From an uncultured Opitutia bacterium (GTDB lineage: Bacteria; Verrucomicrobiota; Verrucomicrobiia; Opitutales; Opitutaceae), in contig CAIOAO010000020.1 in the NCBI GenBank assembly GCA_903855985.1, forward strand, positions 1 to 44,773: a stretch of DNA of 44,773 nt. Direction: 5' to 3'. A model generated the notes under the pieces. It was not told the DNA's origin and ran no database searches. It worked only from the letters and a program-made list of their open reading frames with translations. Below, one piece after another: positions 1 through 44,773 of the stretch. Made by a program: the position numbers and the translations under genes. Numbering within the stretch: position 1 is the stretch's first letter; each line of letters starts with the position of its first letter.

Positions 1-1968
<1,968 letters not shown>

Positions 1969-2112
1969 AGTAATGGGGTTGGACGGTTGGGGAAGTGGTG
2001 GTTGTGGCTGCCGTGTCATAAGTGGGCGAGCCAATTTTGCCTCGCCCCCCATGGAAAAGTGCCGCTTATCCGTCAGGCCGCCGCCCTTATCCCGGCGAAT
2101 GGCCACCCCTCC

Positions 2113-4107
2113 ATGTATCACCTCCGCTTCCGCCAGGTTCACCTCGACTTCCACACCAGTGGACTCATCCCCGGCATCGGGTCGAAGTTCAACAAGCGCC
2201 AGTTCCAAGAGGCGCTGAAAGTCGGCCACGTTAACTCGATCACGATCTTCTCGAAGTGCCACCACGGGTACAGCTACCACCCGACGAAGGTGGGTAAGAT
2301 GCACCCGCACCTGAAGTTCGACCTGCTTGCCCGGCAGATCGACGCCTGCCGCGAGATCAACGTCCGCTGCCCGATCTACCTGAGCGCGGGCCTCGACGAG
2401 CTCGCGGCGTTTGCGAACCCGACCTGGGTCGTAAAGCGGAAGGATGGCGTTAACTGGAAGCCACTGGAAGTCGATTGGTTCGGCCGCATCCTCCGCTTCA
2501 ACTCGCCCTACCTCGAGTACCTCTGCGCGCAGATCGAGGAGGTCTGCCAGCGCTGGCCGGACAACGACGGCATCTTCCTCGATATCATCGGCACGCAGCG
2601 CGACTACAGCGACGACGCGCTGAAGGAGATGAAGCAGGCGGGCCTGAATCCCGAGCTCGACGCCGATGTGGCGGCCTATGGCGAGCAGGTGCTCTACCGC
2701 TATTTCAAGGCCACGACCGCGGCGGCGCAGTCGGTGAACAAAAACAACCCGGTGTTCCACAACTCCGGCCACATCTCGATCGGCGCCCGGAAGGCGCTGG
2801 GTTACAACACCCACCTCGAGATGGAGTCGCTGCCGACCGGCGGGTGGGGCTACGACCATTTTCCGATGTCCGCCCGCTACGCCATCACGCAGAAGTGGGA
2901 CTACCTGGGCATGACCGGCAAGTTCCACAACACCTGGGGCGAGTTTGGCGGCTTCAAGCGGCCCGCGGCGCTGCAGTACGAGTGCGGCGCCATGCTGGCG
3001 TACGGCGCGAAGGTCGGCGTGGGCGACCAGCTGCACCCGAACGGCGAGATGAACCTGGACACCTACCGGCTGATCGGCGCGGCGTACAAGGAGGTCGAGG
3101 CAATGGAGCCGTGGTGCGACTACGTGAAGCCCGTGGCGCGCATCGCGCTCGTGAGCTGTGAGATCAACCAGGAACGCTGGCGCGGCGGCCAGGCGCAGTC
3201 CGCCATCGCGGACGAGGGGGCGGGCCGCATGCTCCTCGAGCTGCACCAGCCCTTTGTCGTGCTCGACATGCATGCGGACTGGAGCGGCTTCGACCTCGTG
3301 GTGCTGCCCGACACGTTTGTCATGACGCCGGCCAACGTGGCCAAGGCGAAGAAGCTGCTCGCCAAGGGTGGGCGCATCATCGCCGCCGGCACGGCGCTGC
3401 TCGACGAAAAGAACGAGAAGTTCGCGGTCGACCCCGGTGCCAGGCTGCTCGGCCGCTCGCCCCTGGAGACGGATTACCTGGTCGCGACGGCGCTCACGCC
3501 CAACGTGGCGGTGAAGTCGGCGATCGCGATCCACGGCGGGGCGTTCGAGATCAAGCCGACCCGGGCCGCCGTGCTCGCGGAGCGGCGCGAGTCGTATTTC
3601 AACCGCACCTGGGAGCATTTCACCTCGCACCAGCACGCCCCGGACAAACCCGGCAAGGCGACGCCCGCGGCGGTGATCAGCAAGCAGATCGCGTATTTCG
3701 CGCACGACCTGTTCACGCGCTACCGGACGCACGGCCAGCCGCTGTACCGGGACTTCTTCGAGGCGGCGCTGCGCCGGCTGCTGGGCAACAAGCTCCCGGT
3801 GGAGACGAACCTGCCGACGACCGGCCGGATCGGCGTCATGGAGCAAAAGCAGGAGAAACGCTACGTGGCGCACCTGCTGTATTCGCCGACCAGCACCCGC
3901 GGCAAGATGCGCGACCTGCCCATCGAGCTGATCGAGGACGTCATTCCGCTGCACGACACCCGGGTGGCGCTGCGCCTGCCGAAGAAGGTGAAGACGGTGC
4001 GGCTCGTGCCCGACGGCGAGGCGCTGGGCTTCAACCAGGAGGACGGCCTGGTGTCGTTCACCGTGCCGGTGTTCGCCAGCCACCAGATGGTGGAGCTGGG
4101 GTACTGA
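2113..4107 (+). CDS. GHL6-type (beta-galactosidase-trimerisation-like) glycoside hydrolase family protein
   Basis: 664-residue protein, no signal peptide or membrane segment seen, so probably cytoplasmic. The first 360 residues look like a TIM-barrel of the hypothetical glycosyl hydrolase 6 (GHL6) group: an early FHTSGLIPGIGSKFN segment, a SKCHHGYSYHPTKVG segment, and DGIFLDIIG, which is a plausible barrel strand ending in a catalytic-site Asp. A following Rossmann-like part (ALVSCEI..., LVVLPDTFVMTP, GGRIIAAGTALLDE) resembles the beta-galactosidase trimerisation domain, and a beta-rich tail ends the protein. The substrate is unknown. The reading frame stays open far upstream, but that part is antisense to the pyrophosphatase, so the ATG at 2113 is chosen; an in-frame GTG at 2059 is the alternative. 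It appears unrelated to the electron-transfer genes that follow. Confidence 0.75.
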   Translation: MYHLRFRQVHLDFHTSGLIPGIGSKFNKRQFQEALKVGHVNSITIFSKCHHGYSYHPTKVGKMHPHLKFDLLARQIDACREINVRCPIYLSAGLDELAAFANPTWVVKRKDGVNWKPLEVDWFGRILRFNSPYLEYLCAQIEEVCQRWPDNDGIFLDIIGTQRDYSDDALKEMKQAGLNPELDADVAAYGEQVLYRYFKATTAAAQSVNKNNPVFHNSGHISIGARKALGYNTHLEMESLPTGGWGYDHFPMSARYAITQKWDYLGMTGKFHNTWGEFGGFKRPAALQYECGAMLAYGAKVGVGDQLHPNGEMNLDTYRLIGAAYKEVEAMEPWCDYVKPVARIALVSCEINQERWRGGQAQSAIADEGAGRMLLELHQPFVVLDMHADWSGFDLVVLPDTFVMTPANVAKAKKLLAKGGRIIAAGTALLDEKNEKFAVDPGARLLGRSPLETDYLVATALTPNVAVKSAIAIHGGAFEIKPTRAAVLAERRESYFNRTWEHFTSHQHAPDKPGKATPAAVISKQIAYFAHDLFTRYRTHGQPLYRDFFEAALRRLLGNKLPVETNLPTTGRIGVMEQKQEKRYVAHLLYSPTSTRGKMRDLPIELIEDVIPLHDTRVALRLPKKVKTVRLVPDGEALGFNQEDGLVSFTVPVFASHQMVELGY

Positions 4108-4193
4108 GGCTGCGCTGACCAGGTGGGGACGTGCCCGCCCGTCTTGAGCAGCCCATCGCGGGCAACCCGCCTTCGCCAAGGCTTCGGCGTGGT

Positions 4194-4222
4194 CGATTTC
4201 TTTCGGATTCCGAAAGAAATCG
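4194..4222 (-). terminator. Hairpin directly downstream of tRNA-Leu
   Basis: A perfect 14-bp inverted repeat (4194-4207 and 4209-4222) begins three bases past the tRNA discriminator base. It has no T-run, so a role as tRNA transcription end or processing signal is inferred from position only. It could also end transcription of the convergent gene that stops at 4107. Confidence 0.5.
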
Positions 4223-4224
4223 AG

Positions 4225-4307
4225 TGCCCGGGGCCGGACTCGAACCGGCACGACCTTACGGTCAGGGGATTTTAAGTCCCAAGCGTCTACCATTCCGCCA
4301 CCCGGGC
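4225..4307 (-). tRNA. tRNA-Leu (anticodon UAA)
   Basis: The reverse strand folds as an 83-nt class II tRNA. The acceptor stem is GCCCGGG (from 4307) paired with CCCGGGC, followed by discriminator A at 4225. The anticodon loop is ACTTAAAATC with anticodon TAA, there is a variable arm of leucine type, and the T-arm carries GGTTCGAGTCC. CCA is not encoded, so it must be added after transcription. It is divergent from hemA. Confidence 0.95.
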
Positions 4308-4421
4308 AGGAAGGGCAGCACCCTGAGGGGCTGGGCCGACCGGAGCCAGCCAGATTCACCGGGCCGGTGATGAGCGCCGGCATCGCCGCCTGCGCTCGCG
4401 GGGACGGTGGAGAGGTGGGCT

Positions 4422-4455
4422 GCGCAAATATTGCACAGTGTTTGGCAAGCTGCGC
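4422..4455 (+). promoter_or_regulatory. 21-bp-spaced repeat pair upstream of hemA
   Basis: Two CAA-N5-GC half-sites, 4422-4434 and 4443-4455, have their CAA triplets exactly 21 bp apart (4425 and 4446). A -10-like hexamer, gacact, lies at 4480-4485, 25 bp past the proximal half-site. This predicts a start near 4492 and a leader of about 19 nt. It belongs to the set of twelve such pairs described in the findings. Confidence 0.65.
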
Positions 4456-4510
4456 GGGGCGGGGTGGGCGGATTCCTGCGACACTGGCCGTGACCTAAAA
4501 CCAGCGAACC

Positions 4511-5620
4511 ATGAATCACGGCGAATTTTTTGTCCTGGGAGCCACCCATCGCACCGCATCCTTGGGGACCCGCGAGCGACTCTCGCTGAAGGCCGACGCC
4601 GAGCAGGCCCTGGCGCAGGTACTGGCGCAACTTTCAGGTTTGGAAGAGTTTGCGGTTCTCAACACGTGCAACCGCGTCGAGATCTACGGCGTGGCGACCG
4701 AGCCGGCGACGAGCCGGCGGGTGATGGCGGCTTTTTGCGCCCGGCAAGGGTTTGCCGTGGAGGAATTTGAAAAACTCGCGCTGGAACTGTCCGGGCTGGA
4801 GGGGGTGCGGCATCTGCTGGAGGTGGCTGCGGGTCTGGACTCCCAGATGCTCGGGGAGAATGAAATCTTCGGCCAGGTGAAGAAGGCCTATGCGACGGCC
4901 CAGGCGCGGGGCTCCTCCGGGCCGGTGCTCAACCGGATTTTCCAGAAGACGTTCCAGGCGGCGAAGCAGGTTCGTTCGCAGACGGCGATCACGGCCGGGT
5001 TAGTGAGCGTGGCTAATGTCGCGGTGGACCTGGCGGGCAAGGTTTTTGGCGACCTCGCCTCGGCGCGGGTGCTGATGCTTGGCGCCGGGGAAATCGGACT
5101 GAAGAGCGGGCGGGCGTTTCGCAGCCGGGGCCCGAAGTCACTCGGGGTGGCCAGCCGCCGGCTCGAGCACGCGCAGGAAGTCGCCGCGGAACTGGAGGCG
5201 ACGGCGCTGCCGTTTGCGCACGCGATGACGCAGCTGGCGGAATTTGACGTGGTGGTCTGCTCGACGTCCGCGCCGGAGACGATCGTCTCCCCTGCCCACG
5301 TACAGGCGGCCATGCAGGCGCGCCAGGGGCGTCCGCTGTTCTTCATCGACGTGGCCCTCCCGCGCGACGTGGACGCCGGCGTGGCGGCGATTGAGAACGT
5401 CTTCCTTTACAACCTCGACGACCTGGCCCGGATCGCGACGGAGAACCGCACGGCGCGGGAGGCCGAGATTGTGAAGTGCAAGGAGATCCTGCAGCACCGC
5501 GCGCACGCGCTGTGGACGCAGGTGGATCAGCTGCTGGCGGGGGCGAACGAGCCGCGCACTGAGGCTGCGCCCGGACTGCGGCGCTGCCCGGTGGCCAGCC
5601 TGATGAGCCAGCCGGTCTGA
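4511..5620 (+). CDS. hemA: Glutamyl-tRNA reductase
   Basis: Cytoplasmic first enzyme of C5 tetrapyrrole synthesis: glutamyl-tRNA plus NADPH gives glutamate-1-semialdehyde. The 369-residue product shows the family marks in order: GATHRTA near residue 10, the catalytic-cysteine motif NTCNRVEIY near 51, GENEIFGQVKKAY near 117, and a Rossmann NADPH site, LMLGAGEIG, near 190. FFIDVALPRDVD and NVFLYNLDDL follow in the last third. Most relatives have 410-450 residues, so the C-terminal helical dimerisation domain is short, although the frame shows no sign of damage. It is convergent with hemG (9 bp between stops). A 21-bp repeat pair and -10-like box precede it, which links haem precursor supply to the cytochrome and hydrogenase genes. 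Confidence 0.95.
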   Translation: MNHGEFFVLGATHRTASLGTRERLSLKADAEQALAQVLAQLSGLEEFAVLNTCNRVEIYGVATEPATSRRVMAAFCARQGFAVEEFEKLALELSGLEGVRHLLEVAAGLDSQMLGENEIFGQVKKAYATAQARGSSGPVLNRIFQKTFQAAKQVRSQTAITAGLVSVANVAVDLAGKVFGDLASARVLMLGAGEIGLKSGRAFRSRGPKSLGVASRRLEHAQEVAAELEATALPFAHAMTQLAEFDVVVCSTSAPETIVSPAHVQAAMQARQGRPLFFIDVALPRDVDAGVAAIENVFLYNLDDLARIATENRTAREAEIVKCKEILQHRAHALWTQVDQLLAGANEPRTEAAPGLRRCPVASLMSQPV

Positions 5621-5629
5621 TCCGGTGGC

Positions 5630-7054
5630 TCAGAGCCGGGCAATCCGGCGTCCTGCGGCTTCGGCCAGGCGCTGGCCCGCGCCGATGCAATTAGACAGGG
5701 AAACGCCGTCACAGCACGGGCCGCCGAGGAAGAGCCCGGGGGCGGCGGCCTCGACGGCGTAGCAGGCGTCCTTGAATTTCTGGAAACCCACCACGTACTG
5801 GGAAATCGCCCGCGGCCAGCGCTGCACGCGGCAGATGACCGGGGTGCCGTGCACGCCGAGGAGATCGGCCAGTTCTTCCTGCACCATGGCGACCAGCGCG
5901 GCGTCATCCCGGTCGCACAGTTCCGGCTGGCGCGAGCCGCCGACGAACGTGGTGAGCGCGACATGGCCGGCCGGCGCCCGGCCGGGAAAAAGGGTGCTGG
6001 AGAACAGGGTGCCGAGGATCCGGCGCTTTTCCACGGCGGGCGTGAGCATGCCGAATCCGTCCAGCGGATGCGTCACGTCGCCGCGCCGGTACCCGAGGAA
6101 AACGGACGCCACGGCGGGTTGGGGAATCTCGCGCATGATGGCCAGGCTGCCGGACTCGGGCACGCCCTCGATTTTCAGGGCGGCGAGCGCGTCCGGCGGG
6201 AGCGCGCAGATCACGGCGGCGAAATTTCCGCTGCCGGTCTCCTGGGGAGAGGTGAAATCGACTTGCCAAAGCCAGCCAATGCGGCGCACGGCGGTGACGT
6301 CGTGGTTGAGCCGCAGGCGGCTGCCCAGCTGCGAGGCGAGGGCGAGAGGCACCTCGGCGAGTCCCTCGGGAAAGGAAATCATGCTGCCCTTGGGCCCGGC
6401 GGTGGCGGTGCGGCGGCGCAGGGCGCCCCGGATCAGCGAGCCGTGGTCGCGCTCGAGGGCGTGGAGCTTGGGAAAGGCATGCCGGACCGAGAGTGCGCCC
6501 GGATCACCGGCGTAGACCCCGGCGACGAACGGGTTGACGACAAAGTCGAGGAACTCCTGGCCCAGCCGGCGGGTGACAAAGTCCGCGACGGACTCGTCGC
6601 CCTCCGCCGGACCGCGGCCGCGGAAAGGCTCCGCGAGCACGCCCAGCTTGGTGCGCACCGACAGGAACGGGCTGGTGAAAAAATCCAGCGGGGTGGCGGG
6701 CAGGGCGGCCGGCCGGCCGCGGCGCACGACGTAGCGCTTGTTGGCCTCGGGCGAGGCGACCAGGCGCCGGTTCTCGAGGCCCACGCCGCGGAGGAAATCC
6801 GAGATGGCAGCCGTGTTCTCGAAGAGGGTGTTCGGGCCGGTTTCAAGCAGCCAATCGCCTTCCCGGCGGGAGGCCATGACCCCGCCCGGCTGGCCCTTGG
6901 CCTCGAATACCACCACCGGCACGCCCAACTTTCGCAGGTACCAGGCGGTCGCGAGCCCGGTGATACCGCCACCGATAATGGCCACGGGCAGGCCGGAGGA
7001 CACGGCGGACGCGTCGGAGGGGAGGGAGGGCTGCGGGCGGTCGACGGAGTTCAC
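5630..7054 (-). CDS. hemG: Protoporphyrinogen oxidase (HemG/HemY-type flavoprotein)
   Basis: FAD enzyme that oxidises protoporphyrinogen IX to protoporphyrin IX in late haem synthesis; relatives act at the inner membrane. The 474-residue product opens with the dinucleotide-binding motif VAIIGGGITGLATAWYL at residues 25-41, then EAKGQPGGVMAS and ETGPNT, typical of the HemY/PPOX family. Near the end LFLGGPCCDGVSLSNCIGAG matches the FAD-contacting C-terminal motif. The ATG at 7054 is used, but the predicted transcript start falls almost on it. The mRNA may therefore be leaderless, or translation may begin at a GTG just before the FAD motif. It is convergent with hemA and divergent from the cytochrome operon at 7287. 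Confidence 0.93.
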   Translation of the reverse strand: MNSVDRPQPSLPSDASAVSSGLPVAIIGGGITGLATAWYLRKLGVPVVVFEAKGQPGGVMASRREGDWLLETGPNTLFENTAAISDFLRGVGLENRRLVASPEANKRYVVRRGRPAALPATPLDFFTSPFLSVRTKLGVLAEPFRGRGPAEGDESVADFVTRRLGQEFLDFVVNPFVAGVYAGDPGALSVRHAFPKLHALERDHGSLIRGALRRRTATAGPKGSMISFPEGLAEVPLALASQLGSRLRLNHDVTAVRRIGWLWQVDFTSPQETGSGNFAAVICALPPDALAALKIEGVPESGSLAIMREIPQPAVASVFLGYRRGDVTHPLDGFGMLTPAVEKRRILGTLFSSTLFPGRAPAGHVALTTFVGGSRQPELCDRDDAALVAMVQEELADLLGVHGTPVICRVQRWPRAISQYVVGFQKFKDACYAVEAAAPGLFLGGPCCDGVSLSNCIGAGQRLAEAAGRRIARL

Positions 7055-7090
7055 GGGGTGAGCTTACAGGGAGGCCCCCGGAATGGCCCT

Positions 7091-7124
7091 GCGCTTCTTG
7101 CCGAGAGGTACGCACTTATTGTCC
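7091..7124 (-). promoter_or_regulatory. 21-bp-spaced repeat pair upstream of hemG
   Basis: The half-sites lie at 7091-7103 and 7112-7124, with the TTG cores of the plus strand at 7098 and 7119, exactly 21 bp apart. Both match the CAA-N5-GC core on the hemG strand. A -10-like taagct lies at 7066-7061. It is one of two pairs, in opposite orientations, in this divergent region. Confidence 0.6.
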
Positions 7125-7162
7125 TGTGGGCCACGGGGAAACCGATCCGTGTGGGGGTCTAA

Positions 7163-7196
7163 CCTCAATATATGCGTAGTGTCGGCCAAAATGCGG
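7163..7196 (+). promoter_or_regulatory. 21-bp-spaced repeat pair upstream of the NrfD-complex operon
   Basis: CAA triplets at 7166 and 7187 are exactly 21 bp apart. The distal half-site matches the CAA-N5-GC core fully; the proximal one has GG in place of GC. A -10-like gatagt lies at 7221-7226, at the same 25-bp offset as at hemA. A leader of about 54 nt is predicted before the ATG at 7287. Confidence 0.55.
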
Positions 7197-7286
7197 TGAG
7201 CGGCAGAAAGGCGTTTCGGCGATAGTGAGCCTGTCGCCGGGTTACCCCTCCACGGTTAAGGCCCGGCTCAACCCAAACTCCCTCCC

Positions 7287-7616
7287 ATGACCCACCTCCA
7301 TCGCCTGCTTGTCCTCGGTTTTGCCACCCTCGCTCTCTCCCTCCATGGCGCGGACGCCGCCGCCAACTGGAAGCAATATTGTGCCAAATGCCACGGCCCG
7401 GACGGCAAGGGCGACACCAAGATGGGCCACAAGCTGGGCATCCTCGATCTCAGCGATGCCGCGGTGCAGGCCAAGTTTACCGACGACGATATTTTCAATG
7501 CCGTGAAGGTCGGCCGCAAGGACGAGAGCGGCAAGGTCACCATGAAGCCGATCGAGGGCATGACGGATGATGAGATCAAGGCCTTCGTGCCGCTGGTCCG
7601 CTCCCTGAAGAAGTAA
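7287..7616 (+). CDS. Periplasmic monohaem cytochrome c (class I)
   Basis: 109-residue cytochrome, small enough to be a mobile electron shuttle. A signal peptide covers about residues 1-25 (ends HGADAAA), and one haem-binding CAKCH follows near residue 33. The likely axial methionine is in KVTMKPIEG, followed by the usual C-terminal helix (MTDDEIKAFVPLVRSL). It is first in an operon with a tetrahaem cytochrome, a ferredoxin-like protein and an NrfD protein, so it may be their periplasmic electron partner; that is inference. A paralogue of similar length and layout is found at 21563-21898, first in the ImcH-like operon. Confidence 0.9.
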   Translation: MTHLHRLLVLGFATLALSLHGADAAANWKQYCAKCHGPDGKGDTKMGHKLGILDLSDAAVQAKFTDDDIFNAVKVGRKDESGKVTMKPIEGMTDDEIKAFVPLVRSLKK

Positions 7617-7650
7617 CCCCGCCGCTCCACCCTCAGCCCGCCCTTCCCCG

Positions 7651-8295
7651 GTGTCTAAAAACACGGTCACCCAGTACTGGCTCGGAGCCCTGACCGTGGT
7701 CTTCCTCGGTCTGGGCGGGTTTTTTATCGTCACCAGCGCGGCACATCCCGCCACGGGCAAAAAGATCCCACTGGTGGACGTGAAGTTCCTCGACCGGACC
7801 GCGTCCCGCCGGACCTACGCCGACCTGGTCAAGGCCGGCGAGGACCTCTCGGACTACGACTGCTACGGGTGCCACGAGAAGGGCAAGCCGCCGCCGATCC
7901 GCTATGACGCGGACCACAAGATCATCGTGCCGAAGGAGCACTCCGACGTCGTGATGGGCCACGGTTCGCATGACCGGAACAACCTCTGTTACAACTGCCA
8001 CAACGAGCAGAACCTCCTGACGCTGCAGGTGCGCGACGGCCACGAGGTGGGCTTCGACAACATTCCCCAGCTCTGCGGCAGCTGCCATGGCCCGAACCTG
8101 CGCGACTGGGAAGCCGGCGCACACGGCCGCACCAGCGGCTATTGGAACCACTCGCTCGGCGCGGCGGACCGGCTGAGCTGCGCCAATTGCCACAACCCGC
8201 ACGCCCCGCGCATTCCCACCCGGGAATCCGCCCCGGCCCCCCATTCCCTGCACGGTCCGGCGGGCACGACCACGCCGCACGAATCCACTCACTGA
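7651..8295 (+). CDS. Membrane-anchored tetrahaem cytochrome c
   Basis: 214 residues from a GTG start at 7651. One N-terminal membrane segment (about residues 9-30) anchors a periplasmic domain with four c-haem motifs: CYGCH, CYNCH, CGSCH and CANCH. Histidines spread between them can serve as distal ligands. A proline/histidine-rich tail closes the protein. It sits between a monohaem cytochrome and the iron-sulfur and NrfD genes, with only one base before the next start, so it is almost certainly a subunit of that complex. The gene set resembles Geobacter Cbc4 (CbcSTU) and DsrJOP-like modules in composition. Its exact family is not recognised. Confidence 0.85.
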   Translation: MSKNTVTQYWLGALTVVFLGLGGFFIVTSAAHPATGKKIPLVDVKFLDRTASRRTYADLVKAGEDLSDYDCYGCHEKGKPPPIRYDADHKIIVPKEHSDVVMGHGSHDRNNLCYNCHNEQNLLTLQVRDGHEVGFDNIPQLCGSCHGPNLRDWEAGAHGRTSGYWNHSLGAADRLSCANCHNPHAPRIPTRESAPAPHSLHGPAGTTTPHESTH

Positions 8296-8296
8296 C

Positions 8297-9244
8297 ATGA
8301 CGCCGACGCTGCCACCTCCGGACGACAAGACCTCCGACGCGTCGATGTCGCGCCGCAATTTTCTCCGCGGTGCCGCGGCCTTTGGCGGCCTGACGGCGCT
8401 GGCGGCCAGCCTGGCCCCGCTCCGGCAACTCGAGGACTTCTCGTCCTCCGAGGAGTTCCTCCAGAAATACTACAAGGAGCTCACGCCGGACGACATGACG
8501 AAGGTGATCTCCCGCATCGAGCGCGAGGTCCAGAAGGAGTACGGCATCCGCCCGCACGTCCGCGACCTGAAGCCGATGGACGGCGTGGAGTTTGTCTACT
8601 GCCTCAATCTCACCCGCTGCATCGGCTGCCGCAAATGCGTCCATGCCTGCGTCAACGAGAACAACCAGTCCCGCAACCCCGAGATCCAGTACATCCGCGT
8701 GCTGAAGATGCCGCACGGCTCGATGGACGTGGAGAAGGGCGACCACACCTACGAGGCGAAGTCGGTGCCGGAAAAGGGCTTTTTCTACATGCCGGTGCAG
8801 TGCCAGCAGTGCCAGAACCCGCCCTGCGTGAAGGTCTGCCCGGTCAATGCCACGTGGCAGGAGAAGGACGGCATCACGGTCATTGATTACGACTGGTGCA
8901 TCGGCTGCCGCTACTGCGAGGCCGCGTGCCCGTACTGGGCGCGGCGCTTCAACTTTACCAAGCCCGAGATCCCGAAGGAGCGCCTCAATCCCAACATGGC
9001 CTACCTCGGCAACCGGCCGCGCAAGCAGGGCGTGATGGAGAAGTGCCACTTTTGCATCCAGCGCACGCGGGCGGGCAAGTACCCGGCCTGCCTCGAGGTC
9101 TGCCCGGTCGGCGCGCGCAAGTTCGGCAACATCCTGGATCCGGAGAGCGAGGTTTCCTACATCATGCGCGAGAAGCGGGTCTTCATCCAGCTGAAGGAGG
9201 AAATGGGCACCTCGCCGCGGTTCTTCTACTACTTCGACAAATGA
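8297..9244 (+). CDS. Tat-exported 4x[4Fe-4S] ferredoxin-like electron-transfer subunit (HybA/NrfC/DsrO-type)
   Basis: 315-residue periplasmic iron-sulfur subunit. A twin-arginine signal (SRRNFLRGAAAFGG, residues 16-29) is followed by cysteine groups for four [4Fe-4S] clusters: CIGCRKCVHAC, CQQCQNPPCVKVCP, CIGCRYCEAACPYW and CHFC...CLEVCP. This arrangement is typical of HybA/NrfC/DsrO proteins, which pass electrons between an NrfD-type quinone-site protein and a catalytic or cytochrome partner. Its stop overlaps the start of the NrfD gene by 4 bp (ATGA), implying translational coupling. No molybdopterin subunit is nearby, so a cytochrome is the likely redox partner. Confidence 0.92.
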   Translation: MTPTLPPPDDKTSDASMSRRNFLRGAAAFGGLTALAASLAPLRQLEDFSSSEEFLQKYYKELTPDDMTKVISRIEREVQKEYGIRPHVRDLKPMDGVEFVYCLNLTRCIGCRKCVHACVNENNQSRNPEIQYIRVLKMPHGSMDVEKGDHTYEAKSVPEKGFFYMPVQCQQCQNPPCVKVCPVNATWQEKDGITVIDYDWCIGCRYCEAACPYWARRFNFTKPEIPKERLNPNMAYLGNRPRKQGVMEKCHFCIQRTRAGKYPACLEVCPVGARKFGNILDPESEVSYIMREKRVFIQLKEEMGTSPRFFYYFDK

Positions 9245-10524
9245 TCACCGCGGCCCGCAACTACATGATCTTCATCCGGCGGTGCACGCGCATCGCCTTC
9301 GTGGGCGACTGGCGCTACTATGCCTGGATGGGCCTGCTGACGGTCATCAGCCTGCTCGGGCTCAACGCCTACGCCAAGCAGCTGGTCCACGGCCTCATCG
9401 TCACCGGCATGAGCGACGAGGTCTCGTGGGGCGTCTACATTGCCAACTTCACCTTCCTCGTCGGCGTGGCGGCAGCCGCGGTGATGATGGTCATCCCGGT
9501 CTACATCTACGACAACGAGGAGCTGCACGACCTCGTCATCTTCGGCGAACTGCTGGCGGTGGCGGCGATCATCATGTGCCTCGCGTTTGTCACCGTGGAC
9601 CTCGGCCGGCCGGACCGCTTCTGGCACCTGATTCCCGGGATCGGACAGCTGAACTTCCCGCGCTCCATGCTCAGCTGGGACGTCATCGTGCTCAACGGCT
9701 ACCTGCTGCTGAACGTGCACATCTGCGGCTACCTGCTGTACTGCCGCTACCAGAACAAAAAACCGGGCAAGTGGTTCTACATTCCCTTTGTGTTCACGGC
9801 GATCATCTGGGCCGTCTCGATTCATACGGTCACCGCCTTCCTCTATGTCGGCCTCGGCGGCCGGCCGTTCTGGAACGCCTCGATCGTTGGACCGCGCTTC
9901 CTGGCCTCCGCGTTCACCGCGGGCCCGGCGATCATCATTTTGGCGCTGCAGATCATCCGGCACTACACGCATTACCGCATCACGGACAAGGCGCTGCTGA
10001 CCCTGCGCAGCATCGTGCAGGTCTCGATGATCATCAATGTGTTCCTGCTCGTGTGTGAAGTGTTCAAGGAGTTCTACTCCGGCACGACGCACGGCGTGTC
10101 GGCGCGCTATCTCTTTGTCGGCCTGCACGGCCACCATGCGCTGGTGCCGTGGATTTGGACCGCGATCACGCTAAACCTCGTCGCCATGGTCATCCTGGTG
10201 CTGCCGGTGAGCCGCAGCCTTCGCTGGCTCGATGTCGCCTGCGTGCTGAGCATCGTGGGCATCTGGATTGAAAAAGGCATGGGCCTGGTCATCCCGGGTT
10301 TCATTCCCACGCCGCTCGGCGCGATCGTGGAGTACGTGCCCTCGCTGAACGAGACGCTGGTCTGCCTGGGCATCTGGGCGTTCGGCCTGCTCTGCTACAC
10401 CATCTTCCTGCGCATGTCCGTGCCGATCCTGCAGGGCCGCATTGCCAAGTCGAACGAGGGCCAGCCGGAGATCCAGGGCGACGAGCCCGAGACCGCACCG
10501 GTGGCTGATCCGCTTCCCCACTAA
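9241..10524 (+). CDS. NrfD/PsrC-family quinone-interacting membrane subunit
   Basis: 427 residues with about ten hydrophobic helices. It is an inner-membrane protein of the NrfD/PsrC/HmcC/DsrP group, which exchanges electrons between (mena)quinol and a periplasmic iron-sulfur partner. Family-like features are MSDEVSWGVYIANFTFLVG in an early helix, DLGRPDRFWHL in a loop, and a late GIWIEKGMGLVIPGF stretch. The start at 9241 overlaps the preceding stop. Together with the ferredoxin-like and tetrahaem subunits it could oxidise menaquinol toward periplasmic cytochromes. The reverse direction cannot be excluded from sequence. Confidence 0.92.
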   Translation: MITAARNYMIFIRRCTRIAFVGDWRYYAWMGLLTVISLLGLNAYAKQLVHGLIVTGMSDEVSWGVYIANFTFLVGVAAAAVMMVIPVYIYDNEELHDLVIFGELLAVAAIIMCLAFVTVDLGRPDRFWHLIPGIGQLNFPRSMLSWDVIVLNGYLLLNVHICGYLLYCRYQNKKPGKWFYIPFVFTAIIWAVSIHTVTAFLYVGLGGRPFWNASIVGPRFLASAFTAGPAIIILALQIIRHYTHYRITDKALLTLRSIVQVSMIINVFLLVCEVFKEFYSGTTHGVSARYLFVGLHGHHALVPWIWTAITLNLVAMVILVLPVSRSLRWLDVACVLSIVGIWIEKGMGLVIPGFIPTPLGAIVEYVPSLNETLVCLGIWAFGLLCYTIFLRMSVPILQGRIAKSNEGQPEIQGDEPETAPVADPLPH

Positions 10525-10532
10525 TCCCCGCC

Positions 10533-11060
10533 ATGGCCATCCAACTGACCGCCGACGACGCCAAGCAGTCCCTCACGGGTCACGTCGAGACCAAGGGGCT
10601 GGAGATTTTCCACAAGTACGGCCCGCAACTCGGCTGGACAGACCTGCCGCGGCTGCTGGAGGACCGGGTTTACGTGCGCTACCCGTGCGAGATCGCGTTT
10701 GATTCCGCGCCGCTGCTGCCGGGAGAGTTTGCCCAGCCGGTGCCGAAGACGGAGCGGCCCGAGGACGGGTTCACGATGTACGTCCACCCGATTTACATGA
10801 CGCAGCTGGACCAGGTGCCGGCGCTCGTGCTGTACCAGCTGGTGGCCCTGAATTACGGCGGGTTTGCCTCGTCGGATGACGCCGAGAGCTTCGGTGCCGC
10901 GGCGCTGGGGCTGACGCGCGACGAATATTACGACCGCATTTGCGAGCTCGCGGGCCAGCTGGGCGAGCTGGGGCCGGAGGTTCTGGCCGCGGGGCACGAC
11001 GACCACGGTCACGACCACGGCGATTGCGGCTGTGGTGGCGGCGGTTGCGGCGGGCACTGA
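10533..11060 (+). CDS. Hypothetical protein with His/Cys-rich C-terminal tail
   Basis: 175-residue protein of no family I recognise. It has no signal peptide or membrane helix. The first 150 residues are acidic and look globular, with a run of aromatic and proline-rich strands in the middle. The tail (about 153-175) alternates histidine, aspartate, cysteine and glycine (HDDHGHDHGDCGCGG and on), as in metal-binding or metallochaperone tails. It starts 8 bp after the NrfD gene and ends the operon, so a role in assembly or metal supply for that complex is possible, as inference only. Confidence 0.75.
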   Translation: MAIQLTADDAKQSLTGHVETKGLEIFHKYGPQLGWTDLPRLLEDRVYVRYPCEIAFDSAPLLPGEFAQPVPKTERPEDGFTMYVHPIYMTQLDQVPALVLYQLVALNYGGFASSDDAESFGAAALGLTRDEYYDRICELAGQLGELGPEVLAAGHDDHGHDHGDCGCGGGGCGGH

Positions 11061-11062
11061 GG

Positions 11063-11077
11063 TGCCTGCGGCAGGCA
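11063..11077. other. Short perfect hairpin after the NrfD operon
   Basis: A 7-bp perfect stem (11063-11069 with 11071-11077) lies just past the stop at 11060. No T-run follows. It may help end transcription between this operon and the convergent DUF2339 gene. Confidence 0.3.
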
Positions 11078-11180
11078 ACGGCAGGTTCCCCGGGCTTCCG
11101 GGTTGTCGGTTAGCTTCCCGCCCCTCGTTGCGCGCCCGCGCACAACCCGCGTCCTTGTTTCACGGACAGGCTACCGTGCC

Positions 11181-12839
11181 TCAGGGCTTGGCGGGCGTCC
11201 GGGGTCGCCGCAGCCGGGAGAAGACCAGGGAGACCACGAGCAGGACGGTGCCGAGGACGAGGAAGGACAGGACGCAGTACACCGGCTCGAACTGCCGGGT
11301 GCCGACCATGAGCACGTAAACGGTCGTGAGCAGCAGGGTCGCGTGGCCCATCCAGCGGAACTTCGGGCTGCGCACGATCAGGTTCATCACGTAGTAGAAC
11401 AGCGCCAGCCCGACCCAGGCGAAGCCGACGTGCCGGACCGCCACGAGGTGGTAGAGCGCGTAGGGGAAGACGATGAAGGCGCCCACGAGGTAGGCGTTGC
11501 GCATCAGTTCCGTCTTCAGCTCCAGCCGGTCCTTCTGCCAGTGGAGAATCCGGGCGCTGGCCAGCGCGACGATGCCGAAGCCGACGCTGATGCCGGTCTC
11601 GCGGTCCGCCAGCACCGCGTAGGCGAGCACGATCATCGTGTAGATGAGGAAGTTCGCGACCACGATGAAGCGGGAGCGCAGCCAGACGGCCGCGGCGACG
11701 ACGAGGACGCTTTGCAGCGAAAGCCAGACGAAGACGGCGGGCATCGGGAAGGACCGGAGGATGGCCACGGTCAGCGCTAGGTTGCCCGTCATGGCATACA
11801 GAAACGGCGGCACCTCGCCGGGGAGGCGGACGCGGAACAGCGCGGCGAACAGTAGGAAAACACCGGCCGCAGCCAGGTGGGAAGGCACGAAACCGGCCAC
11901 GGGGGCCAGCAGCGTCAGCACGAGGAACAGTCCGAAACCCAGGGCACAGTTGAGCAGCGCGCCGGCATTGGGGATATTTTCATCGGTGGTCTGCTCGCGG
12001 CGCCAGAGCGGCCCCGTGGCGAGGATCGCCGTGGCCGCCAGCACGAAGAACGGAGCGGCGGGCGGGACGGTGACCCATTGGAAAGGGTGGCCGAGAAACG
12101 GATCGTTCAGGGTCCAGCAGAGCCCGACGATCGGGATGACCGGGACGCTGGCGACCCAAAGCATGGGCCAGCGGCCAAGGGTGCTGAATCCCACGGCGAG
12201 CAGGGCGAGCACCACCAGGGCGGGCAGGACAAAGCCGGCCGTGCCGACGGCAAGGGTGGCGATGCAGCCGGTGAACAAGGCGAGCGCCATCAGCCACGGG
12301 CAACGGCGTCGCCAGGCGATGACCAGGTTGGCGGCGACGGCCAGGACAAGCACGGCCTGGCCGAGCGCCGTGTCGTTCATCAGCACGGGCCGCGGGCTGA
12401 AGAAATAGAGACGCAGGGTCGAAAACATGAGCAGGGCCATCGCCACGCCCCGGAGCTGGCCGGCCAGGGGGGCAAAGGAGTCACGCCAGCTCCGCGCCAG
12501 GAGCAGAAATCCCGCGGCCAGGGCGTATCCGGTCAACGAAGGGGCGGCGGCGGGCAGGCTCGCAAACGGCAGGGAAAGGGTGAAACCGGCGCCGATCGCT
12601 AGCACGATGATGCCGATCCGGGCGAACCAGTTCTGGCCGACTTGGAACTCGAGGTCTTCCCCGGCCGGTTCAGGGGCTGGGGCGACGGCGGGGGTGACCT
12701 CAGTGAGAGCGGGAGGGGCGTCCGGTACTGGAGCGGGCGCGAGCCCCAGTTGGGCTTCCAGGCGGGCGAGACGCTGTTCCACCTGGGCGAGGCGCCGGGC
12801 GGTGGGGTCGTCGGACGGATCCGGAAGCGGGGCGTGCAT
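11181..12839 (-). CDS. DUF2339 polytopic membrane protein
   Basis: 552 residues. The N-terminal 40 residues hold a short coiled-coil-like stretch (ARRLAQVEQRLARLEAQLG), followed by a proline/alanine linker. The motif FQVGQNWFARIGIIVLAIGAGF then opens a long series of about 14-16 membrane helices. This layout is that of the DUF2339 family, whose function is unknown. It is convergent with the NrfD operon and lies downstream of the porin terminator. A 21-bp repeat pair lies 114-147 bp upstream, so it may be co-regulated with the cytochromes. A glycan or envelope role is possible but not supported here. Confidence 0.85.
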   Translation of the reverse strand: MHAPLPDPSDDPTARRLAQVEQRLARLEAQLGLAPAPVPDAPPALTEVTPAVAPAPEPAGEDLEFQVGQNWFARIGIIVLAIGAGFTLSLPFASLPAAAPSLTGYALAAGFLLLARSWRDSFAPLAGQLRGVAMALLMFSTLRLYFFSPRPVLMNDTALGQAVLVLAVAANLVIAWRRRCPWLMALALFTGCIATLAVGTAGFVLPALVVLALLAVGFSTLGRWPMLWVASVPVIPIVGLCWTLNDPFLGHPFQWVTVPPAAPFFVLAATAILATGPLWRREQTTDENIPNAGALLNCALGFGLFLVLTLLAPVAGFVPSHLAAAGVFLLFAALFRVRLPGEVPPFLYAMTGNLALTVAILRSFPMPAVFVWLSLQSVLVVAAAVWLRSRFIVVANFLIYTMIVLAYAVLADRETGISVGFGIVALASARILHWQKDRLELKTELMRNAYLVGAFIVFPYALYHLVAVRHVGFAWVGLALFYYVMNLIVRSPKFRWMGHATLLLTTVYVLMVGTRQFEPVYCVLSFLVLGTVLLVVSLVFSRLRRPRTPAKP

Positions 12840-12952
12840 CGGGCGGCGCGGGGGAGCGCAAGTCGGGGTGGGGTGGGTCCGAGGGGCGAAGCAAGGCGCA
12901 GGGGGAGCGCCTTACGGGCCTTACTCTCGTCGAAAACGGGCGAACCGGCTAC

Positions 12953-12986
12953 CGCTGGCTTGGCCGAAACGGCGCATTTCTTGGTG
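12953..12986 (-). promoter_or_regulatory. 21-bp-spaced repeat pair upstream of the DUF2339 gene
   Basis: Plus-strand TTG cores lie at 12960 and 12981, exactly 21 bp apart. The distal half-site (12974-12986) is a perfect core match; the proximal one has CG where GC is expected. A -10-like gagagt lies at 12928-12923. The pair sits between the porin terminator and the DUF2339 start, where that gene's promoter should be. Confidence 0.5.
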
Positions 12987-13004
12987 TCGGTGATTCAGGT
13001 TGGA

Positions 13005-13039
13005 AACAAAAAGCCGCGGCACCCGAAGGTGCCGCGGCT
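13005..13039 (-). terminator. Rho-independent terminator of the porin operon
   Basis: A perfect 12-bp stem (13012-13023 with 13028-13039) is closed by a TTCG tetraloop on the minus strand and followed by a T-run. It lies about 30 bp past the porin stop and would end the MtrA-like/porin transcript. Confidence 0.92.
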
Positions 13040-13069
13040 GAAGCCGTGAAGAGATAACAGACCGACTCC

Positions 13070-15286
13070 TTAGAAGGCCTTGTCGAGTGAGACGTAGCCG
13101 ATCGGGCCGTGATAGTTGGCGAACCCGCCCGACGTGTCGTTCTTGCTCTCGAAGTAACCGACCTTGGCATTGCCGATGAGGGTGCTCGAGAACAGGTGCT
13201 TCACGCCGACGGTGACCGAGTAATCGCGGACCGCCACGCCGTAGGGCATGGTCATCGGAGCGAGATAGGCGTCGCCGTTGGCGGCATGGTAGTAGTTGAC
13301 CTGGAACTGCACGTCATCGGTTTTGCTGGCGACGAAACCCGCGACCAGGCTGCCGGTGACGTAGTTGTTGTCGGAGTTCTGCACGATGCCGTCCGTGTTG
13401 AAGGCATTGACGGTGGACGTGGCCGGGGTGACCCCGGCGCGCGGGTAGGACGTCTGGATGGTCTGGTAGGTCCCGGTCACGTTCAGCTGCGCATAGAACT
13501 GGGGGGTCGGCGTCCAGTCGATGGACTCGCTGATCATGAAGTTCTTGGCGTTGAGCGAATCATAGGCGGGGAACGTCGGCAGGAAGCCGGTGACCTGCAT
13601 GGTGCCCTTTTGCGTGATGAAGCGGGTGGTGAAGCTGAGCTCGTCGCTGAGCCTGACCAGGGCGGTGACCTTGAACCCGTTGTACTTCGAATCGAGCAGG
13701 TAGTAATCGCCGACGGTCGGGCCGGTGACGGCATAACCGACGGTGTTATCCTTGTGGCCCTTGTGGAACACCTCGCCGCGCAGCGTGAGGAAGCCCGATT
13801 GCCGCCAGTTGGCGCCGAGGGTATAGTTGCCATGATCCTCGGAGACATTGTTGGTGGCGTTCGTGCCGGCCGTAGCCGTGAGCGGGTTGTAGGAGGACGT
13901 GTTGCGCTCATCCCCATCCAGGCTGCGCAGGCTGCCGTTGAAGTAGAGGGCGAGGTCCTTGATGCCGGTGTAACGGAGCTCCAGCACGGGGGTCTTCACG
14001 GTCTGGTTGATGTCGGCAAAGCCGGTGCGCGGCGTGCTGGCGAGGGTCACGGCGGGCGTGCCTGAGGCCGCGATCACGGTGTAGCTGGAGGTGCCGTTGA
14101 TGTATTCTTCCTGCACCCGGTAGGCCAGCTTGATGAAGACGGACGGGACCGGCACGTAATCGAGGGCGATGTTGGCGACGTAGTCGTTCACCTTGGTGCC
14201 GCCGTTCAGGCCGTAATAATTGTCCGTCGAGACCAGCACGGGGCCGGTGGACGTCGGGGTCGTGGTGGTGAGCGGGCGGCCGCCGGCGATATCAGTGTTC
14301 ACCAGCTCGTAGCTGCCGCTGACCTTGAGGGTCAGCTTGCTCGAGAGCACGGTGCTCGAGGCCAGGGTGACGCCGGAGGACTTGGTCTTCATCGCGTCAT
14401 TTTCCGCGATCACCACCTGGTTGTTCCAGTTGGTGTAGGCGACCAGGGCCTTGGCGGCCGGCTGCGCGGAGCTCGACAGGCTGGCGATGGACCACGGAAT
14501 GGTCTCACCGGGGAAGCGGGTGACAAAGCGGTTGTCCGAGTTGTCGGTGCTGTCGCCGAACAGGACGACCTCGAGGTCGGTGTCCTTGACCTTGTAGTTG
14601 GCCGAGAGCTCGAGGCGCTCGTGGCGCTCGTTCACTTCGAGGTAGCTCGGGGCGAACTTGCGGACCTGGCTGATGGGATTGGGCGCCACCGTGAAGGGCA
14701 GACCGGTGTTGTCGGTGTCACCCCAGATGGTGGAGTCCTTGCGACCGTCGCGGAGCTCATTCGTGTAGCGGAGCTTGAAGACCGGCGCGTTCGGCAGCGC
14801 AATGGTGCCCTCGACCCAGAACTTCGAGCGGTCGATGTGCAGGTCCTCATTGGTGAGGGCCAGCCACTGGTTGTTGGTCGGGAAGAAGCCGCCGGCGCCG
14901 TCGTAGAACGTGCGGAAGCTCTTGTAGCCGGCTTCAAAGGAGCCGACGTCGGTCTTGGAGATGTTCATGCTCAGGAGGTAATCCTCGGAGCCGGTGAGGG
15001 CCCGGCCGTCGACCACCGTGGTGACGGTTTTGGAGAGGTCCTTGCTGAAATGCATGTCCTCGATGCCCACGCCGCTGTTGCTGGGCAGGGTGTTGCGTTT
15101 CTGAAAAGCGGCCTCGTTGCCGCTGATGGTCGCCGCCTGGCCGCTAATCTTGATATAGCTGTCAAAATTAGGGAAGGCGTCGGAAGGAAGGGGATCCGCG
15201 GCGAACGCAGGGGATCCCGTGAGGATCAGCAGTCCACCGGCAAGGATGCCGGCGGGACGGATGAAGTCGGAAAGGTTAACTTTCAT
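13070..15286 (-). CDS. MtrB/PioB-like outer-membrane beta-barrel (porin of a porin-cytochrome conduit)
   Basis: 738 residues. A signal peptide (about 1-30, ending SPAFA) is followed by a long sequence of alternating hydrophobic/polar strands and ends in phenylalanine, the usual outer-membrane barrel C-terminus. The segment GSFEAGYKSFRTFYDGAGGFF and the strand spacing recall MtrB/PioB barrels, which sheath a multihaem cytochrome in the outer membrane. I see no cysteine, so the N-terminal CXXC found in Shewanella MtrB is absent. The gene lies 23 bp after the MtrA/DmsE-like octahaem cytochrome gene and ends in a strong terminator, so the two form a compact operon. Family assignment rests on general resemblance and context rather than on a strict signature. 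Confidence 0.7.
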   Translation of the reverse strand: MKVNLSDFIRPAGILAGGLLILTGSPAFAADPLPSDAFPNFDSYIKISGQAATISGNEAAFQKRNTLPSNSGVGIEDMHFSKDLSKTVTTVVDGRALTGSEDYLLSMNISKTDVGSFEAGYKSFRTFYDGAGGFFPTNNQWLALTNEDLHIDRSKFWVEGTIALPNAPVFKLRYTNELRDGRKDSTIWGDTDNTGLPFTVAPNPISQVRKFAPSYLEVNERHERLELSANYKVKDTDLEVVLFGDSTDNSDNRFVTRFPGETIPWSIASLSSSAQPAAKALVAYTNWNNQVVIAENDAMKTKSSGVTLASSTVLSSKLTLKVSGSYELVNTDIAGGRPLTTTTPTSTGPVLVSTDNYYGLNGGTKVNDYVANIALDYVPVPSVFIKLAYRVQEEYINGTSSYTVIAASGTPAVTLASTPRTGFADINQTVKTPVLELRYTGIKDLALYFNGSLRSLDGDERNTSSYNPLTATAGTNATNNVSEDHGNYTLGANWRQSGFLTLRGEVFHKGHKDNTVGYAVTGPTVGDYYLLDSKYNGFKVTALVRLSDELSFTTRFITQKGTMQVTGFLPTFPAYDSLNAKNFMISESIDWTPTPQFYAQLNVTGTYQTIQTSYPRAGVTPATSTVNAFNTDGIVQNSDNNYVTGSLVAGFVASKTDDVQFQVNYYHAANGDAYLAPMTMPYGVAVRDYSVTVGVKHLFSSTLIGNAKVGYFESKNDTSGGFANYHGPIGYVSLDKAF

Positions 15287-15309
15287 GGCAGGGATGGGAT
15301 CGGGTTGGA

Positions 15310-16110
15310 TCAGTTGCGGAAGTGGAAGCTGACATTGGAACCGTGCGGTTGCTCGTGGCAGCCGGCGCTCCAGCAGGTACCCTGCATGAGGCGGCTGTTG
15401 TGATTTTCCGACGAGTGCCGGATGGCATTGGCGTTGATCTCGCCGGAGGATCCCGGGGTGCTGGCTTCCAAGTGGCAGCGCAGGCAGAGATTGGCGTCAC
15501 GGGCGACCAGCATCTTGGCGTTGATGGAGCCGTGGGGGTTGTGGCAGGCCACGCAGCCCTCGCGCATTGCGCCGTGCTCGTAGACGAACGGACCCTTCTG
15601 CTCGGTGTGGCACTTGGTGCAGGTGTCGTTCTGGCCCTCGAGGTCGACGCCGGTGCCGGCGATCGCGTTGCCCTTGTGGACCTCATGGCAGTCGGCGCAG
15701 CTCATCTTGCCATTCAGCACCTGGTGGGTGTTGGGCAGGCTGAACTGGGCGCGCTTGTCGAGGTGGCAGGCAAAACAGGCCTCGGGCGACTTGCCCGGGT
15801 TGACGATCGAGCCCTTGCCGCCGCCAGCGGCGACGTGGACGCTGCCGGGACCGTGGCAGGCCTCGCAGCCGGTCTCACCGACCTTGGGGTCGGCCAGATT
15901 CAGGCGGGCGTGGCTTGCGGTGGCGAAATGGTCGGTCTGGTCGGTATGGCATTGCGCACATTCCTTGGTGCCGACGTAGTGCGCGCCGGGGATCTTGGGC
16001 GGCGCGAGCACGGCGCGATTAACGCCGATGCAGGAAATTAGCAGCAGGCCCCAAACAATGGTGCCTCCGAATATCAGGGTGTTTTTGCTCCAGCGGTTTT
16101 TCATGGTCAT
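15310..16110 (-). CDS. MtrA/DmsE-like octahaem cytochrome c
   Basis: 266 residues. An N-terminal hydrophobic segment contains LLIS followed by Cys (about residue 27), which reads as a lipobox, so the protein may be an outer-membrane lipoprotein. Seven CXXCH sites follow (CAQCH, CEACH, CFACH, CADCH, CTKCH, CVACH, CLRCH). Last comes a CX4CH site, CWSAGCH, followed by EQPHGSN, the ending I associate with the DmsE/MtrA family. That family usually has ten haems, so this is a shortened form. It is paired with the downstream barrel and would form the electron wire through it. The ATG at 16110 is used, and 16104 is equally possible. A 21-bp repeat pair and catact -10-like box lie upstream. Confidence 0.85.
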   Translation of the reverse strand: MTMKNRWSKNTLIFGGTIVWGLLLISCIGVNRAVLAPPKIPGAHYVGTKECAQCHTDQTDHFATASHARLNLADPKVGETGCEACHGPGSVHVAAGGGKGSIVNPGKSPEACFACHLDKRAQFSLPNTHQVLNGKMSCADCHEVHKGNAIAGTGVDLEGQNDTCTKCHTEQKGPFVYEHGAMREGCVACHNPHGSINAKMLVARDANLCLRCHLEASTPGSSGEINANAIRHSSENHNSRLMQGTCWSAGCHEQPHGSNVSFHFRN

Positions 16111-16205
16111 GACGGGTGAAAATTGCAGTTGGTCTAGGGGGTGATGGGTAGGTGACTGCCTATTTTAGCAGTATCAGTATGCCAGAAGGGGGCGGGACCA
16201 TCGCC

Positions 16206-16239
16206 GCATGGTTTGGCGACTTATGCGCGTGAATTGCTG
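16206..16239 (-). promoter_or_regulatory. 21-bp-spaced repeat pair upstream of the MtrA-like gene
   Basis: Both half-sites (16206-16218, 16227-16239) match the core, with plus-strand TTG at 16213 and 16234. The -10-like catact lies at 16181-16176, identical to the one before the ccs operon. The pair overlaps the end of the upstream radical-SAM gene. It aligns closely with the hupE/PocR-AraC sites, sharing TTGGCGACT between the half-sites. Confidence 0.7.
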
Positions 16240-17561
16240 TGCGGATTCGCGGAAACTAATAGCGGGCTAACGTTACTGCGCAGATTAAGCCCTGCTTCTA
16301 GCTCCCCGGAAATGCGTTCGCGCATGGCGTCGCGATAGGTGTTCACGGAGCCAAAAAACTCCGACATCATCAGCATCAGCCAGTACATTCCCCGCTCGGT
16401 CAGCTGCCAGCCCCGGTCGGTGCGGCGCGCCGCCCCGAGCAGGCGCAGGGTGGCCAATTCACCCCAAACGGTGCGGAAAAACCGGGAACCGTAGCGGGCC
16501 CGGGCCCATTCCCGGTCCAAGCCGAGTCCGAACATTCTGACCAACAAGGTGTAGCGAATCTGATCACCTGCGCTCAGCTGGTGGTGGGCGGTGATGCCGG
16601 TCAAGCCGTGTCCCACCTGGGTCGCGTAGTGGGCGAGCGAGAACGTCGTGGCGTAGAGGATCCCGTCGAGGTAGCTGAAGGCGCCGCTCCCGACGCCGAC
16701 ATAGTTTTCAGCGGCGACGATATACTCGTCGCCGGCGGTGCCCTTCCGGGTAAAGCACCAGGCGGACGTGGGGGTGAAGTCCGGCTGGAGGCGCCGGAGA
16801 ATCGTGGCAAAGTACGGACGCAGGCGCCGCGTGTCGGGCACGCCCATCGCGGTGGTCATCCGCCGCTTCACGCTGGGCGCCGTCATCAACGGATAACACG
16901 AGACCTGGGTCACGCCGATTTCGCGGATGAGGTCGAGATCGCGCTCGAGTGAGGCGAGGGACTGGTGCGGCTGGTTGAAGATCAGGTCCACGTTGAGCGT
17001 CGGGAACAGGCCCGCGGCCGACTTGAGGCGGGCGATGATCTCCTCGGCGCTCCCGTATTTTTCGTAGCGCTCCATGTCGCGCAGGAGCTGGTTGTCGAAG
17101 CTCTGCACGCCCACCGACAACCGCGTCACACTGGCGGTGCGCAGCAGCTCGAGCAGCGGCGGCTGCAGCTCGTGGGGATTGGTTTCCACGGAGATCTCGC
17201 GCACGGGGAAAAGCTCCCGTACCAGCGCGATCGTCTGCCGCAGCTCCTCCGGCTCGATGGTCGGGGTCCCGCCGCCGAAATACACGCCGGTGAACCGGTA
17301 GCCCGCCTCGTGGTAGAGCCGGATTTCCGCGCGCAGCGCGGCGAAATACGGCACGGCCTGCCCGTGGCAGTGCTGCACGCGGTGGAACGAGCAGAACGGG
17401 CACAGCGAGGCGCAGAAGGGAATGTGGACGTACAGGTAGCACTCGCCGTCGGGCGGAGGACGCGGCACCTGCCCGGTCGCATCCACCATCTTCAGGAAAC
17501 CGCGGGTGCGGAACCGGAAGAGGCGGATGAGGGCCGAATCGATGAGCGGCCAGGCAGGCAT
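16221..17561 (-). CDS. HemN/HemW-family radical SAM protein (coproporphyrinogen dehydrogenase-like)
   Basis: 446 residues. YLYVHIPFCASLCPFCSFHR near residue 43 carries the CX3CX2C triad for the radical-SAM [4Fe-4S] cluster. Further family marks are YFGGGTPT (SAM-binding glycines), SVETNP, RLSVGVQSF and DLIFNQPHQS, and a HemN-type C-terminal domain follows. The typical HemN N-terminal tetrapyrrole-site motif (PRYTSYPT) is missing, so this is a HemW haem chaperone, a ChuW/HutW-like haem enzyme, or a dedicated variant. It begins 18 bp after the CbcL-like gene and is probably cotranscribed with it. A role in haem delivery to the cytochrome b or c domains is inference. A genuine HemN is encoded at 26680. 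Confidence 0.85.
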   Translation of the reverse strand: MPAWPLIDSALIRLFRFRTRGFLKMVDATGQVPRPPPDGECYLYVHIPFCASLCPFCSFHRVQHCHGQAVPYFAALRAEIRLYHEAGYRFTGVYFGGGTPTIEPEELRQTIALVRELFPVREISVETNPHELQPPLLELLRTASVTRLSVGVQSFDNQLLRDMERYEKYGSAEEIIARLKSAAGLFPTLNVDLIFNQPHQSLASLERDLDLIREIGVTQVSCYPLMTAPSVKRRMTTAMGVPDTRRLRPYFATILRRLQPDFTPTSAWCFTRKGTAGDEYIVAAENYVGVGSGAFSYLDGILYATTFSLAHYATQVGHGLTGITAHHQLSAGDQIRYTLLVRMFGLGLDREWARARYGSRFFRTVWGELATLRLLGAARRTDRGWQLTERGMYWLMLMMSEFFGSVNTYRDAMRERISGELEAGLNLRSNVSPLLVSANPHSNSRA

Positions 17562-17579
17562 GGCGGGTGGGCAGGCGGC

Positions 17580-19748
17580 CTAGTGGCCGAGCCGCGACAG
17601 GAGCGCGTAGACCATCAGGCCCAGGATCAGCACGCCGATCCCGAGGAAGATGAAGCCGAGCGTCTTGTAGAGCGTCTTCCGCGTGGCCCAGTCACTGTGC
17701 AGGACGCGGTGTTCGTCGAGGCGGCCGCTGGCGACCAGGCGGTCGTACCACCGGCGGCGCTCCGACAGCATCTCGGTCTTCGAGATGTGGCCGGAGAAGA
17801 TCACCGTATCCATCGGGAACTTGTCGAAGCGGAAGTGCGTGTTGAAGAAATGGAAGGTGAAGATGAAGCCCGCGGCCAGCAGGGCCTCATCGGAGTGGAT
17901 CACAACCGCGATGTTGATCATCCAGCCCGGGAGGAAGAGCGTGAAGAACCGCGGGAACCAGAGTACCAGGCCGGAGAGGCCGATGATGGCGACGCCCCAG
18001 AAGACCGCGAGGTAGTCGAAGCGCTCCCAGTAGGTCCAGCGGTCCCACGACGGCTTCGGGCCGCGGCCGACGAACCATTTCACATGGGCGATGAAGTCGC
18101 GCCCGTCCTGCAGGGACGGCACCATGGAGTCGGGTCCGAAGACGCCGTTCCACACGATCCGCAGGGAGAACTTGCCGGTCACCGGGTCATGCATGGCCCG
18201 GCGGTTCCGCCACAGGTTTTGCACCACGTTGGTGATGTGCAGGGCGAAGTAGAGGAACGTCACCATCGCGGCGAGGTGGTGCAGCACGCGCGCGGCCTCG
18301 GGACCGCCGAGGAGGTTGAACAGGGTGTGGGCCCAGTCCGTGTAGTAGAACTTCAGCGGCATGCCGGTCAGCACGAGCATCAGGAAGCTCGTGACCACGA
18401 GCATGTGGAGGAAGCGCTCGTACGGGTTGAAGCGGCGGTACGTCTCGGCATCCGCATGGGCGGCGAGGCGCGCGGCGCGGAAGCCGGCGGGGTTGCGGAA
18501 GTAGGTGATGGCGAAGCGGGTGATCCAGAGCAGCGTGTGCAGGCCGAAGAAGGCGAACACGCTGACCAGCAGGGTGGTCATCGCCAGGTACACGGCGTTG
18601 AGCGCGGCGTAGTGCTTGCCGTCGGTGGGATCGGCGTGCGGCTGATACTGCGCAAACGAAGCGTTGGCGCCGTCGTGGCACTTGGCGCACGTGCCGACAA
18701 TGTTGGCGGCGGAAAGCTTGGAGTGGGGATCGGTGTGCTTGAGGATGTCGTGGTGGCCGTGGCAGTCGTAGCAGGCGGCGACCTCCGAGGCGGAGTTGGT
18801 CTTGCCGAGGAACATGGCCTTGCCGTGGTAGGTCTCGCGGTAGTTGGCGAGGCGCTCCTCGTGGCAGGCGCCGCACTTGGCGTCGCTGGTGGCCTTGAAG
18901 TGGGCGTTGCCGGGCCGCTCGATCTCGTGCGCGGTGTGGCAGTCGGTGCAGACCGGGCTCTTGCGCCCGTTCTTTTCCAGCAGCGTGCCGTGCACGCTCG
19001 CGGCGAAGGTCTTCTCGACGCCGATGTGGCAGGCGCCGCAGGTCTGGGCGAGCGCGGCGCGGCTGGTGTGCGCGGTGCTGTCCTTGATCGACTTGATGTC
19101 ATGCACCCCGTGGCAGTCGTTGCAGGTCGGGGAGACGTTCAGGCCCATCTGGTAGAGGCCCTGGCCGTGGATGCTGTCGCGGAAATGCGCAATGGCGCCG
19201 TTGTTCTTGAGCCCGAGCTTGGCGGCGTCGCCCTCGTGGCATTTGGCGCAGGTCGCCAGCAGGTTGAACTTTGCGACCGGGGAGTCGGTGTGCTTCACCG
19301 GCAGGAGCGTGTGGGCGTCACCGTGGCAGGCGGCGCAGTTGGCGGCGGCGGCGCGGCCGTTGACGCGGGTCACGCCGTGGATGCTCGTGGCAAACTGGGC
19401 GGCGGCGCCCGCGTGGCAGGAGGCGCATTGCGCGGGCGGGAGCTTCGAGTCGTGCGGCGTCTCCTTGAGCGTGGCGTGGCAGTCCACGCAATTGACGCCG
19501 GCGTGGACGGACTTGGCGAAGAGCTCGGACCGGACGCCGATCCATACGGCCGCCTCGTCCTTCTTGCGCGGCTTGAACTCCGCCTCATGGCAGTCGAGGC
19601 ATTCGGAATTGGCGACGGCGGGCGGGGCGGTCACCACGGTGGCGTGATTGGCCGCGGCCGGGGTGGCGGGGGCTGCGACGGTGACCGGGACGAATGGGGT
19701 CAGCAGGGCGAGGGTGGGCCAGAGGCAAAACCGGGAGAGCGCTTTCAT
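17580..19748 (-). CDS. CbcL-like fusion: 11-haem cytochrome c domain plus cytochrome b (HydC/FdnI-type) domain
   Basis: 722 residues from the ATG at 19748. A signal peptide (about 1-26) is followed by a periplasmic domain with eleven CXXCH sites between about residues 50 and 375 (CLDCH, CVDCH, CASCH, CAACH, CAKCH, CNDCH, CGACH, CTDCH, CGACH, CYDCH, CAKCH). The last 330 residues hold five or so membrane helices with haem-b ligand histidines in FLHMLVV, VLHHLAAM, FALHITN and VIHSDEA, as in HydC/FdnI cytochromes. This fusion is the architecture of Geobacter CbcL, an inner-membrane quinol oxidase for low-potential extracellular electron transfer. The Geobacter protein, as I recall, has fewer c haems. 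Its own promoter with a 21-bp repeat pair lies immediately upstream. Confidence 0.9.
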   Translation of the reverse strand: MKALSRFCLWPTLALLTPFVPVTVAAPATPAAANHATVVTAPPAVANSECLDCHEAEFKPRKKDEAAVWIGVRSELFAKSVHAGVNCVDCHATLKETPHDSKLPPAQCASCHAGAAAQFATSIHGVTRVNGRAAAANCAACHGDAHTLLPVKHTDSPVAKFNLLATCAKCHEGDAAKLGLKNNGAIAHFRDSIHGQGLYQMGLNVSPTCNDCHGVHDIKSIKDSTAHTSRAALAQTCGACHIGVEKTFAASVHGTLLEKNGRKSPVCTDCHTAHEIERPGNAHFKATSDAKCGACHEERLANYRETYHGKAMFLGKTNSASEVAACYDCHGHHDILKHTDPHSKLSAANIVGTCAKCHDGANASFAQYQPHADPTDGKHYAALNAVYLAMTTLLVSVFAFFGLHTLLWITRFAITYFRNPAGFRAARLAAHADAETYRRFNPYERFLHMLVVTSFLMLVLTGMPLKFYYTDWAHTLFNLLGGPEAARVLHHLAAMVTFLYFALHITNVVQNLWRNRRAMHDPVTGKFSLRIVWNGVFGPDSMVPSLQDGRDFIAHVKWFVGRGPKPSWDRWTYWERFDYLAVFWGVAIIGLSGLVLWFPRFFTLFLPGWMINIAVVIHSDEALLAAGFIFTFHFFNTHFRFDKFPMDTVIFSGHISKTEMLSERRRWYDRLVASGRLDEHRVLHSDWATRKTLYKTLGFIFLGIGVLILGLMVYALLSRLGH

Positions 19749-19791
19749 GGGAGGATGCCAGAGCATGCTCCCATTACCCAGACCCTGCTCC

Positions 19792-19825
19792 GCGGGGTTT
19801 GGCCGAACGCACGCGTTTCTTGGTC
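19792..19825 (-). promoter_or_regulatory. 21-bp-spaced repeat pair upstream of the CbcL-like gene
   Basis: Perfect core half-sites lie at 19792-19804 and 19813-19825, with plus-strand TTG at 19799 and 19820. A weaker third copy begins near 19835. A -10-like catgct lies at 19767-19762, which would give a leader of only about 7 nt before the ATG at 19748. Confidence 0.62.
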
Positions 19826-19911
19826 TGTGCGCGCTCCGGCCTTGGCTCCGCTAATGCCTGTTTCACCCGCGATGCGGCGTGGGTGTCGGAGGGTGGTGGG
19901 CTTGCCCGCGA

Positions 19912-19933
19912 GGTGGCGCGCGAGCGCGCCACC
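19912..19933. terminator. GC-rich hairpin after the ImcH-like gene
   Basis: A perfect 10-bp stem with a 2-nt spacer (19912-19921 with 19924-19933) lies between the stop of the ImcH-like gene (19968) and the CbcL-gene promoter. It has no T-run. A related sequence (GTGGCG...CGCGCCAC) occurs near 38927-38949, so it may also be a small dispersed repeat. Confidence 0.4.
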
Positions 19934-19967
19934 CACGGAGAAACACGCAACCGGCCGCCGGTTTGGC

Positions 19968-21461
19968 TTATTTCTGGATGCCGCCGTTGTGGCAGTCCGA
20001 GCAAGTCAGGTCGGAATCAACCTCGCCGCCCGGGTGCTTGAAGGTCTGGCCCCGCGCGTTAAGCAGTTCGAACTCCGAGCCCTTGCCCTGCGCCAGGATG
20101 GTATGGCAGGAGGAGCAATCCGAGGAGCGCACGGCCTCGCCGGCGGAAGTCTTGTGCTTGTCGTCATGGCAGCGGAAGCAGCCGGGCCAGTCCTTGTGAC
20201 CGATGTTATTGGGATAAACCCGCCAGTCGGCCTTCCGCTCGGGGAAGATGGAAACGGCGTAGATCTTCTGCACCTCGGCGATGGCGGCGGGCAGGCTGGG
20301 GGCGCCGGTGTACTTTGCGCGCAGGTAGTCGGCGATCTTTTGGGCGGCCTCCGGGCCGGTGGTGATCTCGGGCTGCATCATCGCCTTGACCGCCTCGCGC
20401 TTGATGTTGGGGAGGTTGGCCGGGAGCGTGCCGGCGGTGAGGGCGGCCTCGACGGCATCGTTGGCCGTGGGGAAGACATGGGCGGGGCGGTTGTGGCAGT
20501 CCATGCAGTCCATCGTGCGGATGGAGCCGGCGGGCGGCTCGCCCTTGAAGGATTCCATGCGGTAGACCCGGGACGTGCCGTCTGTCTTGTTGGTCACGCG
20601 CGTCCACGGAATCTCCTGCCGCTTGTCGTCGGTGGCGTAGTATTCGACCTTGGCGTTCTGGTTCACGTGCCAGTGGATGCCGCCGGCGGGGGCGCCGGGG
20701 CTGGTGGTGTTCACCCGCAGCAGCAGGCGCACGCTGTAGGGGGTGTTGGCGCGGTCGGACAGGAAATGGGAGAAGCTGACGTCAATGTTGCCGTGGAATT
20801 TCTCGGGCCAGTGGCACTTTTCACAGATGTCCTGGGCGGGCCGGAGGTTCTTGAGCGGGGTGCCGATGGGGCGGCTGTAGTTGTTCAGCGTATAGGCGAT
20901 GAGCTGGTGGGTGCCGTTGATCTTCGCCTTGATGAACCATTCCGCGCCGGAGCCGATGTGGCAGTCCACGCAGTCCACGCGGGCATGGGCGCCGCGCTGG
21001 TAGGCCACGAACTCGGGGTTCATGGCGCGGTGGCAGACCTGGCCGCAGAACTGGACCGACTCGGAATAGTGGTAGGTTTGGTAGCTGCCGAAGGCGCTGA
21101 GCATGACGAAGCCGATGGCGCCGATCATGAAAAGGATGAGGCTGCGGCGCTGCGCGGGGTTGGAAAAATTCAGCCGCCACTTGTCGGGCACCGTCGCGGC
21201 ATGCTTGATCATCCAGCGGCGTTGCGCCCACGCCCCGAAGAACACCATCACGAGGCCCGTGATCAGGAATCCGGGTGCGACGATGTAGGTGAAGATGCCG
21301 AGGTAGGGGTTCTTGTCACCCTGCGTGAAATCCATCCACACCAGGAGCGCGAAGGAGAACAGCGCGCCGATGGCCAGCACACCGCCGATGGCGCTAATCC
21401 AGTTGTTGAAGGCGGAGCGGGGCGTCGGCGGGGAATTCGTCGGAGGCGTGGATTCGGACAT
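19968..21461 (-). CDS. ImcH-like inner-membrane heptahaem cytochrome c (NapC/NrfH-type)
   Basis: 497 residues. Three membrane helices (about residues 22-45, 55-78 and 110-130) precede a NapC/NrfH-type start, FCGQVCH (a CX3CH haem site) then MNPEF. Six CXXCH sites follow: CVDCH, CEKCH, CMDCH, CFRCH, CSSCH and CSDCH. Seven haems, three helices and about 500 residues match Geobacter ImcH, which draws electrons from menaquinol for high-potential extracellular acceptors. It is second in an operon after a monohaem cytochrome (gap about 100 bp). Assignment by architecture is strong; function in this organism is inferred. Confidence 0.88.
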   Translation of the reverse strand: MSESTPPTNSPPTPRSAFNNWISAIGGVLAIGALFSFALLVWMDFTQGDKNPYLGIFTYIVAPGFLITGLVMVFFGAWAQRRWMIKHAATVPDKWRLNFSNPAQRRSLILFMIGAIGFVMLSAFGSYQTYHYSESVQFCGQVCHRAMNPEFVAYQRGAHARVDCVDCHIGSGAEWFIKAKINGTHQLIAYTLNNYSRPIGTPLKNLRPAQDICEKCHWPEKFHGNIDVSFSHFLSDRANTPYSVRLLLRVNTTSPGAPAGGIHWHVNQNAKVEYYATDDKRQEIPWTRVTNKTDGTSRVYRMESFKGEPPAGSIRTMDCMDCHNRPAHVFPTANDAVEAALTAGTLPANLPNIKREAVKAMMQPEITTGPEAAQKIADYLRAKYTGAPSLPAAIAEVQKIYAVSIFPERKADWRVYPNNIGHKDWPGCFRCHDDKHKTSAGEAVRSSDCSSCHTILAQGKGSEFELLNARGQTFKHPGGEVDSDLTCSDCHNGGIQK

Positions 21462-21562
21462 GGCGAAAGGGGATCAGCGCTAGGCGGGTGGGGGATGGGT
21501 GGACGGGAAACCCCGCCGGCGGAATGCGACGGCGGGGTCGGTCGAAAAACAGGCGGAAGGGA

Positions 21563-21898
21563 TCAGGCCTTGAACTTCCGGATGTAGGCGACGAGGTCCT
21601 GGACCTCGGCGGGCGTGAGATCCGAGTAGGCCTTCATCTTCTCCTTGCCGGTCTTGTCCTTGTAGCCGTCCACAATGACCTTGGCCATGTCCTCGTCCTT
21701 CAGGTCGGCCTGCACCTTGGCATCCGTATAGTCCTTCAGGGAAAGTTTCTTGCCGACCTTGGTCAGGCCCTTGCCGTCGGCGCCGTGGCACTTCGTGCAG
21801 AGGTTTTCCCAGTTTTCAGAGGCGGGAGCGGCATAGCCGAGGGCGGAGCCGAGGAGGAAAAGGAGGCTGACCGCCGTGATTTTGGAGCTGATTTTCAT
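21563..21898 (-). CDS. Periplasmic monohaem cytochrome c (class I), ImcH operon
   Basis: 111 residues. A signal peptide (about 1-24, ending GYAAP) precedes one CTKCH haem site near residue 34, and a probable axial Met lies in KEKMKAYSDLTPAEVQDL. Length, motif spacing and the GADGKG...KVGKKL stretch make it a paralogue of the cytochrome at 7287. Each heads an operon for a different inner-membrane quinol-oxidising module, which suggests a dedicated periplasmic carrier for each. A 21-bp repeat pair lies about 100 bp upstream. Confidence 0.9.
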   Translation of the reverse strand: MKISSKITAVSLLFLLGSALGYAAPASENWENLCTKCHGADGKGLTKVGKKLSLKDYTDAKVQADLKDEDMAKVIVDGYKDKTGKEKMKAYSDLTPAEVQDLVAYIRKFKA

Positions 21899-21973
21899 GA
21901 TGGGTGAGTTGATTTTTTTGAACTGAAATCTGCCGGTCGCAGGGCGCCGGACGTTTCGCTATGGGGAGAACTT

Positions 21974-22032
21974 AGCACAATTGGGGCCCAGCGGCTGCGC
22001 ATCGCTTGCGGAGCTTCACGCAAAGCTTGCAC
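21974..22032 (-). promoter_or_regulatory. Repeat pair plus extra half-site upstream of the ImcH operon
   Basis: Perfect core half-sites lie at 21999-22011 and 22020-22032 (TTG at 22006 and 22027, 21 bp apart). An AATTG-containing third copy lies 25 bp nearer the gene (TTG at 21981). The 25+21 arrangement recurs at hupE. A -10-like taagtt lies at 21974-21969, giving a leader of about 64 nt. Confidence 0.65.
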
Positions 22033-22108
22033 AGGAGATTAGGGGAATTCATCGGACGGGCTGGATTTTAGTGGAGCCCGGGGTGGGGGCTCGCTTTTTG
22101 AGGGATTT

Positions 22109-22142
22109 TCGCAAGGAGTGGGCACAGCTGCGCAAGAAATGC
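22109..22142 (+). promoter_or_regulatory. 21-bp-spaced repeat pair upstream of the lipoprotein-ccsBA operon
   Basis: CAA triplets at 22112 and 22133 are 21 bp apart. The proximal half-site is a perfect core match; the distal one has GG for GC. The -10-like catact lies at 22167-22172. The predicted start near 22179 leaves only 6 nt before the ATG at 22185, which favours the ATG at 22242. Confidence 0.6.
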
Positions 22143-22241
22143 GCAGTCGTCCGGACTGACTTAGGTCATACTGTCAACCGCACCATGTCACGGTTCCAAT
22201 TCTCCCTGCCCCGGTCCCTCGTTTTGCCAGGGCGCACCTCA

Positions 22242-23387
22242 ATGTTGGGTCTCACCGCCCGTTCGTCCGGCCTGCTCCGGACCCTGCTCCTCGCCCTTCC
22301 GCTGGTCGTGGGAGCCTGTCGCGAGGGCAAGATCGAGGACTATCGCATTGCCAAGGAGTCCGATGCCCCGGCGCCCGCCGCCGGTCCCGCCGCCGCGGCG
22401 ATGCCGCCGGCCGGGGCTCCGGGCGCCGAGCACTCCACGCCGTTTTTGACCTCCCGGCCCGGCACCGCGCTGGTTTGGACCGCCCCCGCGGCGTGGAAAA
22501 AGAAGCAGAATTCGTCCATGCGCAAAGGCAGCTACACCGTGGGCGAAGAGGGCACCGGCGCCGACATGGCGATCACGGCCTTTCCCGGTGACGTCGGCGG
22601 CGACCTCGCGAATGTGAACCGCTGGCGCGGCCAGGTCGGGCTGGCCCCGATTGCGGACACCGAGTTGTCGGGGGCCCTGACGCCCCTCGAGGCCAATGGC
22701 CTGAAGATCGAGTACGTGGACCTGCTCGGCGGCACGCCGGAGCAACCGGTCCGCATGCTGGGCGCCTTGGTGCCGTACGACGGCTCCACGTGGTTTTTTA
22801 AGCTCACCGGTCCCGCGGCGCTGGTCGCGAAGGAAAAATCCGCCTACCTCGAGCTGCTCCGCTCGGTGAAGTCCGCGCCGACCCCGGCCGCCGACGCCTC
22901 CGCCCCGACGGCTGCCACCCCTCCGGTCTCCGACATGGCCAGTGCCGCCGTCCCCACGGCCGGCGGGCCCGGTCTCAAGTGGGTGGCGCCCGCCCATTGG
23001 CAGAGCAAGCCCGCCTCCGGCATGCGCAAAGCCACGTTTATGGCCCCGGGCGACGCCGGGACGTTTGCCGAGCTTTCCGTGACGGCTTTCCCCGGCGCCG
23101 TCGGGGGCGAACTCGCGAACATCAACCGCTGGCGCGGCCAGCTGTCGCTGCCGCCGCTGGCCGAGGCTGAGCTGGCGGGGGCGATCACGCGCGAAACCGT
23201 CCACGGCCTCGCCGTGACGCTGGTGGACCTCACCGGCGGCCCCGCCGACAAGCCCGTGCGCCTGCTCGGCGCGATCGTGCCGCACGAAGGCGCGAACTGG
23301 TTCTTCAAGTTTACCGGCCCGCCGCCGGTGGTGGCCAAGGAACAGGCCGCCTTCCTCGAATTTGTGCACTCCCTGCAGGCTCCCTGA
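22242..23387 (+). CDS. Lipoprotein with tandemly duplicated domain, upstream of ccsBA
   Basis: 381 residues from the ATG at 22242; an in-frame ATG at 22185 would add 19 residues. A signal peptide ends in LPLVVGAC, a good lipobox. After an Ala/Pro linker come two copies of a domain of about 130 residues. Each runs W.AP..W......MRK, then AFPG.VGG.LAN.NRWRGQ, then PVR.LGA.VP......WFFK.TGP, clearly an internal duplication. No known family is recognised. It ends 5 bp before ccsBA, so an envelope role in cytochrome c maturation, perhaps haem or apocytochrome handling, is suggested by position alone. Confidence 0.85.
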   Translation: MLGLTARSSGLLRTLLLALPLVVGACREGKIEDYRIAKESDAPAPAAGPAAAAMPPAGAPGAEHSTPFLTSRPGTALVWTAPAAWKKKQNSSMRKGSYTVGEEGTGADMAITAFPGDVGGDLANVNRWRGQVGLAPIADTELSGALTPLEANGLKIEYVDLLGGTPEQPVRMLGALVPYDGSTWFFKLTGPAALVAKEKSAYLELLRSVKSAPTPAADASAPTAATPPVSDMASAAVPTAGGPGLKWVAPAHWQSKPASGMRKATFMAPGDAGTFAELSVTAFPGAVGGELANINRWRGQLSLPPLAEAELAGAITRETVHGLAVTLVDLTGGPADKPVRLLGAIVPHEGANWFFKFTGPPPVVAKEQAAFLEFVHSLQAP

Positions 23388-23392
23388 CCATC

Positions 23393-26300
23393 ATGAAGAA
23401 CCTCGCCACCCTCCTTCGCGATGCCCGCGACCTGATCGTCTCGCTCAAGCTGACGGTCGTCCTGATCCTGTTCTCCATCATCCTCGTCCTGGTCGCCACG
23501 CTGGACCAGGTGAACCTCGGCATCTGGGTGGTGCAGCAGAAGTACTTCAACACCTTCGTGGTTTTCTGGAAGACGGGGAACATGTCGCTCGCGATCTTTC
23601 CCGGCGGCTACACCATCGGCGGGCTGCTGCTGCTGAACCTGCTCGCGGCGCACTTCTACCGCTTCAAGCTCACCTGGCGGAAGCTGGGCCTCTGGCTCAC
23701 CCACGCCGGCCTCATCCTCCTGCTCGTCGGCCAGCTCCTCACCGGGCTCATGCAGGACGAGTACCAGCTGCGCCTCGACCAGGGGCAGACGAAGAATTTT
23801 TCCGAGAGCTACCGCAACGTCGAGCTGGCGATCACGGACACGTCCGACCTGAAGTACGACGAGGTCATCGCGATTCCCGAGGACCGGCTGGTGCACAAGA
23901 CCCCGATCCAGCACCCGCGGCTGCCCTTCCGCGTCGCGGTGAAAACCTACCTCCCCAACGCCACGTTGCAGATGGGCCTCCCGCCGGCGGGCACCGCTGA
24001 CACCACGGCGACGCAGGGCGTCGGCCCGCAGATCCTCGCGACCCTGCAGCCGCTCACCTACAAGCAGGACGAGCGCAACATCCCCGCGGCCTACGTCGAG
24101 CTGACCGGCCCGGAGGGCGTCATCGGCACCTGGCTCGTGTCACCGTTCCTCGACGACCCGCAGCACTTCACCGCGGGCGGCCGCAGCTGGAAGATCGCGC
24201 TGCGGTTTGCGCGGCACTACCAGCCGTACTCGCTCACGCTGCTGAAGTTCAGCCACGACAAGTACGCGGGCACCGACATCCCGAAGAATTTTTCCAGCCG
24301 CCTCCGCCTCACGACGCCCGACGGGCGTGATGACCGCGACGTGCTGATCTACATGAACAACCCGCTGCGCTACGCCGGGCTCACGTTCTACCAGGCGGGT
24401 TTCCAGAACAACGACATGACCACCGTGCTCCAGGTGGTGCGCAACCCGAGCTGGCTGATCCCGTACATTGCCTGCGGGGTGATGACCCTCGGCCTGGTCC
24501 TGCAGTTCGGCCTGCATCTGGTCGGCTTCATCGGCAAGCGCCGCGCCCTCGCGGCCGGGTCGCGCGGAGCGGCCCCGGGCGCCGCCGTGCCCGCGGTGAA
24601 GGTCCCTTGGACCCCCGCGCGGCTGTTTCCCTGGGTGACCCTGGGCGTCGCGGTCGTGATCGTGATTTTCTCATTGTTTCCGCCGGGCGCCTCGCGCGAG
24701 TACGACCTCGCGGGCTTTGGCCGGCTGCCGACGCTCGTCAACGGCCGCATCAAGCCGCTCGACACCGTCGCCCGCACCTCGCTGATGGTCCTGCAGGGGC
24801 GCCAGCGCGTGAAGGCCGGTGACGGCCGTTCCGTCAGCCCGGAGGAATGGTTGCTGGATGTGCTCTACCGGCCCGAGCAGGCCAACGCCTATCGCGTGTT
24901 CAAGATCGTGCACCCGGATGTGCTCACGCTGTTCAACCTGACGCTGGAGGACGGGACGTCCGAGTTGCGCTTCACGTTCAACCAGCTGGTCAAGGGCCTG
25001 CCCGAGCTCGACCGGCAGGCGAAACTCGCGGACTCGGTCGAGTCCGCCCTGCGCAATTCCTTCCAGCGGGGGGTGATCCAGCTGCGCGACAACATTGTCC
25101 TCTACGAGAGCCTCGGCGACAGCGTGGTTGCGCCGGGCGTGGACGACTTCCTCGGCCACCTGGCCCATTTCAATGAAACCGCCCCGGCCGGACTGGCGGC
25201 GGTCAAGGCCAAGCAGGCGGGGCAGCCCCATGATGCGGCGGCCGCCGCAGCCCTGCTCGAGCTGAGCAACACCTTCTCCAGTTTGGAGAGCCTCGCGTAT
25301 CTGCGCCCGATTCCCCCTGCGACGGGCAAGACGGATCCGAAGGGGTGGATGAATCTCGGTGCCGCGCTGCATCAAAGCCTGGAACGGGGACGGCTTGACG
25401 GCGCGTCGGCCACCTATGTCGCGCTGGGCCTCGCTTGGCGCGACCAGCAGCCGGCAAAATTCAACGCGCTGGTGCACGAGTACCGGACGTCGCTCGAGCC
25501 CGAAATCCCTGGTTTCCTGTCGAAGGTGGACCTCGAGGCGCGCTTCAACATCGCCCAGCCCTTCTACACCAGCACCATTCTGTACGTGTTGGCCTTCCTG
25601 CTCGCGGTCTTCTCCTGGCTCAAGTGGCCGGAGGCGCTGGGCCGCGCGGCGCTGTGGCTGACCGGGCTTGCGTGGGTGCTGACCACCGCCGGCATCCTGA
25701 CCCGCATGTGGCTCGAGGGCCGCCCGCCGGTGACCAACCTTTATTCGTCCGCCCTGTTCATCGGCTGGGCCGCGGTCGCGCTGTGCCTCCTGCTGGAGGT
25801 CACCTACCGCAACGCGATCGGGAGCGTGGCCGCGGGGCTGATCGGGTTTGCCACGCTGCTGATTGCCCACCACCTGGCGCTCGGCGGCGACACGCTCGAG
25901 ATGATGCGCGCCGTGCTCGACTCGAACTTCTGGCTGGCGACGCACGTCGTCACCGTGACGCTCGGCTACTCGGCGACGTTCCTCGCGGGCTTCCTGGCCC
26001 TGATCTACGTCATCCGCGGGGTGTTCACCCGCTCGCTCGATGCGGCCACGGCGGATTCGCTGAACCGCATGGTCTACGGCATCGTCTGCTTCGCCACGGT
26101 GCTGAGCTTTGTCGGCACGGTGCTGGGCGGCATCTGGGCAGACCAGTCCTGGGGCCGCTTCTGGGGCTGGGACCCGAAGGAAAACGGCGCGCTGATCATC
26201 GTCCTGTGGAACGCGCTCATCCTGCACGCCCGCTGGGGCGGCCTGATCAAGGCGCGCGGCCTCATGGCGCTGGCGATCTTCGGCAACATCGTGACGGCCT

Positions 26301-26470
26301 GGAGCTGGTTCGGCGTCAACATGCTCGGCGTCGGCCTGCACAGCTACGGCTTCATCGACGCCGCGTTCTGGTGGCTGCTGGCCTTTGTCGCCAGCCAGCT
26401 GGCCTTCATCGCGGTGACCGGTCTGCCGCTCCCGAGCTGGCGGAGTTTTAAGTCAGCCGGAGCGGCTTGA
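23393..26470 (+). CDS. ccsBA: Fused cytochrome c synthase CcsBA (ResB-CcsA)
   Basis: 1025 residues, a natural fusion of the two system II cytochrome c maturation proteins. It exports haem and attaches it to CXXCH sites outside the inner membrane. The N-terminal ResB part (about 1-430) has early helices (SLKLTVVLILFSIILVLVA), a large periplasmic domain and the FYQAGF segment. A periplasmic linker follows, then the CcsA part (about 725-1025). That part has the tryptophan-rich WWD-type motif WGRFWGWDPKENGALI and conserved histidines in ATHVVT and HSYGFID. The abundance of c haems in this window explains its presence. It shares the regulated promoter at 22109-22172. Confidence 0.95.
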   Translation: MKNLATLLRDARDLIVSLKLTVVLILFSIILVLVATLDQVNLGIWVVQQKYFNTFVVFWKTGNMSLAIFPGGYTIGGLLLLNLLAAHFYRFKLTWRKLGLWLTHAGLILLLVGQLLTGLMQDEYQLRLDQGQTKNFSESYRNVELAITDTSDLKYDEVIAIPEDRLVHKTPIQHPRLPFRVAVKTYLPNATLQMGLPPAGTADTTATQGVGPQILATLQPLTYKQDERNIPAAYVELTGPEGVIGTWLVSPFLDDPQHFTAGGRSWKIALRFARHYQPYSLTLLKFSHDKYAGTDIPKNFSSRLRLTTPDGRDDRDVLIYMNNPLRYAGLTFYQAGFQNNDMTTVLQVVRNPSWLIPYIACGVMTLGLVLQFGLHLVGFIGKRRALAAGSRGAAPGAAVPAVKVPWTPARLFPWVTLGVAVVIVIFSLFPPGASREYDLAGFGRLPTLVNGRIKPLDTVARTSLMVLQGRQRVKAGDGRSVSPEEWLLDVLYRPEQANAYRVFKIVHPDVLTLFNLTLEDGTSELRFTFNQLVKGLPELDRQAKLADSVESALRNSFQRGVIQLRDNIVLYESLGDSVVAPGVDDFLGHLAHFNETAPAGLAAVKAKQAGQPHDAAAAAALLELSNTFSSLESLAYLRPIPPATGKTDPKGWMNLGAALHQSLERGRLDGASATYVALGLAWRDQQPAKFNALVHEYRTSLEPEIPGFLSKVDLEARFNIAQPFYTSTILYVLAFLLAVFSWLKWPEALGRAALWLTGLAWVLTTAGILTRMWLEGRPPVTNLYSSALFIGWAAVALCLLLEVTYRNAIGSVAAGLIGFATLLIAHHLALGGDTLEMMRAVLDSNFWLATHVVTVTLGYSATFLAGFLALIYVIRGVFTRSLDAATADSLNRMVYGIVCFATVLSFVGTVLGGIWADQSWGRFWGWDPKENGALIIVLWNALILHARWGGLIKARGLMALAIFGNIVTAWSWFGVNMLGVGLHSYGFIDAAFWWLLAFVASQLAFIAVTGLPLPSWRSFKSAGAA

Positions 26471-26485
26471 TCGTCAACGGCCAGT

Positions 26486-26680
26486 GATTGCCCGCGAATC
26501 ACGCGAACTGACGCGAAATCCAGGCGACCACGGATTGCACACCGCAACCGGATCAATCCGAACCCTCCGAGCCTTTGCCGGGGCATTGAGATTGATCCGT
26601 GGCTTACGGTGTAATCCGTGGTTGATTGATTCCGAATCTGATGCCGGATCTTTCGCGCCGTTTTGCGTGATTCGCGGGCT
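26486..26680. repeat. Foldback (MITE-like) imperfect palindrome of about 195 bp
   Basis: Arms 26491-26504 and 26665-26678 are perfect 14-bp inverted repeats. Nested inside are further matching arms, 26529-26544 against 26608-26621, and a GATCAATC/GATTGATC pair. The whole could fold into one long hairpin. It fills the gap between the convergent ccsBA and hemN genes and has no coding potential. Such CGCGAATCACGC-rich foldbacks look like dispersed non-autonomous elements; copy number must be counted in the whole genome. Confidence 0.7.
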
Positions 26681-28050
26681 CAGACCGTGCGCGAGTGGCG
26701 CTTGGACTCCGGGGCGTAGTACGCGTCGAAGCAGACGGCGATATTGCGCAGGAACAGCCGGCCGAGGTCCGTGACCTGCAGGCCGCCGGGCGACAGCTTC
26801 ACGAGGCCGTCGGCCGCGAGGGGGGCGAGCCGGGCGATCTCCTTGGCGTACTTTTCGGCGAAATTGCAGGCGAAATCCCGGGAAAGCTGGGCGTAGTCGA
26901 GGCCCAGGTGACACATCACGCGCATGATAATCTCCCGGCGGTGGGTGTCCTCGTCGCTGAGCTCCACGCCGCGGATGGCGGGCAGCTCGCCGCGGTCGAG
27001 GGCGGCGTAGTAGGGCTCGAGGGTCTTGTGATTCTGCCGGTAGCTGTGCGGCGTCTGGGAAATCGCGGAGATGCCGAGCGCGAGGATTTCCACGCCGGCC
27101 TTGGTGCTGTAGCCTTGGAAATTGCGCTGCAGCGTGCGCGCGGCCTGGGCGACGGCGAGCTCGTCGGTCTCGCGGGCGAAGTGGTCCATCCCGATGTAAA
27201 CGTAGCCGCTGCGGGTGAGCGTCTCGGTGATGACCTTGAGCATGGACATCTTGGTCTCCGGGGACGGCAGCGCCGCCTCGCGTTCGAGGAGCTTCTGGGC
27301 GGGTTTCATCCACGGCACGTGCGCGTAGCTGAACACGGCGAGGCGGTCGGGCTGGATCTCCAGCACCTGGCGGAGCGTGTCGGTGAAGGATTCGACGGTC
27401 TGGTAGGGCAGGCCGTAGATCAGGTCGATGTTGATGGACGTGAATCCCTCCTCGCGCAGCCAGCGGATGGCCTGCTCGGTCATGGCGCGCGGCTGGATGC
27501 GGTGGACCGCGACCTGCACCTGGGGGTTGAAGTCCTGCACGCCGAGGGAGGCGCGAGTGAAGCCGCTCTCGCGCAGGGCGACCACCTGTTCCCGGCTCAG
27601 CCGGCGGGGGTCAATCTCGACGCTCAGCTCGGCGTCGGGGGCCAGCTGGAAGTGTTTCCGGGTGATGGCCGCGAGGCGGGCGAGCTGCGGGGCCTGGAAA
27701 AAGGTGGGGGTGCCGCCGCCGTAGTGCAGCTGGACCACCTGGCGGCCCGGGTGCACGCGCTTGGCCATGAGCTCGACCTCCTTTTCGAGGTAGTCGAGGT
27801 AGGTGTCGGGCAGCTTGTGGTTGGTGCTGATGACCGTGGTGCAGCCGCAGAACCAGCAGAGCGTCTCGCAGAACGGCAGGTGGAAATAGAGCGAAAGCGG
27901 CACGGAGGCATCCACGTTCGCCCGGTCCAGGTGCGCCAGGAGCGGGTCGGGCGTGGGGAAGTCCTTGAACTCCACCGCCGTGGGATAGGAGGTGTAGCGC
28001 GGGGCCGAGATATCGTATTTCCGGACGAGGTCTAAATCGACGGTGATCAA
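26680..28050 (-). CDS. hemN: Oxygen-independent coproporphyrinogen III dehydrogenase
   Basis: Radical-SAM enzyme that decarboxylates coproporphyrinogen III to protoporphyrinogen IX without O2. From the TTG at 28050 it has 456 residues, about the length of E. coli HemN (457). The N-terminus ITVDLDLVRKYDISAPRYTS carries the HemN-specific PRYTSYP motif. FHLPFCETLCWFCGC gives the CX3CX2C cluster site plus the extra family cysteine; YGGGTPTF and NIDLIYGLP follow. The frame stays open to an ATG at 28197, but that start would add about 49 residues not typical of HemN and would place the promoter-like repeats inside the gene, so TTG is preferred. Convergent with ccsBA, divergent from hypE. Confidence 0.93.
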   Translation of the reverse strand: MITVDLDLVRKYDISAPRYTSYPTAVEFKDFPTPDPLLAHLDRANVDASVPLSLYFHLPFCETLCWFCGCTTVISTNHKLPDTYLDYLEKEVELMAKRVHPGRQVVQLHYGGGTPTFFQAPQLARLAAITRKHFQLAPDAELSVEIDPRRLSREQVVALRESGFTRASLGVQDFNPQVQVAVHRIQPRAMTEQAIRWLREEGFTSINIDLIYGLPYQTVESFTDTLRQVLEIQPDRLAVFSYAHVPWMKPAQKLLEREAALPSPETKMSMLKVITETLTRSGYVYIGMDHFARETDELAVAQAARTLQRNFQGYSTKAGVEILALGISAISQTPHSYRQNHKTLEPYYAALDRGELPAIRGVELSDEDTHRREIIMRVMCHLGLDYAQLSRDFACNFAEKYAKEIARLAPLAADGLVKLSPGGLQVTDLGRLFLRNIAVCFDAYYAPESKRHSRTV

Positions 28051-28099
28051 AGTGGTGGGAGGTTGGCTGAGATTAGCAGACGCCGGTCCTTCCGGCCAC

Positions 28100-28133
28100 G
28101 CCCCGGTTGCTGGAGGCTGGGCATTTCTTGCTA
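28100..28133 (-). promoter_or_regulatory. 21-bp-spaced repeat pair upstream of hemN
   Basis: Perfect core half-sites lie at 28100-28112 and 28121-28133 (plus-strand TTG at 28107 and 28128). The -10-like taatct lies at 28075-28070, predicting a start near 28063 and a 13-nt leader to the TTG codon. Confidence 0.65.
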
Positions 28134-28170
28134 TGATCCGGGGCGAGTCCAGCCGGGAAAACGGTGATTC

Positions 28171-28204
28171 GGCCAAGATCTGCGTGGTGAATCGCAAGAC
28201 CTGC
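28171..28204 (+). promoter_or_regulatory. 21-bp-spaced repeat pair upstream of hypE
   Basis: Perfect core half-sites (28171-28183, 28192-28204) have CAA at 28174 and 28195. A -10-like gatgat lies at 28229-28234. The pair points away from the hemN pair 38 bp to its left, so each divergent gene has its own correctly oriented set. The leader to hypE would be about 124 nt. Confidence 0.65.
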
Positions 28205-28364
28205 CGCGCCGCAAACCCGGGATCCTGCGATGATGTTACCCGTTGGTAATCCCAGTCACCCCATGAACCCTTACCCCCAGGTCGCCCGAAAGGTGTCGCC
28301 GATTCCCCTGGAATCGGCCGCGCCGACGCCGCCCTGGTCGGTTGCGGGCTAGCAATAGCAAACG

Positions 28365-29426
28365 ATGGCCACCTCCGCCGACCTCTCCGGACTCTCCTGT
28401 CCCGTGCCTTTACCGCATCGGACGGAAATTACCGTGGGACACGGCGGCGGTGGCCGCCTGACGCAGGACCTGCTGGACCGGGTGTTCCGGCCCGCTTTCG
28501 CCAACCCCGCGCTCGAATCCCAGCACGACGGAGCGATGTTGATGCCGCCGGTGGGCAGCCGGCTGGCGTTCACGACGGACTCCCACGTGGTCAGTCCCCT
28601 GTTTTTTCCCGGCGGCGACATCGGCGAACTCGCCGTCAATGGCACCGTCAACGATCTCTGCATGTGCGGGGCGCGGCCGCGGTGGCTCAGCGCCGGCTTC
28701 CTCCTCGAGGAGGGCCTTCCCATCGCGACGCTGGAGCGCGTGGTGGCCTCCATGCGGGACGCCGCGCGGGCGGCCGGGGTGAGCATTGTGACCGGCGACA
28801 CGAAGGTCGTGGAGCGCGGCAAGGGTGACGGACTTTATGTGACCACGTCCGGCGTGGGCGTGATCGAGACTCCGCTGGTGGTGGCACCCTCGTCCATCCG
28901 GGCGGGGGATGTCGTGATCCTGAGCGGTGACATCGGCCGCCACGGCATCGCCATCATGGCGACCCGGGCGGGCCTGAGTTTCGAAAGTGAAATCCAGAGC
29001 GATTGCGCGCCGTTGGTGGCCCCGGTGCATGCCCTGCTGGGTGCGGGCCTGGAAGTCCATTGCCTGCGCGATCTGACCCGCGGCGGACTTGCGACGGCGC
29101 TGGTCGAGCTGGCGGAGACGGCCCATGTGGGCATCGAGATGGACAGTGCCAAGGTCCCGGTGTCCGAACTCGTGCAGGGTGCGTGTGAAATCCTCGGTCT
29201 CGACCCGTTGTACGTGGCCAACGAGGGCCGGTTTGTGTGCGTGCTGCCCGATGCGCAGGCCGCGCGGGCTTTGACCCTTCTCCAGGAGGTGGCGCCGGAA
29301 CAATCCCCGACGATCATCGGCCGCATCACGGCCGGTCCGGCCGGGCAGGTGACGCAGCGGAGCATCATCGGCTCCGAGCGGATCGTGGACCGCCTGAGTG
29401 GCGAGCAGCTGCCGCGGATCTGCTAA
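28365..29426 (+). CDS. hypE: Hydrogenase expression/formation protein HypE
   Basis: 353 residues. HypE dehydrates HypF-made thiocarbamoyl groups on its C-terminal cysteine to make the CN ligands of the [NiFe] centre. The sequence shows [16 protein letters not shown] near residue 26, [32 protein letters not shown], and the required C-terminus PRIC, where the terminal Cys carries the modified group. It is separated from the other hyp genes, on the opposite strand and convergent with hypD (19 bp between stops), and has its own regulated promoter. Confidence 0.97.
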
Positions 29427-29430
29427 GCTG

Positions 29431-29445
29431 GCCCGGATGCCGGGC
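29431..29445. terminator. Small hairpin between convergent hypE and hypD
   Basis: A 6-bp GC stem (29431-29436 with 29440-29445) fills the gap between the two stop codons. It may act in both directions, although no T-run is present. Confidence 0.3.
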
Positions 29446-30561
29446 TCAGGCCAGGACGACCGCGGCGGGCGTCTCGAGCCGGTGACGGTAACGGTAGTAG
29501 GCGGCGCAGGCGCCTTCGCTGGAAACCATGGGGGCGCCGAGCGGGTGCTCGGGATTGCAGCGCGTGCCGAAGGCGGGGCAGTCGTGGGGTTTTTTCACGC
29601 CGCGCATGATGGCGCCGCTGATGCATTCGGTGGCGGAGGTCGCGCCCGTTTTGACCTGGGGGAAGCGGCGGCCCGCGTCGTAGGCCGCGTAGGCCGGGCG
29701 GAGGGCCAGGCCGCTTTGCGGGATGACGCCGAGCCCGCGCCAGTCGCGGTCGCAGACCTCGAAGACCTGCTGGACGATCTGGCGCGCGGGGGCGTTGCCC
29801 GCGGTGCGCACGGCGCGCGAATAGGCGTTTTCAATCTCGGCGCGGCCGGATTCGAGCTGCTGCACGCAGCGCAGGATGCCCTCCATGATGTCCACCGGCT
29901 CGAAGCCGGTGATGATGATCGGTGCGCCGAACTCGCGCGCGATCGGGCCGTACTCCGCGGTGCCCATGATGGCGCACACGTGGCCGGCGGCGAGGAAGCC
30001 CTGCACGCAGTTTTCCGGGGAGCCGAGGATGGCGCGCATTGCCGGCGGGACGAGGACGTGGGACGTCAGGATGGAAAAATTTTTCACCGACTCGCGCTCG
30101 GCGCGCAGGACCGACAATGCGTTGGCCGGGGCGGTGGTCTCGAAGCCCACGGCGAAGAACACGACCTGCTTGGTGGGGTTTTCCTTGGCGAGGGTCACCG
30201 CATCGAGCGGCGAGTAGACGATCCGGACGTCGGCGCCGCGGGCCTTGGCGGTGAGGAGGTCCACGCCGTTGCCCGGCACGCGCAGCATGTCACCGAACGA
30301 GCACAGGATCGCGCCATGGTGCAGCGCGAGTTCGACGGCCTGGTCAATCAGGTCGGCGCTGGTGACGCAGACCGGGCAGCCCGGGCCGTGGACGAGCGTG
30401 ACGAGCTTGGGCAGCAGGTCGTCGAGGCCGAACTTGACGATGGCGTGCGTCTGCCCGCCGCAGATTTCCATGAGCGTCCACGGCTTCGTCACCGTGCGCG
30501 CAATCGCGGCGGCCAGCTGGTGGACGAGGGCGGCGTCGCGGTATTCGTCGACGTATTTCAT
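29446..30561 (-). CDS. hypD: Hydrogenase formation protein HypD
   Basis: 371 residues. HypD, an iron-sulfur scaffold, assembles Fe(CN)2CO with HypC. Family marks: [16 protein letters not shown] near residue 31, [10 protein letters not shown] near 69, [12 protein letters not shown] near 136, and the cluster-binding end [38 protein letters not shown] (key cysteines in CISGA, DCPAF and RCNPE). It overlaps the end of hypC by 4 bp and is last in the hypABFCD operon. Confidence 0.97.
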
Positions 30562-30890
30562 GGCGTGCGGGTGGGGAGGGAGAGCCGCCCGCCTTCGCTC
30601 TGCGCGCTGCGGCGCAATTCGTCCGGTGGCGACGCCACCGGTGAAGGAATATCCAGGCCGTCGAGTTCGCCCATCATCCGGAGGTAGCGGAAGGTTTCCT
30701 CGGCCTCCTGCGGGTCGATGACGCTGATGGCGACGCCGACGTGGACAAGGACGAAGTCGCCGAGGCGGGCCTCGGGGGTGCAGGTGAGGCTGACGAGCTT
30801 GATGACGCCGGCGAAGCTGACCTTGGCGGCGCGGAGCAGGGGATCGTCACCCAAGATTTCGAGAATTTTACCGGGAACGGCGAGGCACAT
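30558..30890 (-). CDS. hypC: Hydrogenase assembly chaperone HypC
   Basis: 110 residues, beginning MCLAVPGKI, where Cys2 binds the iron intermediate and the large-subunit precursor. The OB-fold core covers about residues 1-78. The remaining 30 residues, rich in Pro, Ser and Arg, go beyond the usual 75-90-residue family length; they overlap hypD's start only at the last codon. Part of the hypABFCD operon. Confidence 0.95.
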
Positions 30891-30908
30891 GGTGGGGACG
30901 GGTTGGGG

Positions 30909-33221
30909 TTACGAGGGAAGCGAGACGGAAGACAGTTGCCAGAGGGCCGCGAGGGCCTGCCCGGCGGCGATGGAGTTGTCGTTGGGGGACAGGCGCTGGT
31001 GGACCAGGACGTTGAAGCCGGCTGCGGTGAGGGCTGCGGACGCGAGGGAGTGCAGCAGGGCGTTCTGGAAACAACCGCCGGTGAGCACGACGGTGCCGGC
31101 GCCGGCCTGTCGTGCGACGTCCACCATGGCGCGGACCAGGCCGCGATGGAGGGCCGCGGCGTTGGCGGCCGCGTCATGGTAAGGGTGCAGGAGCTGGCTG
31201 ACGGCCAGGCCCCAGTCGACCTCGAACCGGGCGCCGCGCGTGGCGGACGGGATGACGGGAAAAGGCAGCGCCTCATCCGAGGAAGCGGCGGTGGTGGCGG
31301 CGGCCTCGACCGCAAGGGGCAGCTGACCCTCGAAGGCGTTGTTCTGACCCAGGCCGAGCAGGGCGCCGAAGGCATCAAACAGCCGGCCGGCGCTCGAGCA
31401 CAGCGGGGAATTGAGTTGCTGGGCGAGCATGGTGCCGAAAAGCGCGGTCTCGCGCTCGCCGCAGTGCAGGTGCGCGGCCACGTCCGGAAACAGGTTCAGT
31501 TCGTGCGCGAGGCCCAGCGCCACGCGCCGTCCGTCGCGGACTGCCGCCTCGCTGCCGGGGAGGCGGAACGGCCGCAGTCGAGCGAAGCGCTCGGCCTGGT
31601 TGTTTTGGAGCAGCAGGAATTCGCCGCCCCACACGGTGCCGTCGGGCCCGTGCCCCGTGCCATCCCACGCGATGCCGAGGACGTCATGGGCGGGCTGGCC
31701 GTGCTCAAGCAGACAGGAAAGCACGTGCGCGAGGTGGTGCTGCACCGCGAGGCGCGGCAGGCCGCTGCGTTCGGCGTAGTGGGTGGACGCGTAGTCGGGG
31801 TGCTGGTCGTGGACCACGGTGGCGAAGTGCGCGCCGTGGAGTTCGCCGAGGGTGGTGATCGTCTGCTCGAACAGCCGGCGCGTCGCGGCGCCCTCCAGGT
31901 CGCCGAGGTGGGGACTGAGCACGACCTGCGTGCCCGCGGCCACGGCGATGGTGTTCTTCATCTGGCCGCCGACGCAGAGGACCGGGGCCGCCAGCCGCCC
32001 GGGCAGGGCCAGGGGTGCGGGGGCATAACCGCGCGCGCGCCGCAGCAGGATGGGGGCGTGGTGATCCGCGAGCCGGACCACCGAATCATCCACCGCCCGC
32101 GCAATCGGGCGGTCGTGATCGAGAAAAAAGTCCGCGATCCCCGCGAGGCGCCGGTGGGCCTCGGCCGGTTCGGTGCACAGGGGTTCCTCGGACAGGTTGG
32201 CGCTCGTGGCGACGAGGGGAAAATCAACCGACTCGAGCAGCAGCACGTGCAGCGGGTTGGACGGCAGGAGGGCGCCGATCCAGGGGTTGCCCGGGGCGAT
32301 GCCGGCGGCGAGGGCGGCGTGCTTGGCGTCGGTCCGGCGGGGCACGAGGACCACGGGCGCGGCCGGCGAACGGAGGAGATTGGCGGCGGCGGCCGAGACC
32401 GTGGCAAAGTGGCGGAGCTGGTCGAGGTCGCGGAACATCACGGCCAGCGGCTTTTCGTCGCGGTGCTTGCGCGTGCGCAGCGCGGACACGACCGGACCGT
32501 TGGTCGCGTCGCACATGAGATGGTAGCCACCCACGCCCTTGACCGCGAGGATCGCCCCGCGGCCGAGCTGCTCGCGAGTGGCGCGGAGCGCGGCCTCGCG
32601 CTCGGCCAGAATCCCGCCGTCGGGCTGGGTGAGGCTGACGTGGGGTCCGCACACCGGGCAGGCGTTGGGCTCCGCGTGGAAGCGCCGGCTGGCCGGGTCG
32701 TCGTATTCGCGCTGGCAATCCGGGCACTGGCGGAACGCGCGCATGGTGGTGTGCGGGCGGTCGTAGGGCAGGCGCTCGATGAGGGAGTAACGCGGGCCGC
32801 ACTGGGTGCAGTTGATGAACGGGTAGCGGTGGCGCCGGTTGGCGGGGTCGAGGAGTTCACGGCGGCAGTCGTCGCACAGGGCGAGATCGGGCGGGATGGC
32901 GGTGGTGATTTCCCCGCCGGGGCCGCTGAGGGCGATGGCGAACCGCGCCCCCACCGGGGCGTCGGCGGGGCCGGGCTCCAATTCGTCCAGCGCGGTGACG
33001 ACCGCGGCATCCGGGGCGGCGTGCACGAGGGCTTCCTCGAGCGCCGCGACATGGCGGGCGTCACCGGCGGCGCGGATGAGCACGCCCTCGGCGTCATTGC
33101 GCACCCAGCCGGCGAGGCCGAGGTGCGTGGCGGTGCGGTGGACGAACGGCCGGTAGCCCACGCCCTGCACCGTGCCGCGGACGCGGATCAGCACGTCGGT
33201 GACTGGCGGGGTGGCGGACAT
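30909..33221 (-). CDS. hypF: Carbamoyltransferase HypF
   Basis: 770 residues. HypF makes the thiocarbamoyl group from carbamoyl phosphate and loads it on HypE. An N-terminal acylphosphatase domain has VRGTVQGVGYRPFVHR. Zinc-finger pairs follow (CDDC...CTQC and CPDC...CPVC), then a YrdC-like domain (ILAVKGVGGYHLMCDA) and a C-terminal carbamoyltransferase/Kae1-like domain with VQHHLAHVLS and GIAWDGTGHGPDGTVWGGE. Complete by length. It lies between hypC and hypB. Confidence 0.97.
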   Translation of the reverse strand: MSATPPVTDVLIRVRGTVQGVGYRPFVHRTATHLGLAGWVRNDAEGVLIRAAGDARHVAALEEALVHAAPDAAVVTALDELEPGPADAPVGARFAIALSGPGGEITTAIPPDLALCDDCRRELLDPANRRHRYPFINCTQCGPRYSLIERLPYDRPHTTMRAFRQCPDCQREYDDPASRRFHAEPNACPVCGPHVSLTQPDGGILAEREAALRATREQLGRGAILAVKGVGGYHLMCDATNGPVVSALRTRKHRDEKPLAVMFRDLDQLRHFATVSAAAANLLRSPAAPVVLVPRRTDAKHAALAAGIAPGNPWIGALLPSNPLHVLLLESVDFPLVATSANLSEEPLCTEPAEAHRRLAGIADFFLDHDRPIARAVDDSVVRLADHHAPILLRRARGYAPAPLALPGRLAAPVLCVGGQMKNTIAVAAGTQVVLSPHLGDLEGAATRRLFEQTITTLGELHGAHFATVVHDQHPDYASTHYAERSGLPRLAVQHHLAHVLSCLLEHGQPAHDVLGIAWDGTGHGPDGTVWGGEFLLLQNNQAERFARLRPFRLPGSEAAVRDGRRVALGLAHELNLFPDVAAHLHCGERETALFGTMLAQQLNSPLCSSAGRLFDAFGALLGLGQNNAFEGQLPLAVEAAATTAASSDEALPFPVIPSATRGARFEVDWGLAVSQLLHPYHDAAANAAALHRGLVRAMVDVARQAGAGTVVLTGGCFQNALLHSLASAALTAAGFNVLVHQRLSPNDNSIAAGQALAALWQLSSVSLPS

Positions 33222-33236
33222 GGGAAGACGGGGAAC

Positions 33237-34052
33237 TCAGCGCCGGCCGGCGCGGGCCTGCAGGAAGGCGTACCATTCCGCCATGCCCTCGCCGGTGCGG
33301 GCGGAGAGCTGGATGATCTGGGCCTGGGGGGCGATGCGACGGATGTTCTCGACCGCGACGTCGCGCTTGAAGCCGAGCACGTCCGCCACGTCCACCTTGG
33401 TCAGGAGGACGAGGTTGGCGGACTTGAAGATCGGCGGGTACTTGAGGGGCTTGTCCTCGCCCTCGGTGGTGGAGAGCAGCACGACGCGCACCTGCTCGCC
33501 GAGGTCGAACGAGGCGGGACAGACGAGGTTGCCGACATTCTCGATGAAAAGGATGCGCACGCCGTCGAGGTCGATGGACTGCGCGGCGCGGGCGATCATG
33601 CCGGCGTCGAGGTGGCAGACCGTGCCGGTGGTGATCTGCGCCACCGGGGCGTGGGGCCGGCTGAGCCGGATGCCGTCGTTGTCAGTCTCGAGGTCGCCGA
33701 CGAGCACGGCGCAGCGGTTCTGCCGGCCGAACTCGTCGAGGGTGCGCTCGAGCAGCGTGGTTTTGCCGGCGCCGGGCGAGGACACGAGGTTGAGCGCGGT
33801 GAGGCCGCGGCCGAGGAAGTAGCCGCGGTTCCGCTCGGCGAGGATGTCGTTCTTCTCGAGGAGCGGGATGTTCACGTCGACGGAGCGCACGGCGATCTCG
33901 CCGTCGGGACTGGCGGCGAAGGCGGCGGTGATCTCGGCGGACAGCGGGCCGGAGAGGTCGCGGGTGGAGCCGGTGGCCGCGCCGGTGAGCGCATGGATGC
34001 GGTAATCCGGGGCGGACTCGGGCGTGGCGGGGAGAGGGGCGGGGGAGTTCAT
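33237..34052 (-). CDS. hypB: Hydrogenase nickel incorporation GTPase HypB
   Basis: 271 residues. GTPase that drives nickel insertion with HypA. P-loop SSPGAGKTTLL lies near residue 91; GDLETDNDG, HLDAGMIARA, FIENVGNLVCPASFDLG and LLTKVDVADVLGF are the family's switch and base-specificity motifs. There is no long His-rich nickel-storage stretch at the N-terminus, so it looks like a pure insertion factor. Gap to hypA is only 6 bp. Confidence 0.96.
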   Translation of the reverse strand: MNSPAPLPATPESAPDYRIHALTGAATGSTRDLSGPLSAEITAAFAASPDGEIAVRSVDVNIPLLEKNDILAERNRGYFLGRGLTALNLVSSPGAGKTTLLERTLDEFGRQNRCAVLVGDLETDNDGIRLSRPHAPVAQITTGTVCHLDAGMIARAAQSIDLDGVRILFIENVGNLVCPASFDLGEQVRVVLLSTTEGEDKPLKYPPIFKSANLVLLTKVDVADVLGFKRDVAVENIRRIAPQAQIIQLSARTGEGMAEWYAFLQARAGRR

Positions 34053-34058
34053 GAGGGG

Positions 34059-34403
34059 TCAGGGAAATTCCAGGCGGGCGATGCCCAGTTCGCGGCCGGC
34101 GCGGATTTCGCCGGAGAACGCGTGACATTGCGGGCATTCGAAAATGAAGCCGCGGCCGGCGCCGAACTCGGTGCGGCACGAGGCGCAGTAGGCGCGGGCC
34201 GGCACGGTTTCGATCTCGAGCACGGCGCCGTCGGCGAGGCTGCCCGGCGTCAGCGCCTCGTAGGCGAATCGCAGCGCTTCCTGGTCCACCCCGGCCAGGG
34301 TGCCGATGCGCAGCACGATCCGCGACACGCGCGTGGCGTTGTGGTTCACGGCCTGCTGCCGGATGGCGTCCAACGCCGACTGCATGATACCGACCTCGTG
34401 CAT
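34059..34403 (-). CDS. hypA: Hydrogenase nickel metallochaperone HypA
   Basis: 114 residues. Starts MHEVGIMQSAL, with His2 as nickel ligand. The zinc domain has CASC near residue 73 and CPQC near 90. The start at 34403 is chosen because MHEV is the functional N-terminus; the frame stays open upstream to 34427. First gene of hypABFCD, divergent from the hydrogenase operon. Confidence 0.95.
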   Translation of the reverse strand: MHEVGIMQSALDAIRQQAVNHNATRVSRIVLRIGTLAGVDQEALRFAYEALTPGSLADGAVLEIETVPARAYCASCRTEFGAGRGFIFECPQCHAFSGEIRAGRELGIARLEFP

Positions 34404-34423
34404 AAGGCCAATAGATGCACAGT

Positions 34424-34436
34424 GCAAACCTTGGCG
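34424..34436 (-). promoter_or_regulatory. Single half-site upstream of hypA
   Basis: One strong copy of the half-site, oriented as for a minus-strand gene (TTG at 34431), but I find no partner 21 bp away. It is 21 bp from the hypA start, too close for the standard promoter geometry, so function is doubtful. Confidence 0.25.
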
Positions 34437-34456
34437 TCCAGCGTGTGGGGTCAGAT

Positions 34457-34490
34457 TCGCAAGATACGCTCAGTTTTTGCCAAGTGACGC
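34457..34490 (+). promoter_or_regulatory. 21-bp-spaced repeat pair upstream of the hydrogenase operon
   Basis: Perfect core half-sites have CAA at 34460 and 34481. A -10-like element (ggtact at 34513-34518, or tactgt at 34515-34520) lies 23-25 bp past the pair. Predicted leader is about 73 nt. Confidence 0.68.
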
Positions 34491-34599
34491 ACAACGGCGC
34501 GTGGCCCGTTCCGGTACTGTGGCCCAACCCCGAACCCCGTGTTGTAACCCTCCCCCGCGCTGCGTGCCCGTTTCCGGCCGTACCCGCACCTTCCATCCC

Positions 34600-35757
34600 A
34601 TGTCCCTCGAACTCGAAACCCTCCCCAAGGAACAGACGATCTACGACCAAGTCATCGCCCGCGGCGTCTCGCGCCGGGAATTCCTCGGCTTCTGCGCCTG
34701 GATTGGCGCGTGCATCGGCGTGCAAGGTGCCGGCGTCGACCAGGTGGTCAAGGCCCTCGAGACCAAGAAGCGCATCCCGGTGATCTGGCTTCATTTTCAG
34801 GAGTGCACCTGCTGCAGCGAGTCCTTCCTGCGCAGCTCGCACCCGATCGTCGCTGACATCCTCCTCGACAAGATCTCGCTGGACTACACGGAGACACTGA
34901 TGGCGGCCTCGGGCCACCAGGCCGAGCAGGCGCTGCAGGACACCATTGCGAAGTACAAGGGTGAGTACCTCCTCTGCATCGAGGGCTCCGTGCCGCTCGC
35001 GGAGGACGGGGTCTATTGCTGCATCGGCGGCAAGTCGGCCAAGGGCATTGCGGAGGAATGTGCGGAGCATGCCAAGGCGATCATCGCCTGGGGCAACTGC
35101 GCCTGTTCCGGCTGCGTGCAGGCCGCGAAACCCAATCCGACGCAGGCGACGCCGATCAAGAAGGTCATCGCCGGCAAGCCGATCATCAACGTCCAGGGCT
35201 GCCCCCCGATCGCGGAGGTCATGGCCGGCGTGCTGGTGCACCTGCTGGCCTTTGATGCCATCCCGGAGCTGGACAACCTCGGCCGCCCGAAGGCCTTCTA
35301 CTCCCGCCGGGTCCACGACACGTGCTACCGCCGCCCGAACTTCGACGCCGGCCTCTTTGTCGAGAGCTTCGACGACGAGAATGCGCGGAAGGGCTACTGC
35401 CTCTACAAGGTCGGCTGCAAGGGCCCCACGACCTACAACTCCTGCGGAACGATCCGCTGGAACGGCGGCGTCAGCTTCCCGATCCAATCGGGCCATCCGT
35501 GCATCGGCTGCTCCGAGGAAAACTTCTGGGACAAGGGTCCGTTCTACGAGCGCCTGCCCGACTTCCCGGGCTTTGGCGTCGAGGCCACGGCCGACACGCT
35601 GGGCAAGGTCGCCCTCGGGGCCGCGGCGGTGGGCGTGGCCGCACACGCGGTCATGACAAACTTCCGCAAGCGCAACGAAATCGGCGAACAGACCGGCGAA
35701 AACGCCGAAAGGGCGGAAAAAGCCGACACCGCCGTGACCGACGACCATTCCATCTAA
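34600..35757 (+). CDS. hyaA: [NiFe] hydrogenase small subunit, O2-tolerant group 1 type
   Basis: 385 residues; periplasm-facing electron-transfer subunit. Tat signal SRREFLGFC lies at residues 24-32 and a C-terminal membrane anchor near 325-345. The proximal cluster site has six cysteines: C69, C71 and C72 in ECTCCSES, C167 and C172 in GNCACSGCVQ, and C201 in GCPP. C71 and C172 are the two extra ones that build the [4Fe-3S] cluster of O2-tolerant enzymes. The spacings 98, 5 and 29 equal those of E. coli Hyd-1 (17, 115, 120, 149). C169 is a further nearby cysteine. Start at 34600 gives the signal peptide its normal length. First gene of the hydrogenase operon. Confidence 0.95.
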   Translation: MSLELETLPKEQTIYDQVIARGVSRREFLGFCAWIGACIGVQGAGVDQVVKALETKKRIPVIWLHFQECTCCSESFLRSSHPIVADILLDKISLDYTETLMAASGHQAEQALQDTIAKYKGEYLLCIEGSVPLAEDGVYCCIGGKSAKGIAEECAEHAKAIIAWGNCACSGCVQAAKPNPTQATPIKKVIAGKPIINVQGCPPIAEVMAGVLVHLLAFDAIPELDNLGRPKAFYSRRVHDTCYRRPNFDAGLFVESFDDENARKGYCLYKVGCKGPTTYNSCGTIRWNGGVSFPIQSGHPCIGCSEENFWDKGPFYERLPDFPGFGVEATADTLGKVALGAAAVGVAAHAVMTNFRKRNEIGEQTGENAERAEKADTAVTDDHSI

Positions 35758-35775
35758 CTTCTACCCCACAGCCCC

Positions 35776-37494
35776 ATGAGCACCCGCATTGTAGTTGATC
35801 CAGTCACCCGCATCGAAGGCCATCTCCGGATCGAGGCCGAAATCAAGGACGGCAAGATCGTTGACGCCTGGAGCGCCGGCACGATGGTGCGCGGCTTGGA
35901 GATCATCCTCAAGGGTCGCGACCCGCGCGACGCCTGGGCGTTCTGCGAGCGCGTCTGCGGCGTCTGCACCACGATCCACGCGCTGGCCTCCGTGCGCGCG
36001 GTCGAGGACGCCGTCGACATCAAGATCCCGCCGAACGCCGAGCTGATCCGGAACATCATGTTCTGCGCGCAGTACATGCAGGACCACGTCGTGCACTTCT
36101 ACCACCTCCACGCGCTGGACTGGGTGGACGTCGTCAGCGCCCTGAAGGCCAACCCCGCCGCCACGTCGACGCTGGCCCAGAGCATCTCGCACTGGCCCAA
36201 GAGCTCGCCGGGCTATTTCTCGGATATCCAGAAACGCCTGACGAAGTTCGTCGAGAGCGGCCAGCTGGGCATCTTCGCCAACGGCTACTGGGGCCACCCC
36301 GCGTACAAGCTCCCGCCCGAGGCCAACCTCATGGCGGTGGCGCATTACCTCGAGGCGCTCGAGTGGCAGAAGGAGATCGTCAAGATCCACACCATCTTCG
36401 GCGGCAAGAACCCGCACCCGAACTATCTGGTCGGCGGCATGCCGTGCTCGATCAACATCAACGAGGCGAACGCGATCAACGCCGAGCGCCTCGCGATGGT
36501 CGGCGACCTGCTCAAGCAGGGCCAGCAGTTCATCGAGCAGGTCTACATTCCCGACGTCCTCGCGGTCGCCCCGTTCTACCTGGACTGGGCGGGCATCGGT
36601 GGCGGCCTGGACAACTACCTCTGTTACGGCGACCTGCCGACCAACGGCTTCTCCGACATCAGCAGCTACAAGTTCCCGCGCGGCGCCATCCTGGGCCGCG
36701 ACCTGAGCACCGTGCACCCGGTGGACCCGCGCGACGACACGGGCATCCAGGAATTCATCGACCACTCGTGGTACGAATACGAGGGCGCCGCCGCCGGCCT
36801 GCATCCGTGGAAGGGCGAGACGAAGCTCAAGTATTCCGGCCCCAAGCCGCCCTACGCCAATCTCGACACCGACGCGAAGTACAGCTGGCTGAAGACGCCG
36901 CGCTGGAAGGGCCACGCCATGGAGGTCGGCCCGCTCTCCCGCATGCTCGTCGGCTACGCCGCGGGCAATGCCGAGATCAAAGACGCCGTCACCGCGACGC
37001 TGGGCGCCCTCAACGCGCCCCCTTCGGTCCTCTTCTCGACGCTCGGCCGCACCGCGGCCCGCGCCATCGAGTCGCAACTCGCCGCCCGCTGGGGCCTGGA
37101 TTTCTACAACCAGCTCCTCGCGAACATCAAGGCGGGCGACACCCGGACCTTCACGCGCGAAAAGTGGGAGCCGTCCTCCTGGCCGAAGCAGGCCAAGGGC
37201 GTCGGCACCTGCGAGGCGCCCCGCGGCGCACTCGCGCACTGGATCGTCATCAACGAGCAGAAGATCGAGAATTACCAGCTGGTCGTCCCGAGCACCTGGA
37301 ACGCATCGCCCCGCGATGCCAAGGGTCAGCGCTCCGCCTACGAGGCCTCGCTCATCGGCACCCCGGTGCACGATCCCCAACAGCCGCTGGAGATCATCCG
37401 CACGATCCACTCGTTCGATCCCTGCCTCGCCTGTGCAGTGCACCTGTACGAGGACAAGAAGGAAATCGCCCGCCACGATGTGATGGTCAACTGA
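35776..37494 (+). CDS. hyaB: [NiFe] hydrogenase large subunit
   Basis: 572 residues, catalytic H2-oxidising subunit. Nickel-site cysteine pairs are ERVCGVCTTIHA near residue 61 and DPCLACAVH near residue 551. The His of the last motif is followed by a 16-residue extension, which the HyaD-type protease at 38313 would remove after metal insertion. DPVTRIEGHLRIE near residue 9 is the family's N-terminal motif. It starts 18 bp after the small subunit; no signal of its own, so it is co-exported with the small subunit. Confidence 0.97.
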   Translation: MSTRIVVDPVTRIEGHLRIEAEIKDGKIVDAWSAGTMVRGLEIILKGRDPRDAWAFCERVCGVCTTIHALASVRAVEDAVDIKIPPNAELIRNIMFCAQYMQDHVVHFYHLHALDWVDVVSALKANPAATSTLAQSISHWPKSSPGYFSDIQKRLTKFVESGQLGIFANGYWGHPAYKLPPEANLMAVAHYLEALEWQKEIVKIHTIFGGKNPHPNYLVGGMPCSININEANAINAERLAMVGDLLKQGQQFIEQVYIPDVLAVAPFYLDWAGIGGGLDNYLCYGDLPTNGFSDISSYKFPRGAILGRDLSTVHPVDPRDDTGIQEFIDHSWYEYEGAAAGLHPWKGETKLKYSGPKPPYANLDTDAKYSWLKTPRWKGHAMEVGPLSRMLVGYAAGNAEIKDAVTATLGALNAPPSVLFSTLGRTAARAIESQLAARWGLDFYNQLLANIKAGDTRTFTREKWEPSSWPKQAKGVGTCEAPRGALAHWIVINEQKIENYQLVVPSTWNASPRDAKGQRSAYEASLIGTPVHDPQQPLEIIRTIHSFDPCLACAVHLYEDKKEIARHDVMVN

Positions 37495-37510
37495 ACCGGA
37501 GGCCCACCCC

Positions 37511-38260
37511 ATGAACGCCTCGCACGATTACCAACGCGTCTACGTGTGGCAGCAGCCGGTGCGCTGGTTCCACTGGATCAATGCCCTCGCGATCATCACC
37601 CTCGGCGTCACCGGCTGGCTGATCACGCATCCGCCGGCCCTGATGAATTCCGGGGAGGCCTGGACGAGCTTCTGGTTCGGCAAGGTGCGCTTCGTGCACT
37701 TCGCCAGCGGCTACGTGCTGCTCGCGAACTTCCTGGTGCGGATCTACTGGTCCTTCGCCGGCAACAAGTACGCCAGCTGGCGCAACTTCCTGCCGCTGAC
37801 CAAGGCGCAGGTGCGCGAGGTCTGGCAGGTGCTCAAGGTCGACATCATGCAGTCGAGTGACAAGGCCGTGCATGCGCTCGGGCACAATGCCGTGGCCTAT
37901 TTCACCTATGCCGCCACGGGCTTGCTGACGGTTTTCCAAGTGGTCACCGGCTTCGCGCTCATGGCGCCGACGAGCCAGTCGTGGATCCCGCGCCTGTTCA
38001 CCTGGGTGACGCCCCTGTTCGGCAGCGAGGGCTCCGTGCGCACCTTCCATTACGCCGGCATGTGGCTGTTCGTCATCTTCACCTTCATCCATGTCTACCT
38101 CGTGTTCTACCACGACTACGTGGAGGGCCATGGCGTGATGTCCTCGATCATCGGCGGCTGGAAATTCATGGAGAAGCACAAGATCGCCGCGCAGGAAGCC
38201 ACCGGCATCTCGGGCCTGCCCACGAAATCCCGCAAGGCCGGATCGCGACCCAAGGCCTGA
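37511..38260 (+). CDS. hyaC: [NiFe] hydrogenase b-type cytochrome subunit
   Basis: 249 residues with four main membrane helices. It anchors the hydrogenase and passes electrons to (mena)quinone through two b haems. Histidines in VRWFHWINALA, VRFVHFASGYV, VHALGHNAVAYF and FTFIHVYLVFYHDYVEGHG fit the HyaC/HupC family pattern. Starts 16 bp after the large subunit. Its presence makes the enzyme a membrane-bound uptake hydrogenase of the Hyd-1/group 1d layout. Confidence 0.95.
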   Translation: MNASHDYQRVYVWQQPVRWFHWINALAIITLGVTGWLITHPPALMNSGEAWTSFWFGKVRFVHFASGYVLLANFLVRIYWSFAGNKYASWRNFLPLTKAQVREVWQVLKVDIMQSSDKAVHALGHNAVAYFTYAATGLLTVFQVVTGFALMAPTSQSWIPRLFTWVTPLFGSEGSVRTFHYAGMWLFVIFTFIHVYLVFYHDYVEGHGVMSSIIGGWKFMEKHKIAAQEATGISGLPTKSRKAGSRPKA

Positions 38261-38312
38261 CGGCCGGGCGGATCCTTCCGACTTGTCCCTCCCACCGTCC
38301 CAACCCCGCCCC

Positions 38313-38852
38313 ATGATCAGCCTGATTGACACCACACTCGTGGGGGAGGCCTTTGCGACCAGCGCCCCGGTCAATCCCGGCGACCGCATCCTGGTGCTCG
38401 GCATCGGCAATCTGCTGATGGGTGACGAGGGCGCGGGCGTGCATGCGCTGCGCTGGCTTGAGGCGGAGCCGCCGCTGGCGGGCGTCCGCCTGCTCGATGG
38501 CGGCACCGGCGGGGCCAACCTGCTGGGGGAATTTGAGGGCCGGCGGGCGGTCATCCTGATTGATGCGACCCGCGATGGCTCCGTGGCCGGCACCGTGGTC
38601 TACCGTCACCTCAAGCTGGGCCGGACCTTTGATCTGCCGAAGAGCCTGAGTGCGCATGACTTTGGCCTGAAGGATCTCTTCGCCGCCGCCGCCCTGATCG
38701 GCACGCTGCCGGAGATCCATCTCTACACGATCGCGGTGGAAACGCTTCACCCGATGTGCACGGTGCTGTCGCCGGAGGTGGAGGCCGCGATCCCGGAGGT
38801 TGTGCACTCGGTGCATGCGCTGGCCGCCCGGCTGTCTTCCTCGCTGGATTGA
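38313..38852 (+). CDS. hyaD: Hydrogenase maturation protease (HyaD/HybD family)
   Basis: 179 residues from the ATG at 38313 (a TTG at 38283 is in frame). Removes the C-terminal extension of the large subunit. VLGIGNLLMGDEGAGVHAL near residue 28 contains the nickel-sensing Glu of the HybD fold; DGGTGG and LIDATRDG follow, with the metal-binding His in the AHDFGLKDL region. Last gene of the hydrogenase operon. Confidence 0.95.
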   Translation: MISLIDTTLVGEAFATSAPVNPGDRILVLGIGNLLMGDEGAGVHALRWLEAEPPLAGVRLLDGGTGGANLLGEFEGRRAVILIDATRDGSVAGTVVYRHLKLGRTFDLPKSLSAHDFGLKDLFAAAALIGTLPEIHLYTIAVETLHPMCTVLSPEVEAAIPEVVHSVHALAARLSSSLD

Positions 38853-39028
38853 GCTGGTGGGATGGCCTGATTGGGCCGGCCCCTCAGAATCCTGCCCGGT
38901 CACGTTACCGTCTGTCCGACGGGGGTGGCGGCGCGCTTGCGCGCCACGTCCGGGGAAAACCGAGACGCGATCCTGTCCCAAGGTCTCCGCGGTTTGTCCC
39001 GGGCGGGTGGCGCCGGGCCAAAACTAAT

Positions 39029-39054
39029 CCGCCGCCCACTTCTGTGGGCGGCGG
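39029..39054 (-). terminator. Hairpin terminator after hupE
   Basis: A perfect 11-bp GC stem with a 4-nt loop (39029-39039 with 39044-39054) lies 30 bp past the hupE stop. On the minus strand an ATTAGTTTT stretch follows. It may also serve the convergent hydrogenase operon, whose last gene stops at 38852. The rest of 38853-39083 holds only a related GTGGCG...CGCGCCAC hairpin near 38927-38949. Confidence 0.75.
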
Positions 39055-39083
39055 AAAAACCACCTAACGAAATGAAGCGGGCC

Positions 39084-39665
39084 TCAGCTGGCGAGGAGCC
39101 CCGCGCCCACGGCCGCGATGCCCCAGCCGAGCAGGCGGGGAGCCCGCTCTGAGAGCCGGGCGGTGCCGAGACCCAGGCCGAGGCCGGAGGCGGCGAGAAG
39201 GGCGGTGGCGGCCACGAAACCGGCGCCATAGGCGAGTCCGCTGCTGGTGGCGGGCATTTCCGCCCCGTGGGCGAGACCGTGGAACATGGCAAAGATTGCG
39301 GCGAGCGTCACACTGGCGCCGAGCGGTAGGCGGCCGGCACAGGCCACGAGCAGGCCGAGCGCCAGCACGGAGGCGGCGAGGCCCTGGTCGAGGCCGGGGA
39401 TGACCCCGATGAAATGACCGCCAATGGCCGACAGCGCCATCACGCCAACAAAGGCGGCTGGCACACGCCAGCTGGCGCGACCCCCGAGTTGGGCGGCCCA
39501 CAGGCCGATGGCGATCATCGCGACGAGGTGATCCCAGCCGGTCAACGGGTGGGAGAAACCGCACGCGACACCATTGGCCTGCGCAGCGCCCGGGTGGGCC
39601 AGCGCGGCTGACGTGGCAGCAAGAAAGAGGGAGCCGGCAAGCAGGGAGGAAGATTTGGATTTCAT
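39084..39665 (-). CDS. hupE: HupE/UreJ-family membrane protein (probable nickel permease)
   Basis: 193 residues. A signal-like first helix ends SAALAHPG, and about six membrane helices follow. The HupE/UreJ motif HPLTGWDHLVAMIAIGLWA near residue 39 and FAMFHGLAHGAEMP near residue 127 carry the histidines thought to bind Ni. It probably supplies nickel for the hydrogenase. Divergent from the PocR-AraC regulator, with three repeat copies in between. Confidence 0.93.
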   Translation of the reverse strand: MKSKSSSLLAGSLFLAATSAALAHPGAAQANGVACGFSHPLTGWDHLVAMIAIGLWAAQLGGRASWRVPAAFVGVMALSAIGGHFIGVIPGLDQGLAASVLALGLLVACAGRLPLGASVTLAAIFAMFHGLAHGAEMPATSSGLAYGAGFVAATALLAASGLGLGLGTARLSERAPRLLGWGIAAVGAGLLAS

Positions 39666-39744
39666 GGGGTAGGGGAAGGGGGGTACGGCGTAGAGAGTAG
39701 TCGCAAACCCCCGCCGGTGCATCGCGGTTCTTGCCGTACACTCC

Positions 39745-39803
39745 GCACCAATTGTCCCGCACTTTTTGCGCATCACTTGGCGACTCCTGCGCATCAATTG
39801 TCC
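39745..39803 (-). promoter_or_regulatory. Triple repeat between hupE and the PocR-AraC gene
   Basis: Three copies lie at 39745-39757, 39770-39782 and 39791-39803, with TTG at 39752, 39777 and 39798, i.e. spacing 25 then 21 bp. They point as for hupE. The outer two share CAATTGTCC. The -10-like box is poor here (cggagt at the expected offset). The position, 52 bp before the regulator's start, also fits autoregulation. Confidence 0.68.
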
Positions 39804-39854
39804 TGCGGGCTGTGTTCGCTTGCCGGCCCGGGGGACGGGGCGTAACCGACAGTC

Positions 39855-40763
39855 ATGCCAGTACCCGACGCTCTCCGCCCGAAACGCACGCTCGTCGACC
39901 AGCTCCGCGCCTCGCCCATTTACCGCGACTATGCGAAGGCCTTCCGCGAGACCACGGGTCTGCCCCTGAACCTGCGCGAGCTCGAGAGCTTCGACCTGCC
40001 GTTTCACGGCGATCCGAATCAGAACCCCTTCTGCGAGCTGATGGCCGGCGCCAACCACACCTGTGCGGGCTGCCTGCAGCTGCAGCGGAAAGTGGAGGAG
40101 GGCGCGGGCGGGGAGGCAAAGACCCTCACGTGTTTTGCCGGACTGAGCGACTCGGCGGTCCCGGTCAAGGTGGGCGAAAACCTGGTGGCTTTCCTCCAGA
40201 CCGGGCAGATCCTGCTGCGCGAGCCGACCGCGGCCCAGTTGCAGAAGCTCTCGCGGGTGCTGCGAAAATACGGCGTGGCGACGGAGCTGGAAAGATACGA
40301 GGCGGCCTACCGCCGGAGCCGCGTGGTGCCGCAGCGGCAGTACCGCTCGATCCTGCAGCTCCTGACAATTTTTGCACAGCATCTCTCCACCCTGAGCAAC
40401 CAGCTGGTGGTCCAGGACGTGACGGAGGAGGCACCCGCCATCAGCCGCGCGCGGGCCTACATCACCGAGCACCACGGGGAGGAAATGACGCTCACGGGCG
40501 TGGCCCGGGCGGTGAACATGAGCGCCTTCTATTTCTGCAAGAGCTTCCGCAAGGCGACCGGGCTGACGTTCACCCATTATGTTGCCCGGGTGCGGGTCGA
40601 GAAGGTGAAAGACCTGCTGCTCAACCCGAACAAGCGGGTGAGCGAGGCGGCCTACGAGGCCGGCTTCCAGTCGCTGTCCCAGTTCAACCGCGTCTTCCGC
40701 CGCATTGCCGGGGAGCCGCCCTCGACGTACCGGGAGAAAGTGCGTTCCGGGGCGTTGACCTGA
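39855..40763 (+). CDS. PocR-domain AraC-family transcription regulator
   Basis: 302 residues. The N-terminal half (about 20-135) is a PocR-type sensory domain with four cysteines, C60, C70, C73 and C93 (FCELM..., HTCAGC, LTCFAGL), which could bind a metal, cluster or haem or act as a thiol switch. The C-terminal part (about 200-297) is an AraC/XylS DNA-binding domain with two helix-turn-helix units: MTLTGVARAVNMSAFYFCKSF and VSEAAYEAGFQSLSQFNRVFR. Such proteins typically bind direct repeats two helical turns apart. Its place beside hupE, next to three copies of the 21-bp-spaced motif, makes it the best candidate for the regulator of the repeat-bearing genes in this window. Confidence 0.92.
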   Translation: MPVPDALRPKRTLVDQLRASPIYRDYAKAFRETTGLPLNLRELESFDLPFHGDPNQNPFCELMAGANHTCAGCLQLQRKVEEGAGGEAKTLTCFAGLSDSAVPVKVGENLVAFLQTGQILLREPTAAQLQKLSRVLRKYGVATELERYEAAYRRSRVVPQRQYRSILQLLTIFAQHLSTLSNQLVVQDVTEEAPAISRARAYITEHHGEEMTLTGVARAVNMSAFYFCKSFRKATGLTFTHYVARVRVEKVKDLLLNPNKRVSEAAYEAGFQSLSQFNRVFRRIAGEPPSTYREKVRSGALT

Positions 40764-40780
40764 ACGCCGGCCCGGCCGTC

Positions 40781-41338
40781 TCAGGCCGGAGCGTGGTGCA
40801 GCGGATGGTGCTCGTGGTCCGCGGGGAGGGTCAGGGCCGAATGCTTGGGCTCAGGAACGGCTTTGTCTGATCCCTCGCGAAACTGGCAGATGGCGCAGAA
40901 GGACTGGATTTCGCGCTGGGCGATGTGGCTGAACACCTGCTCCAGGCAGGTCAGCGCCTCGTCCCGCTGCGGCGCGGTCAGGCCCGGGGCGAGCACCTGC
41001 GCCAGCACGAGACCCTCGCGCAGGGCCTGTCGCCCGGCCGAGAAATAGGCCAGGAGCGGATTGCGACCGCAGGGACAATGCGGTTCCGCGTGGCGGGTAT
41101 GAAGCCGGCGGGCCGACCAGATCCGCAGGGTCGAGAACACCTCATTCAACGTGGTGTCGAGCAGGTGGACCAGCGTGTCCGGATTGGCCAACGGCGAATT
41201 CATCCGCTCGATCCGCAGGAGGTTCTCCCAATTGGACCGAATGCAGGGGCGATGTGCCTCCAGGGCCTGCAATATGACCGTTTCCACAAATGAAAATATC
41301 CCAGAAAGCCCCGACTCCCGCTCATCACCGCTTGGCAA
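40781..41338 (-). CDS. Unknown Cys/His-rich protein convergent with the PocR-AraC gene
   Basis: Up to 185 residues, of no family I recognise. Mostly helical, with no membrane segment. It has CPCGRNPLLAYF in the middle, FCAICQF near residue 150 and a histidine-rich end (DHEHHPLHHAPA), so a metal or cluster site is possible. The start is uncertain: besides 41338, a GTG at 41287 and an ATG at 41203 are in frame, and a tentative repeat pair (TTG at 41332 and 41353) favours a later one. It lies 17 bp from the regulator's stop. A partner or sensor role is a guess. Confidence 0.65.
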   Translation of the reverse strand: MPSGDERESGLSGIFSFVETVILQALEAHRPCIRSNWENLLRIERMNSPLANPDTLVHLLDTTLNEVFSTLRIWSARRLHTRHAEPHCPCGRNPLLAYFSAGRQALREGLVLAQVLAPGLTAPQRDEALTCLEQVFSHIAQREIQSFCAICQFREGSDKAVPEPKHSALTLPADHEHHPLHHAPA

Positions 41339-41378
41339 ATGGTGGCTGTCTTTTGTTGTGCGCGGATTGTCCCCGGCC

Positions 41379-42668
41379 TCACCCGCCCGGGTGCAGGGTC
41401 CGGCAGTCGCGCTCCAGTTCCGCCCGGAAGTCGGGATGCGCGATCGAAATCAGGGCGGCGGCACGTTCCCGCAGCGTCCGGCCATGGAGGTTCACCGGCC
41501 CGTACTCCGTGACCACCCAGTGCACGTGGCCGCGTGTGGTGACCACGCCGGCCCCGGCCGCGAGCTGGAAGGAAATGCGCGACACGCGGCCGCTGGCGGC
41601 CGTCGAGGGCAGCGCGATGATCGGCCGGCCGCCCGGTGACAGCGCGGCGCCGCGGATGAAGTCCATCTGGCCGCCGATGCCGGAGTAGATCCGGTGCCCG
41701 ATGGAGTCGGCGCAGACCTGGCCGGTGAGGTCGATCTGGATCGCGGAGTTGATGGCGACCACCTTCGGATTCCGGCGGATCACCGAGGTGTCGTTTGTCC
41801 AGTCGCAGGGATGGAAGGCGACCAGGGGGTTGTCATGGACGAAATCGAAGAGCCGGCGGGTGCCATTGATGAAGCTGGTGACGATGCGGCCGGGGGAGAC
41901 CGCCTTGAGGCGGTTGGTGATGACGCCGGCCTCGACCAGGTCCACGACGCCGTCGGAAAACATCTCGGTATGAATCCCCAGGTCATGCTTGCCGTGCAGG
42001 CGGGCGAGCACGGCGTCGGGAATGCCCCCGATGCCCATCTGGAGGGTGGAACCGTCCTCCACGAGTCCGGCCACCAGCTCCCCGATGCGGGCCTCGACGA
42101 CGGTTTCGGGGGCGGGCCGGTGCTCGACCAGGGGCCGGTCGGTGGCCACGAAGGCATCGATCTGGTCGAACGGGAGGACGTTGTTGCCGTGGGTGCGCGG
42201 CATCTGCTCGTTGATTTCCGCAATGATCACGCGGGCGGTCGTGGCCGCGGCGCGGGCAGCGTCGCAGGAGGTGCCCAGCGAGCACATGCCATGGCGGTCG
42301 GGGGGCGAAACCTGCAGCAGGGCGACGTCGAGCGGCACACTGCCGCTCAGGAACAGGGCGGGGATGTCGGACAGGAAGATCGGGATGAAGTCGGCGCGGT
42401 CCTCGGCGACGGCCTGGCGCAGCGGGGCGCCGGTAAAGAGGGACACCGAGCGGAATTCACGCTCGCGGCCGCTCGCGGCAAACGGCGCGGGCCCGGCGGT
42501 GTGCAGGTGGTAAAGCTTCACCCCTTCGAGGTCATGCCGGGCGCACAGCGCCTCGATCAACGGGGCGGGCGTGGCGCAGGCCCCGTGGATGAAGACATTG
42601 GTGCCGCTCCGGACAAAAGCGGCGGCATCAGCGGGTGACACGGCGGAGGATTTCCAGTCGGGACTCAT
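41379..42668 (-). CDS. Acetyl-CoA hydrolase/4-hydroxybutyrate-type CoA-transferase
   Basis: 429 residues, cytoplasmic. Family I-type CoA-transferase: an N-terminal Rossmann-like half (VFIHGACATPAPLIEAL) and a C-terminal half with LQMGIGGIPDAVL. The catalytic glutamate is likely in GIHTEMFSDGVVDL (about residue 242), as in acetyl-CoA hydrolases and 4-hydroxybutyrate CoA-transferases. IGGQMDFIRGA and VVTEYGPVNL also fit. It could exchange CoA between acetate and other short acids in fermentation. AT-rich DNA (TTAATATTATT) just upstream may hold its promoter. I see no convincing 21-bp repeat pair. Confidence 0.92.
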   Translation of the reverse strand: MSPDWKSSAVSPADAAAFVRSGTNVFIHGACATPAPLIEALCARHDLEGVKLYHLHTAGPAPFAASGREREFRSVSLFTGAPLRQAVAEDRADFIPIFLSDIPALFLSGSVPLDVALLQVSPPDRHGMCSLGTSCDAARAAATTARVIIAEINEQMPRTHGNNVLPFDQIDAFVATDRPLVEHRPAPETVVEARIGELVAGLVEDGSTLQMGIGGIPDAVLARLHGKHDLGIHTEMFSDGVVDLVEAGVITNRLKAVSPGRIVTSFINGTRRLFDFVHDNPLVAFHPCDWTNDTSVIRRNPKVVAINSAIQIDLTGQVCADSIGHRIYSGIGGQMDFIRGAALSPGGRPIIALPSTAASGRVSRISFQLAAGAGVVTTRGHVHWVVTEYGPVNLHGRTLRERAAALISIAHPDFRAELERDCRTLHPGG

Positions 42669-42908
42669 GGGAGGATAAGTTAATATTATTCTGGGCGGAT
42701 CATCCGGGAAGCGAAGCGCCGATGCTGGGCTTGGAATGGGAAATTGTCCGCATTTTTTGTGGTCCATGGGCGAGGGCGGATTTTAGACGGGCCGGAGGCG
42801 CGTCCCGATGGGCCCAGCCCGGGCCGCGAAAACGCCCGGTTTCCAGCGGTTTTGAGGTGCGGAAATGAACCTTGCCCGGCGGCGGCCCGCTGGCCACGGT
42901 GCGCGGCA

Positions 42909-43487
42909 GTGAAAATCGGATTTCTCGGCGGGAGCTTCGACCCCGTGCATTTCGGCCACCTGATGGCCGCGCAGGACGCCTACGAGCAAAACCAGCTCGA
43001 CCGGCTCATCCTCGTACCCGCGGCCCAGGCCCCGTTGAAGAACAACGATGTGCAGTCCACGGCGGAAGACCGCCTGGCCTTGCTGCGGGCCGCGGTGGAG
43101 TGGGACCAGCGGTTTGAAATTTCTGACGTCGAGCTGCGGCGGGGCGGGGTGAGCTACACGATCGACTCCGTCCGGCACTTTCGCGCGCTGTACCCGAATG
43201 ACGAGCTGTACTGGATCATTGGCGGCGACCAGCTGCCCAAGCTCCACCTGTGGAAGGACATCAAGGAACTCGCGAAGCTGGTGGAGTTCATCTTCCTCGA
43301 GCGGCCGGGTCATCCGGTGAAGGCCGTGCCGGACATCCCCGGGCTGCGCCTGCGCCGCTGCGACGGTCATTTGCTCGCCATCAGCTCCACGGAGCTGCGG
43401 GACCGGGTGAAACGGGACCTGTCGCTGGACTATTTTGTCCCGCACAAGGCGATTGTATATATCCGCGACCACCGTCTTTATCGCTAA
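42909..43487 (+). CDS. nadD: Nicotinate-nucleotide adenylyltransferase
   Basis: 192 residues from a GTG at 42909. Makes deamido-NAD from nicotinate mononucleotide and ATP. KIGFLGGSFDPVHFGHL at the N-terminus contains the nucleotidyltransferase HxGH motif (HFGH), and ISSTELRDRVK near the end is the ISST(E/x)hR motif. Length is normal. It is followed 5 bp later by rsfS, a common bacterial pairing. Confidence 0.97.
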   Translation: MKIGFLGGSFDPVHFGHLMAAQDAYEQNQLDRLILVPAAQAPLKNNDVQSTAEDRLALLRAAVEWDQRFEISDVELRRGGVSYTIDSVRHFRALYPNDELYWIIGGDQLPKLHLWKDIKELAKLVEFIFLERPGHPVKAVPDIPGLRLRRCDGHLLAISSTELRDRVKRDLSLDYFVPHKAIVYIRDHRLYR

Positions 43488-43492
43488 TCTAC

Positions 43493-43927
43493 ATGAAGGG
43501 AAAAAAATCAAACGCACTGTCGCTGGTTAAACTCTGCTGCCAGGCCCTGGACGAAAAGAAGGCCGTGGACCTGCAGGTCCTCGACGTGAGCGCACAGTCC
43601 TCGATCACCGACTACCTCGTGCTGGCCACGGGCACGTCGGAACCGCACCTTCGCGCCTTGCGCGTCGAACTCGAGAAGGCGATCGATGCGAGCCAGCATC
43701 CCATCCTCGGCATGGAAACCGCCCAGGAAAGCGGCTGGATCGTGGTCGATGTCTTTGACGTGATGATCCATCTCTTTACCGCCGATGCCCGGGCCAAATA
43801 CGGCCTGGAGAACCTGTGGAAGGACGCGGTGAGCGTGTCCGTGCCCAAACTTCTGGGGATCGCCCCCAAGGCAAAAAAGCGCAAGCCGGCAGCTGCGCCC
43901 AAGAAACGCAAAAAAGCCGCCAAATAA
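43493..43927 (+). CDS. rsfS: Ribosomal silencing factor RsfS
   Basis: 144 residues. RsfS binds ribosomal protein uL14 and blocks subunit joining when nutrients are short. Family marks are DVSAQSSITDYLVLATGTS near residue 32 and the MIHLFTADARAKYGLENLW stretch. The last 25 residues form a Lys/Ala/Pro tail (KAKKRKPAAAPKKRKKAAK) beyond the core, which is unusual and likely nucleic-acid-binding. Operon with nadD. Confidence 0.95.
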   Translation: MKGKKSNALSLVKLCCQALDEKKAVDLQVLDVSAQSSITDYLVLATGTSEPHLRALRVELEKAIDASQHPILGMETAQESGWIVVDVFDVMIHLFTADARAKYGLENLWKDAVSVSVPKLLGIAPKAKKRKPAAAPKKRKKAAK

Positions 43928-43988
43928 CGGCTTGATCCCCGTGGGCTCAACGGGCGCCTTGGTTTGTAAAATTCCCTTAAGATTGGGG

Positions 43989-44019
43989 TCAAAATATAGG
44001 TGATATTACCTATATTTGA
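43989..44019. other. AT-rich imperfect palindrome after rsfS
   Basis: TCAAAATATAGG (43989-44000) is repeated inverted at 44009-44019 with one base missing. It lies in AT-rich DNA unlike the GC-rich surroundings. It could be a regulator site or a weak terminator. Confidence 0.4.
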
Positions 44020-44039
44020 TCCATTCCTGTGGAAATTTA

Positions 44040-44362
44040 ACAAGCCCGTCCGGGTGGATTCATCTGCTTTGGATTGGGGGTATTAGCTGGGGGATGCAAC
44101 ACCTTAACCAGAGCGCATTTAATTATATAAAACACTTCCTTAGTGTTAGTTGTAATATCAGAAGGCTCCTCTGATCCGATGAATAGAGTCATCGGTTTCC
44201 TAGCCTGACATCGTGTCTGAATGCGAATCCGGATGGACTGGTACCACTCGGACTAAGTAATCCACCTCAGAAAATGGTCTTGTTCTCGTCAGGTGGGTTT
44301 GCTTGAGTCTTTGGAAGCTCACGTCCGAGCCATCATATCCTAATCATTACAGATACCTACCT
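44040..44362 (+). promoter_or_regulatory. AT-richer, possibly structured leader before the pilin-like gene
   Basis: About 320 bp without a gene. It contains a 7-bp perfect hairpin (44176-44182 with 44189-44195) and a longer-range stem (CCACCT at 44262 with AGGTGG at 44291). It matches no riboswitch that I can recognise, including c-di-GMP types. Probably promoter and 5' leader of the pilin gene. Confidence 0.35.
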
Positions 44363-44716
44363 ATGAAAAATACCAATACCTCCAACAAGGGTTTCACCCT
44401 CGTTGAAATCATGATTGTCGTCGTCATCATCGGCCTCCTGGCCGCCATGGCGATTCCCGCGTTCCAGAAGGTGCGCTCGGCCTCGCAGGACAAGACCGTG
44501 TTGAACAACGCGCGTCAGCTGTCCGCCGCGGCCGACCAGTACTACCTGGAAAACGGTGTCTCCACCGTCACGATCGGCAACCTGATCGGCAGCACGAACT
44601 ACGTGAAGGCCCTCAATCTGGTCGCCAACGAGACCTATCCCCAGGCGTTCACGCAGGGTGTCGCGATCTCGATCGTCGGCGTCGCCGGCGTGCGCACGAT
44701 CACCTACGCCCCGTAA
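44363..44716 (+). CDS. Type IV pilin-like protein (prepilin)
   Basis: 117 residues from the ATG at 44363. A 10-residue leader ends in G before FTLVEIMIVVVIIGLLAAMAI, the prepilin peptidase site and N-terminal assembly helix with Glu5. The globular part is short (about 80 residues) with Y50-Y51 of the mature protein and a YP motif. It could be a major pilin or a pseudopilin. No pilus assembly genes are visible in the window. A strong terminator follows. Confidence 0.9.
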   Translation: MKNTNTSNKGFTLVEIMIVVVIIGLLAAMAIPAFQKVRSASQDKTVLNNARQLSAAADQYYLENGVSTVTIGNLIGSTNYVKALNLVANETYPQAFTQGVAISIVGVAGVRTITYAP

Positions 44717-44740
44717 TTGGGTCGCACGGTTTAACTCTCA

Positions 44741-44769
44741 AGCCGTCCGCGTCAGCGGACGGCTTTTTT
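44741..44769 (+). terminator. Rho-independent terminator after the pilin-like gene
   Basis: A perfect 10-bp GC-rich stem (44741-44750 with 44755-44764) has a GTCA loop and a run of six T. It ends the monocistronic pilin transcript. Confidence 0.97.
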
Positions 44770-44773
44770 GTGC

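Follow-up and report, generated by a model that had tools for sequence, protein, structure and literature searches.

A PocR-AraC protein of Opitutaceae as a candidate counterpart of FNR acting through a 21-bp tandem repeat

Introduction

A PocR-AraC protein encoded by an uncultured member of the Opitutaceae is likely to be a global regulator of low-oxygen and anaerobic respiration in this family, a counterpart of FNR, Anr and FixK which would act through a tandem repeat with a spacing of 21 bp. The DNA analysed here, referred to as the window, is a stretch of 44,773 nucleotides and represents contig C20 of a 2.94-Mb genome. In the titles and abstract openings of the literature searched, no description of this regulator of Opitutaceae was found.

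The proposed role offers a testable answer to how a mostly uncultured group switches between oxygen, fermentation, hydrogen and respiration with multihaem cytochromes without a detected FNR, and cultured strains exist in which the role of the regulator can be tested. The site matrix obtained predicts the regulon in Opitutaceae genomes. A role is suggested for a branch of PocR-AraC proteins which has had only a domain name, and an uncharacterised partner protein with four cysteines is flagged. For PocR domains, a respiratory context would be added to that of propanediol sensing.

The Regulator and Its Gene

The regulator contains a PocR domain at residues 25-181 (Pfam PF10114, E 5.5e-23, 81.9 bits against a cut-off of 23.9) and an AraC double helix-turn-helix (HTH) at about residues 190-300, in which HTH_18 (PF12833) matched residues 217-294 above its cut-off (E 8.5e-25) and PF00165 also matched. 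A Crp-type HTH was absent among its Pfam matches at E<=0.001. Cysteines are located at positions 60, 70, 73, 93 and 228; the first four had been named in the first-pass annotation as belonging to the PocR domain, and all are present. It was also correct that no second AraC-type gene lies in the window, as an HMM derived from the HTH half of the regulator matched one single six-frame ORF at E<=1. The gene had been placed at 39745 to 40763; its end agrees, while the ORF begins at 39855 and position 39745 lies inside the first motif copy.

The protein fails the NCBIfam equivalog model for PocR (NF047788) with 89.9 bits against a cut-off of 500, and no pdu or cob genes are present among the annotated genes of the window. 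The structure model of the regulator (mean pLDDT 85, pTM 0.56) has AraC-type HTH proteins as fold neighbours with Z up to 16.7, and its PocR part resembles IclR/GAF ligand domains with Z of about 9-10. A sequence search for a solved PocR structure gave HTH matches only, the missing match being no evidence for a new fold.

The 21-bp Repeat in the Window

The pattern TGCGCATCAATTGTCC, with up to 3 mismatches, was identified four times in the window against 0.34 expected, a count reached in none of 100 shuffles. The half-site core GCAYCANTTG, with up to one mismatch, was not enriched in the window (18 found, 18.0 expected), so the signal is the 21-bp pair and not the single half-site, and the search for single half-sites was rejected as evidence. 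For 20 regulator-bearing genomes, picked mostly for high counts, 153 matches were obtained at a spacing of 21 bp, against 9 at 20 bp and 8 at 22 bp. For a site matrix, 47 pairs taken from other genera served as the training set, none of them from the window or its five closest genomes. In the window, this matrix gave 16 matches of at least 12 bits at 21 bp, and no other spacing between 15 and 35 had more than 3; on 40 first-order Markov shuffles, the mean was 0.075 matches. The 16 matches reduce to 13 separate pairs, none of which lies in a gene, and all 13 are canonical to some gene, with the start codon in the same orientation at a distance of 22-157 bp (Table 1). The genes were called with a codon-score caller trained on window genes, a few of whose training labels were wrong, and in divergent regions a pair was assigned to a single gene by the orientation rule.

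Table 1: Motif pairs of the window and the genes at the regulator locus.
Feature	Position	Strand	Distance	Remarks
Pair upstream of hemA	4419..4459	-	52 bp to start	26.3 bits; GlutR_N by Pfam
Weak pair upstream of hemG-like amine oxidase gene (5630-7054)	7087..7127	+	33 bp (160 bp to the cytochrome gene at 7287)	12.9 bits
Pair upstream of DUF2339-like membrane protein gene	12949..12989	+	110 bp	19.4 bits
Pair upstream of 7-CXXCH cytochrome (15310-16110) and putative outer-membrane porin (13070-15286)	16202..16242	+	92 bp	27.0 bits; by CXXCH count
Pair upstream of 11-CXXCH cytochrome (17580-19766) and PRK08629-type radical SAM gene (16221-17561)	19788..19828	+	22 bp	18.9 bits
Pair upstream of the genes for a one-CXXCH protein (21563-21898) and a NapC/NirT cytochrome (19968-21461)	21995..22035	+	97 bp	32.8 bits
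Pair upstream of 22242-23387 and ResB/CcsA (23393-26470)	22106..22146	-	96 bp	30.6 bits
Pair upstream of hemN (26680-28050)	28096..28136	+	46 bp	20.8 bits
Pair upstream of hypE	28168..28208	-	157 bp	18.2 bits
Pair upstream of NiFe hydrogenase operon (34600-38852)	34454..34494	-	106 bp	18.1 bits; divergent hypA (34059-34403)
hupE, divergent from the regulator gene	39084..39665	-		PF04955, E 2.8e-50
Weak upstream pair, half-sites at 39720 and 39741	39720..39760	+		14.5 bits
Strong 21-bp pair	39766..39806	+	101 bp to hupE start, canonical; 49 bp to regulator start, reversed	33.8 bits (other-genera matrix)
PocR-AraC regulator gene	39855..40763	+		302-aa ORF; PF10114 and PF12833
p40781, uncharacterised helical protein of ~169 aa, neighbour of the regulator	40781..41287	-		CxC and CxxC
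Pair upstream of CoA-transferase gene (41379-42668)	42725..42765	+	57 bp	18.5 bits

The hemN gene of the window was identified with TIGR00538 (580 bits, cut-off 325). The plus-strand ORF at 26695-28035 is spurious, the gene there being hemN on the minus strand. The frame 39064-39666 at the hupE position was rejected, being without a Pfam match, in favour of 39084-39665. A 1314-aa ORF from position 163 was mostly rejected, because it overlaps an H+-pyrophosphatase gene on the opposite strand; only its later part, with a GHL6 match, is likely to be real. On the minus strand of 13070-16110, the 7-CXXCH cytochrome is followed by a 738-aa protein without a Pfam match, probably an outer-membrane porin, which by eye has a start resembling a signal peptide and is probably a beta-barrel.

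The Promoter of the Regulator Gene

Three motif copies with the spacing 25 + 21 had been described beside the regulator gene, and they were found at 39741, 39766 and 39787, upstream of its start codon. A weak fourth half-site is present at 39720, 21 bp upstream of the copy at 39741, so that the promoter contains two 21-bp pairs, at 39720-39760 and at 39766-39806. Among the 13 pairs of the window, these two are counted for hupE; seen from the divergent hupE, the pair before the regulator gene is thus in canonical orientation, and seen from the regulator it is reversed.

In six genomes (that of the window, G085, G124, G130, G017 and G071), a pair is located at -89/-68 from the start of the regulator gene, to within 1 bp. 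The five genomes compared with that of the window are its closest relatives by search; the regulators of the six are 76-100% identical, and the position of the pair is the same whether the upstream gene is hupE, hypB or another one. For G071 and G130, the pair lies upstream of the regulator even though no divergent gene is present there. The locus L093, with a regulator of 76% identity, also has a pair upstream of the gene. No pair was found upstream of the gene at L094, the regulator of which (71%) falls inside the clade of the window's regulator. When 24 homologues with 64-69% identity were scanned with the first matrix, which is of the window type, up to 450 bp from the respective gene (69 bp for L027), no site scored above 12. 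Among the matches listed, G010, G056 and G083, which represent one other genus, have pairs that precede the regulator gene by about 90 bp and lie on the same strand. In G025, a CoA-transferase gene lies just upstream of the regulator, and the promoter of this CoA-transferase gene has two pairs.

Two further loci were observed. At L148, a more distant regulator paralogue (55%) adjoins hemA and genes for a cytochrome, FeS, NrfD and porin-like proteins, and is without a clear upstream pair of its own. On contig C19 of G130 (L072, L073), the regulator and the cytochrome cluster are kept and the hya/hyp genes are absent at the locus, except for a hyaD-like gene.

Codistribution of Regulator and Repeat in Opitutaceae

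The first-pass annotation had linked the regulator to the motif by inference from proximity and repeat geometry. This link is now strongly supported at the sequence level by codistribution in 150 Opitutaceae genomes and by the same upstream position in the six genomes and at L093. In these 150 genomes, which are related to one another, GCGCAnnnnTTG-N9-GCGCAnnnnTTG, the 21-bp tandem, gave 443 matches with up to one mismatch against 82 for a control pattern, the reversed repeat. The 102 genomes with a regulator at E<=1e-100 account for 396 matches of the repeat against 60 of the control; 16 genomes with a weaker homologue only have 16 against 14, and 32 genomes without a regulator match have 31 against 8. 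The counts per genome are complete, apart from 12 genomes without a match that do not appear in the table of the regulator search. With genomes as units, the first and the last group differ with p 8e-10 (Mann-Whitney). When genus means were averaged, 3.92 was obtained for 35 genera with the regulator and 0.99 for 29 genera in which it is weak or missing (p 1.6e-7, uncorrected for phylogeny). Within 15 mixed genera, the regulator-bearing genomes contain more sites in 10, fewer in 4 and an equal number in one (p 0.015).

Regulator and repeat are not distributed independently over the 150 genomes; however, there are exceptions in both directions. G030 (98% complete) and G128 (99%) contain good sites and no regulator at E<=1e-20, and G002 and G032 contain a regulator at E<=1e-100, yet no site with up to one mismatch. 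The sites without a regulator lie on contig C3 of G030 (L212), before a multihaem cytochrome gene, and on contig C218 of G128 (L213). Some of the listed matches in regulator-less genomes are one recurring sequence, which may be a conserved coding stretch.

Sites and Regulator Loci in Other Genomes

In 572 kb of fetched regions, of which 15% are intergenic, 98 separate sites scored 20 bits or more, one of them in a gene. The orientation is canonical only for 42 of these, both for 46 (divergent promoters) and reversed only for 4, two of which belong to the promoter of the regulator gene itself, in G071 and G130; 5 are without a near gene. The median distance from site to start is 66.5 bp. Because many regions were fetched for the sites they held, and the fetched regions also supplied the 47 training pairs, the count of 98 shows placement and orientation and not a rate of discovery.

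Canonical sites precede hydrogenase or hyp genes in G136, G025 and G133. Others were found before genes for pyruvate:ferredoxin oxidoreductase (PFOR), for 2-oxoacid:ferredoxin oxidoreductase (also in the genome of the window) and for NuoA, and before hemN elsewhere too. In the genome of the window, canonical sites are also present before a universal stress protein gene and before small genes which precede cbb3 genes. The regulators of G025 and G066 (66% identical) are clustered with cytochrome, FeS, NrfD and CoA-transferase genes. Here, G025 has pairs in the divergent promoter between the p40781 homologue and an operon with ccoNO, ccoG and a metal P-type ATPase gene, and in G066 the regulator is followed by a fused ccoNO gene.

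Among the 88 genomes with both a regulator and a ccoN above cut-off in the matches listed, 69 have a copy of the regulator no more than 10 kb from ccoN, with a median distance of 2.4 kb. For the remaining 19, ccoN and regulator are on different contigs in 15 and more than 2 Mb apart in 4 (G071, G013, G046, G005). A further 15 genomes have a ccoN above cut-off and no listed regulator; 8 of them contain none at E<=1e-20 and 7 a weak one only.

A Second Copy in the Genome of the Window

A second copy of the regulator, 62% identical, is encoded on contig C74 (208493-209371), about 6 kb from ccoN in a cbb3 locus with the same motif. In a quick tree with many weak forks, the window clade (6 rows, SH-aLRT 99) stands apart from the branch of this copy. 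All of 30 homologue rows agree at residues 270-281 of the second HTH; in the first HTH, S, T or M occurs at position 230 and R or K at position 232. The C74 copy agrees with the window protein at 270-283, most of the helix region of the second HTH, and differs at 230, 232 and 233 of the first. Both copies may read the same sites. The description of the window protein as master of the regulon stands in that sites precede most operons of the cluster; sole mastery does not, and "the" master is too strong, because the same genome contains the second copy.

The Cysteines of the PocR Domain and the Neighbour p40781

The four cysteines of the PocR domain had been regarded as suitable for a metal, Fe-S, haem or thiol signal. 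C60, C70, C73, C93 and also C228 are invariant in 47 homologues with identities down to 47%, but three of the four are general to PocR domains. For comparison, 30 Verrucomicrobiota loci were searched and gave 29 rows (L240 being without a row), 3 of which are Opitutaceae relatives of the regulator family; in this alignment, judged by eye, C60, C73 and C93 are present in 29 of 29 PocR domains and C70 in 11. The set of four therefore represents a variant, seen in a subset, of what is a general feature of PocR domains, and the three common cysteines alone give no pointer to metal, haem or redox sensing. That oxygen or redox is the signal of the regulator is a conclusion we infer by reasoning, and that its PocR domain would hold an Fe-S cluster is a guess.

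The neighbouring p40781 is predicted to be all-helical and has neither a Pfam or NCBIfam match nor a Foldseek match at E<=0.001. Fold comparison gave globin- or phycobiliprotein-like matches, including a stressosome domain and a globin-coupled sensor, with Z of 8-10, which is weak for a helical protein. Its C72, C74, C132 and C135 are kept in at least 90% of 41 rows. A homologue (E<=1e-6) is present in 57 of 77 named regulator loci, mostly convergent, often less than 160 bp away and in some cases several kb off. In G071, a homologue with 31% identity lies near ccoN, with sites between them.

Search for FNR

In 10 genomes searched with PF13545 (24 matches listed), no FNR with the cysteines was found. 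Twenty of the 24 loci were compared, the other 4 being below cut-off, and by mutual similarity four proteins are CRP-like, one in G085, two in G003 and one in G136. None of these four contains the four-cysteine set of FNR. The other 16 have no convincing similarity to them (one short match, E 0.37), and those with a listed ORF, which L221 and L224 lack, look by eye like MarR, other regulators or RpoN. Both PF13545 matches in the genome of the window are of the non-CRP kind.

Proposed Mechanism and Alternatives

A dimer of the regulator would bind asymmetric half-sites, roughly CTGCGCAnnnnTTG, which are repeated directly in tandem at a distance of 21 bp or two helical turns. In the window, binding in the canonical orientation is predicted to activate hemA, hemN, cytochrome c maturation, multihaem cytochromes, the NiFe hydrogenase and the CoA-transferase; in relatives, it would activate the cbb3 oxidase and PFOR. 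At the regulator's own promoter, the opposite-facing pair suggests autoregulation of another kind, possibly repression. The least certain step is that activity would follow oxygen or redox via the four-cysteine PocR domain, perhaps together with p40781. The C74 copy probably shares the sites of the window protein.

Who reads the repeat can be argued in other ways. It is somewhat unlikely that the repeat of the window is read mainly by the C74 copy, the window gene being a secondary or specialised paralogue. The identity of both copies at residues 270-283 and the sites which the C74 copy has in its own cbb3 locus would fit such a division, as would the presence of the repeat in genomes like G025 and G066, which contain only copies from outside the window clade. 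However, all six genomes retain the pair before the window-type gene, and in G017 the one regulator listed is of the window type, yet sites are present both at its gene and at the p40781 homologue. That a different transcription factor, co-occurring with the regulator gene, binds the repeat is quite improbable. The sites of G030 and G128 and the missing pair at L094 would be explained by such a factor, whereas the clustering of sites on the regulator's contig (C55 of G025, C17 of G066) and in its promoter, and a tandem 21-bp repeat, the geometry expected of an AraC-type dimer, speak for the regulator itself.

A separate question is the signal. PocR senses propanediol, and the regulator might likewise sense a small organic metabolite, such as an alcohol, an acid or a CoA-derived product, with the respiratory genes following the carbon supply and not oxygen. 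PocR domains were described, in the parts of the papers available, as predicted sensors of simple hydrocarbon derivatives (PMC4207490, PMC5847659, PMC11784639, PMC1592074). The general nature of C60, C73 and C93 and the resemblance of the model to IclR/GAF ligand-binding domains point in the same direction, and so does the CoA-transferase, an apparent target the gene of which adjoins the regulator in 21 of 77 named loci. Nevertheless, this reading is considered unlikely: cbb3, hemN, hemA, hydrogenase, PFOR and multihaem cytochromes are the target set of FNR, Anr and FixK and share no single carbon source.

The preferred reading thus remains a global low-oxygen regulator, and the predicted targets lend good support to an FNR-like role. 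In its fullest form, Opitutaceae would be without FNR and its role would be taken by an AraC-type protein with an oxygen-labile Fe-S cluster on C60, C70, C73 and C93, aided by the globin-fold p40781, and in the lineage of the window the regulon would have been divided between the two copies, one half with cbb3 and the other with hydrogenase and cytochromes. As a combination, this is rather unlikely.

Comparison to Known Systems

The 7-CXXCH cytochrome of the window beside the 738-aa porin-like protein resembles the porin-multihaem cytochrome clusters described for freshwater Verrucomicrobia (PMC5615132). The term FNR is absent from that paper, and both passages on a "regulator" concern other systems.

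The closest likeness in domain order is to PocR of Salmonella, the AraC-type regulator of propanediol and cobalamin genes (NF047788), in which a PocR domain also precedes an AraC HTH; C60, C73 and C93 correspond to the cysteines shared by all 29 PocR domains of the alignment. The Opitutaceae protein differs in that C70 completes a CxxC, CFAG stands where CHAG is more usual, and the predicted targets are respiratory, with no pdu or cob genes among the annotated genes of the window.

FNR, Anr and FixK of the CRP-FNR family control cbb3, hemN, hemA, hydrogenase, PFOR and genes of the multihaem cytochrome type, and the FNR site is a palindrome. The apparent regulon of the Opitutaceae regulator is similar, with cbb3, hemN, hydrogenase, cytochromes and anaerobic pyruvate metabolism, and four cysteines are likewise located in the sensory half. 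For hemN, Anr-boxes upstream of the gene are mentioned in the portion of PMC6588701 available. In contrast to this family, the fold and the HTH are unrelated and the site is a tandem 21-bp direct repeat.

Binding of a site with this geometry is known from AraC of E. coli, for which the half-sites at araI1-I2 are tandem, direct and 21 bp apart. The HTH fold is also shared (2k9s, Z 13.1, rmsd 2.5 over 106). Unlike E. coli AraC, the regulator of Opitutaceae contains a PocR sensory domain in place of the arabinose-binding one, and its predicted target set is global and not local.
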